Origin: Kibdelosporangium persicum
Lineage (GTDB): Bacteria > Actinomycetota > Actinomycetes > Mycobacteriales > Pseudonocardiaceae
Length of the DNA stretch: 64,000 bases
Direction of reading: 5' to 3'
Assembly: GCF_013280595.1 (NCBI RefSeq)
Contig: NZ_JAAATY010000044.1
Location: 1-64,000 of the forward strand
The notes under the pieces were generated by a model. It made no database searches. It saw only the letters and a list, made by a program, of their open reading frames with translations, and was not told the origin of the DNA. A program made the position numbers and the translations under genes. Positions 1 to 64,000 of this stretch are shown piece after piece; the first letter of the stretch is position 1, and each line of letters opens with the position of its first letter.

Positions 1-985
1 CGGAGACCACGAACTTGGCCTGGAACCTGGTCCCGAGCACGTAGTTGTCCGTCACCAGCTTGTGCTTGTTGTTGCCGTCGGTGATGTAGAGCTTGCTGCC
101 CTCCAACCGGAAGACCGAGACATCGTTCTCGGCGTCATGGATCTGCCCGGCGACGATGTTCGGCCGCCCCTGCGGCACCGCGGTGATGGCCTGGTCGATC
201 ACCATCGTGTGCGTACCCGACGTCGAGGACCAGCTGGCCTTCGAACTGCCCGACATCTCCCGCAACTCCGAACGCGGATAGTTCGATCCGCTGGTGGTCA
301 CGCCGTTGACCGCCGCCCGGAACTGCACCGCCGTGCAGTCCGGGGCAGCCCGGAACCACGGGTCGATCGAATACGTGGCCAGCTCCGGCTGCTCGACGTT
401 CAGCGGCTTCTCCTCCTCGCCGATCGGCAGCCCGATGTACCAGTTACGCAGGTCCAGCACGTCGGCCGGGTAGTCACACTCCCCACCACCCCCACCACCG
501 TCAGCACCGTTGACGACCGTCTCGGTGATGCTGGTCCAGTCGTTGGACGTGTTGCCGTGCCCCACGACACGCACATACCGGGCAGAGCCGTCCGCGAAGT
601 CGTAGTTCTGCGGCTGGAGTGTGGTGCCACTGCTGGTTTTGCCCGCCAGCACAGTCGTCCACGACGACCCGTCACCGGACAGCTGCACGTCGAAGGTGTC
701 CCGCCGGGTGTCGCCCTTGTGCCAGGCGATGGACACCGACCCGACCGTCTGCGCCGAGCCGAGGTCGTACCGGATCCACACCCCGTCACCCTCAGCCGAC
801 CACCGGGTGGTCAGATCCCCATCGATCGTGTTGGCCGGGACGTTGCCGTCATCCTCGCTGGCCACGACTTCCTTGACAGGCAACGGAGAGCCTGCCGCCA
901 GCGCCACCGCCGGGCCGGACACCCCCACCATCCCGGCGATCAGTACCCCGGTCAGGGGCACCCGCCAGGCTCGCTGTAGATCCAC
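1..985 (-). CDS. Secreted PL7 alginate lyase with N-terminal CBM32/F5-8C domain (C-terminus cut)
   Basis: This is a secreted polysaccharide lyase expected to cleave alginate-like uronate polymers by beta-elimination. The GTG start at 985 is preceded by AAGGAG. A hydrophobic signal sequence (about residues 10-30) is followed by a discoidin-type galactose-binding domain (about 35-160), a Gly-rich linker (163-168) and a family 7 lyase domain beginning near 175. Two of the three PL7 signatures are visible: RSELRE (238-243) and QIH (281-283). The third signature and the C-terminus lie beyond the window edge. The neighbouring SDR is on the same strand about 180 bp upstream, with no clear functional tie. 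The family is confident; alginate as substrate is inferred from the family. Confidence 0.85.
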   Translation of the reverse strand, partial: MDLQRAWRVPLTGVLIAGMVGVSGPAVALAAGSPLPVKEVVASEDDGNVPANTIDGDLTTRWSAEGDGVWIRYDLGSAQTVGSVSIAWHKGDTRRDTFDVQLSGDGSSWTTVLAGKTSSGTTLQPQNYDFADGSARYVRVVGHGNTSNDWTSITETVVNGADGGGGGGECDYPADVLDLRNWYIGLPIGEEEKPLNVEQPELATYSIDPWFRAAPDCTAVQFRAAVNGVTTSGSNYPRSELREMSGSSKASWSSTSGTHTMVIDQAITAVPQGRPNIVAGQIHDAENDVSVFRLEGSKLYITDGNNKHKLVTDNYVLGTRFQAKFVVS

Positions 986-1166
986 GCTCGCTCCTTGGTT
1001 TCTGCTGTCGCGAAGCAGCTACGGCGCACTCACCGCGGACTGCGGACATGGCACTGCTCTGTACGCACATGCCGGCACATACCTTGTCGCCGTCCGTTGG
1101 GGACCGGTCCCGGACGGGCTTGGGGTGATCACGGCGGCACAGACGCCGTCCAGCGGCCACCTCGCC

Positions 1167-1910
1167 CTACGCGCTGATTCCGGCTCCGCCGCCGACCACG
1201 ATGTTCTCTCCGGTGATGAAGCCGGCCGCGTCCGAGGCGAGGAACGCCACGACTTCGGCGATCTCCCGCGGAGTGCCGAACCTGCCGAGGGGGACGCGGG
1301 CGGCCGTGGCGGTGGCGGCTTGCGCGAGTGCTTCGGGCGGAAGTCCGGACTTGGCCCAGATTCCCGTGTCGACGGGTCCGGGACTGACGGCGTTGACCCG
1401 GATCCGCCGAGGCGCCAGTTCCAGGGCGAGCGACGGCACGAGGGCGAGCAGGGCGCCTCTGCTGGCGGCGGTCACCGATCCGCCGGGTATTCCCCGGGTG
1501 GCGCCGATCCCGACGGTGAAGATCACCGAGCCGCCGTCGCTGAGCAGCGGCAGGCAGTTGTGCAGGGTGAAGAACTGGCCTTTGAAGTTGACGTCGACCA
1601 GCTCGTCGAAAGTGGCTTCGCCGAAGGCTTCGACGGGTCCTGGCCGGACGATCCCGGCATTGAGGAACAGGACGTCCAGCGTGCCGAAGCGCTCCCGGAT
1701 CTCGTCGGTGACGCGAGCGGTGTCGGTCAGTGACCGGGCGTCGGCGCGGAGCACGGCGATCTGTTCCGGGAGTGCTTTCGCGGCGGCGGCGATGGTGCCG
1801 GGGTTCTGCCCGGTGACGATCACCTGGTATCCGCGTTCATGGAGCAGTTCGGCGGTGGCCTTGCCGATTCCACTGGTTCCGCCGGTGATCAAGGCTGTGG
1901 GTGCGGACAT
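1167..1910 (-). CDS. SDR family NAD(P)-dependent oxidoreductase
   Basis: This is a classical short-chain dehydrogenase of 247 residues, cytosolic, with unknown substrate. The N-terminal cofactor motif TGGTSGIG (about residues 8-15), an NAG motif (LNAGIV) and a C-terminal GGGAGISA tail are visible. The usual catalytic Tyr-x3-Lys is not evident: the region after the GSVIFTVG segment reads TAASRGALLAL, where YxxxK would normally sit, so activity may be altered or the protein may belong to an atypical SDR group. The ATG at 1910 is preceded by GGAAG about 8 bp upstream; the reading frame stays open further 5' but without SDR similarity. It is divergent from the LysR gene at 2057, the classic arrangement for a LysR-controlled target. 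Confidence 0.85.
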   Translation of the reverse strand: MSAPTALITGGTSGIGKATAELLHERGYQVIVTGQNPGTIAAAAKALPEQIAVLRADARSLTDTARVTDEIRERFGTLDVLFLNAGIVRPGPVEAFGEATFDELVDVNFKGQFFTLHNCLPLLSDGGSVIFTVGIGATRGIPGGSVTAASRGALLALVPSLALELAPRRIRVNAVSPGPVDTGIWAKSGLPPEALAQAATATAARVPLGRFGTPREIAEVVAFLASDAAGFITGENIVVGGGAGISA

Positions 1911-2056
1911 CGTGCACTTCCGTTCGGTGTGTCGGGAGAGGACGGTGATTCCACCTTGTGGCCGTGCGAAGTCCCGCGTCCAAGATCTGGTTCGCATGAG
2001 GCGATACGTTTCCGGCATCACCGCTGTGTGCGGGCACAGGAGGCTACGGTGGAGGC

Positions 2057-2962
2057 ATGCTCGGCTTGCCTCCTCCGGCGGACCTCGATCTGCGGTTGGT
2101 GCGGTACTTCACCGTCGTCGCCGACCACCGGCACTTCGGCCGCGCCGCCGCGGCCCTGCACGTCGCGCAGCCGTCCCTGAGCCGGCAGATCCGCCGTCTG
2201 GAACAGCAACTGGGCGTCCGCCTGCTGGACCGTACCCCGCAAGGCACCCGGCTCACTGAGGCCGGCGAAGTCTTCCTGCCCCGGGCCAAGGAGTTGTTGC
2301 GCTCCGCCGAACAGGCCGCCGCGCGCACCCGGGCCGCGGCCGGGTCCAGCCACGTCACCATCGGCTACACCGCGAACCTGATCATCACCCCGGCGATCCG
2401 GGAGTTGCGCCACCGCCACCCGGACGCCGAGATACGAACGTCGCATCTGGGTTGGGGCGAGCCAAGCGAAGCGCTGCTTGAGCACCGTGTGGACGCGGTG
2501 GTGACCCGGCTGCCGATGCGGACCGGCCAGTTGCACGTGACGGTCCTGTACAACGAACCCCGGGTGCTGGCGGTGTCGGTCGATCACCGCCTCGCCGGCA
2601 AGGAATCGGTGACGCTCGACGACATCGCGGACGAACCCATGCCCCAGGTGCCCGACCCGGCCTGGAACGCTTTCTGGCGCATCGATCCCCGGCCCGACGG
2701 AAGCCCCGCACCCGGTGGCCCGCTCGTCACTTCTGTTGAGGACAAGGCCGAAGTCGTCGCCGCCGGGCAGGCAGCCACGATCATCCCGGCCGGTGAGCAC
2801 ACCGGCCGGCTCCGCCCGGATCTCGTCACGATCCCCTTGGTCGGAGTCGAGCCCAGCCGCGTTGTGCTGGCCACTCGCGATGGCGACCGCAACCGTCTCG
2901 TGGCGGCATTCCGGAAACTCGCCGAAGCGCACCTCTCGGGCGGCAGGCCGACTCGCCGATGA
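2057..2962 (+). CDS. LysR family transcriptional regulator
   Basis: This is a LysR-type regulator of about 301 residues. An N-terminal winged helix-turn-helix (about residues 10-70, including AALHVAQPSLSRQIRRLE) is followed by a periplasmic-binding-like effector domain. It is transcribed away from the SDR gene, so that SDR is the likely target and the 146-bp divergent region the likely site of control. The start is uncertain. ATG at 2057 has GGAGG only one base away, whereas TTG at 2066 would put the same Shine-Dalgarno at a normal distance and still keep the complete helix-turn-helix. Confidence 0.9.
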   Translation: MLGLPPPADLDLRLVRYFTVVADHRHFGRAAAALHVAQPSLSRQIRRLEQQLGVRLLDRTPQGTRLTEAGEVFLPRAKELLRSAEQAAARTRAAAGSSHVTIGYTANLIITPAIRELRHRHPDAEIRTSHLGWGEPSEALLEHRVDAVVTRLPMRTGQLHVTVLYNEPRVLAVSVDHRLAGKESVTLDDIADEPMPQVPDPAWNAFWRIDPRPDGSPAPGGPLVTSVEDKAEVVAAGQAATIIPAGEHTGRLRPDLVTIPLVGVEPSRVVLATRDGDRNRLVAAFRKLAEAHLSGGRPTRR

Positions 2963-2992
2963 GTGCCCTGGGCGTCCAGGACACACACGAGG

Positions 2993-3054
2993 TAGAACGT
3001 TCGGTATTGACAGCGGGGTGGTGAACCGGCACGATGGTGGATAGAACGTTCAGT
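2993..3054. promoter_or_regulatory. Paired TAGAACGTTCGGT-type operators bracketing the ohr promoter
   Basis: TAGAACGTTCGGT (2993-3005) runs directly into a TTGACA -35 hexamer (3007-3012). A second near-identical site, TAGAACGTTCAGT (3042-3054), lies about 49 bp downstream, around the expected transcription start. With a 17-bp spacer the -10 would be CACGAT (3030-3035). The same two-site layout recurs at 6236-6300 and 15407-15471, which argues for a shared repressor. The palindromic GAACGTTC core suits a TetR-type dimer. Confidence 0.7.
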
Positions 3055-3112
3055 CTTGCGAAAGGGTGGCCGACGGTGCCCCACGGCTGGACCTGAGAGG
3101 AACCGAGAACTC

Positions 3113-3541
3113 GTGACCGAACCTGTGTATGTCGGAGTCGCCACTTCCACCGGTGACGGCAGGGCTGGCGGACGGGCCAGCACCAACGACGGCCTGCTCG
3201 ACGTCTTTCTGGCGATCCCGAAGGAGATGGGCGGCCCGGGCGGTGCGACCAATCCCGAGCAGCTGTTCGCGGCGGGCTGGGCGTCGTGCTTCCACTCGGC
3301 GCTCAAGGCGATCGCCGCGCAGCGCAAGACCCGTGTCACCGACTCGGCGGTCGTCGCCGAAGTCGAGGTGCACGCGACGCCGGAAGGCGGATTCAGCCTC
3401 AGTGCCGCCCTGCACGTCGAGTTGTCCGGCGTCGACCAGGCGACGGCTGATCAGCTTGTCGAGGCGGCGCACGCGGTCTGCCCTTACTCCAACGCGACCC
3501 GGGGCAACATCCCGGTGGCCATCGACGCGACCGTCGCGTGA
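3113..3541 (+). CDS. ohr: Ohr/OsmC family organic hydroperoxide reductase
   Basis: This is a 142-residue thiol peroxidase that reduces organic hydroperoxides using a Cys pair. The peroxidatic Cys sits in AAGWASCFHSAL (C59) and the resolving Cys in AVCPYSN (C123). The conserved Glu of NPEQLF (E49) and an N-terminal Arg in the GGR segment are also present, as in Ohr proper rather than OsmC. The GTG at 3113 gives the standard family length, with AGAGGA upstream. It is the first gene after the paired operators at 2993-3054. Presence in an aromatic degradation locus suggests protection from peroxides made by the flavin or ring-cleavage oxygenases (inference). Confidence 0.88.
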   Translation: MTEPVYVGVATSTGDGRAGGRASTNDGLLDVFLAIPKEMGGPGGATNPEQLFAAGWASCFHSALKAIAAQRKTRVTDSAVVAEVEVHATPEGGFSLSAALHVELSGVDQATADQLVEAAHAVCPYSNATRGNIPVAIDATVA

Positions 3542-3549
3542 CACCGGTG

Positions 3550-3578
3550 GCCGGGCTGGTGTGGACCATCAGCCCGGC
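3550..3578 (+). terminator. Hairpin terminator after ohr
   Basis: GCCGGGCTG (3550-3558) and CAGCCCGGC (3570-3578) form a 9-bp GC-rich stem with an 11-nt loop, starting 9 bp after the ohr stop. There is no U-tract, as is usual in high-GC actinomycetes. Confidence 0.55.
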
Positions 3579-3640
3579 ACCGTCACGCCCGCGAGCTGCC
3601 CAGGCAGGGAGTGGTGTCCGGGTGGACCTATCATGACCAC

Positions 3641-4267
3641 ATGGTGAGGGGATCTGGCTCCGCGTCGACCGATGCCGGCCCGAGCAGCCGTGACGTGATT
3701 CTGGACGCGGCCCGCGACCTCATCGCCGACAAGGGGTACGACGGCATGGCCGTGTCGGACCTGTGCGCGAAAGCCGGGCTTCCGGCCAGCTCGATCTACT
3801 ACCACTTCGGGAACAAGCTCGGTGTGCTGGCGGCGCTGCTCGACCGCACCTTCGGGGAACTGCACGCCCTGTTCCCGAATCCGTCCTCGTTCGACGACCG
3901 GGCTCCGCTCGACCGTCTCGAAGCGTGGTTCACGGCCGCGTGCAGGTCCCTGGACAAGCGGCCGGACTATCTTCGTCTCCTGCTGGCCATCAGCGTCGGC
4001 CCGCAGAAGGATGCCGAGGCGGTGCGGAAAACCGTGCGCCGCATCCGCGACTACGCCCACGCCTCCTGGGTGGATGCGCTCACGCCCATCTTCGCGCCGG
4101 ATGGCGGCGAGGAGAACGAAGCCCTCGTCAATCAGCTGGCGGTGCTCGGGCGTGCCCTGACGGACGGCCTGTCAGTGACCAGCAGCCTCGACGACATGAC
4201 GTACAGCTCGCAGGTCACCCCGTTTGTTTCGTTGGTACGTGGGCTGGCGGCGCAGCGCGGCGTTTAG
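3641..4267 (+). CDS. TetR family regulator, candidate repressor of the aromatic locus
   Basis: This is a TetR-type repressor of about 208 residues. The N-terminal helix-turn-helix is clear (DLCAKAGLPASSIYYHFGNKL), followed by a helical ligand-binding domain with no family-specific signature that I recognise. ATG at 3641 is chosen; GTG at 3611 in the same frame has GGGAG nearby but at a very short distance. The gene lies between ohr and the C-C hydrolase gene inside the regulon carrying repeated AACGTT-centred palindromes, so it is the nearest candidate for binding them. Its TAG stop is the first three bases of the palindromic repeat element at 4265. Confidence 0.88.
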   Translation: MVRGSGSASTDAGPSSRDVILDAARDLIADKGYDGMAVSDLCAKAGLPASSIYYHFGNKLGVLAALLDRTFGELHALFPNPSSFDDRAPLDRLEAWFTAACRSLDKRPDYLRLLLAISVGPQKDAEAVRKTVRRIRDYAHASWVDALTPIFAPDGGEENEALVNQLAVLGRALTDGLSVTSSLDDMTYSSQVTPFVSLVRGLAAQRGV

Positions 4268-4356
4268 GTCGTGTTTCGAATGTCCCGGTCGATGAGAGTC
4301 GGGATCGGGCCGCATCCGGCCCGGCTATCGCGATCGGGCATTTGAAACACGACCTA
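4265..4356. repeat. Short copy of TAG-ended palindromic repeat (family 1)
   Basis: This 92-bp element begins TAGGTCGTGTTTCGAATG and ends in the near-perfect complement CATTTGAAACACGACCTA. Its first 36 bases are identical to the start of the element at 58422, and its last roughly 48 bases match that element's end with one difference. It lacks the roughly 100-bp interior of the longer copy. The leading TAG is the stop codon of the upstream TetR gene. It is probably a MITE- or REP-like element or a bidirectional terminator; no coding capacity. Confidence 0.85.
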
Positions 4357-4471
4357 GGCTTCGCGACGAGACGAGCGCCGTCCAAGTCCGTCGGTCACGA
4401 GGCTCTTCACGTCGTCCACAGTGGACGCCCTCGGCCCGCTGACGAGTCACCCCGTCGTTGATTCAGGTGTC

Positions 4472-4513
4472 TTGATAAGGCCGCGCCCAGCTGTATAGTG
4501 AACGTTACATACA
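4472..4513 (+). promoter_or_regulatory. Promoter and operator of the hydrolase/dioxygenase genes
   Basis: TTGATA (4472-4477), a 16-bp spacer and TATAGT (4494-4499) make a good sigma-70-type promoter. The -10 overlaps GTGAACGTTACATACA (4498-4513), a 16-base word that recurs exactly at 7001-7016 before the MFS gene. The AACGTT core resembles that of the other operator type in this locus. Confidence 0.7.
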
Positions 4514-4529
4514 GAGCGGAGGTGCTGGG

Positions 4530-5345
4530 ATGGTGAGCACGGTGGATGTCGGGGACGTGCGGCTCGCGTACACCGGTGTCGGCTCGGGCAGCCCGGTCGT
4601 GTGGCTGCACGGCTCGGGCCCGGGAGCCACGGGGATGAGCAACTTCGGCCGGAACCTGCCGGCCTTCGCGGACTTCCGGAACATCGTGGTCGACCTGCCG
4701 GGCTGGGGGAGCACCCCGCGGCCGGCGACGGACGAGCCGCTGATCTTCCACGCCGCCGAACGAGTGTGCCGCGCGATGACGGCTCTCGGGATCGAACGAG
4801 CCCATCTGGTGGGCAACTCCTACGGTGGCGGCGTCGCGATGCGGATCGCCATGCGTCATCCCGAACGTGTCGACCGGCTCGTGCTCATGGCACCGGGCGG
4901 AGTTCTCCCGGCGGACGCGCCGCCCTGGCCGGTCGGCCTCGAACACCTCTTCGCCTACATGGCGGCCGAGGAGCCGGCCCGTGAGGCGATGGCCGAGTTC
5001 GTGCGTCTCATGGTCTTCGACGAGACCCTCGCGACGGACGCCCTCATCGACGAGCGGTACGAGGCGAGTCTCAAGGCCCACCCCGAGTTGCCGATCCCCC
5101 CGAACTTCGGTGACCTGACGCCCGACCTGCGGCTCATCGAAGCCCCCACGCTGCTCGTGTGGGGACGGGAGGACCAGACGGTTCCGCTGACCTGGGCGCC
5201 CAGGATCCTGCACGGCATCCCCAACGCGGAGCTACGCGTGCTGCCCCGATGCCGGCATTGGGTGCAGTACGAGCGCGCGCCCGAGTTCAACCACATCGTC
5301 CGTGAATTTCTGCAGGGCGGGCCAACCGCCGCATCGGAGGGATGA
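4530..5345 (+). CDS. Meta-cleavage product C-C hydrolase (BphD/HsaD-like alpha/beta hydrolase)
   Basis: This is a 271-residue alpha/beta hydrolase expected to hydrolyse the ring-fission product of an extradiol dioxygenase. It carries the family's oxyanion-hole motif HGSGPGA (27-33), nucleophile elbow GNSYGG (S97), acid D215 in GREDQTVPL and base H243 in CRHWVQYE, so the triad is complete. ATG at 4530 follows GGAGGTG with 6-bp spacing. The dioxygenase gene starts 7 bp downstream, making this a tight two-gene ring-cleavage unit. The closest functional analogues by motif are biphenyl (BphD) and steroid (HsaD) hydrolases; the actual substrate is not decided by the sequence. Confidence 0.88.
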   Translation: MVSTVDVGDVRLAYTGVGSGSPVVWLHGSGPGATGMSNFGRNLPAFADFRNIVVDLPGWGSTPRPATDEPLIFHAAERVCRAMTALGIERAHLVGNSYGGGVAMRIAMRHPERVDRLVLMAPGGVLPADAPPWPVGLEHLFAYMAAEEPAREAMAEFVRLMVFDETLATDALIDERYEASLKAHPELPIPPNFGDLTPDLRLIEAPTLLVWGREDQTVPLTWAPRILHGIPNAELRVLPRCRHWVQYERAPEFNHIVREFLQGGPTAASEG

Positions 5346-5351
5346 CACAAC

Positions 5352-6224
5352 GTGGGTATCCGGAAGCTGGGCTACGTCGGCCTCAACGTCACCGACGTCG
5401 ACGCATGGACCGACCTGTTCGAGCGCACGCTGGGAATCGGTGTCACCACCGTGAAGTCCGGCACGGACGAGGTCGCCCTGGCCGAGCTCGACGTGTTCAA
5501 GTACCGTGTGGCGCTTCATCCGTCCACAGTGGACAGTCCAAGGGAGATCGGGTGGATCGTCGACTCGCCGCCCGAGCTCGACCGGCTCACGCGGCGGTTG
5601 ACGGACGCCGGTTTCACCGTCGAAGACGGTTCGGCGGACGAGAAACAGCTGCGCGGCGCCACGCAGCTGCGGTGGTTCACCGATCCCGTCGGCTACCGCG
5701 TGGAATTGGCGATCGGTGAGGCCAAGGTCCGTACCGGCGTGGCCCGCCCGGCCGGTGCGCATCCCGGCGCCACGGGCCTGGGGCACCTCGTCCAGGCCGG
5801 TCCCAAGGTCGCCGAACTGCGCGAGCTCTACGAGTCCGTTCTGGAGTTCAAGCTGACCGACTACCGTGCTCCCGGCCTGTTCTTCTTCCGCTGCAACGCG
5901 ACCCACCACAGCATCGCGCTGGCGCACGCGGAAACGCCCTCCGTTCACCACCTTGAGATCGAACACGGCTCGATCGACGACGTCGGCCGGGCCTACGACC
6001 AGGCCCGGCGCAACGGTGTCCCGATCTCGATCAGCCTTGGCAGGCACATGAACGACAAGGCGATCTCGTTCTACGTCCAGAATCCCAGCGGGTTCCACCT
6101 GGAGATCGGCTGTGGTGGCATCGAGGTCGGCGAGGACTGGGTCCCGCACGACTTCGGCGTCTCGGACGTGTGGGGGCACCACCACGCCGACGCCAATCCC
6201 TTCGCCTTCCCGAAATCCGCCTGA
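5352..6224 (+). CDS. Type I extradiol ring-cleavage dioxygenase (BphC/HsaC-like)
   Basis: This is a 290-residue two-domain vicinal-oxygen-chelate dioxygenase that cleaves a catechol next to its diol using Fe(II) and O2. Metal ligands H145 (GLGHLVQ), H200 (VHHLEIE) and E251 (FHLEIG) are in place. So are the second-sphere residues H186 (THHSIAL), H232 (LGRHMND) and Y241 (FYVQNPSGF), matching the BphC set, so it should be active. The GTG at 5352 has GGAGGG about 9 bp upstream. It follows the C-C hydrolase by 6 bp, so substrate and product steps are co-expressed. A two-ring or bulky catechol is suggested by family, not proven. Confidence 0.9.
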   Translation: MGIRKLGYVGLNVTDVDAWTDLFERTLGIGVTTVKSGTDEVALAELDVFKYRVALHPSTVDSPREIGWIVDSPPELDRLTRRLTDAGFTVEDGSADEKQLRGATQLRWFTDPVGYRVELAIGEAKVRTGVARPAGAHPGATGLGHLVQAGPKVAELRELYESVLEFKLTDYRAPGLFFFRCNATHHSIALAHAETPSVHHLEIEHGSIDDVGRAYDQARRNGVPISISLGRHMNDKAISFYVQNPSGFHLEIGCGGIEVGEDWVPHDFGVSDVWGHHHADANPFAFPKSA

Positions 6225-6235
6225 CAGGGGCGAGA

Positions 6236-6300
6236 TAGAACGATCGGTCTTGACGAGACGGCCGGGCGTCAGTAAGGTCAGTCGTGTACCGAACGTTCTA
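6236..6300. promoter_or_regulatory. Promoter bracketed by two TAGAACGTTCGGT-type operators
   Basis: TAGAACGATCGGT (6236-6248) abuts TTGACG (6250-6255). A 17-bp spacer leads to TAAGGT (6273-6278), a plausible -10. The second operator is inverted, ACCGAACGTTCTA (6288-6300), near the expected start of transcription. This is one of three promoters with the same bracket. Confidence 0.7.
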
Positions 6301-6389
6301 TACACGGGAGACCGTACCGGTTCCGTCCCGTGGCCGCGGCGGGAAATGTCCCCCGGCCGGATCGTTCACACCAATCCAAGGGAGAACTC

Positions 6390-6956
6390 ATGAGCACCCC
6401 GGAAAGTGCTGTCGCGGCGTCCTTGCGCCGGTTGTACTTCGTCCGTTTCGCGTTCGCGGTCGTGTGGGCCGCCCTGGTGGTGGCGACCGCGTCGAGCTTC
6501 GGGCCGCTCACCGTGGCGTTGCTCGTGCTCTACCCGTTGTTCGACGTGGCCGCCGCGATCGTCGACGCTCGCTCGTCGAAGGCGACGGGGTCGGCGCTGG
6601 GTCTGTACGTGAACATCGGGGTCAGCCTGCTCGCCGCGGTGGGCATCGGGATCGCCGCCTCGGCCGGAATCCCCGGCGTTCTGCGCGTGTGGGGGCTGTG
6701 GGCCATCGTCTCCGGCGTCGTCCAGCTCGTCGTCGGTGTCAGCCGCCGCAAGCTGGGCGGGCAGTGGGCCATGATCCTCAGCGGCGGCATCTCCACGCTC
6801 GCCGGCACGTCGTTCATCCTGCAGGCCGGGCAGCCGGGCGCCTCGCTGACCAATGTCGCCGGCTACGCGGTGCTCGGCGGGATCTTCTTCCTCGTCTCGG
6901 CGCTTCGCCTCGGCCGCACGGCGAAGGTGGCCAACGTGAGCGCCGGAACCTTCTGA
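6390..6956 (+). CDS. DUF308/HdeD-like small membrane protein
   Basis: This is a 188-residue integral membrane protein with about six hydrophobic segments, of the DUF308 type also seen in HdeD-like proteins. ATG at 6390 is preceded by AAGGGAG at good spacing. Function is unknown; HdeD-type proteins have been linked to acid stress in enterobacteria, but that cannot be transferred here. It has its own operator-bracketed promoter (6236-6300) within the aromatic locus and precedes the aromatic-acid MFS gene, so a role in tolerance to the substrate is possible (inference). Confidence 0.75.
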   Translation: MSTPESAVAASLRRLYFVRFAFAVVWAALVVATASSFGPLTVALLVLYPLFDVAAAIVDARSSKATGSALGLYVNIGVSLLAAVGIGIAASAGIPGVLRVWGLWAIVSGVVQLVVGVSRRKLGGQWAMILSGGISTLAGTSFILQAGQPGASLTNVAGYAVLGGIFFLVSALRLGRTAKVANVSAGTF

Positions 6957-6996
6957 GACGAGCCACGACGCGGTAGCCAACCCGTCCGGCAAGTCG

Positions 6997-7016
6997 TAGA
7001 GTGAACGTTACATACA
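6997..7016 (+). promoter_or_regulatory. -10 region and second copy of the GTGAACGTTACATACA operator
   Basis: TAGAGT (6997-7002) is a likely -10 that overlaps GTGAACGTTACATACA (7001-7016), identical over 16 bases to the site before the hydrolase gene at 4498-4513. No clear -35 is visible. It controls the MFS/hydrolase/hydroxylase/HyuAB run that follows. Confidence 0.65.
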
Positions 7017-7113
7017 AAGCATGGAACGCCCGCGCCGGACCCGCGTCCCAGAGCCGGTTCAGGGGCTTTCCGAGGGGGCCTTACCCGACCGTCGCAACGA
7101 AGCGAGGTTTCCC

Positions 7114-8457
7114 GTGAACGTCCTTGAACAGGTCAAGCAGTCGCCGATGAGCCGCGCCCAGGTCAGGGCGGTCGCACTTTGTCTCGTGATGAACCTGGTG
7201 GACGGGTTCGACCTCCTGGTCACCTCCTTCGTCGGGCCGGCGATCACCCGTGAGTGGGGCCTGTCCCCGTCGGCGGTGGGAGTGCTGCTCAGCGGCGGCC
7301 TGGCCGGGATGGCCTTCGGGGCACTCTTCCTGGCTCCGCTCGCCGACCGCGTCGGGCGCCGCCGGCTCACCCTCGGCTGTCTGGCGTTGGCGTCGCTGGG
7401 AATGCTCGCGGCATCCGTCGCACAGGACTTCGGGCAGCTCGTCGCGTGCCGGGTGGTCACGGGCGCGGCGGTGGGCGCGATGGCGGCGAGCCTGCCGGTC
7501 CTCACCTCCGAATACGCGAACAACCGGCGCAGGGGACTGGCCGTCGCGCTGATCACGACGGGGTACGGCCTGGGCTCGGTGATCGCCGGTATCGCGACGA
7601 GCCTGCTCGTGGGCCCGCTCGGCTGGCGATCGGTTTTTGTGTTCGGAGGTGCCGTGACCGCCGTCCTCTTCGTGATCGGACTGCGGTTCCTGCCCGAGTC
7701 GATGGACTATCTCGTGGCACGCCGTCCCCACGACGCGCTGGCCCGGTTCAACCGCATCCTCGTCTCGATCGGCCGCGCGCCGGTCGACGAGCTGCCCGAG
7801 ACGGCGTCGGCGTCGCGCAAGGTGGCGCTCGAATCGCTGTTCCGCCGAGGCAACGCTGTCCGGACGGTACTGGTCTGGGTGGCGTTCACCGCGGCGCAGA
7901 TGATGTTCTACTTCGCGAGCTCGTGGACGCCGAGCCTGCTGCTGCAGGCCGGGATGTCCAACCAGCAAGGCATCAGCGGCGGCGTGCTGTTCAGTCTCGG
8001 CGGTGTCACCGGCGCGGTGTTGCTGGGGATTCTGGTGTCCCGTGTGGAGCCACGCCGGCTGACCGCGGCCTATTTCGGCATCGCGGCACTCGTGCTCGTG
8101 CTGTTCTCGCTGTCGCTCGGGACCCTGGCCACCGCGTTGGTCGTGGCGGTGCTCGTCGGTCTGTTCCTCAACGGCTCGGTGTCCGGGATCAACGTCATCG
8201 TCCCGTCCATCTACCCGGCCGAGGCCCGCGCGACGGCGCTCGGCATGGCTGTCGCCGTGAGCCGGCTCGGTGCCGTGCTGGCGCCCCTGCTCGCCGGCTT
8301 CCTGCTGGAGGCCGGCTGGGCGCCGGGATCGATGTTCCGGATCTTCGCGATACCCGGCCTGATCGGCGCGCTGGCGACGATTCTCCTCGTCCGGTACGCG
8401 CGTGCGCCCCGGGTCGCGGGGATTGCGTCCGAGCCCAGGGCCGTCGAGGGTGTTTGA
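7114..8457 (+). CDS. MFS transporter, aromatic acid:H+ symporter type
   Basis: This is a 447-residue 12-helix major facilitator of the aromatic-acid/H+ symporter (PcaK-like) type. TM1 carries the DGFD motif (LVDGFDLLVTSF) required in that family, and loop 2-3 has ADRVGRRR. GTG at 7114 with GAGG at 6-bp spacing is preferred over an upstream in-frame ATG at 7021, which would add 31 hydrophilic residues and start immediately after the operator. It opens the operon that continues with the second hydrolase, flavin hydroxylase and HyuAB. It probably imports the aromatic substrate. Confidence 0.88.
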   Translation: MNVLEQVKQSPMSRAQVRAVALCLVMNLVDGFDLLVTSFVGPAITREWGLSPSAVGVLLSGGLAGMAFGALFLAPLADRVGRRRLTLGCLALASLGMLAASVAQDFGQLVACRVVTGAAVGAMAASLPVLTSEYANNRRRGLAVALITTGYGLGSVIAGIATSLLVGPLGWRSVFVFGGAVTAVLFVIGLRFLPESMDYLVARRPHDALARFNRILVSIGRAPVDELPETASASRKVALESLFRRGNAVRTVLVWVAFTAAQMMFYFASSWTPSLLLQAGMSNQQGISGGVLFSLGGVTGAVLLGILVSRVEPRRLTAAYFGIAALVLVLFSLSLGTLATALVVAVLVGLFLNGSVSGINVIVPSIYPAEARATALGMAVAVSRLGAVLAPLLAGFLLEAGWAPGSMFRIFAIPGLIGALATILLVRYARAPRVAGIASEPRAVEGV

Positions 8458-8504
8458 CTCCAAGGGCCCGGGACTCGCGCGCGATCCACACCAGGAGGCA
8501 GCAG

Positions 8505-9296
8505 GTGCAGGCCACATCGGACGGTGCCGCCAAGACACGGGCGGCGATCGGGCGGAACCCCGTTCTCGTGCTGCTGCACGGCGGCGGGCCGGGCGTCGAC
8601 GCCGAGAGCAACTGGGCGACGGTACGCTCCCGGTTCTCGGCCGAGTTCCGCTGCCTTGCTCCCGACCTTCTCGGCTTCGGCACGCAGGTCGTCGAGCGCG
8701 GGCCGCGCGGGCCGCACGCGTGGGCACAGGCCCGTGCACGGCAGATCCTGGACCTGCTCGATCACCATGGCCTGGACCGTGTGCACCTCGTCGGCAACTC
8801 GGCCGCGGGCGGCGCCGCGGCGCTGGCTCTCATGGCCGCGGCGCCAGACCGGATCGACCGCGCGGTCGTCATGGGCGGGGCGGGCACTGGACCGCTGCCG
8901 CCCGCTGTTCCCTTCTACGACGAGCCGACGAAGCAGTCCATGCGCACCACCCTTGGCCGTCTGGTCGCGGACGAGAGTTCCCACCGCGAACTCCTCGACG
9001 ACCTCGCTGACCTCCGGCTGGCACAGGCCCTGCGTCCCGGCGCCGAGGCCGCCTTCCGGTCGATGTTCGCCGACGTGCCCGACGGGCCGCCTCCGGTCGA
9101 TCCCACCAGGATCACCTGCCCGGTCCTCGTCCTGCACGGGGAACGCGACCGGGTCTCGCCGGTGGAGGTCTCCCGGCGTCTCGCCGGCACTCTGCCCCAT
9201 GGCCGTCTCGAGGTCGTGGCGGGAGCCGGGCACTGGATCCACGTCGACCGGCCGGACGAGTTCTGCAGCCTGGTAGGGGAGTTCCTGACCGCATGA
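8505..9296 (+). CDS. Alpha/beta hydrolase, second C-C hydrolase-like enzyme
   Basis: This is a 263-residue hydrolase with HGGGPGVDAESNW (25-37), nucleophile S99 in GNSAAG, acid D215 in GERDRVS and base H243 in GAGHWIHVD. The HGGGPG motif places it near the meta-cleavage product hydrolases, so the locus has two such enzymes with divergent sequences. GTG at 8505 is preceded by AGGAGG at 6-bp spacing. Its end overlaps the hydroxylase start by 4 bp (ATGA), implying translational coupling. It may act on a different ring-fission intermediate or an ester (inference). Confidence 0.85.
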   Translation: MQATSDGAAKTRAAIGRNPVLVLLHGGGPGVDAESNWATVRSRFSAEFRCLAPDLLGFGTQVVERGPRGPHAWAQARARQILDLLDHHGLDRVHLVGNSAAGGAAALALMAAAPDRIDRAVVMGGAGTGPLPPAVPFYDEPTKQSMRTTLGRLVADESSHRELLDDLADLRLAQALRPGAEAAFRSMFADVPDGPPPVDPTRITCPVLVLHGERDRVSPVEVSRRLAGTLPHGRLEVVAGAGHWIHVDRPDEFCSLVGEFLTA

Positions 9297-10915
9297 CCGA
9301 GCACACCAGCAGCCAAGCCGGCGTCCTGATCGTCGGCGCCGGTCCCACCGGACTGACCCTCGCCATCGACCTCGCCCAGCGCGGCGTGGCGTGCCACGTC
9401 GTGGAGGCGACCGGGAAGCGGGCCGTCAACCCCCGCTGCAACACCACCTCCGCCCGATCGATGGAGATCTTCCGCAGGCTCGGGATCGCCGGTGACATCC
9501 GGCGGGCCGGGCTGCCCGAGGACTACCCCACGTCGATCCAGTACCGGACGACCCTGCGCGGCGAGGAGATCTTCCGTATCGACCTGCCGTCGTCCGGGGA
9601 CGTGCTGGCCGGAGCCGGCCGGGACGACTGGCCCACGCCGGAGCCGCAGCACCGGATCTCGCAGCTGTACCTGGAACCCATTCTGGAGCGGCACGCGAAC
9701 GCACTGCCCGGCCTGAGCATCGAGCGTGGTACCCGGCTGGTCGCGTTGCGGCAGCACGAAGATCACGTCGAGGCGGTCGTGGAGACCGAAGGCACCCGGC
9801 GCACCCTGCACTGTGCCTACGTGATCGGCTGCGACGGCGCCCACAGCGCCGTCCGCCGCCAGCTGGGCATCCGCTACCAGGGCGTCGACGCGATCCAGCG
9901 GTTCGTGTCGACCTTCGTCCGCTCGCCCGAGCTGGGGCGGCTGGCCGCCCGGGACCGGGCCTGGACGTACTGGACCTACGGCCGCCGGCTCGCCTCGTTG
10001 ATCGCCATCGACGGGGATTCGTTGTGGCTCAACCACGTCGCCTTCGCGCCCGACCACGACACCGAACGTGAGGACCCCGCGCGGCTGCTCCGGGAAGCGG
10101 TGGGTGGTCCCGTCGGCCACGAGGTGCTCGGCGTGGTGCGCTGGACCGGACGCCAGCTGGTCGCCGAGCGCTACCGGGACGGCCGGGTGTTCCTGGCCGG
10201 GGACGCCGCCCACATCTGGATTCCCGTCGGGGGATTCGGGATGAACGCCGGTATCCAGGACGCGGCGACGCTGGGCTGGATGCTCGCGGCGGTCCACCAC
10301 GGATGGGCCCCACCGGACCTGCTGGCGGCGTACGAAACGGAGCGCAAGCCGGTCGGCGAGCAGTTCGCCAGTGCGGTGGGCACGGCGGCACGCCAGTCCC
10401 TCGCGGACGTCTCACCGGACATCCACCTGCCCGGCCCGGAAGGCGCACGGGCCCGCGCCGAGCTCGCCGACCGGTTGGCCGTCACCGAGCCACACCGGTA
10501 CACACCCGACGGCTTCAGCTTCGGCTATCACTACGCGGCCTCGCCCCTCGTGGTCGGAGGTGAGGAGCAAGCGGCCATCACCATGGGCCGGTATCAGCAG
10601 CGAGCGCAGGCGGGTTTCCGGCTGCCACATGCGTGGCTCGACGACGGCAGGTCGGTGCTCGACGTGCTCGGGCCCGGCTTCACCTTGCTGCGCACCGACT
10701 TGAGCGTCGACGTGGCGCCCTGGACCGACGCGGCCCGTGAGCTCGGAATTCCGCTGACCGTGGCCGACCTGCCTGGGCGGTGGCCCGGCCGCTATCCCAC
10801 CGGGCTGCTGCTTGTGCGCCCGGACCAGCACGTCGCCTGGATGGGCGGCGCGGACGCTCGTCCCGGCGAGCTGCTGCACACAGTCACCGGCCGTGTCACC
10901 GCCCAGCAGCGGTAG
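9293..10915 (+). CDS. Class A FAD-dependent aromatic monooxygenase
   Basis: This is a 540-residue flavoprotein hydroxylase of the phenol/3-hydroxyphenylpropionate hydroxylase type, which inserts one O2-derived oxygen into an activated ring using NAD(P)H. The FAD motifs are complete: GAGPTG near residue 15, CDGAHSAVR near 182 and GDAAHIWIPVGGFGMN near 303. A C-terminal thioredoxin-like extension, common in MhpA/PheA relatives, is suggested by the length. It overlaps the preceding hydrolase by 4 bp. It probably makes the catechol that the extradiol dioxygenase at 5352 cleaves (inference from context). Confidence 0.88.
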   Translation: MTEHTSSQAGVLIVGAGPTGLTLAIDLAQRGVACHVVEATGKRAVNPRCNTTSARSMEIFRRLGIAGDIRRAGLPEDYPTSIQYRTTLRGEEIFRIDLPSSGDVLAGAGRDDWPTPEPQHRISQLYLEPILERHANALPGLSIERGTRLVALRQHEDHVEAVVETEGTRRTLHCAYVIGCDGAHSAVRRQLGIRYQGVDAIQRFVSTFVRSPELGRLAARDRAWTYWTYGRRLASLIAIDGDSLWLNHVAFAPDHDTEREDPARLLREAVGGPVGHEVLGVVRWTGRQLVAERYRDGRVFLAGDAAHIWIPVGGFGMNAGIQDAATLGWMLAAVHHGWAPPDLLAAYETERKPVGEQFASAVGTAARQSLADVSPDIHLPGPEGARARAELADRLAVTEPHRYTPDGFSFGYHYAASPLVVGGEEQAAITMGRYQQRAQAGFRLPHAWLDDGRSVLDVLGPGFTLLRTDLSVDVAPWTDAARELGIPLTVADLPGRWPGRYPTGLLLVRPDQHVAWMGGADARPGELLHTVTGRVTAQQR

Positions 10916-10935
10916 AGATCACCAGGAGAACGCAC

Positions 10936-13038
10936 ATGCCATACGCACTGGGCATCGATGTGGGCGGCACGTTCACCGACGCGGTCGCCTCCGACGGGGC
11001 CGGCCGGATCGTGTCGGCCAAGACGCCGACGACCCCGCCGAACCGCGAGGCCGGCGTCATGCGCGCGATCGAGGACCTCGCCGCGGAGCTCGGCGTCGGC
11101 GTCGGCGAACTGCTCTCGCGGACCGACTACATCGCCCACGGCACGACCGCGTCGATCAACGCCCTCGTCCAGGGGACGGTGGCGGATGTCGGGCTGATCG
11201 CCACCAAGGGCCACCGGGACTCGATCTACATCATGAACGCCGAGGGCCGCACGCTCGGCCGGTCGGCCCACGAGATCCAGGACACGTTGCGGCAGCGCAA
11301 ACCCGCGCCGCTGATCCCGAAGTACCGGGCGCTCGAGGTCACCGAGCGGATCGACCACGCCGGGAAGATCCTGGTCCCCCTGGACGAGGACGAGGTCCGT
11401 CGAGTGGCACAGTCCCTTGTGGACCAGGGGGTCGAGGCGATCGCCGTCTGTCTGTTGTGGTCGTTCAAGAACGGCGTCCACGAGCGGCGCGTCCGCGAGC
11501 TGATCCACGAGATCGCCCCGGACCTGTACGTCACGCTCTCCAGCGAGGTCAGCCCGCGCATCCGCGAGTTCGCGCGGACCTCGACGACGATCATGAACGC
11601 TCAGGTGGGGCCCCGGTTGCGCACCTACCTGCTGCCGTTGCAGGAGCAGCTGGAGCGGAGCGGGCTCAAGGGACCTCTGCTCGTCATGCAGAGCGAAGGC
11701 GGCACCATCACGGCCGACCGGGCTCCGGAGCACGCCATCACCACTGTGGGGTCTGTGCTGTCCGGCGGCGTCATCGGCGGCATGCGCCTGGCGGAGCAGC
11801 TCGGGCACCGCAACGTCATCACGACCGATGTCGGCGGCACGACGTTCCTGGCGGGGCTGATCGTCGACGGGGAGCCGGTGATGGCGCCGGGCTCGATCGT
11901 CAACCAGTTCCCGATCAACGCGGCGACCATTCGCGTGCACACCATCGGTTCCGGCGGCGGCGCCCTCGCCTCGGTGGACGCGGGCGGCAACCTGCGACTC
12001 GGCCCGCAGAGCGCCGAGGCCGTTCCCGGCCCCGCCTGCTACGGCAACGGCGGCACGCGGCCCACGAACACCGACGCCAACCTGGTGCTGGGCATCCTGA
12101 GCGAACGCGGGCTGCTCGGCGGCCGCAAGCCGCTGCGGATGGACCTCGCGCGGCAGGCGATTCGCGAGCACGTGGCCGAGCCGCTCGGCCTCACGGTCGA
12201 GCAAGCCGCCATCGCCATCCACGAGGTGCAGAACGCGCAGGCGGGAGACCTGCTGCGGCGGGCCGTCGTGCAGGCCGGCTACGACCCCCGCGACTTCGTC
12301 GCCTACGCCTTCGGCGGCGCCGGACCCGCGCACTGCGCCGGCTACTGCCACGACCTGGGCGTGAGTGAGGTCGTCGTGCCGCTCGGTCCGGTCGCTTCCG
12401 CCTTCTCTGCCTACGGGCTCGCGGCCTCGGACGTCGTGCTGAGCGCGGAGCTCTCCGATCCGTCCTCCTTCCCGGTCGACCCCACGGTGCTCGAATCCCA
12501 CTACGCGCGGCTGGAAGCCGACCTGCGGCGCGCGCTCGACCGGCAGAAGGTGAAGTTCCACGACGTGACGGTGCAGCGCGAGGTCGACCTGCGGTACTCG
12601 ATGCAGGTCACCGAGCTCGCGACGGCCGTTCCGGACACCGAGTTCACCGAGCACACCGGCGAGGAGATCCTTCAGCGCTTCGAGGAACAGTACGAGCGCA
12701 TCAACGGCAGCGGCGCCGGTTACCGCGAGGCAGGCGTGCAGGCGATCACCTACCGCGTGCGAGCCAAGGCCAGTCTCGGCTTCCCGGTCGCGCTGCCTGA
12801 GGTCGCACCGGCCGAGAGCCCTGACCCCGCGGAGGCGCTGCTCGGGGAACGCTCCGTCTGCCTCGACTCGCGGATCGGCTTCGTGCCGACCCCCGTCTAC
12901 GACTACGCCCGGCTCCGCGCGGGCCACGAACTCGTCGGACCGGCGATCGTCGACGTGCCGACCACGGTGGTCGTGGTCCCCGCCGGGGTCACCGGCCGTG
13001 TCGACCGTCTCGGCAATCTCGTGCTGCGCTACACGTGA
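10936..13038 (+). CDS. Hydantoinase A / acetone carboxylase beta-like ATPase subunit
   Basis: This is a 700-residue HyuA-family protein with the ASKHA-type nucleotide motif GIDVGGTFTD at the N-terminus and a second phosphate motif TTDVGGTTF near residue 295. Members activate substrates with ATP in hydantoinase, 5-oxoprolinase, acetone carboxylase and acetophenone carboxylase complexes. ATG at 10936 has AGGAG 7 bp upstream. It overlaps or nearly abuts hyuB downstream. Because the partner carries an acetone-carboxylase-gamma-like tail, a ketone carboxylase is more likely here than a hydantoinase (inference). Confidence 0.85.
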   Translation: MPYALGIDVGGTFTDAVASDGAGRIVSAKTPTTPPNREAGVMRAIEDLAAELGVGVGELLSRTDYIAHGTTASINALVQGTVADVGLIATKGHRDSIYIMNAEGRTLGRSAHEIQDTLRQRKPAPLIPKYRALEVTERIDHAGKILVPLDEDEVRRVAQSLVDQGVEAIAVCLLWSFKNGVHERRVRELIHEIAPDLYVTLSSEVSPRIREFARTSTTIMNAQVGPRLRTYLLPLQEQLERSGLKGPLLVMQSEGGTITADRAPEHAITTVGSVLSGGVIGGMRLAEQLGHRNVITTDVGGTTFLAGLIVDGEPVMAPGSIVNQFPINAATIRVHTIGSGGGALASVDAGGNLRLGPQSAEAVPGPACYGNGGTRPTNTDANLVLGILSERGLLGGRKPLRMDLARQAIREHVAEPLGLTVEQAAIAIHEVQNAQAGDLLRRAVVQAGYDPRDFVAYAFGGAGPAHCAGYCHDLGVSEVVVPLGPVASAFSAYGLAASDVVLSAELSDPSSFPVDPTVLESHYARLEADLRRALDRQKVKFHDVTVQREVDLRYSMQVTELATAVPDTEFTEHTGEEILQRFEEQYERINGSGAGYREAGVQAITYRVRAKASLGFPVALPEVAPAESPDPAEALLGERSVCLDSRIGFVPTPVYDYARLRAGHELVGPAIVDVPTTVVVVPAGVTGRVDRLGNLVLRYT

Positions 13039-13049
13039 GGACAGCTGCC

Positions 13050-15374
13050 ATGACTTCCAGGATTCCCGGGGCGGACGAGTTCACCAGCCGTCCCCTGCCG
13101 CGCGAGGAGCTGCTGCGGCAGATCTCGCCCGCCCTGCCGCTGCACCAGGTCGACGACGAGCGGCCCGGCCAGGTCGACGCCCTGACCTACGAGGTCGTCC
13201 GGCACCGGCTCTGGGCGATCACCCAGGAGATGGGGGAGACGCTGCGGCGGATGTCGGGTTCGCACGTCGTCACCGAGTCCAACGACTTCAACTTCTCCAT
13301 CTGCGACGAGCTCGGCGAGCAGGTCCAGGTCGGCACCTACAACGTCGGCCTGATCGGGTCCATGGACCTGGCCATCGTCTGGACGTTGCGCAACCGCGCC
13401 GACAACCCGGGCATCGCCGAGGGCGACATGTTCCTGTGCAACGACCCGTGGATCGGCGGCGGGCTGCACCAGAACGACGCCGCGATCCTGGCGCCGATCT
13501 TCCACGAGGGCAGGCTGTTCGGCTGGACGACGGCCATCGCCCACCAGGTCGACCTGGGCGGTCCCCGGCCGGGGTCCTTCAGCCCGTCGGCCCACGACGT
13601 GTTCGGCGAGGCCCTGCCCACGCCGCCGATCAAGGTCGTCCGGGGCGGGGTGTTGCAGCGTGACGTCGCCGACGCCTGGGTCCGGCGATCGAGGCTCCCG
13701 CACCTGGTCGGTCTCGACCTGCGCGCCAAGATCGCCGCGAACAAGAACGCCGCCGAGCAGATCCTCCGGCTCATCGCGAAGTACGGCGCCGGCACCGTCA
13801 AGCTCGTGATGCGCCGGATGATGGACGACGCCGAGCGCAGGCTGCGGGCGAAACTCGAGACACTGCCCGACGGGACCTGGTCCGCGGTGGGCTACCAGGA
13901 ACAGTCGCGAACCGGCGACCGTGGCCTGCACGCGATCAAGGTCGCGATGACCAAGCAGGCCGACCGGCTCGTCTTCGACTTCCGCGGCACGGCCGGGCAG
14001 ACCGGCATCATCAACTGCCCCTATCCGGGGTTGCGGGCCGGGATCGTGTTCACTGTGCTGCCGTTGCTGGCCGGGGACATCCCGTGGGCGGCGGGCGGCC
14101 TGATGCGCTGCTTCGAGATCATCACCGACGAGGACACCATCACCAACGCGTCCTTTCCCGCCGCGGTGGGAAAGGGACCCTTCGGGCCGGCGTGGGGAGC
14201 GGGCAACCTGGTCGCCGAGGTGATCGCCAAGATGCTGGACGCCGAACCCGATCACCGCGGGGACGTGCAGTCCATCTGCAACGGCACCACCGACCTCTGT
14301 GTGGTGTCCGGTGTGGACGTTCGCGGCGGAGGCGGCAAGGGGTTCGTGTCGCCCGTCTTCGACGTCATGGCAGGCGGTTACGGGGCGCAGGTGTACCACG
14401 ACGGCGTCGACACCGGCGGCCGCCTCATCATCCCCTCCGCGCGGGCGCCTGACGTCGAGATGACCGAGTACCTCTACCCGCTGGTCGCCTTGTGGCGCCG
14501 TGAGCAGACCGACTCCGGCGGGCCGGGGCGGCAGCGGGGCGGGATGAGCGGCTCGGTCTGCTACGTGCAGCACCCGGACCAGCAGGGGACGATGTCGCTG
14601 GTCGTGTCGGGAACCGGGAAGGTCGCGAACCAGAACGTCGGCCTGGCCGGTGGGTACCCGGGCAACTCCCAGCTCGATCTGGTGGTGCGCGGGATCGGCG
14701 TGCCCCAGCTCGCCGGCGCGACCGCCATTCCCACGGACCTGGACGAACTCGGCGGCGAGATCGAGGTGCTGCCGTGCGAGGGCGAGTCGGATCTCGGCCC
14801 GGGTGACGCGCTTTACCTGCACTGGCAGGCAGGCGGCGGGTATGGCGACCCGCTGCTGCGCCCGGCCGCGAGCGTGCGCGAAGACGTGCTGCAGGCCCGG
14901 GTTTCGGTGGAAGCCGCGCGGGAGGTCTATGGCGTGGTCCTGGGGCACGACGGCGAGGTCGACCTGGCCGCGACCGACGAGAAGCGCGAGCGGCTCCGGC
15001 TCCGGCGGGCCGCCGATGCCGGTCTGCCCGAGCCACGACCCACCTCGATCGGCGCGCCGGACCTGACCGGTGCCCGTCGGCTCGACGACAACCTTGCCGT
15101 CCTGGACTCGCCGGGAACTGGCACGGTGGTGTGTGTCCATTGCCGCACGCGGATCGGGCCGCTGGCCGGCGGCGCGTTCGTCGCGGCGCTGGCCCGCCGT
15201 GACTCCGCCCCGACCGAGGCAGGGCCGCACATCTGGCACGACCCGTCGGTCTACGTCGACGACTCTGTGGTGTTCCGCCAGCTGTTCTGTCCCGGCTGCC
15301 TGACCGCGGTGCACTCCCGGGTCGTCCCAGTCGGCCATCCGCTCCCGGACGACGACTACCGGACCTGGGCGTAA
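13050..15374 (+). CDS. Hydantoinase B / acetone carboxylase alpha-like subunit fused to a gamma-like zinc domain
   Basis: This is a 774-residue HyuB-family protein. The main body (about 1-660) has the NDPWIGGGLHQND and YGDPLLRP segments typical of the family. The last roughly 90 residues hold two CxxC pairs (CVHC and CPGC) in a segment resembling the separate gamma subunit of acetone carboxylases, here fused in frame. ATG at 13050 has TGAGGAC at good spacing; GTG at 13035 overlapping the hyuA stop is the alternative. With HyuA it forms the catalytic complex, possibly ATP-dependent carboxylation of a ketone released from the ring substrate. Confidence 0.82.
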   Translation: MTSRIPGADEFTSRPLPREELLRQISPALPLHQVDDERPGQVDALTYEVVRHRLWAITQEMGETLRRMSGSHVVTESNDFNFSICDELGEQVQVGTYNVGLIGSMDLAIVWTLRNRADNPGIAEGDMFLCNDPWIGGGLHQNDAAILAPIFHEGRLFGWTTAIAHQVDLGGPRPGSFSPSAHDVFGEALPTPPIKVVRGGVLQRDVADAWVRRSRLPHLVGLDLRAKIAANKNAAEQILRLIAKYGAGTVKLVMRRMMDDAERRLRAKLETLPDGTWSAVGYQEQSRTGDRGLHAIKVAMTKQADRLVFDFRGTAGQTGIINCPYPGLRAGIVFTVLPLLAGDIPWAAGGLMRCFEIITDEDTITNASFPAAVGKGPFGPAWGAGNLVAEVIAKMLDAEPDHRGDVQSICNGTTDLCVVSGVDVRGGGGKGFVSPVFDVMAGGYGAQVYHDGVDTGGRLIIPSARAPDVEMTEYLYPLVALWRREQTDSGGPGRQRGGMSGSVCYVQHPDQQGTMSLVVSGTGKVANQNVGLAGGYPGNSQLDLVVRGIGVPQLAGATAIPTDLDELGGEIEVLPCEGESDLGPGDALYLHWQAGGGYGDPLLRPAASVREDVLQARVSVEAAREVYGVVLGHDGEVDLAATDEKRERLRLRRAADAGLPEPRPTSIGAPDLTGARRLDDNLAVLDSPGTGTVVCVHCRTRIGPLAGGAFVAALARRDSAPTEAGPHIWHDPSVYVDDSVVFRQLFCPGCLTAVHSRVVPVGHPLPDDDYRTWA

Positions 15375-15406
15375 GGCGGAGTCAGGCACGCCGGAACCCG
15401 AGAAGG

Positions 15407-15471
15407 TAGAACGTTCGGTCTTGACAAGGCGGGAACCGGTCGCCATGCTGAGGCAAGGTAGAACGTTCGGT
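15407..15471. promoter_or_regulatory. Third promoter bracketed by paired TAGAACGTTCGGT operators
   Basis: TAGAACGTTCGGT (15407-15419) is followed by TTGACA (15421-15426), with a possible -10 CATGCT (15444-15449) after 17 bp. A second identical operator follows at 15459-15471. Operator-to-operator distance is 52 bp, as at 6236-6300. It drives the oxidoreductase at 15503. Confidence 0.75.
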
Positions 15472-15502
15472 ATCGCAGTTGTGTCGCCTGAAGGGGTACG
15501 GC

Positions 15503-16927
15503 ATGGAAACCAGTACGTACGACGTCGTCGTCATCGGCGCGGGTCCGGTGGGGGAGAACGTCGCCGACCGCATAGTGCAGGGCGGTCTGAGCGCCGCCAT
15601 CGTCGAGCGCGAACTGGTCGGCGGTGAGTGCTCGTACTGGGCCTGCATGCCGACCAAGGCATTGCTGCGCAGTGCAGCGGCGCTCCGGACAGCCCGGCAG
15701 TTGCCCGGCGCCCGCGAAGCGGTGACGGGCGGCCTGGACGCGGCGGCCGTGCTGCGCCGCCGCGACGCCTTCGCCTCGAACTGGAAGGACGACGGCCAGG
15801 CGTCCTGGCTGGAATCGGTGGGTGTTCCGCTGTACCGCGGACACGGCCGGATCGTGGCCGCCCGGGTCGTCGAGGTGACCGGCCTGGACGGCACCACGAC
15901 GACGCTGACCGCGCGGCACGCGGTCGTCGTCGCGACCGGGAGTGGCGCGCTGGTCCCCGATATCGAAGGCCTTCGCGAGGCGTCCCCGTGGACCAGCCGG
16001 GAAGCCGTGTCGGCGAGCGAGGTTCCCCGCAGGCTCGCCATCATCGGCGGCGGGGTGGTGGCCTCGGAAATGGCGACCGCGTTCACCGACCTGGGCTCGT
16101 CGGTGACCATGCTGGCCCGTGACGGCGTGCTGCACCTCGCGGAGCCGTTCGTCGGCGAGCGAGTCGTGGAGTCGTTGCGGGACAAGGGTGTCTCGGTGCG
16201 GATCGGGGCCGAGGCCGGATCTGTGAAACGTGACGACGACGGAACGGTGTCCATCACGCTCACCGATGGTGAGCAGATCGACGCCGACGAACTCCTCGTC
16301 GCCATCGGCCGGGTGCCCAACACCCAGGACATCGGCCTGGACAGCGTCGGCCTGAAGCCGGGCGACTGGCTCACGGTCGACGACACGATGCGGGTCGTCG
16401 GGCAGGACGGCGGGTGGCTCTATGCCGCCGGGGACGTCAACCGGCGCGTTCTGCTGACGCACCAAGGGAAGTACCAGGCTCGTGCCGTGGGGGACGTCAT
16501 CGTGGCGCGTGCGAAGGGCGAGGCGGTCGAGGACGGCCGGTGGGGGCGGCACGTGGCGACGGCAGACGAGCGTGCGGTGCCGCAGGTGGTGTTCACCGAT
16601 CCGGAGATCGCGTCGGTGGGGCTGACCGCGGCCGCGGCCGAGGCCGCCGGGATGCGGATCCGGGTGGTCGACTACGACCTGGCGGCCGTGGCGGGCTCCG
16701 CCCTGCACAGCGACGGATACCGGGGACAGGCCCGGATGGTCGTCCACGAGGACCGGAAGGTGATCGCCGGGGTCACGCTCGTCGGCCCAGACGTGGCGGA
16801 ACTGCTGCACGCCGCGACGATCGCCGTCGTCGGAGAGGTGCCGCTCGACCGGCTGTGGCACGCGGTTCCGGCGTTCCCCACCGTCAGCGAGGTGTGGCTC
16901 CGGTTGCTGGAAGCCTATGGCCGCTGA
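15503..16927 (+). CDS. Pyridine nucleotide-disulfide oxidoreductase (lipoamide dehydrogenase/mercuric reductase-like)
   Basis: This is a 474-residue FAD/NAD(P) disulfide reductase. It has the FAD motif GAGPVGENVA (12-21), a redox-active C43-x4-C48 pair in ECSYWACMPTK, a second Rossmann motif GGGVVASE and a C-terminal HAVPAFPTVSE segment matching the catalytic His-Glu dyad region. ATG at 15503 has AAGGGG at 7-bp spacing. It has its own operator-bracketed promoter, so it belongs to the regulon. A thiol or quinone reducing role supporting the oxygenases is possible; the true substrate is unknown. Confidence 0.85.
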   Translation: METSTYDVVVIGAGPVGENVADRIVQGGLSAAIVERELVGGECSYWACMPTKALLRSAAALRTARQLPGAREAVTGGLDAAAVLRRRDAFASNWKDDGQASWLESVGVPLYRGHGRIVAARVVEVTGLDGTTTTLTARHAVVVATGSGALVPDIEGLREASPWTSREAVSASEVPRRLAIIGGGVVASEMATAFTDLGSSVTMLARDGVLHLAEPFVGERVVESLRDKGVSVRIGAEAGSVKRDDDGTVSITLTDGEQIDADELLVAIGRVPNTQDIGLDSVGLKPGDWLTVDDTMRVVGQDGGWLYAAGDVNRRVLLTHQGKYQARAVGDVIVARAKGEAVEDGRWGRHVATADERAVPQVVFTDPEIASVGLTAAAAEAAGMRIRVVDYDLAAVAGSALHSDGYRGQARMVVHEDRKVIAGVTLVGPDVAELLHAATIAVVGEVPLDRLWHAVPAFPTVSEVWLRLLEAYGR

Positions 16928-17038
16928 ACAAACGCATGAGGTCCCGCCGCCACTCTTCTCCCGTCATGCCGTCGGCCGGGGGCCGCCCGTGTGGTACGAC
17001 TTCGGCGTGGGTGGCCCGGCGGAAGGGGCGAGAGGACG

Positions 17039-17629
17039 ATGTCGGATTCGGCGGGCGTCCGGCGCGTGGTGACCCGGGATCAGGTGGTGCGCGGTGGATG
17101 CCGGTTCTTCCTGCGGCACGGCATGGTGGACATGGACGGGCTGGCACTCACTCTCGCCATCAGCCGGGCGACGCTGTACCGCGTGGTGCACAGTCGCGAC
17201 GGTCTGCTGGGGGATGTGCTGTGGCTGCTCGCCGAGCGGACGTTGTCACGGGCGAGGAAGCAGCGCCGCCGGTCGGGGGTCGACGGTGTCCTGGAAGTGA
17301 CCTGGCGGTTCGTGGAGCAGTTGCGGATGGCGGCGGCGTTCCGGACCTTCCTGCGCAGCGAACCGGAAACGGCCGCCAGGGTGCTGTTCAACGCCTCGGC
17401 CGGTGTGCATCCGCGGGCTGTGTCGGCGCAGCGGGAGATCCTGGTGGAGGCCGGTGGCGCGGCCGAGTCGTGGTCGGCGGCCACCCTCGACCAAGTCGCC
17501 TTCCTCTACGTCCGCATCGTCGAGTCGGCGCTCTACGCCGAGTTGTTCGGAGGTGTCGCGATCGAGCCGGAACTGGCCGAAAGGGCCGCCAGGGCAGTGC
17601 TGACGCACGGTGCGACAGCCGTCTCATGA
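17039..17629 (+). CDS. TetR-superfamily regulator, QsdR-like
   Basis: This is a 196-residue regulator whose N-terminus reads TLAISRATLYRVVHSRDGLL, a helix-turn-helix of the QsdR-type TetR group. Its C-terminal half fits the same group (LAERTL... YVRIVESALYAELF). ATG at 17039 follows GAGAGG. It lies 111 bp after the disulfide oxidoreductase with no terminator between and may read through with it. It is a second candidate for binding one of the two operator types of the locus. Confidence 0.75.
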   Translation: MSDSAGVRRVVTRDQVVRGGCRFFLRHGMVDMDGLALTLAISRATLYRVVHSRDGLLGDVLWLLAERTLSRARKQRRRSGVDGVLEVTWRFVEQLRMAAAFRTFLRSEPETAARVLFNASAGVHPRAVSAQREILVEAGGAAESWSAATLDQVAFLYVRIVESALYAELFGGVAIEPELAERAARAVLTHGATAVS

Positions 17630-17709
17630 TTGGCCCGTGACCTGGTGCCGGTGCGGGCGGCCTGGTTACGTTCTGGCTGTCCGCGTCCCTCGTCGTTGCG
17701 GGAGCCGGT

Positions 17710-19065
17710 ATGTCGGAATCGGTGTGGCGTCGTACTTTTCTGCTTCTGGCCGGGACTGTTCTGCTCGTGGTGAGTCCTCTCCCGGCTGCGAGCGCCGAAA
17801 CAGGTCCCCGGGTTGTCGGTCCGCTGCCGGGCACGGTGCCCGGAGACCGGCTGGCTGAGCGGATCGAGGACACGTACCCGTTCTTCTCCACTCCGGTCGA
17901 CCTGGCCGCCCGCGGTTACGTGGAGCAGGAGTTCCACCTCTCCGGTGTCGCGGACGGCTGGTCGGCCGACGGCACGCAGGTGGCGACCGACGTTCCCTAC
18001 ACGACACGGATCGTGGTGCGGCGGCCCGTGCACGCCCGGGACTTCTCGGGTACGACGCTGGTCGAGTGGCAGAACGTCACGGCGGGATACGACCTGGACG
18101 CACTGTGGAACGCCGAGTCGATCACACGGACCGGCGACGCGTGGGTCGGCGTCTCGGCTCAGCGAGTCGGAGTGGACCAGCTCCGGGCGTGGAGCCCGGC
18201 CCGGTACGGCGGACTCGACGTGACCGGCGGCGGCCGCTACACCGCAGACGAGTTGTCCTACGACATCTTCGCTCAGGCCGGTCGTGTCGTCGACGCCACG
18301 GGATCGGCCATGGGTGGGCTGCGGACCAGGACCCTGTTGGCCATCGGCGCATCCCAGTCCGCGGGCCGGATGACGGTGCTCTACGACAAGGTGCTGCCCC
18401 GCACCCAGCCGGTGTTCGACGGCTACGGCTTCGTCGTCGGCCCCGCTCCGACGCGGATCGGCACCGAGCCGGTTTTCCAGGTGCTGTCGGAGACCGACGT
18501 GCGATCCGCGCAGCGACCGGGAGATACCAGGCAGTTCCGCCGCTGGGAGGTCGCGGGTGGGGCGCACTCGGGCTACGAGGGGCAGGTCTACCGGGCCCCG
18601 ATCTCGGTGCGAGACCTCGGCGGTGCGCCGGAGTACAAGTGTGACCAGCCGCCGTTCAGCCGGGTGCCCATGCATCACGTGACCGCGGCGGCGTACGACC
18701 ACCTGCGCCGATGGGTGGAGCACGGCACCCCGCCGCCGACCGCGCGGCCCCTGGAGTTCGAGGCGGACGGCATCACCAAGAAGCGGGACACGTTCGGCCT
18801 GGCCGTCGGCGGCATCCGCCTGTCGCAGGTGTCGGTGCCGATCGCGCTGAACACCGGGGACAACAGCGGCGAGACGTTCTGCCGCCTGTTCGGCACGCAT
18901 GTGCCCTTCGACGAGCAGACCCTGGATCGGCTCTACCCGCGCCGTGGGGGCTATGTGTCCCAGGTCGCGGCTGCTGACGCCGTCAACGTTCACGCGGGTT
19001 ACCTGTTGCCCGCGGACGCCAGGCGCAACTTGCGGGACGCTCTGGCGAGCGGCATTGGAGGATGA
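17710..19065 (+). CDS. Secreted alpha/beta hydrolase-domain protein (Abhydrolase_10 type)
   Basis: This is a 451-residue exported protein with a signal peptide ending near ASAETG (about residue 28). The mature part matches the actinobacterial alpha/beta hydrolase domain group of large secreted esterase-like proteins. A GASQSAGR nucleophile-elbow-like motif lies near residue 215 and an AGGAHSGYEG segment near 280. ATG at 17710 has GGGAG at 5-bp spacing. It overlaps the next lipase gene by 4 bp, so the two exported hydrolases are translated together. Substrate unknown. Confidence 0.78.
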   Translation: MSESVWRRTFLLLAGTVLLVVSPLPAASAETGPRVVGPLPGTVPGDRLAERIEDTYPFFSTPVDLAARGYVEQEFHLSGVADGWSADGTQVATDVPYTTRIVVRRPVHARDFSGTTLVEWQNVTAGYDLDALWNAESITRTGDAWVGVSAQRVGVDQLRAWSPARYGGLDVTGGGRYTADELSYDIFAQAGRVVDATGSAMGGLRTRTLLAIGASQSAGRMTVLYDKVLPRTQPVFDGYGFVVGPAPTRIGTEPVFQVLSETDVRSAQRPGDTRQFRRWEVAGGAHSGYEGQVYRAPISVRDLGGAPEYKCDQPPFSRVPMHHVTAAAYDHLRRWVEHGTPPPTARPLEFEADGITKKRDTFGLAVGGIRLSQVSVPIALNTGDNSGETFCRLFGTHVPFDEQTLDRLYPRRGGYVSQVAAADAVNVHAGYLLPADARRNLRDALASGIGG

Positions 19066-20396
19066 TCATGACCCGGCTTGGACTGCTTGCCGGAGTGCTG
19101 GCGCTTGCCAGCTCGTTGACGCCCGCGCCCGCGCAGGCGCTGACCGGCGAGCTCACTCCGATTGTCTTCGTGCACGGCCAGCAAGGGTCCGCGCAGCAGT
19201 GGCAGTCGAACGCAAAACGCTTCTCCAGCAACGGTTACGCCGACAGGCTGCTGTACGCCTACGAGTACGACACCAGCATTCCCAGCAACGACAAGGCCGT
19301 GGCAGGTCTTGACGGATTCGTCGCGGACGTCCTCGCCCGCACCAACGCGTCCTCAGTGGACATCATCGCCCATTCCCGTGGCACGTCGGTCATGCACGCC
19401 TTCCTCGCGACGCCTGCCAGGGCGAGCCTGGTGCGCAGATACGTCAATGTGGACGGTCGCTCCAGTGCCACGCCGCCCGGCGGTGTCCCGACCCTGGCGC
19501 TCTGGGGCAGCCTGCAGCCCAACGGTTCGATCGGCGGCGCGACCAACGTGTACCTGACGTCCCTGGGGCACACGGAAACCACGACCTCGGCCGAGGGCTT
19601 TGTCCCCATGTTCCGGTTCCTCCGCGGCCGTTCCCCGTTCACCGCCCGGGTGCTGCCCGAACCGCCAGGCCTGGTGCGGATCGCGGGCCGGGCGTCGTAC
19701 TTCCCGCAGAACGAGGGAGCCGAGGGCCTGCTTGAGGTGTGGGAGCTCGACGCCCGCACTGGCGCCCGACGCGGTGACCCTCGGCACAGCGTTCGGACCG
19801 GCCCGGACGGCGCCTTCGGCCCGTTGCACGTCAACGGCCGCAAGCACTACGAGCTGGTGCTCCGCCGGGACGGCCAGCCGACCTACCACTACTACTTCGA
19901 ACCGTTCGAGCGCAGCGACCGCTTCCTGCGCCTTCAGGTCTCCCGGCGTGGCGGGATCGCAGACCATGTCGACAGGTGCGCGGGCCACACGGCCTTCACA
20001 GTCGTGCGCAACCGGGAGTGGTGGGCCGACCGGCCGGATGCGGCCGACAACGATCATCTGCTGTTCAACGGCGTCGATGTGCTGGCGCCCGCTGTCGCGC
20101 CCCGTGGTCGTCAGGTCATCGCCGCGTTCGTGTTCGACGACAACTGCGATCGCGTGTCCGTGCCCGGAGTCGCGTTGTCCCCGTTCAACGGGCTGCCGTT
20201 CCTGACCGGGGTGGACACGTACCTGCCCGCTCAGCCGGACGCGGGCCGGCCGATCCGGGTCACGCAGACCGTTCGCGGAACAGGTGGCCAGTCCCGCACG
20301 ATCGCCGTGCCGAACTGGCCGTCGGACAAGCACTCGGTGACGGTGCAGTTCAAGGACTACGTGGACGGCGCGTACACGGGAGCGAGGTCGATGTAG
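19062..20396 (+). CDS. Secreted lipase-like alpha/beta hydrolase with C-terminal beta domain
   Basis: This is a 444-residue exported hydrolase. A signal peptide (about 1-28) leads into VFVHGQQGSAQQW (oxyanion region), a nucleophile elbow IAHSRGTS and, from about residue 205, a long beta-rich C-terminal region. The layout recalls the Archaeoglobus-type lipases with a C-terminal barrel. ATG at 19062 overlaps the previous stop; a second ATG at 19068 is also possible. Its last 40 bp overlap the 3' end of the convergent SnoaL-like gene. Confidence 0.75.
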   Translation: MIMTRLGLLAGVLALASSLTPAPAQALTGELTPIVFVHGQQGSAQQWQSNAKRFSSNGYADRLLYAYEYDTSIPSNDKAVAGLDGFVADVLARTNASSVDIIAHSRGTSVMHAFLATPARASLVRRYVNVDGRSSATPPGGVPTLALWGSLQPNGSIGGATNVYLTSLGHTETTTSAEGFVPMFRFLRGRSPFTARVLPEPPGLVRIAGRASYFPQNEGAEGLLEVWELDARTGARRGDPRHSVRTGPDGAFGPLHVNGRKHYELVLRRDGQPTYHYYFEPFERSDRFLRLQVSRRGGIADHVDRCAGHTAFTVVRNREWWADRPDAADNDHLLFNGVDVLAPAVAPRGRQVIAAFVFDDNCDRVSVPGVALSPFNGLPFLTGVDTYLPAQPDAGRPIRVTQTVRGTGGQSRTIAVPNWPSDKHSVTVQFKDYVDGAYTGARSM

Positions 20397-20725
20397 ATGC
20401 GGTAGTCGTCGATGAGGTCGTCGGTGTCGAGATGCCAGATCGACACGGCCGGGACGGTGACGCTACGGCCGTCCAGCCGGTCGTAGGTGACCTTCAACTC
20501 CACCACCGTGTCCGGGCCGGTCACCCATTCATTGACCACTTGGTGGCGCAGGCCGCTGATCGTGGTGAAGAACTGGCCGACACCCTCGGCGATGGCGTGG
20601 GCGCCGGCCATCGGTTCGCCGTTGCCGAACACCAACCGCCCGTCGCCTGCGAAGAACTCGGAGAACGCCTTGGCGTCACGGGCGTCCACCGCGGTGAAGA
20701 CGCGAGTTGTCAGGTCGGTGGCCAT
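20357..20725 (-). CDS. SnoaL/NTF2-like small protein
   Basis: This is a 122-residue single-domain protein of the NTF2/SnoaL fold (helical N-terminus FTAVDARDAKAFSEFFAGDG, then beta sheet ending in DDYRIYIDLAPVY). The fold is used for polyketide cyclases, isomerases and many orphans; no catalytic set can be assigned. ATG at 20725 has GGAG 8 bp upstream. It lies downstream of the DUF3291 and HTH genes on the same strand, so the three may form one unit. Confidence 0.75.
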   Translation of the reverse strand: MATDLTTRVFTAVDARDAKAFSEFFAGDGRLVFGNGEPMAGAHAIAEGVGQFFTTISGLRHQVVNEWVTGPDTVVELKVTYDRLDGRSVTVPAVSIWHLDTDDLIDDYRIYIDLAPVYAPST

Positions 20726-20793
20726 CGCTCACACTCCGGTGCGGTCGTCCTTCGCTGTAAGCACACACTGCACCCACGAGCACCCGGACGCAA

Positions 20794-21267
20794 TCACGCG
20801 GTCGGAAGGGGTGTCTCGTCCTGGGGCAGGTAGCTGTCCCGGAAACCGAACGCGCTCGGCGAAGGGCCTTGCCTGCGCAGCGTTTCCAGGCGTTCGACGG
20901 CCTCCTCGACGGTGGGGATGTGTCCGGCGGGGATCCACCACATCACCTGGAACGGTGCCTTCGGCACGTGGAACCACTCCGCACGGCGGCGCAGCATGTC
21001 GAGGTGGCCGCTGCGGTAGACGTAGTCCCACAGGGCGTCGCGGCTCTCCCAGACCGACATGTTCACCAGGACGTCGTCGCCCAGTGACGTCCGGATCGCG
21101 GTGGCGTCGTTGCCGCCGTCGTCCACCAGCCGCCACACGAAGCCGGGCGCGTTGTCGGCGACCTCGTTCAGCGAGTCGAGCATGGCGGTGAAGCCGTGCA
21201 TGCGGACGTCGTCCAGGGGGAATCGGAAGGTGCCCACGTTGAGCTGGGCGAGGTGGTGTCCGGTCAT
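20794..21267 (-). CDS. DUF3291 domain protein (monooxygenase-like fold)
   Basis: This is a 157-residue protein with the DUF3291 pattern: HLAQLNVGTFRFPLDD at the N-terminus, GFVWRL and MSVWESRDALWDYVYRSGH in the middle, and WWIPAGHIPTVEEAVERL near the end. The family has a dimeric alpha-beta barrel fold of unknown activity. ATG at 21267 follows GAGGTGAGGAC. It starts 31 bp after the HTH regulator stop, suggesting joint transcription and regulation by it. Confidence 0.82.
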   Translation of the reverse strand: MTGHHLAQLNVGTFRFPLDDVRMHGFTAMLDSLNEVADNAPGFVWRLVDDGGNDATAIRTSLGDDVLVNMSVWESRDALWDYVYRSGHLDMLRRRAEWFHVPKAPFQVMWWIPAGHIPTVEEAVERLETLRRQGPSPSAFGFRDSYLPQDETPLPTA

Positions 21268-21298
21268 GTCCTCACCTCACCATCGCCACGCTTCTATG

Positions 21299-21952
21299 TC
21301 AACGCTCATTGTTTTTAGAACGTTCGACGACCACGCAGCACAACCCCGGCCGCGGGTCCATGCGGGCCCGTAGCCCTTCAGTGCCCTCGATGAGTCCTTC
21401 CAGCAGCGCCAGGTTCATGCCGCACACCAGCGCCGGATGCCGCTCGGAGAGGACGTGGAAGGGACAGTTGACCAGGCGGAGGACATCCCCCTCCGTGCGC
21501 GGCTCGTAGCCGCGAGCGGCCAGCAGGGCCTTGGCGCCGGCGAGATCCCCGGCCGGCCCGGCGGCGGCGCGAGCGGCCCGTCCCTCCCGCCGGGCGGCGG
21601 CCTGCAACTCGGTGTCCAGCCGGGCGGCCTCCGCCACCTCGGCCAGCAAGTCGGCGGCGGTGCGGTAGTCGCGCGCCGGGACGGAGAACTGGCGCTCGGC
21701 GCGGGCCCGGCGGTAAAGCTTGGCCGGTCGCCCCGCCCCCGGGCCGGACCGGCCGCTGAGCCGCCTGCTCCCGGTCTCCAGCAGCCCGGCGTCCACGAGC
21801 TTGTCGAGGTGGAACGCGGCCAGCGTGCGCTGGATCCCGGCGCCCTCGGCCGCCTCGTTCCGGCTCACCTCGTGGTCCTGCGCGGCCACGTACTCGTACA
21901 GCCGCCGCCGGACGGGGTCCTGCAGAACGGCGATCGCCTCGATGTCCTCCAC
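21299..21952 (-). CDS. Winged-helix (ArsR/MarR-like) transcriptional regulator
   Basis: This is a 217-residue regulator. Residues 1-65 form a winged helix (DPVRRRLYEYVAAQDHEVSR... LAAFHLDKLVDAGLLE). An Arg/Gly-rich wing (SGRSGPGAGRPAKLYRRA) follows, then a C-terminal effector-like domain with two conserved Cys (VNCPFHVLSE and LVCGMNLA), as in the Rrf2/ArsR-like group with possible metal or redox sensing. The start is GTG at 21952. An imperfect inverted repeat lies upstream (TTCTAA near 21959 and TTAGAA near 21983), a possible autoregulatory site. Confidence 0.78.
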   Translation of the reverse strand: MEDIEAIAVLQDPVRRRLYEYVAAQDHEVSRNEAAEGAGIQRTLAAFHLDKLVDAGLLETGSRRLSGRSGPGAGRPAKLYRRARAERQFSVPARDYRTAADLLAEVAEAARLDTELQAAARREGRAARAAAGPAGDLAGAKALLAARGYEPRTEGDVLRLVNCPFHVLSERHPALVCGMNLALLEGLIEGTEGLRARMDPRPGLCCVVVERSKNNER

Positions 21953-22012
21953 CCGGTCATTCTAAGAACAACGGAGATGCTTGTTAGAAGGCGAGCCTGT
22001 CCCGTGCCGTCC

Positions 22013-25000
22013 TCAGGAGACGGTGGGGATTGTCCGCAGCACCTCCTGGATGTCGAGGCTGCTGCCGTGCTTGAGCTCCGCGGCGAGCGTTTCGTCGCCC
22101 AGCGCGGCACGGAGCGTCGCGGTGATCCGGTCCACGTCAGCGCGTTCGGCCGACGGCAGCGGGGAACCGACCGATTGGCGCGCCGCCGCGGCGGCGCCGA
22201 GCAGCCGCGCGGCCAGTGCATGGTCTCCGGTCAGCACGTGCACGCCCGCCAGGCCCTCCAAGGCATGCGCGACAGCTCGTGGATCGCCCGTGGCCCAAGC
22301 GGTTTCGAGTCCTTCGCTGTGCAGCGCCAGTGCCGTGCGCGCGTCACCTCGTTGTTCGGCGTTGAAACCGAGTTCGGTCAGCCCGAAGGCGACGCCCACG
22401 TCGTAGTTGATGCGCCTTTCCCACCGCAGCAACGGCTTGAGCAGCTCCTCCGCGGCTTCGAACCGGCCCTGCCTGCGGGCCAGCAAGGCGAGGCCGCCGC
22501 GAGCCAGGTTGACGCCCACCTCGTAGGAATTCGCCTCGGCGACCCGCAGCGCACGGTCGAGGAACGTCGCGGCCGTCTCATAGTCGCCCGCGAGCAGGGC
22601 ATGGCGCCCCATTCGCGCCAGCTGCTGTGCGATGAACGGCCAGAGCTCCAGCTCCTCGGCCATGCGCAGCGCCTCGCGGTGCACGTGCCCGGACTCCTCC
22701 AGGTTTCCGGCGATCTCAGCCAGGTGGCCGAGGATCTCCGCGGTCTTGATCTGCCCCCATCGGTCGCCCAGGTCGGCGAACAGTTCGGTGGCCGCGGTCG
22801 CGTCCCGCTTGGCCGCGGCGAGGTCACCGCGCATCAGCGCGAGCTCCGACAGCGTGCTCAGCCCCGCGGCGAGGCCCCACTGGTCGCCGGCCGACCGGAA
22901 CACCGGCAGGGCTTCGTCGATCATGCGTTCCGCTTCGGCAGGCGCCCCGCTGCGGCCGGCGAAACCGAACAGCCACCGGGCACGCGCCAGCGCGGCCTGG
23001 TCGTCGTAGAGCTCAAGCACAGCCTGCCCATGCTCCAACGGCATGGTGTCGCTGCCCATCAGGAAACCGATCACGATCTGCCACGCCTGCGCGTCAGCAC
23101 GGACATCGGCGGGCGCACCGGACTCAATGGACAGTGCCGTGGTGATCGCCCGATGCGCCTCTCGGTATTTCCCTCGCAGGAACCAGTACCAGGACAACGC
23201 GTTGACCAGTCGCAGGGCGAGGTCGGCGGCGTTGTCGCGCACCGCTGTCGCGAGTGCGGCACGCAGATTGCCCGCCTCGGCGTCGAGCCGCTCCAGCCAT
23301 AGTCGTTGATCGTGCCCACGCAACCGGCTGTCGGCCTGTTCGGCGAGTTCCAGGTAGTACCGGGCGTGCGCACGCCGGGTCGCGGATTCCTCGCCTGCCT
23401 CCACCAGGCGCTGACGGCTGTAGGCCGCGACGGTTTCCAGCAGCCGGTACCGGACACCTCCCGCGGTTTCGGTCGTGCCGACGAGCGAACGGTCCACCAG
23501 GCGAGCGAGCAGGTCGAGCACATCGTCAGCGGCGACACCCGCGCCCGCGCAGACCGACTCGGCGGAGCCGAGCGTGCACCCCTCCGCGTGCACCGCCAAC
23601 CGCCGCAGCACCGCGCGTTCGTCGCCGGGCAACAGATCCCAGCTCCAGTCCATCATCGCGCGGAGCGTCTGCTGCCGGGCAGGCGCGGTCCGGCGTCCAC
23701 GGGTCAGCACCCGGAAGCGGTCTTCGAGCCGGACCGCGAGGTCGTGCACACCGAGCGCCCGGACCCTGGTGGCGGCCAGTTCCAGCGCCAGCGGAAGCCC
23801 GTCGAGCCTGCGGCAGATCGCGGCGATGACGCGGGCGTTGTCCTGGGTGACCGTGAAGCCCGGCATGACCGCCGCGGCGCGGGAGACGAACAGCCGTACC
23901 GCGGGGGATTCGCCGATCTGTTCGGGATGTGCTGCCTCCCCGGCGTCCGGCAGGGCCAGCGGCGTCACCGGGAAGAGCCGCTCGCCCGCGATGCCCAGCG
24001 GTTCTCGGCTGGTGGCCAGGACGGTCAGGTCGGGAACGGACGTCAGCAGCAGCTCGGTCAGCCCGGCCACCGAGTCGACCAGATGCTCGCAGTTGTCCAG
24101 CACGAGGAGTGTTCGCCTGCTTCGCAACGCCTCCACGAGCCGGTCGGTGGACCCGGCGCAGCCTGCCGAGGTGGCGTCGTCACGGATGCCGAGCGTCGAG
24201 CTGACCAGTTCCGCCAGCGATTCGGGGGTCGCGGCCGCCCGGTCGAAACTCGCCAGCTCGACCATCCACGCGCTGTCCCGGCGCCGGGCGGATTCCAGCG
24301 CGAGCTGGGTCTTGCCCACGCCGCCCGGACCGGTCAGCGTCACCAGCCGCGCCTGGTCGAGCAGCCGGAGCAGCTCGCCGACCGCCTCCGTCCGGCCGAT
24401 CAGGTCGACGACCGGCGCGGCCAGATTCGACCCGTTCCGGTGCGGATCAGCCGGTCGCGGGCCGGCCGGCTGCCCGAGCTCCGGGTCCTGACGGAGGATC
24501 GCCTCGTACAGCCGGGTGATGGCGGGGCTGGGATCGACGCCGAGTTCCTCGGCGAGCCGCTCCCTGAGGCCGCGGTAGAGCTCCAGCGCCTCGGCTTGCC
24601 TGCCGGACCGGTACAACGCCCGCATCAACACGCCGGACAGCCGTTCCCGCAACGGGTTCTGCGCCACCAGCTGGGTCAGCTCGCCGGTCAGCGCACTGTG
24701 CTGGCCGTTGGCGAGTTGTGCCTCCGCGTGGTCCTCAAGGGCCGACAGCCGCAGTTCGGTCAGGTGCGTGATCGCCGGAAGCGCGAAGGGCTCGTCGGCG
24801 TAGTCGGCGAACGCGGGCCCACGCCACAGCTCGAGCGCCTCCGAGGGCCGCTTGTCGGCGACCAGACGAGCGAACCGGCCGGCATCCACCGCTTCCGGTT
24901 CCACCCGCAACAGGTAGCCCGACGGCCCGGAGACCACGAGCTCACGGGCGCCCGGTTGCGCGTCGTCCAGTGCCTTACGCAGTTGCGAGACCTTGACCTG

Positions 25001-25189
25001 CAACGCGCCCTGCGGGTTGCGCGGCGGTTCCTGCCCCCACAGGGCGTCGACCAGTTTGTCCACGGACACGGGTTCGCCCCGGTGCACAAGCAGAACCGCC
25101 AGCAAGGCACGCACCTTCGCGCCCGGGATCGTGACCGGTGTCCCGTCAGCCGTCCACACGGCGATCGGACCCAGCACACCGAACCGCAT
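22013..25189 (-). CDS. SARP/AfsR-family regulator with BTAD, NB-ARC ATPase and TPR repeats
   Basis: This is a large regulator of 1058 residues. It has an OmpR-type DNA-binding domain (about 1-95, FGVLGPIAVW at the start), a bacterial transcriptional activation domain (about 100-245), an NB-ARC ATPase with Walker A GPGGVGKT (287-294) and a C-terminal helical TPR-like region. AfsR-type proteins integrate phosphorylation or nucleotide state to activate secondary metabolism. ATG at 25189 starts directly at the conserved MRFGVLGP. No biosynthetic cluster is adjacent. The divergent 96-bp region carries 22-bp-spaced direct repeats that may be its target. Confidence 0.92.
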   Translation of the reverse strand: MRFGVLGPIAVWTADGTPVTIPGAKVRALLAVLLVHRGEPVSVDKLVDALWGQEPPRNPQGALQVKVSQLRKALDDAQPGARELVVSGPSGYLLRVEPEAVDAGRFARLVADKRPSEALELWRGPAFADYADEPFALPAITHLTELRLSALEDHAEAQLANGQHSALTGELTQLVAQNPLRERLSGVLMRALYRSGRQAEALELYRGLRERLAEELGVDPSPAITRLYEAILRQDPELGQPAGPRPADPHRNGSNLAAPVVDLIGRTEAVGELLRLLDQARLVTLTGPGGVGKTQLALESARRRDSAWMVELASFDRAAATPESLAELVSSTLGIRDDATSAGCAGSTDRLVEALRSRRTLLVLDNCEHLVDSVAGLTELLLTSVPDLTVLATSREPLGIAGERLFPVTPLALPDAGEAAHPEQIGESPAVRLFVSRAAAVMPGFTVTQDNARVIAAICRRLDGLPLALELAATRVRALGVHDLAVRLEDRFRVLTRGRRTAPARQQTLRAMMDWSWDLLPGDERAVLRRLAVHAEGCTLGSAESVCAGAGVAADDVLDLLARLVDRSLVGTTETAGGVRYRLLETVAAYSRQRLVEAGEESATRRAHARYYLELAEQADSRLRGHDQRLWLERLDAEAGNLRAALATAVRDNAADLALRLVNALSWYWFLRGKYREAHRAITTALSIESGAPADVRADAQAWQIVIGFLMGSDTMPLEHGQAVLELYDDQAALARARWLFGFAGRSGAPAEAERMIDEALPVFRSAGDQWGLAAGLSTLSELALMRGDLAAAKRDATAATELFADLGDRWGQIKTAEILGHLAEIAGNLEESGHVHREALRMAEELELWPFIAQQLARMGRHALLAGDYETAATFLDRALRVAEANSYEVGVNLARGGLALLARRQGRFEAAEELLKPLLRWERRINYDVGVAFGLTELGFNAEQRGDARTALALHSEGLETAWATGDPRAVAHALEGLAGVHVLTGDHALAARLLGAAAAARQSVGSPLPSAERADVDRITATLRAALGDETLAAELKHGSSLDIQEVLRTIPTVS

Positions 25190-25209
25190 TACCGCAGCAT
25201 ATCGGCGCG

Positions 25210-25241
25210 CCGTAAGTGCGCGGGAAGAACACCGTAAGTGC
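25210..25241. promoter_or_regulatory. Direct repeats CCGTAAGTGC spaced 22 bp, putative SARP box
   Basis: CCGTAAGTGC occurs at 25210-25219 and again at 25232-25241, a 22-bp period (two helical turns) on one face of the DNA. SARP proteins are known to bind direct repeats with 11- or 22-bp periodicity near promoters. The repeats lie between the AfsR-like gene and the FMN reductase gene. Confidence 0.5.
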
Positions 25242-25285
25242 CCTCCCGCACGGTGGACCCACACCGAGAAGGAGGGAGACCGAAC

Positions 25286-25828
25286 ATGAACATCCTGGCG
25301 ATCTCCGGCAGTCTGCGCGCCGGCTCGCACAGCACCCGCCTGCTGCGTACCGCCGCCGGTCTGACGGACCTGCACCTGTGGAACGGCCTGGCGACCATAC
25401 CGCCCTTCAACGAGGACCATGAGGACGAACCCCCGCAGGCAGTCAGCGCGATGCGCGCCGAGGTGGCGCGGGCGGACGCCCTGCTGATCGCGACTCCGGA
25501 GTACAACGGCACGATCCCCGGCCAGCTGAAGAACGCGTTGGACTGGATGTCGCGGCCGTATCTGGAGGGCGTTCTGGTCGACAAGCCGGTGGCGGTTGCC
25601 GGCGTGAGCCCGAGCGACTACGGCGCCGAGTGGTCCCAGCGTGACCTGCGTAAGGTGCTCGAAGTCTGTGGCGCGAGGGTTGTCGGGCGGAGCCTGTGCG
25701 TTCCGCGAGCCGACACGGCCTTCGACGAGAACGGGCAGCTACGCGACCCGGCGGCGCAGACGACCCTCGCCGCGATGGTGGACGAGCTCCGCGCGCTCGC
25801 CGAGGCACGGAAAGCGGTCCTGGTGTGA
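25286..25828 (+). CDS. NADPH-dependent FMN reductase family protein
   Basis: This is a 180-residue flavodoxin-fold reductase with the FMN phosphate motif SGSLRAGSHSTRLL (about 7-20) and the TPEYNGTIPGQLKNALDW motif (about 72-89) diagnostic of the family. These enzymes reduce FMN, quinones, azo compounds or chromate with NADPH. ATG at 25286 follows AAGGAGGGAG. It is divergent from the AfsR-like gene, and its stop overlaps the MFS start (TGATG), so the two form an operon. Confidence 0.9.
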   Translation: MNILAISGSLRAGSHSTRLLRTAAGLTDLHLWNGLATIPPFNEDHEDEPPQAVSAMRAEVARADALLIATPEYNGTIPGQLKNALDWMSRPYLEGVLVDKPVAVAGVSPSDYGAEWSQRDLRKVLEVCGARVVGRSLCVPRADTAFDENGQLRDPAAQTTLAAMVDELRALAEARKAVLV

Positions 25829-27003
25829 TGACGACAGCGACCGTTCGTGTGCCGTCCGCGTGGTTGGCGCTGCTGGCCGGACCGATGTCGTTCGGTATCG
25901 CGGGATCGGCGCTGGTCCTGCCGCAAGCCGCGGCGGCACTGGACGTCTCCGTCGCGTCGGCGACCATGATCGTCGTCGCGTTCGGGTGGGGCATAGCGGT
26001 GGGGACGCCGCTGTTGGCCGGTTTGCTGAGCCACAAGGGCACTCGCGGCACGCTTCTTGTCTGCGGTCTGCTCGTAGCGGCGGGAACGCTGCTGGCCGTT
26101 ACGGTGCCCACGCTGCTGGTGCTGGTCGTCGGCAGCGCGCTACAGGCTCTGGGGACCGCCGGTCTGACCGTGGTCGCGATGCACCTCGCCGGTTCGGCCG
26201 CGACCATGGGACTGATCACGGCCACGCTGGCTTCGGTCGGCGCGGTCGCGCCGTTGGCCGGTGCGCTTGTGGCCGACGAGTTGTCCTGGCGGGCGGTGTT
26301 CGCGCTCCCCGCGCTCAGCCTGCTCGCCATCCCGGTGATCGCGGCGCGGGCACAGCCCGTGGACAGCGACTCCGACCGTCCATTCGACACTGTCGGCGCG
26401 ATCCTGGTGGTCGCACTGGTGACAGCGTGCACGGCCGTTCCGCACCAACCGCTTCCGGCGTCGGCGGTGGTGGTTGGCGCCGTGCTGCTCCTGGGGATGC
26501 ACCTGCGTCGCCGGCCGTCCGGTTTCCTGCCGGCGATCCTGGTCAGGACAGGGCAGTTCCGCACGTCGGCGGCGCTGAGCTTCGCGCTCGCCGTGGTGAA
26601 CTTCGGCATTCTGTACGCGGCGCCGCGGCTGCTCGCGGACCGGTCAGTGTGGACGACCGGCGAGGTGGGGACCGTGATGGTGGTCCCTTACCTGGTGGGC
26701 GGCCTCGGATCGTGGGTCCTCGCCACGGCGGCTGCCAAGGTCGCGCCACGGCTGGTCCCCGGCTGCCTGGCCGGGGCGGGACTGCTGGCCGTATGCCTGG
26801 TCGTGCTCGGCACACCGATCCCGTTGCTGATCATCGCGATGGCCCTCGGGTCCCTCGCCGCGGCCACCGGGCAGGCAGTGCTCACCGTCCGGGCGACGGA
26901 CGCTGTGCCCAGCAGGTACCGTGCGGCAACGGTGGGCCTGATCAACCTCTGCTACCTGCTGGGTGTCGCGTTCGGGCCGGCGATCGCCGCACTGACCGGC
27001 TAG
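25828..27003 (+). CDS. MFS transporter (drug/metabolite efflux type)
   Basis: This is a 391-residue 12-helix major facilitator beginning MTTATVRVPSAWLALLAGPM. It is most like small-molecule exporters rather than sugar or aromatic-acid porters, and lacks the DGxD motif of the earlier AAHS protein. ATG at 25828 overlaps the reductase stop. Co-transcription with an FMN/quinone reductase hints at a detoxify-and-export pair. Its TAG stop overlaps the stop of the convergent DUF2268 gene: the four bases CTAG at 27000-27003 serve both. Confidence 0.85.
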   Translation: MTTATVRVPSAWLALLAGPMSFGIAGSALVLPQAAAALDVSVASATMIVVAFGWGIAVGTPLLAGLLSHKGTRGTLLVCGLLVAAGTLLAVTVPTLLVLVVGSALQALGTAGLTVVAMHLAGSAATMGLITATLASVGAVAPLAGALVADELSWRAVFALPALSLLAIPVIAARAQPVDSDSDRPFDTVGAILVVALVTACTAVPHQPLPASAVVVGAVLLLGMHLRRRPSGFLPAILVRTGQFRTSAALSFALAVVNFGILYAAPRLLADRSVWTTGEVGTVMVVPYLVGGLGSWVLATAAAKVAPRLVPGCLAGAGLLAVCLVVLGTPIPLLIIAMALGSLAAATGQAVLTVRATDAVPSRYRAATVGLINLCYLLGVAFGPAIAALTG

Positions 27004-27884
27004 TCGGCCTGGAGTGCGGTGGCGATGATCTTCGCGCTGTCGGCGTGCAGGGCCTCTGCCGCGGTCTGTCCGGTCGTTGCCAGGTAGGCGTCGACCAGTC
27101 TGTTGCCCGCGGCATATCCGGCGCCGGTCGGCAGTCCCACCGGGGTGGCGCCGTAGCGTTCGGCGTGGGTGTCGCCGTGTACCCAGGCGGTGAAGTTCTG
27201 CATGCCGGTCACGTCCAGTCCGGTCGTCACCTTCGCGAAGACCGCGTCGTCGTGCAGGTGGGGCACGCCGATGCGGGCGTAGCCGAATTCGTCGCCGTAG
27301 AGCTGGCGGGCGAACGCGTCGGCCAGGCCCTCCGAGACCACGTGCTCGCCGACCGTGACGGTCGCCGGATCCCACACGACCCCGCCCGGGCTGAAGCGCA
27401 GGTTGTGGTTGAGCTCGTGCACGGCCGTGGCCTCCAGCCGTGCCAGGTTCTCCGGGAACGGCCACAGGGTGATCAGGATGTAGCCGGAGAATCCGCCGCT
27501 TCCGGCGACGCCGAGGCTGGGCCCCATGAAGAGGTCGTCGCCGGGGTCGCCGAGCACGAGCAGCACGGTGATGTCCGGGGCTTGCAGACCCGGCGTCGCC
27601 GCCAGCTGCACGGCGAGCCCGGCGTTGAAAGCGTCCTGCATCCGTTCCCAGGCTCCGGCCTCAGCCAGCGTCTCAAGGGCGTCGAGGCAACGCTCCTCGT
27701 CGCGGTCGATCGGAAACCCGGACGCCACACGGTGCATCTCCGCGAGATCGACCTTCCCCGGGGCGTAGCGGTACATCCCGCTGATCGGTTCGAGCATCGA
27801 CTTCAGCAAGCCGGCACGGTCCTCGGCCGAGGCCCGCAGAACGCGCCTCATCGCCGAATACGTGTCCATAACGGTGATCGCCAT
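27000..27884 (-). CDS. DUF2268 predicted zinc protease-like protein
   Basis: This is a 294-residue protein with an HELNH zinc-binding motif (H156-E157-H160) followed about 30 residues later by SEGLADAFA, whose Glu could be the third ligand. This matches the DUF2268 putative Zn-dependent protease group. No signal peptide is visible, so it is probably cytosolic. ATG at 27884 begins MAITVMDTYSAMR. It ends in a shared CTAG with the convergent MFS gene. A 35-bp gap separates it from the TetR gene upstream on the same strand. Substrate unknown. Confidence 0.8.
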   Translation of the reverse strand: MAITVMDTYSAMRRVLRASAEDRAGLLKSMLEPISGMYRYAPGKVDLAEMHRVASGFPIDRDEERCLDALETLAEAGAWERMQDAFNAGLAVQLAATPGLQAPDITVLLVLGDPGDDLFMGPSLGVAGSGGFSGYILITLWPFPENLARLEATAVHELNHNLRFSPGGVVWDPATVTVGEHVVSEGLADAFARQLYGDEFGYARIGVPHLHDDAVFAKVTTGLDVTGMQNFTAWVHGDTHAERYGATPVGLPTGAGYAAGNRLVDAYLATTGQTAAEALHADSAKIIATALQAD

Positions 27885-27919
27885 GTCCGCGGACCCTAAA
27901 CACTCACGCGGCGTCAGGG

Positions 27920-28597
27920 TCAACTCGGCGAGGACGGGGCCGGTTCACGCACGGCCGGCAAGCCGGTGCCCATCGCCATCAGCGCCCGTTTCAGGCTGGG
28001 CACGAAATGCGGGCGGGTCGCGGCGATGGCCGGGTCCTGGGCGTAGAGCTGCTCGATCACCGGGGGCGGAGTGGCCAACGGGTACAGCACGCCGGCCAGC
28101 AGGACCGCCGCGCTCGCCAGTTCCAGGCCTTCGGCCTCGGTCAGCCGCGGGTCCGCGCGGGCGATGTCGGCGCCGACCTCCCCGGCGGCGCGGATCGATG
28201 CCAGCTTGAAGGCGCGTGCCACGTCCAGGGAGACGTTTCGCTCCAGGCTGGTCGCGCATTCGCTGATCAGGTCGCACAACAGTTCGCGCTGTGCCAGTGC
28301 CTCGGTCAGGGCGTCGGTCACGTTCTCCAGCCCGCTGGCCTGCGCCAGGCGGGTGTGCATGTCCTGGGCGAAGTCCCGCATCTCCTGAATGGTCAGCTCG
28401 AGGTAGATCTCCTCGCGCGTGCCGAAGTAGCGCACCACGTTGGACTTCGCCAGGCAGACCTCGGCGGCGATGTGACCTAGGCTGACGTTGCGCACCCCTG
28501 ACCGGACGGCCAGCTCACGGGCGGCGCGCAGGATAGCGGTGCGCCGCTCCAGCTTCTGCTCCGGCCGCCTGGCTCGGCGAAAACTTGTCTGAGGCAT
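27920..28597 (-). CDS. TetR family regulator divergent from the Mo-hydroxylase operon
   Basis: This is a 225-residue TetR-type regulator. A basic N-terminus (RRARRPEQKLERR) precedes the helix-turn-helix HIAAEVCLAKSNVVRYFGTREE. The C-terminal domain is typical of TetR proteins, with two Cys (ELLCDLISEC) that could sense electrophiles (inference). It is transcribed away from the molybdenum hydroxylase operon; the 107-bp divergent region contains an inverted repeat flanking a promoter, so it most likely represses that operon. Confidence 0.88.
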   Translation of the reverse strand: MPQTSFRRARRPEQKLERRTAILRAARELAVRSGVRNVSLGHIAAEVCLAKSNVVRYFGTREEIYLELTIQEMRDFAQDMHTRLAQASGLENVTDALTEALAQRELLCDLISECATSLERNVSLDVARAFKLASIRAAGEVGADIARADPRLTEAEGLELASAAVLLAGVLYPLATPPPVIEQLYAQDPAIAATRPHFVPSLKRALMAMGTGLPAVREPAPSSPS

Positions 28598-28621
28598 CTC
28601 TCAGACATCATACGTTCGCGG

Positions 28622-28679
28622 TTTACAGAACGGCAGACTCTTAATAAAGTGACGTTGTTCTCTTAACTGATCGCCGTTC
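28622..28679 (+). promoter_or_regulatory. Promoter of the Mo-hydroxylase operon with flanking inverted repeat
   Basis: TTTACA (28622-28627) and TAAAGT (28645-28650) are 17 bp apart. The inverted pair GAACGGC (28628-28634) and GCCGTTC (28673-28679) straddles the -10 and start region, a layout suited to repression by the divergent TetR protein. Confidence 0.55.
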
Positions 28680-28704
28680 ACTGACCGCTGTGGGAGGAAA
28701 ACAG

Positions 28705-29214
28705 GTGGTCGACGTAACCATCAGAGTCAACGGGCAGGCCCGGAGTCTCGACATCCCGCCCCAGGTCAGCCTCCTCGACGCGCTGCGTGAGCGGTTCGGG
28801 CTGACCGGCCCGAAAAAGGGCTGCGACCAGGGCGCCTGCGGGGCCTGCACGGTCCTGGCCGACGGTGAGCGGATCAACTCCTGCCTCGCCCTGGCCGTGC
28901 AGTACGACGGCCGTGAGATCACCACCATCGAGGGGGTCGACGACCCGTTGCAGACGGCGTTCGTCCGCAACGACGGCCTCCAGTGCGGCTACTGCACGCC
29001 CGGCCAGATCTGCTCTGCCCTCGGCATGCTGGCCGAGTACAAGGACGGTGCCCCGAGCGCCGTCACCGAGCCCGACGCCGACCCGGGCGAACTGACCGAA
29101 GAGGAGATCAGGGAACGGATGAGCGGCAACCTGTGCCGCTGCGGTGCCTACAACGGCATCGTCAAGGCCATCCAGGAAACAGCCGCCCTGGACACCGAGG
29201 AGGTTTCCTCGTGA
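28705..29214 (+). CDS. (2Fe-2S) subunit of xanthine dehydrogenase-family Mo hydroxylase (PaoA/YagT-like)
   Basis: This is a 169-residue electron-transfer subunit. The plant-type cluster Cys set is C40, C45, C48 and C60 (KKGCDQGACGAC... SC). The second cluster uses C94 and C97 (QCGYCTPGQ) plus C144 and C146 (NLCRCGAY). No Tat signal is present, unlike E. coli PaoA, so the enzyme should be cytosolic. GTG at 28705 has GGGAGG 8 bp upstream. It overlaps the FAD subunit by 4 bp (GTGA). Confidence 0.93.
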   Translation: MVDVTIRVNGQARSLDIPPQVSLLDALRERFGLTGPKKGCDQGACGACTVLADGERINSCLALAVQYDGREITTIEGVDDPLQTAFVRNDGLQCGYCTPGQICSALGMLAEYKDGAPSAVTEPDADPGELTEEEIRERMSGNLCRCGAYNGIVKAIQETAALDTEEVSS

Positions 29215-30206
29215 AGTCGTTCGCCTACGTCAGCGCACGGGACGTGCCGACCGCGGTCAGCGCGATCGCCGGCTCGCCGAACGCGAAGTTCCTCGGCGGC
29301 GGGACCAACCTGGTCGACCTGATGCGGGGCAACATCGAACAGCCCGACACGATCGTCGACATCACGCGCCTGCCCCTGACCGGAGTGGACCTGTTGCCCG
29401 ACGGCGGGGTACGGATCGGCGCGCTGGTGCGTAACAGCCACCTGGCGGCGCACCCGCTGATCAGGTCGCGGTATCCAGTGCTGTCCCAGGCGATCCTGCT
29501 CGGCGCGTCGGCTCAGCTGCGCAACATGGCCACTGTCGGCGGGAATCTGCTGCAACGCACCCGCTGCCTGTACTTCTACGACACCGCGGCCGCGTGCAAC
29601 AAGCGGGCGCCGGGCAGCGGGTGCGACGCGATCGGCGGTTTCAACCGCAACCACGCCATTCTCGGCGTCAGTGACAACTGCCTCGCCACGCATCCGTCGG
29701 ACATGTGCGTGGCACTCGCCATGCTTGACGCCACTGTGGAAGTCGAGAGTACGCGCGGCGTTCGCCGGATCCCGATGAACGAGTTCCATGTGCTGCCAGG
29801 CGACACCCCGCATGTGGAAACGTCGCTGGCGGCCGATGAACTGGTCACCGCGGTGGAGCTGCCTTCGGTGGCCGTCGCGGCGAACTCGCGCTACCGCAAG
29901 GTCCGCGACCGCGCGTCCTACGCCTTCGCACTGGTCTCGGTCGCCGCCGCACTGGAGGTGACCGGTACCACGGTCACGCAGGTGCGGCTGGCGCTCGGCG
30001 GCGTGTCGGCGAAGCCTTGGCGGGCAACCAAAGCCGAGGAGGTCCTGCTGGGCGCGCCGGCCACCGAGGAGTCGTTCCGGCAGGCGGCCGCGGCCGAGCT
30101 CGCCGCGGCCACCGCGCGACCGGGCAACGAGTTCAAGATCGGGCTCGCGGAACGCACGATCGTCGCCGTGCTGCGGGAGCTCGTCACCAAGGGGGATGCC
30201 GCATGA
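29211..30206 (+). CDS. FAD-binding subunit of Mo hydroxylase with extra Fe-S cysteines (PaoB/YagS-like)
   Basis: This is a 331-residue CoxM-type subunit. The FAD-binding stretch LGGGTNLVDLM (about 26-36) and the MATVGGNLLQRTRC segment are present. Four Cys in order (RC, AC, GC and NC in the region about 120-160) match the extra [4Fe-4S] cluster of the PaoABC aldehyde oxidoreductase. It passes electrons from the 2Fe-2S clusters to an acceptor. The GTG start is coupled to the small subunit, and the stop overlaps the large-subunit ATG. Confidence 0.9.
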   Translation: MKSFAYVSARDVPTAVSAIAGSPNAKFLGGGTNLVDLMRGNIEQPDTIVDITRLPLTGVDLLPDGGVRIGALVRNSHLAAHPLIRSRYPVLSQAILLGASAQLRNMATVGGNLLQRTRCLYFYDTAAACNKRAPGSGCDAIGGFNRNHAILGVSDNCLATHPSDMCVALAMLDATVEVESTRGVRRIPMNEFHVLPGDTPHVETSLAADELVTAVELPSVAVAANSRYRKVRDRASYAFALVSVAAALEVTGTTVTQVRLALGGVSAKPWRATKAEEVLLGAPATEESFRQAAAAELAAATARPGNEFKIGLAERTIVAVLRELVTKGDAA

Positions 30207-32410
30207 CCGCCTTACAGCAGCGAACCGGCAGCGTCGGCACGCCGGTCGACCGGGTCGACGGCGTGGCCAAGACCACGGGAACCGCTCGTTTCTCGGCCGA
30301 GCACACGTATCCCGGGCTGACGTATGCCGCGGTGGTGCACGCGACCATCAGCCGAGGGCGGATCACGGCCATCGACACCACCAGGGCGGCGGACATCGCC
30401 GGTGTGATCAAGGTGATCACGCCGGAGAACGCGCCTCCGCTGAAGCCCGCGCCCCGGGTCAGCATGCTCAACATGAGCTCCATCGTGTCCGGGACGTCGG
30501 TGAACTACCTGCAGGACAACGAAGTGCACTGGGACGGTCAACCGGTCGCGGTCGTCGTGGCCGAGACGTCGGAAGCGGCGAAGGAGGCCGCCGCCCTGGT
30601 CGACGTCACGTACCGGACGACCGAGTCCTCAGTGGACTTCGTGACGGCCCGGCTGCAAGCCCAGGTGCAGAAGGGCAACCCGCTGCTGCCGGCCGGCGCG
30701 AAGAAAGGCGACGCGGCGGCCGCGCTGGCCGGCGCGGCGGTCTCGGTGGACGCGGAGTACACCACGCCGCCCTACAACCACAACGCGCTCGAACCGCATT
30801 CCACCACCGCCGCCTGGGACGGCGACCGGCTGACCGTCCACGACGCGACGCAGAGCATCGGCTGGTTCCGTACGCACCTCGCCCTGCGGTTCGGCATCCC
30901 GGAGGCGAACGTCCGCGTGATCGCCCCGTACGTCGGTGGCGGCTTCGGTGGCAAAGCGTTCGTCTGGCCGGGCACGGTGCTCGCCGCGCTGGCCGCCCGC
31001 GCCACCGGCAGGCCGGTCCGGCTGACCCTCACCAGGGAAGGCGTCTACCGGACGGTCGGCGGCCGCACGCCGTCCATCCAGCGCGTCGCACTGGGCGCCA
31101 CCCAGGACGGCAAACTCACCGCGCTGATCCACCAGAGCGTGGCCCGCGTCGGCCGGACCGGTGGAATGCCCGAGCAGATCACCACCCAGTCGCGGCACCT
31201 CTACGCCGCCGAGAACATCCTGCTGGAACAGCGAGCGGTCGAGCAGGACGTGCTGCCGACGACGTCGATGCGCGCCCCGGGCGAGTCGATCGGAACGTTC
31301 GCCCTGGAGTCGGCGATCGACGAGCTCGCCGATGTGCTGGGCATCGACCCGATCGACCTGAGGATGCACAACGAGCCTGACCGCGATCCGGTGGACGGCA
31401 AGCCTTTCGCCCACCGGATGCTGCGGGAGGCGTACGCGGAGGGCGCGCGCCGGTTCGGCTGGTCCGCCCGGTCACCGCAGCCACGGTCCATGAACGACGG
31501 ACGTTGGCTCGTCGGGATGGGCGTCGCGTCCGCGTTCCACCCGTTGATGTTGTTCACCTCGAACGTCACGGTCCGGCTGTCGGCCGACGGCACCGTCCTG
31601 GTGCGCTGCGGGTTCCAGGAGATGGGCATGGGCGGCGCGACCGTGCAGGGCCAGATCGCGGCCGACGCGCTCGGCGTGCCGTTCGACGCCGTACGGGTCG
31701 AGTACGGCGATTCCGCTTTGCCCTCGGCGCCGATGGCCGGTGGTTCGATGCAGACCGCGAGCGTCGCCAACAGCATCCTGGAGGCGTGCGCGAAGATCCG
31801 GGCATCGCTGGAGTCGTTGGCCAAACGATCCGGCGCGGTCGGCCAGGCCCCCAAGGCGGTCCTGGCCAAGGCCGGTGTGCCGCACGTCGAGGCGGCGGTC
31901 GGCTCCGACACCCGGCTCGGCAAGGTGACCGGGCAGATGAGAATGATGCGTCAGGTCATGCGAGACCGGCGCTACCTGCGGGCCGCCACCGGGGCGCACT
32001 TCTGCGAGGTGCGTGTCGACCAGGACACCGGCGAACTGCGCGTGTCCAGGTGGACCAGCGTGTTCGACGTCGGCCGGGTGATCAACCCGAAGACCGCGGG
32101 CAGCCAGCTGCGCGGCGGCATCATCATGGGCATCGGCATGGCACTGGCCGAGGAGACCCTGTTCGATCCGCGCACCGGCCGGATCATGAACCCCAGCCTC
32201 GCCGAGTACCACCTGCCCGTGCACGCCGACATCCCGGCGATCGACGTCAGCTGGCTCGGCGACCCGGACCCGACCATGCCCCTCGGCCTGCTGGGCCTGG
32301 GGGAGGTGGGCATCACCGGGGTCGCCGCGGCCGTTGCCAACGCCGTCCACCACGCCACCGGCAGACGAGTCCGGGACCTTCCCATCACGCTCGACAAACT
32401 GGTTCCCTGA
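30203..32410 (+). CDS. Molybdopterin-binding large subunit of Mo hydroxylase (PaoC/YagR-like)
   Basis: This is a 735-residue catalytic subunit of an aldehyde/xanthine-type dehydrogenase. It hydroxylates aldehydes or N-heterocycles with water at a Mo site. GGGFGGK near residue 250, the MRAPGE segment near 355 and the catalytic Glu in LGLGEVGITG near 698 are all present. It overlaps the FAD subunit by 4 bp and ends before a strong terminator. Order and cluster content match PaoABC-type aldehyde dehydrogenases; aldehyde is therefore the best guess for substrate. No cofactor-insertion chaperone (XdhC/PaoD) gene follows. Confidence 0.93.
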   Translation: MTALQQRTGSVGTPVDRVDGVAKTTGTARFSAEHTYPGLTYAAVVHATISRGRITAIDTTRAADIAGVIKVITPENAPPLKPAPRVSMLNMSSIVSGTSVNYLQDNEVHWDGQPVAVVVAETSEAAKEAAALVDVTYRTTESSVDFVTARLQAQVQKGNPLLPAGAKKGDAAAALAGAAVSVDAEYTTPPYNHNALEPHSTTAAWDGDRLTVHDATQSIGWFRTHLALRFGIPEANVRVIAPYVGGGFGGKAFVWPGTVLAALAARATGRPVRLTLTREGVYRTVGGRTPSIQRVALGATQDGKLTALIHQSVARVGRTGGMPEQITTQSRHLYAAENILLEQRAVEQDVLPTTSMRAPGESIGTFALESAIDELADVLGIDPIDLRMHNEPDRDPVDGKPFAHRMLREAYAEGARRFGWSARSPQPRSMNDGRWLVGMGVASAFHPLMLFTSNVTVRLSADGTVLVRCGFQEMGMGGATVQGQIAADALGVPFDAVRVEYGDSALPSAPMAGGSMQTASVANSILEACAKIRASLESLAKRSGAVGQAPKAVLAKAGVPHVEAAVGSDTRLGKVTGQMRMMRQVMRDRRYLRAATGAHFCEVRVDQDTGELRVSRWTSVFDVGRVINPKTAGSQLRGGIIMGIGMALAEETLFDPRTGRIMNPSLAEYHLPVHADIPAIDVSWLGDPDPTMPLGLLGLGEVGITGVAAAVANAVHHATGRRVRDLPITLDKLVP

Positions 32411-32428
32411 GCGGGACCGCGGCGATCG

Positions 32429-32454
32429 GGACCGCCCGCTCGGCCGGGCGGTCC
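32429..32454. terminator. Bidirectional hairpin between convergent genes
   Basis: GGACCGCCCG (32429-32438) and CGGGCGGTCC (32445-32454) form a perfect 10-bp stem with a 6-nt loop. It sits between the ends of the Mo-hydroxylase operon and the convergent TetR gene. Confidence 0.75.
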
Positions 32455-32508
32455 GCCCGACATCGCCTACCGCCAGTCAGGCTCGTGGTGCCCGGTTCCC
32501 TTGGCGTG

Positions 32509-33111
32509 TCACGTCTTCCTCGACGTGGCGCCCAGTGCGCGCAGCACGGTCTCGGTGACCCGGTCCAGGTAGTCCGGCTCGACCGGCGCCTGGCGCACCA
32601 CCATCCGCCAGTAGACCAGGGCGGCCATCAGGTCCTGGGCCATCTCCAGGTCGGTGTCGGCGGGCAGTTCGCCGCGGGCGATGGCGCGTTCCAGCTTCCC
32701 GCGGCCGAGCGCTCGCCGGGGCTCGCCGACGGCGGCCGCGATGGCCTGGGCGAGTTCGGGCGTCCGCGTGGCCTCGGCGACCAGGTCGGGGACGATCCGG
32801 CAGAACGGCGGTTCGGTCAGCCAGGCGGCGACGGCGGCCACTGTGGCACGCAGATCCCCGCGCAGCGTGCCGGTGTCCTCGATTTCCGCCAGGGGCACGC
32901 TGATCTCGGCCAGGACCGCCAGCACCATTTCCTGCTTGGTGGACCACCGGCGATACAGGGCGCTCTTGCCCGTGCCGGCGCGCTTGGCCACGCCTTCCAT
33001 GGACAGCCGCGCGTACCCGCGCTCCACCAGCTCGGCGAAGACGGCGTCGGTGATGGCGGCGGTGACACCGGGTTGCAGCACGGCGGCCCCGGACGGCGTA
33101 CGACGGCTCAT
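32509..33111 (-). CDS. TetR family regulator of the adjacent SnoaL/PPOX genes
   Basis: This is a 200-residue TetR-type repressor: helix-turn-helix GVAKRAGTGKSALYRRWSTKQ near residues 40-60, C-terminal domain of the TetR_C type found with many xenobiotic regulators. ATG at 33111 opens MSRRTPSG. It is divergent from the SnoaL-like gene, and the 89-bp divergent region holds two palindromes sharing the ACGGTACCGT core, the likely shared operators. Confidence 0.88.
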   Translation of the reverse strand: MSRRTPSGAAVLQPGVTAAITDAVFAELVERGYARLSMEGVAKRAGTGKSALYRRWSTKQEMVLAVLAEISVPLAEIEDTGTLRGDLRATVAAVAAWLTEPPFCRIVPDLVAEATRTPELAQAIAAAVGEPRRALGRGKLERAIARGELPADTDLEMAQDLMAALVYWRMVVRQAPVEPDYLDRVTETVLRALGATSRKT

Positions 33112-33130
33112 GGGGACCAGTCTAACGAAC

Positions 33131-33184
33131 GGACGGTACCGTTCCGTCCGCCGTATACTGGTCGAGACGGTACCGTCTCGACCA
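33131..33184. promoter_or_regulatory. Two ACGGTACCGT-centred palindromic operators with a TATACT -10
   Basis: The first core ACGGTACCGT lies at 33133-33142. The second is embedded in a perfect 26-bp palindrome at 33159-33184, whose arms read TGGTCGAGACGGT and its complement. TATACT (33154-33159) directly before it is a good -10 for the rightward SnoaL gene. The layout predicts tight repression by the divergent TetR protein. Confidence 0.8.
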
Positions 33185-33200
33185 TTCGAGGAAGCCTCTG

Positions 33201-33608
33201 ATGACACCGCGTGAACTGCTCGACAAGGCCCAGGAGCTGTTGCTGGCCAAGGACATGTCCGGCTTCGCCGACCTGTGGGCCACCGACGGCACCATGGAGT
33301 TCCCGTTCGCCCCGCCTGGCTGGCCCACCCGGCTGGATGGCCGGGAGGCGGTGCGCGAGTACCTGAGTGGCTACACCGATGTCTTCGACATCAAGCGCTT
33401 CACCGCGCTGACCGTGCACGAGACCACCGACCCGGAGGTGATCGTCGTCGAGATGGAAGTGGAGGGACTCATGGTTCGCACCGGCGAGACCTACCAGCGT
33501 CGCTACATCAGCGTGATCACCGTGCGCGACGGGCACATCGCCGGCTACCGCGACTACTGGTCGCCGCTGGGGATGACCGCCGAGACCGATTTCACCGTCA
33601 CCGCATAG
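33201..33608 (+). CDS. SnoaL/PhzA-like NTF2-fold protein
   Basis: This is a 135-residue NTF2-fold protein (MTPRELLDKAQELLLAKDMSG, then FADLWATDGTMEFPFAPPGW), resembling PhzA/B- and SnoaL-type small proteins that bind or isomerise hydrophobic ligands. No catalytic residues can be named. ATG at 33201 has GAGGAAG at 6-bp spacing. It is first in a two-gene unit with the PPOX-fold protein, under the palindromic operators of the divergent TetR. Confidence 0.85.
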   Translation: MTPRELLDKAQELLLAKDMSGFADLWATDGTMEFPFAPPGWPTRLDGREAVREYLSGYTDVFDIKRFTALTVHETTDPEVIVVEMEVEGLMVRTGETYQRRYISVITVRDGHIAGYRDYWSPLGMTAETDFTVTA

Positions 33609-33617
33609 GAGCAGTTC

Positions 33618-34067
33618 ATGTCGATTGCGTTCTCCGAGACCGAACGTCAGAAATTCCTTGCCGACAAGCACATCGCCGTGCTGTCGGTCGCCGCGGACAA
33701 CGGGCGCCCGCCGGCCAGCGTCCCGATCTGGTACGACTACGAACCCGGCGGCCACATCCGGATCAACACCGCGGCCTCCCGGCGGAAAGCCAGGCTCATC
33801 CGCGACGCCGGCAGGGTGACGCTGGTGGTGCAGCGGGAGGAACCGCCGTACCAGTACGTGGTCGTCGAGGGCACCGTGGTGGACGCCGTCAGCCCTTCGC
33901 CGATCGAGGTTCGCGAAGCCATCGCGATCCGCTACCTCGGTGAAACGGCCGGCCGCGCGTTCGCCAACGGCTTGGACGGCGCCGGCCAGGTGCTGTTCGT
34001 CATCCGGCCGGATCGCTGGTTCTCCGCCGACTACTCCGGCGTCGACCTGGCCGCGGGCGAAGTCTGA
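33618..34067 (+). CDS. Pyridoxamine 5'-phosphate oxidase-fold protein
   Basis: This is a 149-residue split-barrel flavin/F420-binding family protein: FLADKHIAVLSVAADNGRPPASVPIWYDYEPGG at the N-terminus and KARLIRDAGRVTLVVQREEPPYQYVVVEG in the middle. In actinomycetes many such proteins use F420 or bind FMN or haem; which applies here is not visible. ATG at 33618 follows AGGAG 9 bp after the SnoaL stop, so they form one operon. Confidence 0.85.
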   Translation: MSIAFSETERQKFLADKHIAVLSVAADNGRPPASVPIWYDYEPGGHIRINTAASRRKARLIRDAGRVTLVVQREEPPYQYVVVEGTVVDAVSPSPIEVREAIAIRYLGETAGRAFANGLDGAGQVLFVIRPDRWFSADYSGVDLAAGEV

Positions 34068-34079
34068 TCTCGACACGAC

Positions 34080-34106
34080 AGCCGGGGCCGCGAACCGGCC
34101 CCGGCT
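34080..34106. terminator. Strong bidirectional hairpin between convergent genes
   Basis: AGCCGGGGCCG (34080-34090) and CGGCCCCGGCT (34096-34106) form an 11-bp perfect stem with a 5-nt loop, between the PPOX gene end and the AraC gene end. Confidence 0.85.
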
Positions 34107-34124
34107 CGTACCCCGTCACGGGCA

Positions 34125-35069
34125 TCAGTTCGGCAGCGACTCCGCGCGGCCGGGCAGTTCGTCGCGCACACGGTGCCGATAGCGCAGCGGTGACACGCCC
34201 ACCTCTCGTTTGAAGGCGGTGCTGAACGCACTCTCGGACGCGTATCCGAGCTCGGCGGCCAGCGATCCGACGCGGACATCGCCGTCCCGGAGGGCCCGTT
34301 GCGCCAGCAGCATTCGCCAGCGGTTGAGGTAGGCCAGCGGCGGCATGCCCGCCACGGCGCGGAAGCGTTCGGCGAACGACGTCCTCGACATCGCCGCCGC
34401 GCGCGCCAGTTCCTCCAGGCCCCAAGGCTTTCCGGGTTCGGTGTGCATCGCGGTGACCACCGGGCGCAACCGTTCGTCGGTCAGCACCCGCAACCATCCC
34501 GGGGGCAGTTCGGCCTGGCCGACGTAGGCCCGCAGGACTTCGAGCAGCAGAAGCTGGCCGTACTGGCGGATCGCGAAGGCCGAGCCGATCCGGTCGCTGG
34601 TCACCTCGTCCAGCAACCGGTGCAGAGTGCCGCGCAGGTTGGCCGCCGTGGCGGCCGATCCCCGGACGTGGCCCACCGGCGGAAGCGCCTGCAGGAGCAG
34701 GGCTTGACCGGCTGGGTTGAGGTCGACGCGACCGCCGAACAGGACGTCGTCGGTGCCGCAGTTGGCGCCGATGAAGCGGTCGGCGGGGTCGGTGGGCGTG
34801 ATCTCGCGGATCGGCCCGTCGCCCGTGCCGCCCCTGAGCTCCAGCCACGACCGGTTGTTGAGGATCACCACGTCGCCCGGTTCGAGCTCGATCGGGCCGT
34901 CGATCCCGTCGGTGCTCAGCCGAGCACGGCCGCACACCATCGCCATGAACTTCAACGGAGTATCCATGGCCGTGCGCGACACCCAGGGGCCGCGCACCGC
35001 GAATCCGCCTGACAGCACACCACGGACTTCAACCAGGTCGAACGCCTCAGACAGGTGGTCACTGACCAT
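34125..35069 (-). CDS. AraC family regulator with cupin-type sensor
   Basis: This is a 314-residue AraC-type activator. The N-terminal half (about 1-185) is a cupin_6-like sensor (VRGPWVSRTAMDTPLKFMAMVCGRA; ELEPGDVVILNN). The C-terminal half carries two helix-turn-helix motifs: LEELARAAAMSRTSFAERFR and AAELGYASESAFSTAFKREVG. ATG at 35069 is assigned because the cupin domain begins there, with GGAGA just before it; the frame is open further upstream. The roughly 290 bp before it, up to the OYE gene end at 35360, shows no convincing gene. Confidence 0.88.
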   Translation of the reverse strand: MVSDHLSEAFDLVEVRGVLSGGFAVRGPWVSRTAMDTPLKFMAMVCGRARLSTDGIDGPIELEPGDVVILNNRSWLELRGGTGDGPIREITPTDPADRFIGANCGTDDVLFGGRVDLNPAGQALLLQALPPVGHVRGSAATAANLRGTLHRLLDEVTSDRIGSAFAIRQYGQLLLLEVLRAYVGQAELPPGWLRVLTDERLRPVVTAMHTEPGKPWGLEELARAAAMSRTSFAERFRAVAGMPPLAYLNRWRMLLAQRALRDGDVRVGSLAAELGYASESAFSTAFKREVGVSPLRYRHRVRDELPGRAESLPN

Positions 35070-35359
35070 TCTCCGTACTATCGCGCAAAAAATGCCGACC
35101 CGCAACCAGTCAGAGTACGAGTCGCCGCGCGCAGGCGCGGTTGCGGGAGCGGACACCGTGGCCGAGTGACGCTGGGCAGGCAAGCACCGGGCGGCGCCTG
35201 TCGCACTCGTGGGGTGCGACGAACCCTGCCCGGCGTCACCTCGACGGCACCGGCGGCTTCGAGTGCCCGAATTCGGCCGCCACTGTCCGCTTTGGACTGG
35301 GCGGCGGGACTGGTGCCGGCGCAACGGGGCCAGGTGGCCGGATCGGGCCGGCTGACGTT

Positions 35360-36538
35360 TCACTCCACTCGCTGGTCCGGGACGGTGCAACGGGTTCCTG
35401 CCGCGTCGTAGATCGTGGGCACGCAACGGTTGCAGTGGATGCAGGCGGTGAACCCGGTGCCGGTCGCCAGGTGGTTGACCAGGTTGGGGTCACGTAGCAG
35501 GGCACGTCCGACGGCGACGTACTCGAAGCCCTCGGCCATCGCCCGGCGCATGGTGTCCAGACGGCTGATGCCGCCGAGCAGGACCAGTGGCATCGTCAGG
35601 CGGGACCGGAAGCGGCGTGCCTTGTCGAGGAAGAAGGCTTCTTGGTAGGGGTACTGCCTGAGGAACCGCCGGCCGATCGTGCGCAGGCCGATGCGTACCG
35701 GCAGCGGCATGGCGGCGGTGAACTGCCGCCGTGGGGCATCGCCGCGGAAGAGGTACATGGGATTCATCAGCGAGCTGCCGCCGCTGAGCTCCAGGGCGTC
35801 GAGTGTGCCGTCGGACTCCAGCCATGCGGCGACTTCGATCGCCTCCGCCGTGCCCAGGCCGCCTGTGAAGCCGTCGCTCAGGCTGAACTTCGCGATCACC
35901 GCGACCTCGTCGCCGACCTCGTCGCGCACCGCTTGGGCCACCTGCCGGGCCAGCCGTGCGCGGTTCTCCAGGCAACCGCCCCAGCGGTCCCTGCGGCGGT
36001 TGAGCCGGGGTGCCAGGAACGCACTGATCAGATAGCTGTGCGCCATGTGAATCTCAAGGCAGTCGAACCCGGCCCGTACGAGCAGACGCGCGGCCCACGC
36101 GTACGATCGCGTGATCCGCGCCAGGTCCGCCTCGGTCGCCGCGTGCATCATCTGCATCGACAGCGGATTGGGCATTCTTGACGCGGTGATCGCGTGCACG
36201 CCGTTGGAGCGTCCGTTCGCGACTGGCCCGGCGTGCCCGAGTTGGCCGTTGATCGCACAACCCTCGGCATGGACCGCGTCGGCAAGCCGGGTGAGACCAG
36301 GCAGGGCCGTCTCGCGTACGTGGATCTGCGCGCCATGGGTACGGCCTTCGGCGGAGACGGCCAGGTAGGCGACCGTCGTCATCCCAACGCCTCCGCGCGC
36401 GAAGCTCACGTGGAAGTCCACGAGGGCGTCGCTCACCAGGCCATCCGGGGTCCTGCCCTCGAACGTCGCCGCCTTGATCACCCGGTTACGCAGGCTGACC
36501 GGGCCCAGTGTCGCCGGAGCCAGCACGTCAGGAACCAT
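35360..36538 (-). CDS. Old Yellow Enzyme-family NADH:flavin oxidoreductase
   Basis: This is a 392-residue FMN ene-reductase-family protein with the TIM-barrel signatures GQLGHAG, DCLEIHMAHSYLISAFLAPRLNRR and VGRALLRDP. A C-terminal Cys cluster (CIHCNRC) recalls the Fe-S-type members, though the second barrel extension of 2,4-dienoyl-CoA reductases is absent. ATG at 36538 and GTG at 36541 are both possible. Ten bases upstream lies a perfect KstR-type palindrome, which links it to steroid or cholesterol catabolism in related actinomycetes (inference). Confidence 0.87.
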   Translation of the reverse strand: MVPDVLAPATLGPVSLRNRVIKAATFEGRTPDGLVSDALVDFHVSFARGGVGMTTVAYLAVSAEGRTHGAQIHVRETALPGLTRLADAVHAEGCAINGQLGHAGPVANGRSNGVHAITASRMPNPLSMQMMHAATEADLARITRSYAWAARLLVRAGFDCLEIHMAHSYLISAFLAPRLNRRRDRWGGCLENRARLARQVAQAVRDEVGDEVAVIAKFSLSDGFTGGLGTAEAIEVAAWLESDGTLDALELSGGSSLMNPMYLFRGDAPRRQFTAAMPLPVRIGLRTIGRRFLRQYPYQEAFFLDKARRFRSRLTMPLVLLGGISRLDTMRRAMAEGFEYVAVGRALLRDPNLVNHLATGTGFTACIHCNRCVPTIYDAAGTRCTVPDQRVE

Positions 36539-36547
36539 CACGTCAGA

Positions 36548-36563
36548 CTAGAACACGTTCTAG
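36548..36563. promoter_or_regulatory. KstR-like box CTAGAACACGTTCTAG
   Basis: Seven-base perfect arms (CTAGAAC/GTTCTAG) around a 2-bp centre fit the published KstR consensus TnnAACnnGTTnnA exactly. It lies about 10 bp before the OYE start, overlapping the expected promoter, and faces the APC permease gene on the other side. Confidence 0.7.
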
Positions 36564-36642
36564 AAGTGCGGAAGTGCCCGGCATGCCATGGTGGACGGAC
36601 TCGTCCCGGTTTGTTCACCGTTGGACCGGGTAGCCGTAGCCG

Positions 36643-37950
36643 GTGCGCGAGAACTCGGACACGACGCTGAAACGCGTTGTCAGTACTCCGTTGTTGTACT
36701 GGTTCATCGTGGGCGACATCCTGGGTGCGGGCGTGTACGTGCTGATCGGGGAAGTCGCGGGGAGCTCCGGTGGCGCGGTCTGGTTGCCGCTGGTGATCGC
36801 CTTGGTGCTGGCGGCGTTGACCGCGTGTTCGTACGCCGAACTCGCCACGAAGTACCCGCGTGCCGGTGGCGCGGCGCACTACGCCCGGCACGCGTTCGGC
36901 CCGTTCGCCGGATTCGCGGTCGGGTTCTGCATGCTGGCGGCAGGCATCGTGTCCGTCGCGGCGTTGGCGCGCGGCTTCGCCGGGGACTACCTCGGCGAGT
37001 TCGTCCGCTTGCCGGTTCCGTTGGTGGCGGCGGTGTTCCTGGTCGTGCTCGGTTCGGTCAACGCCAGGGGCATCAAGGAATCCCTGCGCGCCAACGTGGT
37101 GGCGACACTGATCGAGGTCGGCGGACTGGTCCTCGTCGTCGTGCTCGGCGTGTGGGTGATCATGCGCGGTGACGCCGACGTGGCGCGGCTGGGGGAGATC
37201 GGTGTGGCCGGTGAGGACGCCGCCGGTGGGGTGCTCGGCGCGGTGGTCCTGGCGTTCTATTCGTTCGTGGGCTTCGAAACCTCCGTCAACCTCGCCGAGG
37301 AGATCCGTGACCCGCGCCGGTCGTACCCTCGTGCGCTGCTCGCCGCGCTCGGCACTGCGGGCGTGATCTACCTGCTGGTCGGCATCGTCGCGGCAACGAC
37401 CGTGCCGACGAGCCAGTTGGCGTCGTCCAGCGGCCCGTTGCTCGAGGTCGTGCGCGTGGCCGGCGCCGTGCCGCTGTGGGTGTTCAGCCTCATCGCGCTC
37501 GTCGCGGTGGCCAATGGTGCCTTGCTCACCGGGATCATGTCTTCCCGGTTGGCTTACGGGATGGCGCGTGATGACATGCTTCCCGGCGTCCTCACGCGAC
37601 TGCTGCCGCGCCGGCGTACGCCGTGGGTGTCGATCGCCGCCACCACCGCGCTGGCTGTTGTGCTGGCTCTGACCGGTACTGTCGCCGTGCTGGCCTCCAC
37701 CCTCGTTCTGTTGCTGCTCATCGTGTTCTTGGCGGTCAACATCGCGGTCGTCGTGCTGCGCAGGAGAGAACCGGACGGCGACTATTTCCGGGTGCCGCTC
37801 GTGATCCCGGTGCTCGGCGCCGGTTCGTGCGTGCTGCTGTTCACCCAGGTCGAAGGTGGCGTGTGGCTGCGGGGCTTGGTGTTGCTCGCCGCCGGTGTCC
37901 TGCTCGGACTGGTGGCGGCGTATCGCACCCGGTCCACGGCCGACGTGTGA
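36643..37950 (+). CDS. APC superfamily amino acid permease
   Basis: This is a 435-residue integral membrane transporter with about 12 helices. The first helix has GDILGAGVYVLIGEVAG, the glycine-rich unwound segment where APC transporters bind the amino-acid backbone, and SYAELATKYPRAGG follows. GTG at 36643 is the annotated start; no strong Shine-Dalgarno is seen. It is divergent from the OYE gene with about 100 bp between. Substrate cannot be assigned from sequence. Confidence 0.85.
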   Translation: MRENSDTTLKRVVSTPLLYWFIVGDILGAGVYVLIGEVAGSSGGAVWLPLVIALVLAALTACSYAELATKYPRAGGAAHYARHAFGPFAGFAVGFCMLAAGIVSVAALARGFAGDYLGEFVRLPVPLVAAVFLVVLGSVNARGIKESLRANVVATLIEVGGLVLVVVLGVWVIMRGDADVARLGEIGVAGEDAAGGVLGAVVLAFYSFVGFETSVNLAEEIRDPRRSYPRALLAALGTAGVIYLLVGIVAATTVPTSQLASSSGPLLEVVRVAGAVPLWVFSLIALVAVANGALLTGIMSSRLAYGMARDDMLPGVLTRLLPRRRTPWVSIAATTALAVVLALTGTVAVLASTLVLLLLIVFLAVNIAVVVLRRREPDGDYFRVPLVIPVLGAGSCVLLFTQVEGGVWLRGLVLLAAGVLLGLVAAYRTRSTADV

Positions 37951-37992
37951 AGGTTCCTGATCGTCGACGAGCCAGCCGGTTCGCCCGCCCGG

Positions 37993-39360
37993 TCATCGGG
38001 TGGTGAACACCAACGGGTCGATCTTGGCCTGCCAGGTCGTCAGTTCGTCGATCCACCGGGCGACGTCCCGGCGATCGGCGTAGAACTCGGCCACGGTTTT
38101 CGCCGCCGTGAAGGCCACCGCCGCCGCGACGGTCACGCCGATGAGCCGGTACGGCCCGATCGCCACCGGGGCCAGGGCCGCCGCGACGATCTCCAGCGCG
38201 AGGATGCTCGCCAGCCAGCCCAGGTACGCGACGATCTCGCCGGAACACCCCGCTTTGATCCACTGCGGCAACGACTTCGCGGCTCGGTCCCGCAACGCCT
38301 GCCGGACGTCCATCAGGTCGTGGTACACCGACTCCGCTTCCAGCTGGTTGGCCCGCGACCGGGTGCCACGCCAGTCGGGATCGGTCGTCAGCCGTTCGTA
38401 CAACCGGTTGGCCGCCCGCCGGAACACCGCCGGTTCGGTGGAGACCGGTGGCGGCCAGTCATGGTCGCGTGCGGCGGACTGCCGCCATGACCGGTGGACC
38501 AGGAACAGTGCCACGATGCCGACGACGATCAGGTACCAGACTTCCCACTCCTGCCACGCGCCGTCCTCCTTCGTGCCGAACTTGGAGAGGAAGTAGACGA
38601 ACGGGAGCATCGCCAGGGCGAGCACCAGCCACCTTCTTTTCGTGGCCTCGCTCAAAGTCATCGTGCCCGCCTGGACGTCGAACCGGTAGGTCCATCGTTT
38701 GACGAGCGGAACGAAGATCATCGTCGACAGCGACAGGCCGGCCAGAATCACCGTGGACCCGAACGCGGCGAACGTGAACCACTCCCAGAGCTGGTCGTCC
38801 GGGTCGGGAAGCAGCAGGATCGGCGTGATCAGGAACAGGGCCAGTGCCCAGGCGGCCACCCGGCTGACCACTCGCTTCGGTGTGCGCTTCGCCGCGGGCT
38901 TCGGCGGTGGCACGGTCGCCGGTGCCACGTACCGCTCCAGCATGTGCACGAGGTGATTGATGTCCGCACGGAACGTCGCGCGGCGAACCCGCGCGACCTG
39001 CAGAACGGCGATCTCGGCGATCTCGTCCGGCAGGTCGTGCCGCTGTGGCGGATCGAGGTCCTCCAACACCACCGGAATCACCGGAATGGGTGTCCGCAAC
39101 GCGGTGTCGATCTCGAAAAGCACCCAGTCCTTCGGCCGTTCCTTGGCGAACTCGGCAAGCCAGCCGTCATGGATGACGGCGACGACCACGTCACTGGCGA
39201 GCAGTCGTGTCCGCAGTTCGTCCGGATACGGAGTGCCCGGTGTCATCTGGTGGTCGACAAAAACCTGGTCGTCCCCGAAGTAGTGCCGCAGCCGGTCTTC
39301 GAGCGCGCCGACGATCACCGAATGCGGTCCGCTGCGGTAGCTGACGAAAATTCCACCCAT
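37993..39360 (-). CDS. Membrane-anchored TIR-domain protein
   Basis: This is a 455-residue protein. Residues 1-145 form a TIR domain: FVSYRSGPHS at the start, FVDHQMTPGTPYPDEL (BB-loop region), SDVVVAVIHDGW, and E83 in DWVLFEID at the position of the catalytic glutamate of NAD-cleaving TIR domains. It is followed by about six hydrophobic helices (near 165-185, 195-220, 243-262, 273-290, 376-402 and 404-424). The 300-375 region between helices is soluble and helical. ATG at 39360 has GGAAG at 8-bp spacing. A role in immunity-type NAD signalling is possible; it is not next to known defence genes. Confidence 0.85.
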   Translation of the reverse strand: MGGIFVSYRSGPHSVIVGALEDRLRHYFGDDQVFVDHQMTPGTPYPDELRTRLLASDVVVAVIHDGWLAEFAKERPKDWVLFEIDTALRTPIPVIPVVLEDLDPPQRHDLPDEIAEIAVLQVARVRRATFRADINHLVHMLERYVAPATVPPPKPAAKRTPKRVVSRVAAWALALFLITPILLLPDPDDQLWEWFTFAAFGSTVILAGLSLSTMIFVPLVKRWTYRFDVQAGTMTLSEATKRRWLVLALAMLPFVYFLSKFGTKEDGAWQEWEVWYLIVVGIVALFLVHRSWRQSAARDHDWPPPVSTEPAVFRRAANRLYERLTTDPDWRGTRSRANQLEAESVYHDLMDVRQALRDRAAKSLPQWIKAGCSGEIVAYLGWLASILALEIVAAALAPVAIGPYRLIGVTVAAAVAFTAAKTVAEFYADRRDVARWIDELTTWQAKIDPLVFTTR

Positions 39361-39498
39361 ACTCGTTCTTCCGGGGCGTGTGTGGCTCACCCATGTGTAG
39401 CGCACCGGCCGCGTGCCTGCGACGCGGACCTGAGCCGTGGGCGTCTCGAACGCCGCTGTCCGGGACAGACGTGATCATCGCCGGATCGACCTCGTATC

Positions 39499-40386
39499 GT
39501 GCGCATCGTGAAGCAGCAGGTGGCGCCGGTGCAGGCGTTGGAAAGGGCGTTCCCGTGGCGTTCCGCGCGTGACCCGATGAACCGGGTGTACGAGCCGTTC
39601 GCCGACGCCGACGGCAGGGTGCATCCGCGGATCGTGGCCCGCGCGGACGAGATCACCGCGACGATGCTGAGGAACAAGTCGGTGTTCAAGGCGATAGCCC
39701 GCGATCCCGACGATCACCGGCTGCCCGTGACCGTGACCAACGAGCAGCTGGAGGCGGCGTGGCCGGTGCTCGGAGAGTCAGTCGCCGCCGAGATCAGGCG
39801 GTTGACCAGAGGCCACGCGCTGAAGTCGCCTCCGGTGCGGATCGCCCGGGTGGAGCGGAAACACGTTCCTCGGCACGAACGGGCGCTGGTCGGTCAATGG
39901 GGACTGTTCCTCGCGCAGTGGCCGCCGAACCGGTCACCGCGCCGCCGGCCGTCTCTGCTCAACGGGCGCATCCTGGGTGTCTACATGGGTGCTGTGCTCG
40001 ATGACGCTGACGACCTCGCCTACTGGGAAGAGGCCTACGAAAGGTATCCGGCGTACGCCTTAGGGCTGGGTGACGGCACGAGGTACCAGAGTTTGATGGG
40101 CGCGGAAGGGGCGGCCAATGCCGCTGTCTTCGCCAACACGGCGACCAAGCTCGTCGACAGGCCTGACGGCCATGGGCGGGAAATCGCCATCGACGAGCGG
40201 CGGGTCAACGCGATGTTCGTCGAGTTCCTCGTCCGGATGCCGCTGCCGGGCCGCGGGTTCCGGGCGCAGACCATCGGTGCGGTGGTGGCGCTGGAGAACG
40301 CCTTCGACCAGAAGACCAACCCGTACGGTTCGATCCTCGTCGACTACGGCGAAACCTATCTGCCGAACCTGAACGGACACTCCTGA
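39499..40386 (+). CDS. SET-domain-like protein
   Basis: This is a 295-residue protein of uncertain family. The C-terminal half has a SET-like order: GQWGLFLAQ (134-142), ILGVYMGAVLDDADDLAYW (158-176), a GANAAVFANT-like segment (205-214, where SET proteins have the NHS pseudoknot strand) and ILVDYGETYL (279-288, matching the DYG(E) element). The usual NHSCxPN is weak, so methyltransferase activity is uncertain. The start is GTG at 39499 or at 39508, and no Shine-Dalgarno is seen. It is divergent from the TIR gene by 138 bp. Confidence 0.5.
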   Translation: MRIVKQQVAPVQALERAFPWRSARDPMNRVYEPFADADGRVHPRIVARADEITATMLRNKSVFKAIARDPDDHRLPVTVTNEQLEAAWPVLGESVAAEIRRLTRGHALKSPPVRIARVERKHVPRHERALVGQWGLFLAQWPPNRSPRRRPSLLNGRILGVYMGAVLDDADDLAYWEEAYERYPAYALGLGDGTRYQSLMGAEGAANAAVFANTATKLVDRPDGHGREIAIDERRVNAMFVEFLVRMPLPGRGFRAQTIGAVVALENAFDQKTNPYGSILVDYGETYLPNLNGHS

Positions 40387-40412
40387 CGTAGCGGGTGCTG
40401 TGAGCGTGCCGG

Positions 40413-41099
40413 TCAGGACTCCGCCGCGGGTTCGTGACCGGCCAGCGCGGCTGCCGTCACGGTGAGGTGCCGGGTCAGTGCCTCGGCCGCGGCGTCGGCG
40501 TCACGGGACAGCGCCGCCTCCTCCAGCCGGCGGTGCTCGCCGAGGTAGTCCCGGCCGGGCATGCGGAGGGCGGACCAGCGGCGAGCCAGCTCGCTCGCGG
40601 TCCACAGCCGGTCGAAGGTCTCCAGGAGAACCGGGTTGCCGCATCCCTCCAGCAAGGCGCGGTGGAACAGCCGGTGGGCCTCGGCCCACGCGTCGCTGTA
40701 GTGCTCGCTTTCGTCCGGGGTGAACGCCGGGGTCCGGGCCAGCCGGTGGTGGGCGGCTCGCACGTGGGCCTCCCAGTCGAGGTCGCCGCGCTCGATGGAC
40801 AGGCGCAGCACGGCCGGTTCGATGGTCCGGCGGGCCTCCGCGATCTCCTGCCAGCGGCGGTCGGAGAAGGCCGGGACGGCGAAGCCGCGGTTGTGCAGGC
40901 GGTCGGCGAAGCCCTCGCCGACCAGCCGCACGAGCGCCTCGCGCACGACGGCCAGGCTCACCCCCTGATCCTTGGCGAGATCCTGCGGTTTGAGGGCGTC
41001 ACCAGGGGCGTAGTCGCCGTGCATGATGGCGTCGCGCAAGCGTTTGTAGACCTGCTCGGAGAGCATCGGCTTGCCCGGCGGGGCCGAGTCGCCCGTCAT
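40413..41099 (-). CDS. GntR (FadR-type) transcriptional regulator
   Basis: This is a 228-residue GntR regulator. The winged helix (LSEQVYKRLRDAIMHGDYAPGDALKPQDLAKDQGVS) is followed by an FCD-type helical domain with His residues that often bind metal (VRAAHHRLARTP, WAEAHRLFHRALLEGC, HRRLEEAALS). ATG at 41099 has GGGGA 8 bp upstream; ATG at 41108 and GTG at 41129 are alternatives. A perfect 24-bp palindrome lies just upstream between it and the YbhB gene, the likely shared operator. Confidence 0.88.
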   Translation of the reverse strand: MTGDSAPPGKPMLSEQVYKRLRDAIMHGDYAPGDALKPQDLAKDQGVSLAVVREALVRLVGEGFADRLHNRGFAVPAFSDRRWQEIAEARRTIEPAVLRLSIERGDLDWEAHVRAAHHRLARTPAFTPDESEHYSDAWAEAHRLFHRALLEGCGNPVLLETFDRLWTASELARRWSALRMPGRDYLGEHRRLEEAALSRDADAAAEALTRHLTVTAAALAGHEPAAES

Positions 41100-41127
41100 C
41101 CACGTCATCCCCACATCATAGACGGCC

Positions 41128-41151
41128 ACACAGATAATCGATTATCTGTGT
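41128..41151. promoter_or_regulatory. Perfect 24-bp palindromic operator between gntR-type and ybhB-type genes
   Basis: The core GATAATCGATTATC is extended on both sides by ACACA/TGTGT to a perfect 24-bp palindrome. It sits in the divergent promoter region, with AT-rich sequence unusual for this genome, as expected for an operator overlapping both promoters. Confidence 0.85.
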
Positions 41152-41212
41152 TATGGTCGATTGTGGCAGCGCGCCGCCACTCCACCCGCACGGCTTGAAA
41201 AGGAACGACCTG

Positions 41213-41746
41213 ATGAGCGCCAACAACCCTTTCGCCCGCCTGCCCGAGGCGGCCTCCTTCACCGTGGTCAGCACCACGATCTCCGACGGCGCCACGCTGC
41301 CGGTCGAGCAGTTCTCCGCTGGCGTTCCCGGCGGGTATGACCGCTCCCCACACCTGTCCTGGAGCGGCGCCCCGGAAGGCACCAAGAGCTACGCCGTCAC
41401 GGTCTACGACCCCGACGCCCCCACCGGGTCCGGGTTCTGGCACTGGGCGGTCGCCGACATTCCCGCCACCGTCACCGAACTGCCCGAGGGCGCGGGTGAC
41501 GACACCGGCTCGGGCCTGCCCGAAGGTGCCCGTCAACTCCCCAACGACGCCCGTCTGGCGCGGTACATCGGCGCCGCCCCGCCGGCCGGGCACGGACCGC
41601 ACCGCTACTTCTTCGTCGTGCACGCCCTTGACGTCGCGTCGCTCGACGTCCCGGCTGACGCCACCCCGGCCCTCCTCGGCTTCACCATGGCCTCGCACAT
41701 CCTGGGCCGCGCGGTCCTCACCGCCACGGCGGAAACACCGGTTTAA
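41213..41746 (+). CDS. YbhB/YbcL (PEBP, Raf-kinase-inhibitor-like) protein
   Basis: This is a 177-residue PEBP-fold protein with the signature run HLSWSGAPEGTKSYAVTVYDPDAP (about 46-69), FWHWAVADIP and GPHRYFFVVHALD. Such proteins bind phosphate-like ligands; bacterial functions are mostly unknown. ATG at 41213 has AAGGAA upstream. It is divergent from the GntR gene across the 24-bp palindrome and is therefore its most likely target. Confidence 0.92.
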   Translation: MSANNPFARLPEAASFTVVSTTISDGATLPVEQFSAGVPGGYDRSPHLSWSGAPEGTKSYAVTVYDPDAPTGSGFWHWAVADIPATVTELPEGAGDDTGSGLPEGARQLPNDARLARYIGAAPPAGHGPHRYFFVVHALDVASLDVPADATPALLGFTMASHILGRAVLTATAETPV

Positions 41747-41819
41747 CAGCTCCGGGACGCGTTCCGCGGCCTGGGCTGACGGGAATTCCCGGGCGCATCC
41801 TCACGCGACGCCTGGGGCA

Positions 41820-41846
41820 GGGGACGGGAGCGAGCCTCCCGTCCCC
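41820..41846. terminator. Bidirectional hairpin between convergent genes
   Basis: GGGGACGGGAG (41820-41830) and CTCCCGTCCCC (41836-41846) make an 11-bp perfect stem with a CGAGC loop, between the ends of the YbhB-like and VOC genes. Confidence 0.85.
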
Positions 41847-41860
41847 GGTGGCGGAGTGCG

Positions 41861-42283
41861 TCAGCCGTTGTATTCGCTGACGACGTCGACAACCCAGACG
41901 ACGCCGAAACGGTCCCGCAGCATCCCGTAGGCGGGAGCCCAGCCCGCCGGGCCCATCGGGACCACGACGGCCGCCCCGTCGGAAAGCTTCTCCCAGTAGC
42001 CGGTGACCTCGTCGACGGTCTCGCCGCGCAGGGAGAGGAAGAACGAGTTCTCGCCCTGGTCGTAGCCCATCCGCGCGGGCACGTCGTAGGCCATGACGTG
42101 GAAGCCGTTCTCCGCGAGCACCTGGCCCCACATCACCTGGTCGGCTTCGGACTCCTCCTGGACGTTCCCGGCGTCGGAGTACGTGACGACGGCCAGGTGG
42201 CCGCCGAACACGGACTGGTAGAACTCCAGCGCCGCACGTGCGTCGCCGCGGAAGTTCAAGTGGGTTGTGGTCGTGACGGACAA
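41861..42283 (-). CDS. VOC family protein (PhnB/glyoxalase-like)
   Basis: This is a 140-residue single vicinal-oxygen-chelate protein of the PhnB-like group (HLNFRGDARAALEFYQSVFGGHLAV... DRFGVVWVVDV). Metal-ligand positions typical of glyoxalase I are not all obvious, so it may be a binding or resistance protein. It appears to start with TTG at 42283, supported by GAGGAG at 6-bp spacing. It stands alone between a terminator and the next gene on the same strand. Confidence 0.85.
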   Translation of the reverse strand: MSVTTTTHLNFRGDARAALEFYQSVFGGHLAVVTYSDAGNVQEESEADQVMWGQVLAENGFHVMAYDVPARMGYDQGENSFFLSLRGETVDEVTGYWEKLSDGAAVVVPMGPAGWAPAYGMLRDRFGVVWVVDVVSEYNG

Positions 42284-42389
42284 GGTCGCTCCTCAGTGGA
42301 CTTGATGTCTTACGCGGACAACAGTCGCAGGGGAAGCGGCCAGGGTGTGTCCTGTTCTTCGCGCGAAGTGAGAAAGACACCTCGCGCCG

Positions 42390-45353
42390 TCAGAGCCGTT
42401 CGATCCAGATGTTGCGGAACCGTGGGTTGGCGCCGGGATCGTTGTGGTCCTGCAGTTTGATCTGGCCCGGCGCCGGGTCCTCCGGCTTGCCCGCGCCGGT
42501 CGGGCCGTCGACGGGCACGTTGTTGTGCACCAGCTTTCCGTTCCACCACACGGTGATCCGCGCGTTCTCCACCTTCTTGCCGGTCATGTCGAAGCGCGCG
42601 GCCCGGAACTCGATGTCGTACGTCTGCCAGGTGCCGGTCGGCCCGGCCGCGTTCACGTCCGGCGCCTTCTTCAGGTAGAGGGAACCGGCGCCGTTGAGCT
42701 CCGGCGGTCGCCCGTAGGACTCCAGCACCTGTAGTTCGTAGCTTTCATAGATGTACACGCCACTGTTGCCGCGGGCCTGCCCGGTGACCTCCGGCGGGTA
42801 GTCCGGCTCGTACCACTCGACGTGCATGCGGAAGTCGCCGAACCGTTCCTTCGTGCGGATGTCACCGCCGAACGACTCCATCGACCCGTTCGCCACGGGC
42901 CACGTCGCCGGGCCGCCGGATGTCGTCTCCCACGCGCCGAGGCCGGTGCCGTCGAACAACGTGACCCGGTTCGTCGGCGTCACCGTGATCTTGTCCAGGT
43001 TCACGTGTCCGGTGTCGGTCGGCTCGTAGACGTAGGAGATGGTGTTCGGGCCGGGGCGCAGCGTCACCGTCTCCACGTGTGTCGCCCACTTGCTCCAGCT
43101 GCCGGTGGCGGCGAGCCAGATCTGCTTCTCCTTCTTGCCGTTGACGTACAGGCTCATCGACTTCGACACCGGGTTGGGGCTCGGGTTCGGGCCGTTGGCG
43201 TACCGCAGGGCGATGTCGTGCCGGCCCGCCCGCGCGGGCCGGACCGCGAACGTGGTGGTGCTGCCCGGTTCCCAGTTGCGGTCGACAAAACCGGCGCCCG
43301 AATAGCCGGTGTGGTTGGTGTTCCACCCGGTTCCGCCGGTCAGCCTCGCGGACTCCGCCTCGTACTCCGGCGGCGCGGTCGTGCCGTCGGGCAGCCGGTT
43401 GAGCGTGTACCACGCCTCGGTGCTCCACAGTTCCGCGCCGGACGCCGAGCTGAACGGGCGCGGCGAGCGCAGGTACACCACCCGGCCCGGCTTGAGGCCC
43501 GCGATCGTCAGCGTCACCTTCTTGCGGTCCGGCGAAAGCGTCGCCGAGGTGACGCCGAGGTTCTCCTCGTCGACCTTCGGCCCGCCGTACTGGGGCGTCG
43601 GCACGTATCGCCACTGCTGGGCCTTGTACTTCGCGGCGAGGTCTTTCACGGTCTCGTCGGACAGCGGCTGTGTGTACTCCAGTTCGAAGCCGCCGCTCAC
43701 GGCCCGCATGCTGTGGATGTCGAACGCGTCGGCGCTGCTGCCGAGGCTGAGTTTCTGCAAGCCGTGCTTGAGCTTGCCCGCCTGCCCCCAGTTGCCTTCC
43801 CAGCCGATGCCGCCGGTGTAGATCGCGCCGTCCGGGCCGAGGCTGATCCGGCTCACCCCGGACTCGAGCCCTTGTGTCATCCGGAACACCGCGCCCTGGT
43901 ACTCGCCACCGACCTTCTCCAGGTACGCGCGTTGCAGGCCGCCGTAGGTCACGTCGCCGAACACCATCTGGCCCTCGAACAGACCGCCGGGCAGGACGAT
44001 CGGGTTGCTTGGCGAGTTGGAGATCTCGTTGTGCGGCAACCAGAGCACGGGTTCGGTCACCGGCATGGTGTCGTACGGCCCGGCCGGGTTGATGTAGTGG
44101 TTGTAGAAGCCCCGGTGCTTGATCCGCACCAGCTTCGACGCGGGGATGAACATGCCCTGGTTGTCGGTGACGAAGACGTCGCCCTCCGGGCCCCAGCCGA
44201 GGCCGTTGGGCGTGCGCAGCCCACTGGCCACATAGGACACGTCGCCGGTGGCCCTGTTGATCTTCAGGGTGCTGCCCCGGTTGGCGGGCTGCGGGTTGGC
44301 GGTCGCGCCGCCGGGGACCATCGCGATGCCGGTGGTGACGTAGAAGTACCCGTCCTTGTACAGCAGGCCGAACGCGAACTCGTGGTAGTTGCCGCCGAAC
44401 GGCCAGGTCGCGATCCTGCGGTAGTCGTCGGCGACCTCGTCGCCGGTGTTGTCGACGAGCGCGGTCAGCTGGTGCTTCTCGGACACGTAGACGGTGCCGT
44501 CGACGTACTTGAGCCCCATCGGTTCCCGCAGGCCGTGGGCGATCCGTTTCACGGTCACCTTCGACGGGTCGGTGGTGCCGGTGACGCCGTCGAGCAGGAA
44601 CACCTCGCCGAGCACGGTCAGCCGGTCGCCGCCCCAGGTGGAGATGGCCAGCCGGCCGTCCGGCAGCCAGTCCATCCCGGTGACCTGCGGCTCGAAGCCG
44701 TCCGGACGCAGGTTTGTCAGCGTGTACGCCGGATGCACGCCGGTCAGCGGCAGGCCGTCGCCGGGGGAGTCCGTGACGCCCTCGCACTGCTTGCGGCCGG
44801 GTGAGGTGACCCTGACGACGTCGGCGTCGGTGCTCAGCGCCGAGTTCGGCACGACGGTGTACCCGCTCGCGCCCGGCGGGCGCCACTCGAGCTTCAGCCG
44901 TTGGTCGAAGTCGGCGTCGAAGTGGTCGATGCGCAGCGCGTGGTGCCCCGCGGCCAGCGGGATCGAGCCGTCCTTCGGGGTCGCGCCGTGGCGGCCGGGG
45001 TGGTCGATCACCTGGATGCCGTCGAGCAGCAACCGGGCGCCGTCGTCACTGGTGAGCCGGAAGTCGTAGGTTCCGGCGCTGGTCACGTGAAGGTAAGCGC
45101 TTACTTCGGTGACAAATCGATCAGCGATGCCGAAGTCCGCGTTGCCCGACCAGTCGATCACCGGCATCATCTTGTCGATGTTCGGTGTCTGGCCTGGTTT
45201 GAGTTTGCAGTAGTCGGTCAGGGGCACCTGCACGTCGAACACGCGCATCGTCACGCCCGGTTCCTGGGGAGGGATGTCGGCCTCGGCGGACACGTGGGCG
45301 GGGAGCAGGGGGACCGCGATCGCCGCGGCGAGCAGGGCAGCGAACAGCCGCAT
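42390..45353 (-). CDS. Secreted PA14 / sorbosone-dehydrogenase-like propeller / CBM / DUF1080 multidomain protein
   Basis: This is a 987-residue exported protein. It has a signal peptide (about 1-24), a PA14-like domain (about 45-155, LTSDDGARLLLDGIQVIDHP), a glucose/sorbosone dehydrogenase-type beta-propeller (about 190-610) and an Ig-like spacer. A CBM6/35-type module (about 660-790, AESARLTGGTGWNTNHTGYSG) and a C-terminal DUF1080/3-keto-disaccharide hydrolase domain (about 795-987, GNSGVYIYESYELQVLES) follow. ATG at 45353 is preceded by AAGGAGGT at ideal spacing. The set suggests extracellular carbohydrate oxidation or cleavage; the exact substrate is unknown. Confidence 0.88.
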   Translation of the reverse strand: MRLFAALLAAAIAVPLLPAHVSAEADIPPQEPGVTMRVFDVQVPLTDYCKLKPGQTPNIDKMMPVIDWSGNADFGIADRFVTEVSAYLHVTSAGTYDFRLTSDDGARLLLDGIQVIDHPGRHGATPKDGSIPLAAGHHALRIDHFDADFDQRLKLEWRPPGASGYTVVPNSALSTDADVVRVTSPGRKQCEGVTDSPGDGLPLTGVHPAYTLTNLRPDGFEPQVTGMDWLPDGRLAISTWGGDRLTVLGEVFLLDGVTGTTDPSKVTVKRIAHGLREPMGLKYVDGTVYVSEKHQLTALVDNTGDEVADDYRRIATWPFGGNYHEFAFGLLYKDGYFYVTTGIAMVPGGATANPQPANRGSTLKINRATGDVSYVASGLRTPNGLGWGPEGDVFVTDNQGMFIPASKLVRIKHRGFYNHYINPAGPYDTMPVTEPVLWLPHNEISNSPSNPIVLPGGLFEGQMVFGDVTYGGLQRAYLEKVGGEYQGAVFRMTQGLESGVSRISLGPDGAIYTGGIGWEGNWGQAGKLKHGLQKLSLGSSADAFDIHSMRAVSGGFELEYTQPLSDETVKDLAAKYKAQQWRYVPTPQYGGPKVDEENLGVTSATLSPDRKKVTLTIAGLKPGRVVYLRSPRPFSSASGAELWSTEAWYTLNRLPDGTTAPPEYEAESARLTGGTGWNTNHTGYSGAGFVDRNWEPGSTTTFAVRPARAGRHDIALRYANGPNPSPNPVSKSMSLYVNGKKEKQIWLAATGSWSKWATHVETVTLRPGPNTISYVYEPTDTGHVNLDKITVTPTNRVTLFDGTGLGAWETTSGGPATWPVANGSMESFGGDIRTKERFGDFRMHVEWYEPDYPPEVTGQARGNSGVYIYESYELQVLESYGRPPELNGAGSLYLKKAPDVNAAGPTGTWQTYDIEFRAARFDMTGKKVENARITVWWNGKLVHNNVPVDGPTGAGKPEDPAPGQIKLQDHNDPGANPRFRNIWIERL
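45093..45104. promoter_or_regulatory. Intragenic LacI-type palindrome GTAAGCGCTTAC
   Basis: This perfect 12-bp palindrome with a CG centre is the pattern bound by LacI/GalR-family regulators. It lies inside the large secreted-protein gene about 250 bp after its start, where it could act as a roadblock or auxiliary operator. Chance occurrence is possible. Confidence 0.35.
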
Positions 45354-45521
45354 GGGGCCTACCTCCTTGGGGCCGTTGACGCGGCCCTCGCCCTCGCGCG
45401 ACGACCTCGTCCCTCCCAGCAGAGGGTCACTTCCGCTCGAAGTCAACAAAAGAAGCGCAGATCCGTGCGAAAGTTCCGCCGGTTGGCGCAACGTGCCGCC
45501 GAAGATCGGCGGCACGACCAG

Positions 45522-46535
45522 TCAGCCGCCGAGGAACCGCAGCACCTCCGTGGTGACGAACTCCGGGTTCTCCTCGACGAGCCAGTGTCCGGCCCGGGGC
45601 ACGTCCACCGCCCGCACGATGTTGGTCATCCGCGGGGCGACTGTGGCCTGGATGGCGCCGAGTTGCCCTTGGGCGGTCATGAGCAGGACCGGGGCTTGTA
45701 CCGGAGCCGCCGCCGCGGTGTCCTGGACGTCCTTGTCGAGGGCACGGTAGAGCTCGAAACCGCCGGACAGCGCCTCGGGCCGGCTGTAGGTCCGCGCGTA
45801 CTCGTCGATCTCCTTGTCGGTGAACGGAGAACGGTCCGAGGTTCCCCCGAAGGCCTTCCCGCCGAACGAGACCTGCGGGTAGAACAGCGCGAGGTACTCG
45901 CGGACGTCGTCGCGCACGACCGTCTCGGGAACCTGTCGCTGCGAGTGGAAGGCGATGTGCCAGCTCAGCGAGCGGTAGGTGGCCGCGTCGATCGCGGGCC
46001 CGGGGAGCGGCAGGTCGAGGTAGCCGAGGCGGGCGGTGTCGTCGGGGAACTGGCTGGCGTACTGGAACGCCACCGCGGCGCCGAGGTCGTGCCCGACGAC
46101 GGCGGCGTCCCGGACCTTCAGCCGGTCTGCGATCAGCGTGTGGACGTACCGCGCCAAGGTGGCCTTGTCGTAGCCGGTCGGTGAGCCGGTGCTGTCGCCG
46201 AGTCCTGGAAGATCGACCGCGTAGACGGTGTGGTTCCGGGCGAGCGCGGGCATGATCGGCCACCAGCCGTACCAGGTCTGAGGCCAGCCGTGGATCAGCA
46301 CCACCGGTGTGCCGCTGCCACCGGTCACGTAGTGCATGCGCACGCCGTCGACGTCCGCGAACTCGTGCCGGAAGGTCCCGTCGAACGCCGGATCGTCCTT
46401 GGTGACGGCACTGTGGGTGGCGACGCTGTGGGTGGCGACATCGTTCGCGGATGGCGTGGAGCAGGCGGCAGTGCCCGTGGCGAGTAGGAGGGTGAGAGCG
46501 AGGGTGGTGACGGCGCGTGTCAACGACCGGGTCAT
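45522..46535 (-). CDS. Exported epoxide-hydrolase/haloalkane-dehalogenase-like alpha/beta hydrolase
   Basis: This is a 337-residue protein. It has an N-terminal hydrophobic signal with a near-lipobox (TGTAAC, Cys near residue 25) and a Ser/Thr-rich linker. An alpha/beta hydrolase domain follows with HGWPQTWYGW (oxyanion region), nucleophile Asp in GHDLGA, and C-terminal His in RAGHWLVEE. An Asp nucleophile is the mark of epoxide hydrolases and dehalogenases. ATG at 46535 follows AAGGAC. A lipoprotein anchored outside the membrane is likely but the lipobox is not canonical. Confidence 0.82.
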   Translation of the reverse strand: MTRSLTRAVTTLALTLLLATGTAACSTPSANDVATHSVATHSAVTKDDPAFDGTFRHEFADVDGVRMHYVTGGSGTPVVLIHGWPQTWYGWWPIMPALARNHTVYAVDLPGLGDSTGSPTGYDKATLARYVHTLIADRLKVRDAAVVGHDLGAAVAFQYASQFPDDTARLGYLDLPLPGPAIDAATYRSLSWHIAFHSQRQVPETVVRDDVREYLALFYPQVSFGGKAFGGTSDRSPFTDKEIDEYARTYSRPEALSGGFELYRALDKDVQDTAAAAPVQAPVLLMTAQGQLGAIQATVAPRMTNIVRAVDVPRAGHWLVEENPEFVTTEVLRFLGG

Positions 46536-46650
46536 GTGTCCTTGCCTTTTGCGGGTGGTGAGAACGGGCCCAGTCTCACCGGCCGGTCGCTGATCTGGCA
46601 CGAGAACTTGCTGTTGTGGCAAGAATGCCGGAAGCACCCCCGCCTCTCAC

Positions 46651-46698
46651 CCTCGTGAATGTTTATCAGGGTTAGAACCCTGACAAACACTCACGAGG
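46651..46698. repeat. Palindromic repeat, family 2, copy A
   Basis: This is a 48-bp near-perfect palindrome: arms beginning CCTCGTGAATGTTTATC and ending GACAAACACTCACGAGG, 21 of 23 positions complementary, centred on GTTAGAAC. A second copy with the same core lies at 59834. Both are followed by GGGGT-type sequence. It may act as a terminator for the hydrolase gene region or be a mobile palindrome unit. Confidence 0.8.
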
Positions 46699-47584
46699 GG
46701 TATGGAACAAGTGGACGGTCAGGAGTGTGCGGGTCCGCGGAGGGCGCCATCCGTGACGTGTGCGCGGCCCGCCGTCGCGTCGAGTGCGGGAGCGGCACGG
46801 CCGATCCCCGGGTAAGCGCGGGAACCTGGCGTCCGCGACCACGGGCGATGTGGGTTTCAGGTCCGAAGAGCGGGGATGGTCCCGCCCGCCGCCGTGCCCC
46901 TCCCCTCACGCGCCAGAAAATCTATGGTGGCTGGAGTAGACATTCTGCGACCGATGGGTGTAGTGTTCTTCTCGTACGAGAGAGACAAAGTCGATCAGGC
47001 GCGGGAGATTACGTAACTACCCGCGGGTGAGACGAAGACGGTCATCGAGGTGGTTCAGTCAACGCCTGGTGACCGGGAAGTGCCGGGGCCGAGGTTCGAA
47101 GGCAAGTAGGGGCCCCGAAGAGGTAGTGCAAGACGTGGGCGGAGCTGGTGCGCTCACGAAGCTGGTGAAGTAGCAGTACAGCAGTACGAAGATCGCAGTG
47201 AAGACGGTCAGGTGTGCCGGAGCCGGGCAGTCGACGGCTCCGGCCGCCGGCCCGTGTCGAGTCAGGCGTTCTGGGGCCGGTCTTGGTAAGGGGTTCCAGG
47301 CGGTGACCGTCACAGCAGTACTCACGACAGCGAACATTCGAGAGAGAAGGGAAGGGTCGCATCATCTGATCGCCCGCGGCGGCTGTAGCCCTTCGCCGCG
47401 CGGGTACCGCAGTCCCACTGGATTGGCAGGTGGTTCTCGGTTACAGACAAGCGATCCCCGTGGCAGCCGGCTCGCCGGTGGACGCGGGTACAGGAAGCCG
47501 GTCTCGCGATCGGCGGACAATGATGAACCCAACCTTGGGCCCCGGCGCGACGTGCGCCGGGGCTCTTCGTGATGTGGAGGTGCG
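46699..47584. other. Gene-poor region with a possible promoter and long leader before the MerR gene
   Basis: No open frame here has recognisable protein character or convincing coding signals. A promoter-like TAGACA (about 46937) and TAGTGT (about 46961) pair is followed by the 12-bp palindrome TCTCGTACGAGA (46970-46981). The downstream roughly 600 bp, ending in the strong hairpin at 47539, is rich in stem-forming GC runs. It may be a long 5' leader or a non-coding RNA; I cannot match it to a known riboswitch. Confidence 0.45.
47539..47563 (+). terminator. Hairpin just upstream of the MerR gene (terminator or attenuator)
   Basis: GCCCCGGCGC (47539-47548) and GCGCCGGGGC (47554-47563) form a perfect 10-bp stem with a 5-nt loop, 21 bp before the MerR ATG and overlapping the approach to its Shine-Dalgarno. 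It could end transcription of the leader or gate expression of the regulator. Confidence 0.65.
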
Positions 47585-47914
47585 ATGATCCCTGATCCGC
47601 GTGACACGTCCGCGTCAGCGGGCGACAAGTTCGACGACGAGCATTACCCCGCCTACACCATGGGGCGGGCCGCCGAGATGGTGGGCACGACGCAGGGATT
47701 CCTGCGCAGCCTGGACGAGGCGAAGCTGATCGAGCCACAGCGCTCGAGCGGCGGGCATCGACGTTACTCGCGTTACCAGTTGCGGCTGGCCGCCCGGGTG
47801 CGGGAGCTGGTCGATCAGGGGACCGCCCTGGCCGCTGCCTGCCGGATCGTGACTCTCGAAGACCAGTTGCACGAAGCGCAGCGGCTCAACGCCCAGCTGC
47901 GTCACCAGGACTGA
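47585..47914 (+). CDS. Small MerR-type regulator
   Basis: This is a 109-residue protein with a MerR winged helix (YTMGRAAEMVGTTQGFLRSLDEAKLIEPQRSSGGHRRYSRYQL) and a short C-terminal coiled segment (LEDQLHEAQRLNAQLR), with no effector domain. Such short MerR proteins in actinomycetes act as stress or development regulators. ATG at 47585 has GGAGG at 4-bp spacing. It is preceded by the leader/hairpin region and convergent with the response regulator 4 bp away. Confidence 0.88.
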   Translation: MIPDPRDTSASAGDKFDDEHYPAYTMGRAAEMVGTTQGFLRSLDEAKLIEPQRSSGGHRRYSRYQLRLAARVRELVDQGTALAAACRIVTLEDQLHEAQRLNAQLRHQD

Positions 47915-47918
47915 ACGT

Positions 47919-48521
47919 TCACAGCCAGTCGTGTTCGCGGGCGTACCGGGCGGCTTCGTGCCGCGTCTGCGTCTGGGTTTTCTGCATGGCGTTGGACAGG
48001 TAGTTGCGTACGGTGCCTTGGGCGAGATGCAGCCGGGTGGCGATGTCGGCGACGGAGTAACCGTCGCGGGTCGCGCGCAGCACGTCGATTTCCCGGTCGG
48101 TGAGGGGGCAGTCGTCGACCAGGGCGAGCGCGGAGACGTCCGGGTCGATCCAGCGCTTTCCGTCGTGCAGGGTGGCGATGACCGTGGCGATGTGCGCCGG
48201 TTCGGCCGATTTGCTGACGAACCCCTGCACTCCGAGTTTGAGGGCCCGGCGCAGCACGCCGGGTTTGGCATGCCGGGTGAGCATGAGGATGACCTGGCCG
48301 GGCCGGGTGCGGCGGATCCGCGCGACGGCGCCGAGCCCGTCCACGCCGGGCATTTCGAGGTCGATGACCAGCACGTCGGGCTGATGCCGCAGGGTGGCCT
48401 CGACGGCGGTCTCGCCGTTCTCCGCTTCGGCGAGCACAGTGATCTCACCCTCGAGCGGGAGCAGCGCGGCCAGTGCCTTGCGAAGCAGGACTTCGTCGTC
48501 AGCGAGCACCACGGTGGTCAT
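47919..48521 (-). CDS. NarL/DesR-type response regulator
   Basis: This is a 200-residue two-component regulator: receiver domain with phospho-acceptor D54 (LVIDLEMPG), acidic pocket DDE (8-10) and Lys near 104 (SKSAE), then a LuxR-type helix-turn-helix (LTDREIDVLRATRDGYSVADIA). ATG at 48521 has GGGAG at 5 bp and overlaps the kinase stop by 4 bp. It is expected to control the divergent ABC exporter at 49854, as in DesK/DesR-type systems. Confidence 0.92.
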   Translation of the reverse strand: MTTVVLADDEVLLRKALAALLPLEGEITVLAEAENGETAVEATLRHQPDVLVIDLEMPGVDGLGAVARIRRTRPGQVILMLTRHAKPGVLRRALKLGVQGFVSKSAEPAHIATVIATLHDGKRWIDPDVSALALVDDCPLTDREIDVLRATRDGYSVADIATRLHLAQGTVRNYLSNAMQKTQTQTRHEAARYAREHDWL

Positions 48522-49732
48522 CGGTTCTCCCGTGTTTCGGAACGGTGCGGGAACGCCGCGGCCGTCAGGAACTGCCCGTTGTCCTGTTCGACCGTCAGGT
48601 CACCGCCGTCGGCGGCGACGCGTTGCCGGAGATTGGCCAGGCCGCGCAGCTCGGGCAGCGGTGCCCGCTGGGCGCCGTCGTTGACGATCGTGATGCTGGA
48701 CGCCGACAGGGTGATCCGCACTCGCGTCGCCTCGGCGTGCCGCAGGATGTTGGTGGTCGTCTCGCGCAGGACCAGGCCGAGCAGTTCGCTCACGCCTTGG
48801 TCGACGTCGGCTTCGCGGTTGACGCGCACCTTGATGCCCGCGGCCTCGAAGAGGTTTCTCGCGTTCTCCAGCTCGGCGGAGAGGTTGAGCCGCCGTTGGG
48901 CGTAGGCGAGTTCCTTGGTCTGCGTGATGGTGTCGCTGACCAGGGCGTGGATCTCGCGCAGTTCCTGTTTGGCCCGTTCGGTGTCGCTGTCCACCAGTTT
49001 CTGGGCGAGCGCGGTCTTCAGCTTCACCACGTGCAGGGTGTGGCCCTGGATGTCGTGCAGATCGCCGGCGAACCGGACGCGTTCCCGGATGACGGCCAGC
49101 TCCGCCTCCCGCTCCCGCGCCTCCTCCAGTTCGTCGACGACGTCGTAGAACCGCTTGTTGGGGAACATCAGACCGATCATCACCACGGTGATGCCCGTGG
49201 GGAAGAGGACGTACCGGAACAGCACCTGGGGAATGTCCCCATGCGACACCAGCAACCGCGCCGCGCCCACCGCGGCGACGTAGACGGCGAGCCCGGCGGC
49301 GGCCGCGATCCGGTGGCGGGGCAGCTGGGGGATGACGAAGGAACCCACCGAGGCGACGCCGGAGAACGCCGCCGAACCGCCGACCACCAGCACGGCGAAG
49401 GGCCACACGGCCGCGGTGACGATCAGGCAGGGGACCGCGACCCGCATCACCTCGCCCGCCGTCCACCTGGTGAAGGCCACCAGTGCCGCCGCCACACCGG
49501 CGCCCAGGACGACGGCCTCCCACCAGGAGCGGGCGTCCATCGCCACCGTGAGCGTCCCGGCGACGGCGATCAGCGGGAAGAACATGGTCAGGTTGAGCCG
49601 GCGGAACTGTCCCCGAGCCGGTTCGGTGCGCCGCGGCCCGGTCTCGTCCGCGACGGCATGGGCCGGGCTCACTGGCTGGTGTCCATGGGCGGCTCTCCGA
49701 GGTCGGAACAGCAGAGTCTGCTCCTGAAGCAT
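48518..49732 (-). CDS. DesK-type sensor histidine kinase
   Basis: This is a kinase of up to 404 residues. The N-terminal half has about five to six transmembrane helices. The HisKA_3 dimerisation motif GDLHDIQGHTLHVV carries the phospho-His, and a HATPase_c domain (LRETTTNILRHAEAT, ITIVNDG) completes it. The start is uncertain: ATG at 49732 lacks a Shine-Dalgarno and GTG at 49672 is an in-frame alternative that still precedes the first helix. It is coupled to the response regulator. Confidence 0.9.
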   Translation of the reverse strand: MLQEQTLLFRPRRAAHGHQPVSPAHAVADETGPRRTEPARGQFRRLNLTMFFPLIAVAGTLTVAMDARSWWEAVVLGAGVAAALVAFTRWTAGEVMRVAVPCLIVTAAVWPFAVLVVGGSAAFSGVASVGSFVIPQLPRHRIAAAAGLAVYVAAVGAARLLVSHGDIPQVLFRYVLFPTGITVVMIGLMFPNKRFYDVVDELEEAREREAELAVIRERVRFAGDLHDIQGHTLHVVKLKTALAQKLVDSDTERAKQELREIHALVSDTITQTKELAYAQRRLNLSAELENARNLFEAAGIKVRVNREADVDQGVSELLGLVLRETTTNILRHAEATRVRITLSASSITIVNDGAQRAPLPELRGLANLRQRVAADGGDLTVEQDNGQFLTAAAFPHRSETRENR

Positions 49733-49853
49733 CGCCGCGGCCGGGGTGGTCGCGCCAGTGACGTCACGTCACATCTTCCCGCAAGCGATGTCATGGCGAA
49801 CTGGTGACGTGGCCGTACTGGTGACTGTCCACTCCGGCCGGTGAGCTAGGAGC

Positions 49854-50735
49854 ATGACTTCACCACCCGTGATCGACGTCGACCGGCTCGACGTCAAGTA
49901 CGGCGACTTCCACGCCGTGAGGAGCCTGTCCTTCCAGGTGCGCCGGGGCGAGTTCTACGCCCTGCTCGGCACGAACGGGGCGGGCAAGACCTCGACCCTG
50001 GAGACCATCGAAGGCCACCGCGTACCCACGTCGGGCACGGTACGGGTGCTCGGGCACAGCCCGGCGGACCGGGCCGCCGTGCGGCCCAGGATGGGCATCA
50101 TGCTGCAGGAGAGCGGCTTCTCCCCGGATCTGACGGTGCGGGAGTCGGTCCGGCTGATCGGTGAACTCACCCAGCGCACCGACCGGGTCGAACGGGTGCT
50201 CGGCATCGTCGACCTCACCCGCAAGGCGAACACCAAGGTGTCGCACCTGTCCGGTGGTGAGAAGCGGCGGCTGGACTTCGCGACTGCCGTGTACGGCACG
50301 CCGGAGCTGGTGTTCCTGGACGAGCCGACGACAGGGCTGGACGTCCAGTCCCGTGACGCGCTGTGGGACGCGGTGGACAAGCTGCGCGAGGACGGCTCGA
50401 CCATCGTGCTCACCACGCACTACCTGGAGGAGGCGCAGCAGCGCGCCGACCGTGTCGGCCTGATGCACCGCGGCACTTTCCACCGTGAGGGGACCGTCGC
50501 CGAGCTGACCCGCACCCTGCCGGCGATGATCCGTTTCGCTCTTCCGCCGTCGGCGCCCGCGCTGCCGTTGCCGGGCAAGCGGGAGAGCGACGGGAAGTTC
50601 CTCATCGAGACCCATCGCCTGCAGAAGGACATGGCCGTCCTGCTGCGGTGGGCGGAGGACCACGCGGTGGAGCTACAGGAGTTGCAGGCGGGCCCGACCC
50701 GGCTCGACGACGTCTTCCGCGCCATCGACGACTAA
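49854..50735 (+). CDS. ABC transporter ATP-binding protein (drug-export/DrrA type)
   Basis: This is a 293-residue ATPase with Walker A GTNGAGKTS (about 38-46), Q-loop near MLQESG, signature LSGGEKRRLDF, Walker B LVFLDEPTTGLD and switch His in TTHYLEE. The C-terminal extension resembles drug or antibiotic exporter ATPases. ATG at 49854 follows AGGAGC. It is divergent from the sensor kinase and followed by the permease gene after 31 bp. Confidence 0.93.
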   Translation: MTSPPVIDVDRLDVKYGDFHAVRSLSFQVRRGEFYALLGTNGAGKTSTLETIEGHRVPTSGTVRVLGHSPADRAAVRPRMGIMLQESGFSPDLTVRESVRLIGELTQRTDRVERVLGIVDLTRKANTKVSHLSGGEKRRLDFATAVYGTPELVFLDEPTTGLDVQSRDALWDAVDKLREDGSTIVLTTHYLEEAQQRADRVGLMHRGTFHREGTVAELTRTLPAMIRFALPPSAPALPLPGKRESDGKFLIETHRLQKDMAVLLRWAEDHAVELQELQAGPTRLDDVFRAIDD

Positions 50736-50766
50736 CCAGTTCTTTCCCAGAAAGGGATACGCAGTC

Positions 50767-51492
50767 ATGCTTTCGATCGCTCGTGGCGAGCTGGTCCAGA
50801 TCTTCCGGAACCGGTCGGTGCTGATCAACAGTTTTGTGGTGCCGGTCGCGATCAGCGCGTTTTTCATCTACCAGCACGAGGTTTTCGCGCAGCTCGGCAG
50901 CCTCGGCTACATCGCGGCGATCGTGATGTTCACAGTGTGCGCGTTCGGGCTCTACACCAGCGCGGTGACCACGATGGCGTCACGCAGGCAGAACCTGTTC
51001 ATGAAGCGGCTACGGTCCACCGCGGCCGGGGACGCGGGCATCCTGGCCGGGCTCGTGCTGCCGGTCACCGTCATCGCGCTGGTCCAGGTGATCGTGATCC
51101 TGACCGTGCTGGGCGTGGTCACCGGCATGCCGGACGACATCGCCCTGCTGGCGGTGGCCCTGCTGGCCACGGTGGCGATGATGGTCGGCCTGGGCCTGGC
51201 CACCGCCGGGCTGACCAACTCCCCTGAGCACGCCCAGGTCACCACCCTGCCCGTCAGCCTCGGCGTCATCGCGGTCGCCAGCTGGGTCGGCATCAGCGGC
51301 ACCGAAGACCTCGCCCTGCTCAAGCGGCTGCTGCCGGGTGGCTCGGCCACCGAGCTGGTCGTCAACGCCTGGAACGGCGGCGTCGCCGTCACCGACTCGC
51401 TGCTCCTGCTCGCGCCCACGCTGGCCTGGGTGGTCGTGGCCGTCGCGCTGGCCGCCCGGCTCTTCCGCTGGGAACCCCGCCGAACAGGTTAA
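50767..51492 (+). CDS. ABC-2 type transporter permease
   Basis: This is a 241-residue membrane subunit with about six helices and the ABC-2 pattern: a short N-terminal amphipathic stretch, VTTMASRRQNLFMKRLRSTAAGDAGILAG coupling region, and TAGLTNSPEHAQ between helices. ATG at 50767 follows AAAGGGA. It pairs with the ATPase at 49854 to export an unknown molecule, probably in response to the adjacent two-component system. Confidence 0.9.
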   Translation: MLSIARGELVQIFRNRSVLINSFVVPVAISAFFIYQHEVFAQLGSLGYIAAIVMFTVCAFGLYTSAVTTMASRRQNLFMKRLRSTAAGDAGILAGLVLPVTVIALVQVIVILTVLGVVTGMPDDIALLAVALLATVAMMVGLGLATAGLTNSPEHAQVTTLPVSLGVIAVASWVGISGTEDLALLKRLLPGGSATELVVNAWNGGVAVTDSLLLLAPTLAWVVVAVALAARLFRWEPRRTG

Positions 51493-51500
51493 AACTCAAG

Positions 51501-51956
51501 CTAGACCGAGGCGCCGAGAACGGCTTGCTGGTGCTCTTCCTGCTCCGCCCGCCGGTCGTACTCGTCGTGCGCCCTGGCGATCTCGCCCTGGTGGTCCTCG
51601 GTCCACGTCACCAGGGACTTGATCACCTGATGCAGGGAGATGCCCAGCGGGGTCAGCGCGTAGTCCACCCGCGGCGGGACCACGGGGTAGACGGTCCGGC
51701 TGATCAGCCCGTCGCGTTCCAGATGGCGCAGCGTGACGGTGAGCATCCGCTGGCTCACGCCGTCGATGGCACGGCGCAACTCGGAGAACCGCATCGTCTG
51801 CCGGTCGAGCAACGCGATGACGAGCAGCGACCACTTGTCCGCGATGCGGTCGAGGATGCGCCGTACGTCACAGTCAGCACGGGTGTCCCACTGGATGACC
51901 TGGTCGTCGTAGGTTCCCGTGCAGTAACCCAGTGCCTTTGAAGTGCCGTCTTCCAT
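51501..51956 (-). CDS. HxlR family transcriptional regulator
   Basis: This is a 151-residue HxlR-type winged-helix protein: a Cys-containing lead (CDVRRILDRIADKWSLLVI) and helix-turn-helix MRFSELRRAIDGVSQRMLTVTLRHLERDGLI. The Cys in the CDVRRIL element is the redox or aldehyde sensor of several HxlR proteins. ATG at 51956 is assigned. It is divergent from the MFS gene across a region with a 10-bp inverted repeat, and probably controls that exporter. Confidence 0.9.
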   Translation of the reverse strand: MEDGTSKALGYCTGTYDDQVIQWDTRADCDVRRILDRIADKWSLLVIALLDRQTMRFSELRRAIDGVSQRMLTVTLRHLERDGLISRTVYPVVPPRVDYALTPLGISLHQVIKSLVTWTEDHQGEIARAHDEYDRRAEQEEHQQAVLGASV

Positions 51957-52007
51957 GGTTGTCAATGGTCACACAAGATTCCTTTGTTACCAATCGGAAC
52001 CATGGAA
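51951..52007. promoter_or_regulatory. Inverted repeat in the HxlR/MFS divergent region
   Basis: TTCCATGGTT (51951-51960) and AACCATGGAA (51998-52007) are perfect complements 37 bp apart, with the left arm covering the HxlR start codon. Inner imperfect arms (ATGGTCAC and GTTACCAAT) may be the actual regulator contact sites. Confidence 0.5.
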
Positions 52008-52017
52008 GGGACTTGGC

Positions 52018-53427
52018 GTGTCCACCACCGTTCGACCTCAGGCTCCGTCCTTACGGATGACGCCACGGGCCTGGGGGATGCTGTTCGTCCTGTGCGGGGC
52101 GATCTTCCTCGAGGGCATCAACGTCGCCATGCTCAACGTGGCGCTGCCCGCCATCCGGGCCGACCTCGGCCTGTCCACCGGCGAACTGCAGTGGGTGATC
52201 AGCGCCTACGTCCTGGGATACGGCGGGTTCATGCTCGTCGGCGGCCGGGCGGCGGACCTGTTCGGCAGGCGCCGGATGTTCCTGGCCTGGCTCGCGGTCT
52301 TCCTCGTCGTGTCCGCGCTGGGCGGGCTCGCGACCGAAGGGTGGATGCTCGTCGCCGCCCGTTTCGTGGCGGGTGTCGCCGCCGCCGTGATGACACCGGC
52401 CGGATTGTCCATCATCACCACCACGTTCGAGGAAGGGCCGCGACGCAACCAGGCGCTGCTGGTGTACTCCGGCACCGCGGCGGGCGGCTTCTCGCTCGGG
52501 CTGGTGCTCGGCGGTCTGCTCGCCGCCGTCGACTGGCGGTTGGTGCTCTTCGCCCCGGCCGTGCTGGCGTTGGTCATCCTGGTGCTGGCGGTGCCGTTGA
52601 TTCCTGCGACCGCTGTGGAAAAACCGCGTGACCGGCGGGTCGACGTGCTCGGCGCGGTCACCATCACGGCGGCCATCATGCTGCTGGTGCTCGGCGTCGA
52701 GCGAGCCGCTCACGTCAGCGCCGGCTGGACCGTCGCCGCCATCACCGTAGGGCTGGCGCTCCTCGCCGCGTTCGTCGTGATCGAGCGCAAGTCAGCGGTT
52801 CCCTTGATACGGCTGGGAATCCTGCGTTCCGGAAGCCTGGTGCGGGCCAACGTCGCCGGGTTGCTGTTCGCCGCGGCCTTCTTCGGGTTCCAGTTCATCG
52901 CCGTGCTGCACCTGCAGGAGCTGCGCGGGTGGAGTTCGCTGGAGACCAGCCTGGCGATGTTGGCCATCGGCGCGGACGCCGTCCTCGCGCCGACCCTGAC
53001 ACCCAGGCTGGTCAACCGGTTCGGCAACACGAAGGTCATCCTGGCCGGACTCGTGCTCGCCGTCGTGTCCTATGTGGCCTTCCTGCCGATCGGCATGGAC
53101 ACCGGCTACCTCGCCATGTTCCCCACCATGATCATCCTCGGCGTGGCGTTCGCGTTGGCGTACGGCCCGTTGACCATCGTGGCCACGGACGGCGTCGACG
53201 AGGGCGAACAGGGACTGGCCGGGGGACTGCTGTACACCTCCTTCCAGTTCGGCGCGGCACTCGGGCTGGCGGCCAGCACGACCGTCATCGTCGCCGTCAC
53301 CAAGGGCAGTGCCGCGCAGGACGTGCTCGACGGCTACCGGGCCGCCCTGTTGGTGCCGATCATCGCCGCGGCACTCGCCGCCGTGGTCAGCATTCCCGCC
53401 CGCAAGAAGACGGAGCAGCCCCGATGA
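52018..53427 (+). CDS. MFS transporter (DHA2-type multidrug exporter)
   Basis: This is a 469-residue major facilitator with 12-14 helices; N-terminal region NVALPAIRADLGLSTGELQWVISAYVLGYGGF and loop GRAADLFGRRR are typical of DHA2 drug exporters. GTG at 52018 is chosen because GGAAGGGA precedes it; the frame is open upstream but hydrophilic. Its stop overlaps the next ATG (ATGA). Confidence 0.9.
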   Translation: MSTTVRPQAPSLRMTPRAWGMLFVLCGAIFLEGINVAMLNVALPAIRADLGLSTGELQWVISAYVLGYGGFMLVGGRAADLFGRRRMFLAWLAVFLVVSALGGLATEGWMLVAARFVAGVAAAVMTPAGLSIITTTFEEGPRRNQALLVYSGTAAGGFSLGLVLGGLLAAVDWRLVLFAPAVLALVILVLAVPLIPATAVEKPRDRRVDVLGAVTITAAIMLLVLGVERAAHVSAGWTVAAITVGLALLAAFVVIERKSAVPLIRLGILRSGSLVRANVAGLLFAAAFFGFQFIAVLHLQELRGWSSLETSLAMLAIGADAVLAPTLTPRLVNRFGNTKVILAGLVLAVVSYVAFLPIGMDTGYLAMFPTMIILGVAFALAYGPLTIVATDGVDEGEQGLAGGLLYTSFQFGAALGLAASTTVIVAVTKGSAAQDVLDGYRAALLVPIIAAALAAVVSIPARKKTEQPR

Positions 53428-53903
53428 CCCGGACAGTCACGTCGTTCGCCGAGATCGAAGCCGAGTTCAACGCGTTCGTCGGCGCCACGGTGTACGCCAC
53501 CATGGTCACTGTGGACACGAAGAACCGGCCGCGCACCCGAATCCTCATCCCTGTCTGGGAGAACGTGGACGGACAGCCGCGCGGCTGGCTCGCGACGTAT
53601 CACACACCCGTCAAAGCGGCACACCTCGCCGGAAACCCGAACACGTCCTTCTCGTACTGGAAGCCGGGGAACAACTCGGTCGCCATCGAAGCCGTGGCCG
53701 AATGGGAGCGGGACCCGGACGTCAAGCAGTACGTCTGGAACCTCTACCGGGCGACGAGTCCGCGCGGAGCCGGGTACGACCTCGGCAACTTCTGGCAGTC
53801 GCCGTCGGATCCCAAGCTGCACCTGCTGCGGCTTGATCCCTGGCGCGTCCAGGTCATCCGCGGCACGGACCTGCGCAGCCGGATCTGGGCGAAGGCCGGA
53901 TGA
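53424..53903 (+). CDS. PPOX-fold (pyridoxamine 5'-phosphate oxidase-like) protein
   Basis: This is a 159-residue split-barrel protein (FNAFVGATVYATMVTVDTKNRPRTRILIPVWENVDGQPRGWL). A flavin, F420 or haem cofactor is likely from the family. It overlaps the MFS gene by 4 bp, so it is expressed with the exporter under HxlR control and may modify the exported or toxic compound (inference). Confidence 0.85.
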   Translation: MTRTVTSFAEIEAEFNAFVGATVYATMVTVDTKNRPRTRILIPVWENVDGQPRGWLATYHTPVKAAHLAGNPNTSFSYWKPGNNSVAIEAVAEWERDPDVKQYVWNLYRATSPRGAGYDLGNFWQSPSDPKLHLLRLDPWRVQVIRGTDLRSRIWAKAG

Positions 53904-53909
53904 CCGGCT

Positions 53910-55916
53910 TCAGCGGGTGGTGCACAGGGTTCCGTTGAGGGAGTACCGCAGGGGACGCACATTCGGGCCCTGGTAGTTGCCCACGAATCCGACGGTGGCC
54001 GACGCACCCGGGGCCAGCGTGGTGGTGTCGGCGACGGACACCTGCTGGCCCGTCTGCGACCAGGTGGCGTTCCAGCCGTTGGCGACCTGCTGCCACGTGG
54101 TGGGCCAGGCGTAGGTCAGCGTCCAGTTCGTGACGGGGGTGGTGCCGGTGTTGGTGATGTCCAGGTCGGCCACGAAACCGTTGCCCCAGTTGCTGGTCTC
54201 CCGGTAGGTGACCGCGCAGGACGATGTGGTGGGAGTGCCGGTGGTGAAGGTCAGCGGCGGTGAGGACCACGATGACCGGCCCGCGTTGTCCCGGGCGACG
54301 ATGTTGACGGTGTACGTGGTGCCGGGGCTGAGGTTGGAGGCGGTGAACGTGGTGGCGGTGGTCTCGCCCCACTGGTCGGTGTTGGCGCCGTTGACGCGGT
54401 GGATCTCGTGCTTCACACCGGCGGGCGGAGCGGGCAAGGACAGTGTTGCGGTGTGGTCGCTGACCGAGCCCGCGACCGGACGGGCCGGAGTGGCCGGGAG
54501 AGCCGTCGAGGTCGCGGGCTTCAGCACGAGGGTGGTGATCGAGTACGGCGGCAGCGTCGCGGTGGATGACGAACCCGTTGTCGTGGCGATGCCGCTGTCA
54601 CCGTTGGCGAACGTCAGCACAGTCGCGGTGGCGGCCGCGGTGTAGCCGAGGAGTTTCAGGTTCACGGTCCTGGCCGCGTCAGGGTCCTGGTTGATCAGCA
54701 TGACCGCCATACCGCCGTCGGGGCGCCGGGCGGCGTGGGAACGGATCAGCGGATCGTTCGTGGCGGCCGTGACGAGTTGGTCGCCCGGACGGGCGAAGCG
54801 CGACAGCATCGAGATCGCGTGGTACGGCGCGAACGGCGTGTTGAGCGCGGGCTGGCACACCGTGCCGTCGGCGGTGCAGGCACCGCTGGAGAGCAGGCCG
54901 AAGTCGTCGTAGTCGGTGTGCCCGGCGATCTGACGGACCTGGCCGATTCCATTGTGGACGTTCCACCAGTCGACCGTGAACACGCCCTGCCCCAGCATCG
55001 TCGCGTAGGCGTCGGCGGCGAACAGCGCGCCCGGTTGTGTGTTGCGGCCGTAGGACGTGTTGACCTCGGTCAACGCGATCCCGAGGTCCTTGCCCGCCAG
55101 CCGGCGTGACTGCTCACGGACCAGTGCGATCTGGTGGGCGACCCGGTCGGTCCTGGTCAGCACCTGGGCGGCGGTGTCCCCGCTGGGATACCAGTGGATG
55201 ACGCCGAAGTCGACCACGGGACCGGCGATCGACAGCACGACCTCGTTCCACGAGCCGGCGTCCCCGGCCGCGGTGATGCCGTCCGGCCAGTCGCCCGGAG
55301 TGGTGAGCACCGCGCCGATCTTGATGGTCGGGTCGACGGCCTTCATGGCCGTGGCGTAGTCGCGGACGAGGTTGGCGTAGTACGCGGGGCTCTTGTCGGG
55401 GTGGTGGTCGGCCTCCCAGCTCGCGCCGTAGTGCCCGTTGCCGTAGTTCTCGTTGCCGATCTCCCAGTACTTGACGCCGTAGCCCTTCTCGATGTTGGCG
55501 TAGCGCACCCACCCCGCGGCCTCTTCGGCGGTGCCGGTGCCGTAGTTGGCGGTGACGATGGGCTGCCCGCCCGCGCGCCGGACCCCGCGCATGAACGTGT
55601 CGAAGTCGGTGTTGGGGGCGACATAGCCGCCGGGAGCGGTGTGGTCCCGCCAGTGGTAGATGTCCGAATAGGACCCGCCCGGATAGCGCATGGCCCGGAC
55701 ACCGGCGTCTTTGAGCAGATCGCTGACGGCATCGCTACCCAGCTGGCCGTCCCAGATGGCGTGGTTCACCCCGATCGCGGCCTCGTGCACGGTCTCCAGT
55801 CCGGCCCTGGTGTTGACCGTGACGGTGGCGGCCGGATCGGCCTGTGCCGGCGAACTGGTGGCCAGGAGGGCTTGGGCGGCCAGCAGAGCGGCCAGCACGA
55901 CGTGACGCGATCTCAT
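53910..55916 (-). CDS. Secreted clan GH-A glycosidase (arabinofuranosidase-like) with FN3 and CBM2
   Basis: This is a 668-residue exported enzyme. A signal peptide (about 1-27) leads into a TIM-barrel catalytic domain (about 30-460) with acid/base E156 in EIGNENYG and nucleophile E284 in LTEVN, the clan GH-A pair as in GH51. An FN3 domain (about 470-557) and a C-terminal CBM2-type cellulose-binding module (about 570-668, Trp-rich) complete it. The start is ATG at 55916. A CebR-type operator lies 26-41 bp upstream. Arabinoxylan or cellulosic substrate is inferred. Confidence 0.87.
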   Translation of the reverse strand: MRSRHVVLAALLAAQALLATSSPAQADPAATVTVNTRAGLETVHEAAIGVNHAIWDGQLGSDAVSDLLKDAGVRAMRYPGGSYSDIYHWRDHTAPGGYVAPNTDFDTFMRGVRRAGGQPIVTANYGTGTAEEAAGWVRYANIEKGYGVKYWEIGNENYGNGHYGASWEADHHPDKSPAYYANLVRDYATAMKAVDPTIKIGAVLTTPGDWPDGITAAGDAGSWNEVVLSIAGPVVDFGVIHWYPSGDTAAQVLTRTDRVAHQIALVREQSRRLAGKDLGIALTEVNTSYGRNTQPGALFAADAYATMLGQGVFTVDWWNVHNGIGQVRQIAGHTDYDDFGLLSSGACTADGTVCQPALNTPFAPYHAISMLSRFARPGDQLVTAATNDPLIRSHAARRPDGGMAVMLINQDPDAARTVNLKLLGYTAAATATVLTFANGDSGIATTTGSSSTATLPPYSITTLVLKPATSTALPATPARPVAGSVSDHTATLSLPAPPAGVKHEIHRVNGANTDQWGETTATTFTASNLSPGTTYTVNIVARDNAGRSSWSSPPLTFTTGTPTTSSCAVTYRETSNWGNGFVADLDITNTGTTPVTNWTLTYAWPTTWQQVANGWNATWSQTGQQVSVADTTTLAPGASATVGFVGNYQGPNVRPLRYSLNGTLCTTR

Positions 55917-55941
55917 GGGCGTGTCCTCATCGACGGTGATC

Positions 55942-55957
55942 CTGGGAGCGCTCCCAG
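55942..55957. promoter_or_regulatory. CebR-type operator CTGGGAGCGCTCCCAG
   Basis: This perfect 16-bp palindrome contains TGGGAGCGCTCCCA, the known binding word of the cellobiose-responsive LacI-family repressor CebR in Streptomyces. It lies upstream of the secreted glycosidase gene, so cello-oligosaccharide induction is predicted. No CebR gene is in the window. Confidence 0.85.
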
Positions 55958-56100
55958 AGCTTCGCGGGGCCGCCTTTTGTTGTCAATGTCGGTGATCGCA
56001 ACTGCGTACGGGTGGCGGATGGGCGAACCGCCACTTCGCCCAACGGCGCCGCGGCCTGCCAGTCAGACTCGGCCGGAAGCGGTGTCCGGGGTTCCTTGTG

Positions 56101-56760
56101 TCACTGGGCCGGTTCCGCGTGTGGCTGGTAACGAAGCCAGACAAGGCCGTCGTTGACGGCGCGGCTGTCCACAAGTGTGAACCTGGTGGCTGTCGTGGTG
56201 AGTCCGTGCCAGAAGTGGTTGTTCCGCGTGCCGGGCAGGCAAGGATGGACGAGCAGGCTCACTTCGTCCAGCAGTCCGGCGCCCAGAAGCGCGCCGAGCA
56301 GCGTGCCGCCGCTGTCCACGCGCACGACCTCGACGTTGTGCCACTGACCGAGTGCGGTGAGCGCCGCGGCCAGGTCGACACGTTCCGACCCGACGACCAA
56401 CTCCTCGACGGATCGGCCGGCAGGCCGGGGTGGCGTCGCCTCAGCGTGCAGGGCGAGGACGTCCGACCAGTGGCCGGCCTCCCGCAGCGCATCCCATTCG
56501 TGGACTCGCCCCTGTCCGTCGACGACGGCCAGCAGTGGTCCGTCCGGGGCCGGGCCGGGGCGAGGAGCCGTGGCCAGCGCCGGTTCCTGCGCGAGGATCG
56601 TGTCCGCTCCGGTCAGCGTGGCGTCCTCGTTCCAGGTGGCGGCGAGTTCGTAGAACTGGCCCAGGTCCGGCTCGAAGTCCGTCGTGGACCCGTCCAGTGC
56701 CACGGCGACATGCGCGACGACATAAGGGCGGCGTAGTGGATTGGACGTTTCCGTCGGCAT
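56101..56760 (-). CDS. RibD C-terminal/dihydrofolate-reductase-like protein
   Basis: This is a 219-residue single-domain protein of the RibD_C/DHFR fold (AHVAVALDGSTTDFEPD at the N-terminus, RVDSGGTLLGALLGAGLLDEVSLLVHP near the centre). It lacks the deaminase half of RibD, so it is a stand-alone reductase-like member of unknown substrate. ATG at 56760 directly precedes the conserved domain. Confidence 0.83.
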   Translation of the reverse strand: MPTETSNPLRRPYVVAHVAVALDGSTTDFEPDLGQFYELAATWNEDATLTGADTILAQEPALATAPRPGPAPDGPLLAVVDGQGRVHEWDALREAGHWSDVLALHAEATPPRPAGRSVEELVVGSERVDLAAALTALGQWHNVEVVRVDSGGTLLGALLGAGLLDEVSLLVHPCLPGTRNNHFWHGLTTTATRFTLVDSRAVNDGLVWLRYQPHAEPAQ

Positions 56761-56809
56761 AGCGCGACGATAGTGTCCTGGGCTGTAAAAGGCTGTTACG
56801 GAGACGGCG

Positions 56810-57175
56810 CTAATCGGCCGAAGCCGCCCGATTGGCGTCGTCGAGCGTCGGGTGCACCGAGAGCAGCTGGTCGAGACCCGAGACCTCCAGGATTCGGTGC
56901 ACGATCGGCGAGCCCTCCACCACCTGCAACACAAGGCCGGCGTCGGCAGCCTCGCGGTGCGCCAGCACCAGCACACGCAGACCCACTGATCCCAGGAAGG
57001 TGACCTTGGTCAGGTCGAGGATCACCACCGGCGAGTTCTCCGCCAGCCCGGCCCGGGCCGCGTCCGCGAACTCGTCCTCGGTGGCCAGATCGATCTCGCC
57101 GTGCAGGTGCACGACTGTCGACCGGTCAGTCGTCTCGACCGACCAGTTCAGGCTTCGCCCGTTCATCTCCGTCAC
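56810..57175 (-). CDS. STAS-domain anti-sigma factor antagonist
   Basis: This is a 121-residue STAS protein: HLHGEIDLATEDEFADAAR and the phospho-Ser motif LGSVGLRVLV (Ser near residue 63). Such proteins free sigma factors from anti-sigma kinases when unphosphorylated. The start is GTG at 57175 or ATG at 57166. No anti-sigma kinase or sigma gene is adjacent, so its partner lies elsewhere. Confidence 0.9.
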   Translation of the reverse strand: MTEMNGRSLNWSVETTDRSTVVHLHGEIDLATEDEFADAARAGLAENSPVVILDLTKVTFLGSVGLRVLVLAHREAADAGLVLQVVEGSPIVHRILEVSGLDQLLSVHPTLDDANRAASAD

Positions 57176-57371
57176 GAGGTGCCCGCTCTCGCCAAGACCA
57201 ACATGTCAGCACGCCCTGTAGTCAGGCACTCACACATGGTTGTCACCTGTGCGATCACCTTATCGCGCGCGTGCGGCAGCGGCCATCAGGAACAGATCTG
57301 TCCGGTTGATCCCGTTTCCCTCGCTGAAGACGAGTGGGTAACAGACCGCTGTCCGGGGTAGCCGCGTCGGT

Positions 57372-58424
57372 ATGCGGGCGTTGACTGTCGAACCTGGCCG
57401 GGCCGGATCGCTGGCGATCACCGAGGTGCCGGATCCCGAACCCGATGCCGGTGAGTTGCTGGTGGAAGGGCTGGCGCTGGGCGTGTGCGGCACGGACAGG
57501 GAGATCGCGGCCGGCGAGTACGGCTGGGCTCCGGCGGACCGGCAGCGGCTGGTGCTCGGCCACGAGTCGCTGGGCCGCGTCCGGCGGGCACCGGACGGAA
57601 GCGGGTTCGCCCCAGGAGACCTTGTGGTCGGAGTGGTCCGCAGGCCGGACCCGGTGCCGTGTGGCGCATGCGCCCGTGGCGAGTTCGACATGTGCCGCAA
57701 CGGCCGCTACACCGAGCGCGGGATCAAGCAGATCGACGGGTACGGCAGCGAACTGTGGTGCGTGGAGCCGGATTACGCGGTGCCGCTGCATCCGGACCTC
57801 GTCGGCGTGGGCGTGCTGATGGAGCCTGCGTCAGTGGTCGCCAAGGCATGGGAGCAGGTACAGCGGGTCGGCGAGCGCAGCTGGTTCGAGCCGCGGCGTG
57901 TGCTGGTGACGGGCGCCGGGCCGATCGGGTTGCTCGCGGCCTTGCTCGGTGTGCAGCGCGGCCTGGAGGTCCACGTGCTCGACCAGGTCACCGACGGCCC
58001 CAAACCGGCCCTGGTGGCAGCGCTCGGCGCCACCTACCACCACGATCCGGTCGACACGGTCGCTGCGCGGCTCGAACCCGACGTGGTGATCGAGGCGACG
58101 GGTGTGGGCCAGGTCGTGTTCGACACCATGGCCCACACCGCGTCCTACGGCGTTGTGTGCTTGACCGGCGTCTCCGCGCCCGGCCGCCGGCTGACGTTCG
58201 ACGCGGCCGGTATCAACCGTGAGCTGGTGCTGGAGAACGACGTCGTTCTCGGGTCGGTGAACGCCAACCTGCGCCACTACCGGCAGGCGGCCGACGCGCT
58301 GGCCAAGGCTGATCCGGCATGGCTGAACGGGCTGATCACACGCCGGATGCCGTTGGCACGGGCCGCCGAGGCGTTCACGGCACGGCCCGACGACGTGAAG
58401 GTGGTCGTCACCCTCGACGGCTAG
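57372..58424 (+). CDS. Zinc-type glucose/alcohol dehydrogenase-like protein
   Basis: This is a 350-residue medium-chain dehydrogenase of the glucose 1-dehydrogenase type. Catalytic-site CGTDRE (C39), GHESLG (H64), a structural-zinc-like cluster partly present (CGACARGEFDMC) and a Rossmann motif GAGPIGLLAA are seen. It would oxidise a sugar or alcohol with NAD(P). ATG at 57372. Its stop codon TAG is the first three bases of the repeat element at 58422. Confidence 0.85.
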   Translation: MRALTVEPGRAGSLAITEVPDPEPDAGELLVEGLALGVCGTDREIAAGEYGWAPADRQRLVLGHESLGRVRRAPDGSGFAPGDLVVGVVRRPDPVPCGACARGEFDMCRNGRYTERGIKQIDGYGSELWCVEPDYAVPLHPDLVGVGVLMEPASVVAKAWEQVQRVGERSWFEPRRVLVTGAGPIGLLAALLGVQRGLEVHVLDQVTDGPKPALVAALGATYHHDPVDTVAARLEPDVVIEATGVGQVVFDTMAHTASYGVVCLTGVSAPGRRLTFDAAGINRELVLENDVVLGSVNANLRHYRQAADALAKADPAWLNGLITRRMPLARAAEAFTARPDDVKVVVTLDG

Positions 58425-58612
58425 GTCGTGTTTCGAATGTCCCGGTCGATGAGAGTCTGCCCCGGCCGGAGGCCGGAATCGGCTCGGTGGGGCGGTTCCT
58501 GGCGTCGCCGCGGGATCGCCGCGAATACTGGTTGTCTTTGGGCGGTCCCGCGGTGGCGTCAGGAACCGCATCCGGCCCGGCTATCGCGATCGGGCATTTG
58601 AAACACGGCCTA
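58422..58612. repeat. Long copy of TAG-ended palindromic repeat (family 1)
   Basis: This 191-bp element lies between convergent genes. Outer arms begin TAGGTCGTGTTTC and end GAAACACGGCCTA. A second, inner hairpin has 23-nt arms at 58493-58515 and 58546-58568, 20 of 23 complementary. The first 36 and last about 48 bases match the 92-bp copy at 4265. Its terminal TAG triplets are the stop codons of both flanking genes. No protein is encoded. Confidence 0.87.
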
Positions 58613-59272
58613 GCGAACTTCCGCAGGGCGAATCCCGGGCAGCTGCGGGACGTGGTCGACGAGGTTGAACACGGTGTGGGCGTCGCTTCCGGTGAACAGC
58701 AGTGAGATCACGATCGCGGCCATCGCTTCGAGGTGGTGGGCGTGCCGCAGGTCGCCGACCGGCAGTGGCACACAGCCGAGGTCGGTGATCAGGCGTTCTG
58801 TCAGGTTCGCCGCCGGGTCATGGTCGGCGCAGTAAGGGACGGTGAGCGGGCGGCCGTCGAACACGGGTGGCTGCATCTGCCAGACGCGGGCGTGACAGAG
58901 GTTGAACGCCTTGACGACGTGCCCACCGGTCACCTCCGCGATGTGCTGGGCCATCGACCGGCCGGGTTCGGTGACGAGCGTGAAGTGCTCCACCTCGACC
59001 GCGTTGTTGCAGTCGATGATCGCCTTGCCGCGCAGTGCGGCGCCGATTTCCGCGAGGGTTTCGGGCATCCCCTGGTACAGGACCGCGATCAGCGCGACGT
59101 CGCCGAACTCGGCCGCTTCCCGGAAGGTCCCGGTGCGGGCCTGCCACTTGCCGGCCAGTGCCTGTGCTTTGGCCTGGGTGCGGCCGGCGACCATCAGTTC
59201 GTGGCCTGCGGCGGCCCAGCGGGTGCCGAGTGCGTCGGCCATCGCCCCGGCTCCAAGAACACCGATTCTCAT
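58610..59272 (-). CDS. F420-dependent NADP reductase-like oxidoreductase
   Basis: This is a 220-residue Rossmann protein of the F420-dependent NADP oxidoreductase family (MRIGVLGAGAMADALGTRWAAAGHELMVAGR). The NADP-binding Arg after the second strand is present. It transfers hydride between F420H2 and NADP, or acts on a related small substrate. ATG at 59272. The stop codon TAG is supplied by the outer end of the palindromic repeat at 58422-58612. Confidence 0.85.
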   Translation of the reverse strand: MRIGVLGAGAMADALGTRWAAAGHELMVAGRTQAKAQALAGKWQARTGTFREAAEFGDVALIAVLYQGMPETLAEIGAALRGKAIIDCNNAVEVEHFTLVTEPGRSMAQHIAEVTGGHVVKAFNLCHARVWQMQPPVFDGRPLTVPYCADHDPAANLTERLITDLGCVPLPVGDLRHAHHLEAMAAIVISLLFTGSDAHTVFNLVDHVPQLPGIRPAEVR

Positions 59273-59319
59273 GACGGCGAGGCTAGGAGTCCGTAGGGCA
59301 CCACCCGGTTGCCCACGGA

Positions 59320-59667
59320 TCAGCCGGCGTCGTCGGGGCCGGCGAGTTCGGCGGCGTGGTCCTCCGCCCACCGGGCGAGCACCGACACCGGTCCCAGGAG
59401 GCTGTTGCCGAGCGAGGTCAGCCGGTACTCCACGCCCGGTGGCGCGGTGGCGAGGCGGCGGCGCTGCACGAGGGCGTTGCGCTCCAGCTTGCGCAGCGTC
59501 TGGGTGAGCATCTTCTTGCTGATCCCACCGATCTTCGCCAGCAGATCGCTGTGCCGCTGCGGCCCGCTTCCCAACGCGAACACCACGACGACCGACCAGG
59601 TGTCGGCCACCAGGCTCAACGTCGTGCGAGCGGGGCAGTCGGCGACGAACACGTCGAAGTCGCTCAC
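59320..59667 (-). CDS. HxlR family transcriptional regulator
   Basis: This is a 115-residue HxlR-type winged helix (VFVADCPARTTLSLVADTWSVVVVFAL; SDLLAKIGGISKKMLTQTLRKLERNALV). The Cys at about residue 11 matches the sensing position of the family. The start is GTG at 59667. It lies 47 bp downstream of the F420-reductase-like gene start on the same strand; that reductase is its probable target. Confidence 0.85.
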   Translation of the reverse strand: MSDFDVFVADCPARTTLSLVADTWSVVVVFALGSGPQRHSDLLAKIGGISKKMLTQTLRKLERNALVQRRRLATAPPGVEYRLTSLGNSLLGPVSVLARWAEDHAAELAGPDDAG

Positions 59668-59833
59668 GTGGCGATTCAAGCAGATGGCGACGGCGTGGCC
59701 GCTTCGGTGAGGGCGGTCAGCACGGCGGTGACGGCGGGCGGGTCGGGAGGGTCGCCGTAGGTGGCGGCGAAGATCCGGCGCCGGAAACTCCCTTTCGGGC
59801 ACAGTAATTCATTGGCCTGCCGGGTACGACCTA

Positions 59834-59879
59834 CTCGTGAGTGTTTATCAGGGTTAGAACACGGATAAACACTCACGAG
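59834..59879. repeat. Palindromic repeat, family 2, copy B
   Basis: CTCGTGAGTGTTTATC (59834-59849) and GATAAACACTCACGAG (59864-59879) are perfect 16-bp inverted arms around AGGGTTAGAACACG. Core and flanks match the copy at 46651-46698. It lies in the roughly 400-bp region (59668-60077) between the HxlR start and the ATPase gene, which shows nothing else certain. Confidence 0.82.
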
Positions 59880-60077
59880 GGGTCTGTTCGTGGGGCGGCT
59901 GGGGCGGTTCCGTGGTGATGGCCGCCTGCAACGCTCTCGAAAGCCACGCGGTTTGTTAGGGCAAATGGGTGATTCACGAAGCTGACCGGTGGATAGTAAG
60001 CGGTTTTTGCTGTGCGGTACGGCTGACGGCCCTTAAGTTCGTCTCTCCTGGCGATGCAGAAGCCTGGGAGGGCCACG

Positions 60078-61967
60078 GTGTTCGTGGGGCGATCGAGCCT
60101 GCTCAACCTGATCAACGAGATGGTCCCGGTCGCCGACGGGCAGACCACCCCGGTGCTGGTCATCGAGGGGTGCGGCGGCTCGGGCCGCACCCGGTTGCTG
60201 ACGAAGATCGCCGAGGAATGGCAAGGAAAAACCCCGACCGTCCTGGTGCGTCCCCTTGAACTGGACGGCGACGACGACAGTGCGGTGCGGCCTGTCCTCG
60301 CCGCGGCGATGCTGGGCCTGAGCGTGGGAGCTCCTGGCTACAACATCTCGTTCCCTCGGGTGATTCTCGCGCACATCGCGATGCAGGAGAACGACGCGGA
60401 CATCAACCCGGATGTCGCTTTGGTGCGGCTGCGGGAACGTATCAACACCTATACCGACCGCACCGCGCTGACCGCTTTCCTGACCAGGCTGGTGGAGGCG
60501 GTGGGAGCGCTGGCGGGGAACATCAAGTTCCCTGGTGCCGCGGAGATCGCGCCGGACACGGCGAGGGGGATCGCCGAGGCGATCGTGATGCGGCTGCAGC
60601 GCTCGACCTGGCTGGTCAAACGCACGTGGAGCTCGCAGGTCTGGTCGTGGTTCGGTCATCAGGGCCAGGGTCTCAGCACTGAGCCCGAGAACGCGTTGCT
60701 CCGGCTGGCCCGGCAGTACCGCAGCGAGGACGCGGACATCCGGCGGGACGTGGACGACCTGCTCGTCGCGGCACTGCTCGCGGATCTGCGGTACGGACTG
60801 GCGAACGCGGCCAACCGGCCGGCGAACGTGGTGGTACTGCTGGACGACGCGGACACCGCGGCCGCGCGGTCGTTCGTCCGCTCGTTGATCCGGGTACGCC
60901 GGGCGATCGCGGACATACCGAGGAACCCGGAGAGCGCGCTTCCGGATCCCCTGACGATCGTCACCACCAGCGGTGGCCTGCTCGCCGGTGAACTGGCCGC
61001 CGAGCAGCCCGCGGCCCAGCACTGGGACGAGACCGAGCTGCCCGGTACGGTCCGGCTGTCGGGCTCCTGGCTGCGAGTGTCCACAGCGGACCTCAGCCGG
61101 GACAACGTCTTCCAGCTGACCAAGGGTTTCGACTGGCCGGACCACATCGGCACCGGACGGATCGCCTCGCCGGTCTACCGGTTGACGCGGGGACATCCCC
61201 AGTCGACCGAGTTCGTCCTCAAACGCCTGCAGGCCCAACCCTCCTGGCTCAACACCGTCGATCTCGACCAGTTGCTGCACGGCGTCGAGGACACCTTGCT
61301 GCTGCCGTTCGTCCGGGCGCTTGACGAGAAACGAGTCGTCAACCCCGCCTTGCTCACCGCGCTGATCACGCTGTCAGCCGCGCGTAACCGGCAGGAGGCG
61401 GGCGCGCTCACGACATTGCTGCCCGCTCCGGTCGGCCGGGACTCGCAGCTGTTCACCTCGCCGACCCTGTGGATCGGCCGAGACGGGCGGCTGCGCCCGT
61501 TGGTGCGTTATCTGGGAATGCGGGCGCTGTCCCGTCGCCCTGCCGACGACGACGCGAGCTGGACGGTGGTCTTCGAGACGTTGCGCGCCAACACGGACAC
61601 CGCGGGCAGGCTGCACCACGACCGGATGCTCGGTCACCGCGACCAGGTCGCGGCGGAACTGGCCGAACTGCGCGGCGGGATGCGCTGCGCCGACTGGCTT
61701 GCGTTGCTCGACGAGGTGACCGCGACCGTCGATCCCCGGGAGCGCGACATCGACGTGATCAGAGGCGTCGACCAGCCGTCGACCTCCGTCGGGCACATCG
61801 CCCGGCTGCTGGGGGTGATCCCGGCGCTGGACCACGACCCCTGCCTGACCGTGCCCGCCGACATCAAGATCCTCCGGGCACACGCGAGGCACAGCTTCAC
61901 CCGGATCGCCGACGACGGAGACGATCCACTGCCGTGCCTGCTGCGCGCTGACCGGTACCAGGACTAG
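60078..61967 (+). CDS. Unassigned P-loop ATPase-like protein (paired with receptor protein)
   Basis: This is a 629-residue protein of no family I can name. It has a P-loop-like GCGGSGRT at 31-38, where the invariant Walker A Lys is replaced by Arg, and a Walker B-like VVVLLDDAD (251-259). The rest is helical. No membrane helix is evident. GTG at 60078 has GGGAGGG at 5-bp spacing and is preferred over ATG at 60054. It is 15 bp upstream of the receptor-type protein, so the two are co-expressed. A STAND/NB-ARC-like switch role is possible but unproven. Confidence 0.65.
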   Translation: MFVGRSSLLNLINEMVPVADGQTTPVLVIEGCGGSGRTRLLTKIAEEWQGKTPTVLVRPLELDGDDDSAVRPVLAAAMLGLSVGAPGYNISFPRVILAHIAMQENDADINPDVALVRLRERINTYTDRTALTAFLTRLVEAVGALAGNIKFPGAAEIAPDTARGIAEAIVMRLQRSTWLVKRTWSSQVWSWFGHQGQGLSTEPENALLRLARQYRSEDADIRRDVDDLLVAALLADLRYGLANAANRPANVVVLLDDADTAAARSFVRSLIRVRRAIADIPRNPESALPDPLTIVTTSGGLLAGELAAEQPAAQHWDETELPGTVRLSGSWLRVSTADLSRDNVFQLTKGFDWPDHIGTGRIASPVYRLTRGHPQSTEFVLKRLQAQPSWLNTVDLDQLLHGVEDTLLLPFVRALDEKRVVNPALLTALITLSAARNRQEAGALTTLLPAPVGRDSQLFTSPTLWIGRDGRLRPLVRYLGMRALSRRPADDDASWTVVFETLRANTDTAGRLHHDRMLGHRDQVAAELAELRGGMRCADWLALLDEVTATVDPRERDIDVIRGVDQPSTSVGHIARLLGVIPALDHDPCLTVPADIKILRAHARHSFTRIADDGDDPLPCLLRADRYQD

Positions 61968-61982
61968 CCGAAGGATTCGCCG

Positions 61983-63584
61983 TTGACCGCGAGCTCATCC
62001 CGCTACATCTGGTGGCTCCTGCCTCGCCGGGGCCGTTTTCCCAAGCGCTGGACCGACTGGATCCGCCTCGGCCTGGTCGCGACGCTCCTGCTGATCGCCG
62101 CGACGGCCGGGCTGTGGGGACCGGTGATCGTGCCGCGGCGCTGCAGCGACGGGTTCTGGCCGGACGCGGACATCTGGGAGGCCGGCAACGGTGAGTGCGT
62201 CGGCTTGTCCGAAGGTGCGTACTCCTTCGGTGTCGACGCGTTCGCGCCGGTGATGCAGCTGATCGACCGGCAGAACCAGGCCGCCGCGGAGAAATGCGCC
62301 CCGAACGGCACTCCGGTGACCGTCGGCGTGCTGATGACCATGACCGACAGGTTCGCCGGCAGCCGGGCCGTGCACGAACTGGAAGGCATGGCCACGGCGC
62401 AGCGAGTCGCCAACGACACCGGCTGCCTGCACCCGATGCGTCTGCTGGTCGGGCAGATCGGCCAGTACGGCGCCGAGAACACACCCGCCGAGGTGGCCAG
62501 GCGCATCGCGCAACGCCCCGAAGTGGTCGCCGTCGCGGGAATCGGGCTGAGCCACCAGTACTCGGCGGACGTGGCCGACATCCTCGCCGGAGCCAAGATC
62601 CCGATGGTCTCCGACCTGATCACCGCCGAGGGGTTCGACCAGACCGGATCCCGTGACGACAAGCCGAATTTCGACGGCTGTGACGAGAACATCACCTATC
62701 CGCGCGGGATCGGCAGGGACTACTTCTACCGGGTCGCGTTCCGCAATTCCCAGCAGATCAGCCAGCTCGGCGCGGTGGCGCCGGGTCGTCCCGACTTCAT
62801 CATGGTCCCCACCGGAGGATCTGATCCGTACACCTGCACCACGTTGCCGTTCATGCAACGCCAGTTCGGCGGCAACATCACCGAGGTGAAGTTCGACGCC
62901 GACGAGCTGAGCACCGTGGGGCAGACCGCGAAGCGCGTGTGCAGCCTGGCGAAGGACGTGATCGTCGCCTACATCGCCCGCGGCCGGGATCTGGGCCCGT
63001 TCCTCAACAGCCTTGACGAGGCATACTCCGCAGGACAGTGTTCGGCACTGTCGGTCACGGTGCTGAGCACGTCGGACGGCAATCGCCTGCGGGCCGCCGA
63101 GCACGACCCGCGGCTGGAGGACTTCCGGGTCAAAGCGTTGCGGTCACCCAGCTTCGCCACCGGCAAGGTCCGGTTGCTGGCGGCCCTGGTGGCCGGCGCC
63201 GACCGGCCCATGCCGGGCAACCCGAACTTCGACGTGTTCGCCAAGGCCTTCACCGACGCGGGTTTCGACATCACCCACGCCGACGCCGGCTGGGCGGTCA
63301 ACGCCTATGACGCGCTGACCACCATCGCCGAAGCGCTACGGACGCTGCCGTCCAACAGGCCGGTTCAGCGCAGCGGGGTCAACACTGTGATCAGTGGCTT
63401 CACCTCCCGCGAACAGTCGGTGCCCGGTGCGGGCGGACTGATCACGTTCGACAACAGCGGCAACCGAACCGACACACAGCCGCCTGTCATCCGGTTGTGC
63501 CCCATGGCTCCCGGTCCTGCTGACAAGCCTGCTCGAACCACTGCCACCCTGGCCCGCCCCGGCGTGCCCGCCGACTGTCCTTGA
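61983..63584 (+). CDS. Membrane-anchored receptor-type (ABC substrate-binding-like) protein
   Basis: This is a 533-residue protein with one N-terminal transmembrane helix (about 28-47) and a large exterior domain resembling the type 1 periplasmic-binding/receptor-ligand fold (two lobes: VTVGVLMTMTDRFAGS near 112; FIMVPTGGSDPYTC; YDALTTIAEALR). Ten or so Cys suggest disulfides outside the cell. It starts with TTG at 61983, with AAGGA 8 bp upstream. No ABC permease or ATPase of the transport type is nearby; instead it is paired with the ATPase-like gene. Function unknown. Confidence 0.68.
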   Translation: MTASSSRYIWWLLPRRGRFPKRWTDWIRLGLVATLLLIAATAGLWGPVIVPRRCSDGFWPDADIWEAGNGECVGLSEGAYSFGVDAFAPVMQLIDRQNQAAAEKCAPNGTPVTVGVLMTMTDRFAGSRAVHELEGMATAQRVANDTGCLHPMRLLVGQIGQYGAENTPAEVARRIAQRPEVVAVAGIGLSHQYSADVADILAGAKIPMVSDLITAEGFDQTGSRDDKPNFDGCDENITYPRGIGRDYFYRVAFRNSQQISQLGAVAPGRPDFIMVPTGGSDPYTCTTLPFMQRQFGGNITEVKFDADELSTVGQTAKRVCSLAKDVIVAYIARGRDLGPFLNSLDEAYSAGQCSALSVTVLSTSDGNRLRAAEHDPRLEDFRVKALRSPSFATGKVRLLAALVAGADRPMPGNPNFDVFAKAFTDAGFDITHADAGWAVNAYDALTTIAEALRTLPSNRPVQRSGVNTVISGFTSREQSVPGAGGLITFDNSGNRTDTQPPVIRLCPMAPGPADKPARTTATLARPGVPADCP

Positions 63585-63623
63585 GGGGCGGCGAGCGGTC
63601 ACAGGGCCCGGGGCTTGCCACGA

Positions 63624-64000
63624 TCAGGAGTAGGCCCGCGTCTGGTCTTCGACTCGCTGCTGGTCGTCCGCGAGCAGACCGCCGTCGAGGGCCACGGCGT
63701 CAAGGGAATGCTCATGGAGGAAGGTCATGAAGTCGGGCAGCCGGTAGGTGTCCGCCACTGCCTTGTTGATCTTCCTGAGCATGGTCCGTTTGGCGTCGAT
63801 CGTGGTGCCTTGGGGGACGTGCGCGGTGAACACCGGCCTGACCGGCTCGGCGCCGAGGAGCCCGTTCTGGCTCACACTGCCGAGCGGCCACTCGCGCAGG
63901 AAGATCCGGGTGTCGTCGGGGAAGGGGTAGGCCTCGTGCAGAGCGTCGTAGATCGCCTTCACCAGTTCCCTCTTCCGGTCGAGGTCGACACCGGCGGGCA
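63624..64000 (-). CDS. Tautomerase-family protein (N-terminus cut)
   Basis: The frame ends at 63624 and is open through the window edge. The visible part reads PAGVDLDRKRELVKAIYDALHEAYPFPDDTRIFL and FTAHVPQGTTIDAKRTMLRKINKAVADTY in pieces, which fits a tautomerase (4-oxalocrotonate/MIF-like) repeat pair. The catalytic N-terminal Pro lies beyond the window. Probably cytosolic; substrate unknown. Confidence 0.8.
   Translation of the reverse strand, partial: PAGVDLDRKRELVKAIYDALHEAYPFPDDTRIFLREWPLGSVSQNGLLGAEPVRPVFTAHVPQGTTIDAKRTMLRKINKAVADTYRLPDFMTFLHEHSLDAVALDGGLLADDQQRVEDQTRAYS

Follow-up and report, generated by a model that had tools for sequence, protein, structure and literature searches.

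Within a stretch of 64,000 nucleotides from the actinomycete Kibdelosporangium persicum (the window), three promoters, each with paired copies of one palindrome, sit beside an aromatic-degradation gene cluster. This arrangement raises the question of which regulator recognizes the palindromes. The first-pass annotation attributed them to one TetR-type protein encoded locally; the analysis reported here points to a TetR-family protein encoded outside the window, called F1 below.

The motif TAGAACGWTCRGT (M1) matched the window six times (2993+, 3042+, 6236+, 6288-, 15407+ and 15459+) and was absent from 100 dinucleotide shuffles of it (mean 0). The six copies formed three pairs, as annotated, but the copy at 6288 lies on the minus strand, and the announced spacing of 49-52 bp, about right, amounts to 49, 53 and 52 bp from centre to centre. 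With the gapped pattern GAACGWTC-N34..50-GAACGWTC, only the three M1 pairs were recovered from the window and nothing from the shuffles. Over the whole 10.35 Mb genome, TAGAACGWTC gave 11 matches and the reversed control pattern 0, so that the motif is not scattered at random: the matches comprised the six paired sites, one more at 21316 in the window and four outside it, one of which lies directly upstream of the F1 gene on contig C33. The match at 21316, unpaired and located in a coding frame towards its 3' end, was regarded as due to chance. A looser search allowing up to 3 mismatches was unremarkable (18 matches for 12.7 expected, a number equalled in 8 of 100 shuffles). A pair-like match on contig C10 adjoins a LacI-like reading frame. 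The palindrome is better expressed as the consensus AGAACGWTCGKTCT, and its variant GAACGATC occurs in 16 of 74 distinct pairs; the GATC core at 6236, which had been singled out, is indeed present but is therefore a permitted variant.

Each pair in the window brackets a predicted promoter. The -35 and -10 boxes were assigned by a simple score that favours spacers of 17-18 bp, and the spacer is 17 bp in all three cases. The first site of each pair abuts the -35 hexamer (TTGACA, TTGACG and TTGACA), and operator 1b lies over the presumed start, both in line with what had been annotated. When the distance to the -35 box was tabulated, the core of the first operator began 12 bp before it in 68/68 pairs, partly by selection, because the strict-pair pattern used on the genomes of the order fixes this distance to TTGAC. 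The same 12 bp were found in all 29 pairs free of this selection (the window and loci L036-L066), for which TTG[AC][CA] was required anywhere 8-20 bp past the core. The two operators are 51-53 bp apart in 53 of the 68 pairs (full range 47-55) and in 19 of the 29 unselected ones; the 68 pairs omit six of the 74, namely five associated with different TetRs (the L102/L108/L111/L118/L124 type) and one reading of the L112 pair that gives 57 bp. These sequence data support the view that the M1 sites form a conserved two-operator promoter.

The three genes said to follow the pairs are present, but the label DUF308 did not hold: the membrane protein matched no Pfam family at E <= 0.1. Against TIGR03561, the Ohr subfamily model, the Ohr protein scored 163.9 bits (cut-off 88.85), and a CX4C motif was found by inspection in the pyridine nucleotide-disulfide oxidoreductase (PNDR).

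Table 1. Operators, presumed promoters and genes in the window.
Feature	Position	Strand	Remarks
M1 operator 1a, AGAACGTTCGGTAT	2994..3007	+	upstream of, touching -35 of ohr promoter
Presumed ohr promoter	3007..3035	+	-35 TTGACA 3007-3012, 17 bp, -10 CACGAT 3030-3035
M1 operator 1b, AGAACGTTCAGTCT	3043..3056	+	over presumed transcription start
Ohr/OsmC-family peroxiredoxin gene	3113..3541	+	start inferred; TIGR03561
TetR-A, local TetR-family regulator	3641..4267	+	predicted target M2, not M1
M2 site, TGTATAGTGAACGTTACATACA	4492..4513	+	overlaps -10-like TATAGT before ring-cleavage hydrolase/dioxygenase genes
M1 operator 2a, AGAACGATCGGTCT	6237..6250	+	exact to consensus
Presumed promoter, membrane-protein gene	6250..6278	+	-35 TTGACG 6250-6255, 17 bp, -10 TAAGGT 6273-6278
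M1 operator 2b, AGAACGTTCGGTAC on minus strand	6286..6299	-	exact motif search
Membrane-protein gene (annotated as DUF308)	6390..6956	+	start inferred; no Pfam match
M2 site, CGTAGAGTGAACGTTACATACA	6995..7016	+	directly before MFS transporter gene
M1 operator 3a, AGAACGTTCGGTCT	15408..15421	+	exact to consensus
Presumed PNDR promoter	15421..15449	+	-35 TTGACA 15421-15426, 17 bp, -10 CATGCT 15444-15449
M1 operator 3b, AGAACGTTCGGTAT	15460..15473	+	exact motif search
PNDR, FAD-dependent pyridine nucleotide-disulfide oxidoreductase	15503..16927	+	mercuric reductase / lipoamide dehydrogenase class
TetR-B, TetR_C_36 C-terminal domain	16991..17629	+	follows PNDR

A second palindrome, M2 (TGTAKAGTGARCGYTACATACA), which had been overlooked in the annotation, occurs at 4492 without mismatch and at 6995 with one. 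It was present in 24 of 31 TetR-A loci (absent from 7) and in none of 29 other loci, the TetR-A loci scored here having themselves served, with the window, to define M2; the comparison set consisted of 29 of the 34 loci L131-L164, the five with TetR-A or parts of the cluster being omitted. From this distribution, TetR-A most likely acts on M2 and would thus control the neighbouring catabolic genes separately.

F1 is encoded on contig C33 at about 32,847-33,431 (L166:1474-2082). It matched PF00440, the N-terminal TetR helix-turn-helix, with 53.2 bits (cut-off 24) and, partially, TetR_C_13 with 29.0 bits (cut-off 27), a C-terminal domain that we take to be linked to NemR relatives. A perfect M1 site begins 57 bp ahead of the SEAR motif of this protein, and 6 bp separate it from a -10-like TATAGT downstream. 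Such a palindrome near the regulator's own gene recurs in most F1 genes: among the 30 from the loci that scored best when the order was searched, M1 with at most 1 mismatch was found in the 160 bp preceding the SEAR motif in 28, and exactly in 26, the others being G362 and G049 (best site with 2 mismatches). As a control, 22 of 6000 random windows contained such a site, and each of 200 shuffled consensuses gave at most 1 in 30.

Furthermore, M1 pairs and F1 occur together. F1 was encoded in 25 of the 34 loci fetched around pairs (L131-L164), and in 19 of the 34, as counted from the map, its gene and that of the membrane protein or reductase are transcribed divergently from either side of the pair. 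Strict pairs were detected in 39 of 397 genomes of the order, and F1 exceeded 300 bits in 35 of these 39 versus 15 of the 358 without strict pairs (hand count). A Fisher test was applied to these counts, and its values overstate independence since the genomes are related; the F1 cut-offs of 300 and 290 bits were chosen after the gap in the scores was visible. In the 4 genomes with a strict pair and no F1 above 300 bits, the pair adjoins an F1-like TetR of 249 bits (G422) or a related AACGAACGTTCGTT pair adjoins a different TetR (G321, G341 and G359). Seven of the 15 genomes with F1 and no strict pair were examined: a near-consensus partner was present 49-51 bp away in G377, G429, G503 and G469, and none was detected in G394, G460 and G053. 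Genera as distant from one another as Amycolatopsis, Streptomyces, Nonomuraea and Kribbella have retained the pairs, and one genome contains as many as 13. The sequence and distribution of the sites are those expected for operators of a single TetR-type protein, which agrees with that part of the initial proposal.

The local origin of this protein did not survive the comparison. TetR-A, the first candidate proposed, is encoded directly after ohr and in the same direction, M1 was found within 1.5 kb in 5 of the 6 TetR-A loci from 200 family genomes (own genome included), and M1 and M2 both contain GAACGTT in this window, which was also counted in favour of its binding to the M1 pairs. Against this, only 4 of the 397 order genomes encode TetR-A versus 39 with strict pairs, and the TetR-A genomes of loci L046, L048 and L065 have kept M2 with neither a strict pair nor a high-scoring F1. 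Among 30 TetR-A genomes (30 of 31 loci, L057 being from the same organism as L036), pairs and F1 of at least 290 bits coincide in 27 and are both absent in 3; pairs thus accompany a high-scoring F1 in 27/27 and its absence in 0/3, TetR-A being present in all 30 and not always with M1 pairs. The 27th pair genome, G550, has a relaxed pair only (L066), under a criterion applied to 20-kb loci and not to whole genomes, and two of the F1-less genomes encode distant F1-like TetRs (G533, 239 bits; G549, 210 bits). Ownership of M1 by TetR-A is accordingly very unlikely, and this candidate was rejected on co-occurrence. TetR-B, which follows PNDR on the same strand, was rejected on the same ground and has an almost negligible chance of binding the pairs: M1 and PNDR were both absent within 1.5 kb in the 13 other TetR-B ortholog loci (0/13), a distance beyond which sites would escape. 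Neither local TetR is thus the best candidate for M1 on this evidence. The comparison of genomes shows that a regulator is not necessarily the owner of a motif beside its gene, and genomes lacking one of the regulators allowed M1 and M2 of one cluster to be assigned to two TetRs.

We propose that F1, acting in trans, very probably represses the ohr, membrane-protein and PNDR promoters and its own gene via the M1 operators, a link between F1 and the window that is read from sequence in this genome. One F1 dimer would sit just upstream of the -35 box and touch it, a second would cover the transcription start, and the two together would shut the three promoters; its own gene would be repressed through the site just upstream of the -10-like box. 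An inducer, probably thiol-reactive or oxidising, may act on C107 and/or C168, upon which F1 would leave its operators and the detoxification genes would be switched on.

The first-pass annotation had argued for looping or cooperative repression. A spacing of 51-53 bp, close to five helical turns, favours contact or looping between F1 dimers over two independent roadblocks. However, the total spacing varies from 47 to 55 bp, 52 bp is short for a DNA loop, and the -35/-10 spacer showed no compensation with the distance from the -10 box to the second operator (r = 0.00 over 68 pairs, a weak test as the spacer varies by 2 bp and the score behind the -10 boxes prefers 17-18 bp), so that cooperation between the dimers appears rather unlikely. 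The invariant 12 bp in the unselected pairs would also suit an activator or dual regulator working from the operator next to the -35 box. Both the second operator, which lies over the presumed start, and the site close to TATAGT at the F1 gene occupy repressing positions, and activation by F1 is highly improbable.

C107, in FRGCA, and C168 were invariant in 25 aligned F1 proteins (24 of the 45 found in the loci, and that of this genome). From this conservation and by analogy with known regulators, we infer that F1 senses thiol-reactive or electrophile stress. According to the available part of one report (PMC13178969), the TetR repressor AltR of Pantoea ananatis controls its own gene and stress-tolerance genes, has a key Cys100 and responds to thiosulfinates. 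F1 likewise has predicted stress-tolerance targets, a predicted autoregulation and a conserved ligand-domain cysteine near residue 100, C107. The AltR operator, CAATCTAC-N6-GTAGATTG, is unlike the M1 consensus, and F1 was therefore not assigned as AltR; the same part of the report describes no paired-operator promoter (PMC13178969), the arrangement found at the predicted F1 targets. E. coli NemR, as presented there, is a TetR-family repressor that acts on its own gene, has a conserved, redox-active cysteine and controls a reductase gene (PMC13178969); these three features are shared with F1 as predicted, and the targets differ. In Corynebacterium glutamicum, CssR is another autoregulated actinobacterial TetR stress repressor, as F1 is predicted to be, but it controls a transporter operon through a 25-bp operator, TAA(G)TGN3GN5CN3CA(G)TTA, and the available text reports its cysteines without a role (PMC8176726). 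Organic hydroperoxide resistance through ohr is described, in the part of the source available, as regulated by OhrR of the MarR family (PMC6034001), another protein family, while ohr here stands behind TetR-type operators.

Searches of PMC full text gave no functional study of F1 and no match for SCO4454 or for 3G7R with TetR, for DUF308 combined with TetR and disulfide oxidoreductase, or for the specific combination searched of a TetR family with two operators and cooperative binding; for M1 operator fragments, the titles among the matches listed look off-topic. PDB entry 3g7r, a 'putative transcriptional regulator' for which the entry gives no function or operator and which we take to be Streptomyces coelicolor SCO4454, is very close in sequence to F1, with E 2.1e-76 across residues 2-182 of 193, and is thus a probable member of its family. 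The proposal would thereby link a widespread group of TetR proteins, one of which has probably had its structure solved, with a precisely defined operator, a type of promoter and a set of target genes. With somewhat less than an even chance, F1 may represent a type of thiol-stress repressor of actinobacteria hitherto uncharacterised, one that acts as a two-dimer 'promoter clamp' and to which an aromatic-degradation cluster has been wired in trans. If so, toxic intermediates of the aromatic pathway would induce protection via F1, and a separate local TetR would control the pathway itself.

The predicted F1 regulon consists of Ohr, the disulfide reductase, the membrane protein and F1, which makes the inducer directly testable. 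In many relatives, the membrane-protein gene adjoins the reductase gene. Across genomes, the genes following the pairs code mostly for the membrane protein, Ohr and PNDR, together with some hydrolases and one FAD oxidase (68 pairs, a set other than that used for spacing, some taken on the reverse strand).

M1, an operator-like palindrome (TAGAACGWTCRGT), was found at six sites in the window, arranged as three pairs at exactly the places where the first-pass annotation had put them; neither the single site nor the pair pattern gave a match in 100 shuffles of the window. When three mismatches were allowed, the count in the window became unremarkable (18 sites, 12.7 expected). In the 10.35 Mb genome, TAGAACGWTC was matched 11 times and the reversed pattern never, and the 14-mer AGAACGWTCGKTCT occurred exactly at three places, two in the window and one on contig C33. 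The strict promoter geometry that had been claimed was borne out: the centre spacings are 49, 53 and 52 bp, the first core begins 12 bp before the -35 box (TTGACA, TTGACG and TTGACA, respectively), 17 bp separate the -35 from a -10-like hexamer, and the presumed start lies under the second operator. A seventh site (see table) is probably due to chance.

The genes behind these promoters encode an Ohr peroxiredoxin, a membrane protein for which a Pfam search returned no family, and PNDR, a flavin disulfide reductase of the mercuric reductase/lipoamide dehydrogenase class. They differ in character from the genes of an apparent aromatic-degradation cluster, whose members include a BphD/HsaD-like hydrolase, an extradiol dioxygenase-like protein, an MFS transporter, a second hydrolase and an FAD monooxygenase. 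Most NCBIfam scores of the cluster proteins were below the curated cut-offs. Two large proteins, presumably HyuA/HyuB-like, also belong to the apparent cluster. Two promoters carry a second palindrome, M2, which differs from M1. The membrane-protein and reductase genes are 8.5 kb apart in the window; in many relatives they adjoin, behind one M1 pair. The segment following TetR-A resembles a short element derived from an insertion sequence.

Features of the window
Feature	Position	Setting	Detail
TetR-A (local TetR)	3641-4267	after ohr	
92-bp element	4265-4356	between TetR-A and hydrolase gene	begins at TetR-A stop codon; ends TAGGTCGTGTTTCGAATG ... CATTTGAAACACGACCTA, judged by eye to be inverted
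M2	4492	before hydrolase/dioxygenase genes	over -10-like box
Membrane-protein gene	6390-6956		own M1 pair
M2	6995	before MFS gene	over -10-like box
PNDR gene	15503-16927		own M1 pair
TetR-B (local TetR)	16991-17629	after PNDR	
Seventh TAGAACGTTC	21316	3' end of gene-like frame 21299-21952, minus strand	no partner

TetR-A was the first lead as owner of M1, which lay within 1.5 kb in 5/6 TetR-A loci of the family (own included; 200 genomes searched) and in none of 13 other TetR-B loci. In 31 named TetR-A loci (Amycolatopsis, Streptomyces, Nonomuraea, Kribbella, Pseudonocardia and others), GAACGWTC-type cores numbered 115 against 0 reversed, and their pair spacing peaked at 52 bp. However, when 397 genomes of the order were searched, 39 had strict pairs, with fixed TTGAC placement (49 places; control, 0), and only 4 had TetR-A, and this candidate was rejected.

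A membrane-protein gene or PNDR stood at the strict pair in 24 of 30 loci retrieved around the order pairs. In 34 larger loci the gene of another TetR-family regulator, F1, was present in 25, divergent to the membrane-protein/PNDR gene in 19, otherwise beside it in 4 and elsewhere in 2 (hand count on the locus map). The only clear F1 ortholog of the window's genome is encoded on C33 (70% identity, 275 bits; runner-up 34%, 97 bits), with a perfect M1 in front of the gene, 6 bp ahead of a -10-like TATAGT; the window cluster proteins, when queried against the surrounding 14 kb, gave no match (the HyuA query was unreliable). Among the best 30 F1 loci of the order search, M1 preceded the SEAR motif by no more than 160 bp in 28, mostly by 55-63 bp, as compared with 22 of 6000 random windows. 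F1 scored above 300 bits in 35/39 strict-pair genomes versus 15/358 others, an association whose p-value was computed ignoring relatedness. The four remaining strict-pair genomes have another TetR beside the pair. Loci L108, L111, L118 and L124 (around 1501) encode a different TetR, whose four versions share 73-81% identity, next to a related AACGAACGTTCGTT pair with a spacing of 55-56 bp; judged from sequence, the two-operator promoter layout recurs there with another regulator.

The two systems could be dissociated in 30 genomes picked for carrying TetR-A. F1 reached the threshold of at least 290 bits in 27; the best scores in G533 and G549 were 239 and 210 bits, and G531 gave no match at E <= 1e-40. 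A strict pair was present in 26, and G550 contributes one more pair when the -35 criterion is relaxed (L066); pair and high-scoring F1 were thus together in 27/30 and both absent in 3/30 (Fisher p 2.5e-4). L046, L048 and L065, from genomes lacking both, retained M2, which was found in 24/31 TetR-A loci versus 0/29 M1 loci without TetR-A. M1 accompanies F1, and M2 accompanies TetR-A, which is, by association, the candidate M2 regulator. The motif-to-regulator assignment in the M1/F1 system is unusually clean. The earlier proposal of one local TetR appears right as to a single TetR, on co-occurrence across genomes, and wrong as to its location, the best candidate, F1, being encoded on another contig. 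In the Pseudonocardia locus L046 (about 1530-1560), whose genome has neither high-scoring F1 nor strict M1 pair, the membrane-protein gene is preceded by another palindrome, TAGACGAACTAGTTCGTCTA, which suggests a change of regulator.

Looping between paired operators, as the first-pass annotation had also proposed, is unproven. The first core began 12 bp before the -35 in 29/29 pairs whose selection left this distance free. In 68 distinct pairs, the -35/-10 spacer was 16-18 bp, the distance from -10 to second core averaged 16.7 (sd 1.4), and total operator spacing was 51-53 bp in 53. No compensation between the two variable distances was detected in these pairs, so a model in which each of two dimers is fixed to a promoter element explains the data no less well than looping does.

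The genes following 68 oriented pairs encode the membrane protein (31), Ohr (14), PNDR (3), a hydrolase family (3), a ~100-aa protein without Pfam family (4) and singles (6), none being found in 7; this set looks like detoxification. Cysteines C107 and C168 of F1 are invariant in 25 aligned proteins, and its nearest relative of solved structure is 3g7r. By analogy with AltR and NemR (PMC13178969), F1 may be a thiol or electrophile sensor. The AltR operator is unlike M1, and F1 was therefore not filed as AltR. In each of six genomes (G532, G521, G544, G543, G529 and G542), 7-13 strict M1 pairs were counted along with 2-4 genes of the F1 family (E <= 1e-40), so the regulon, or a group of related regulons, far exceeds in size that of the window's organism.
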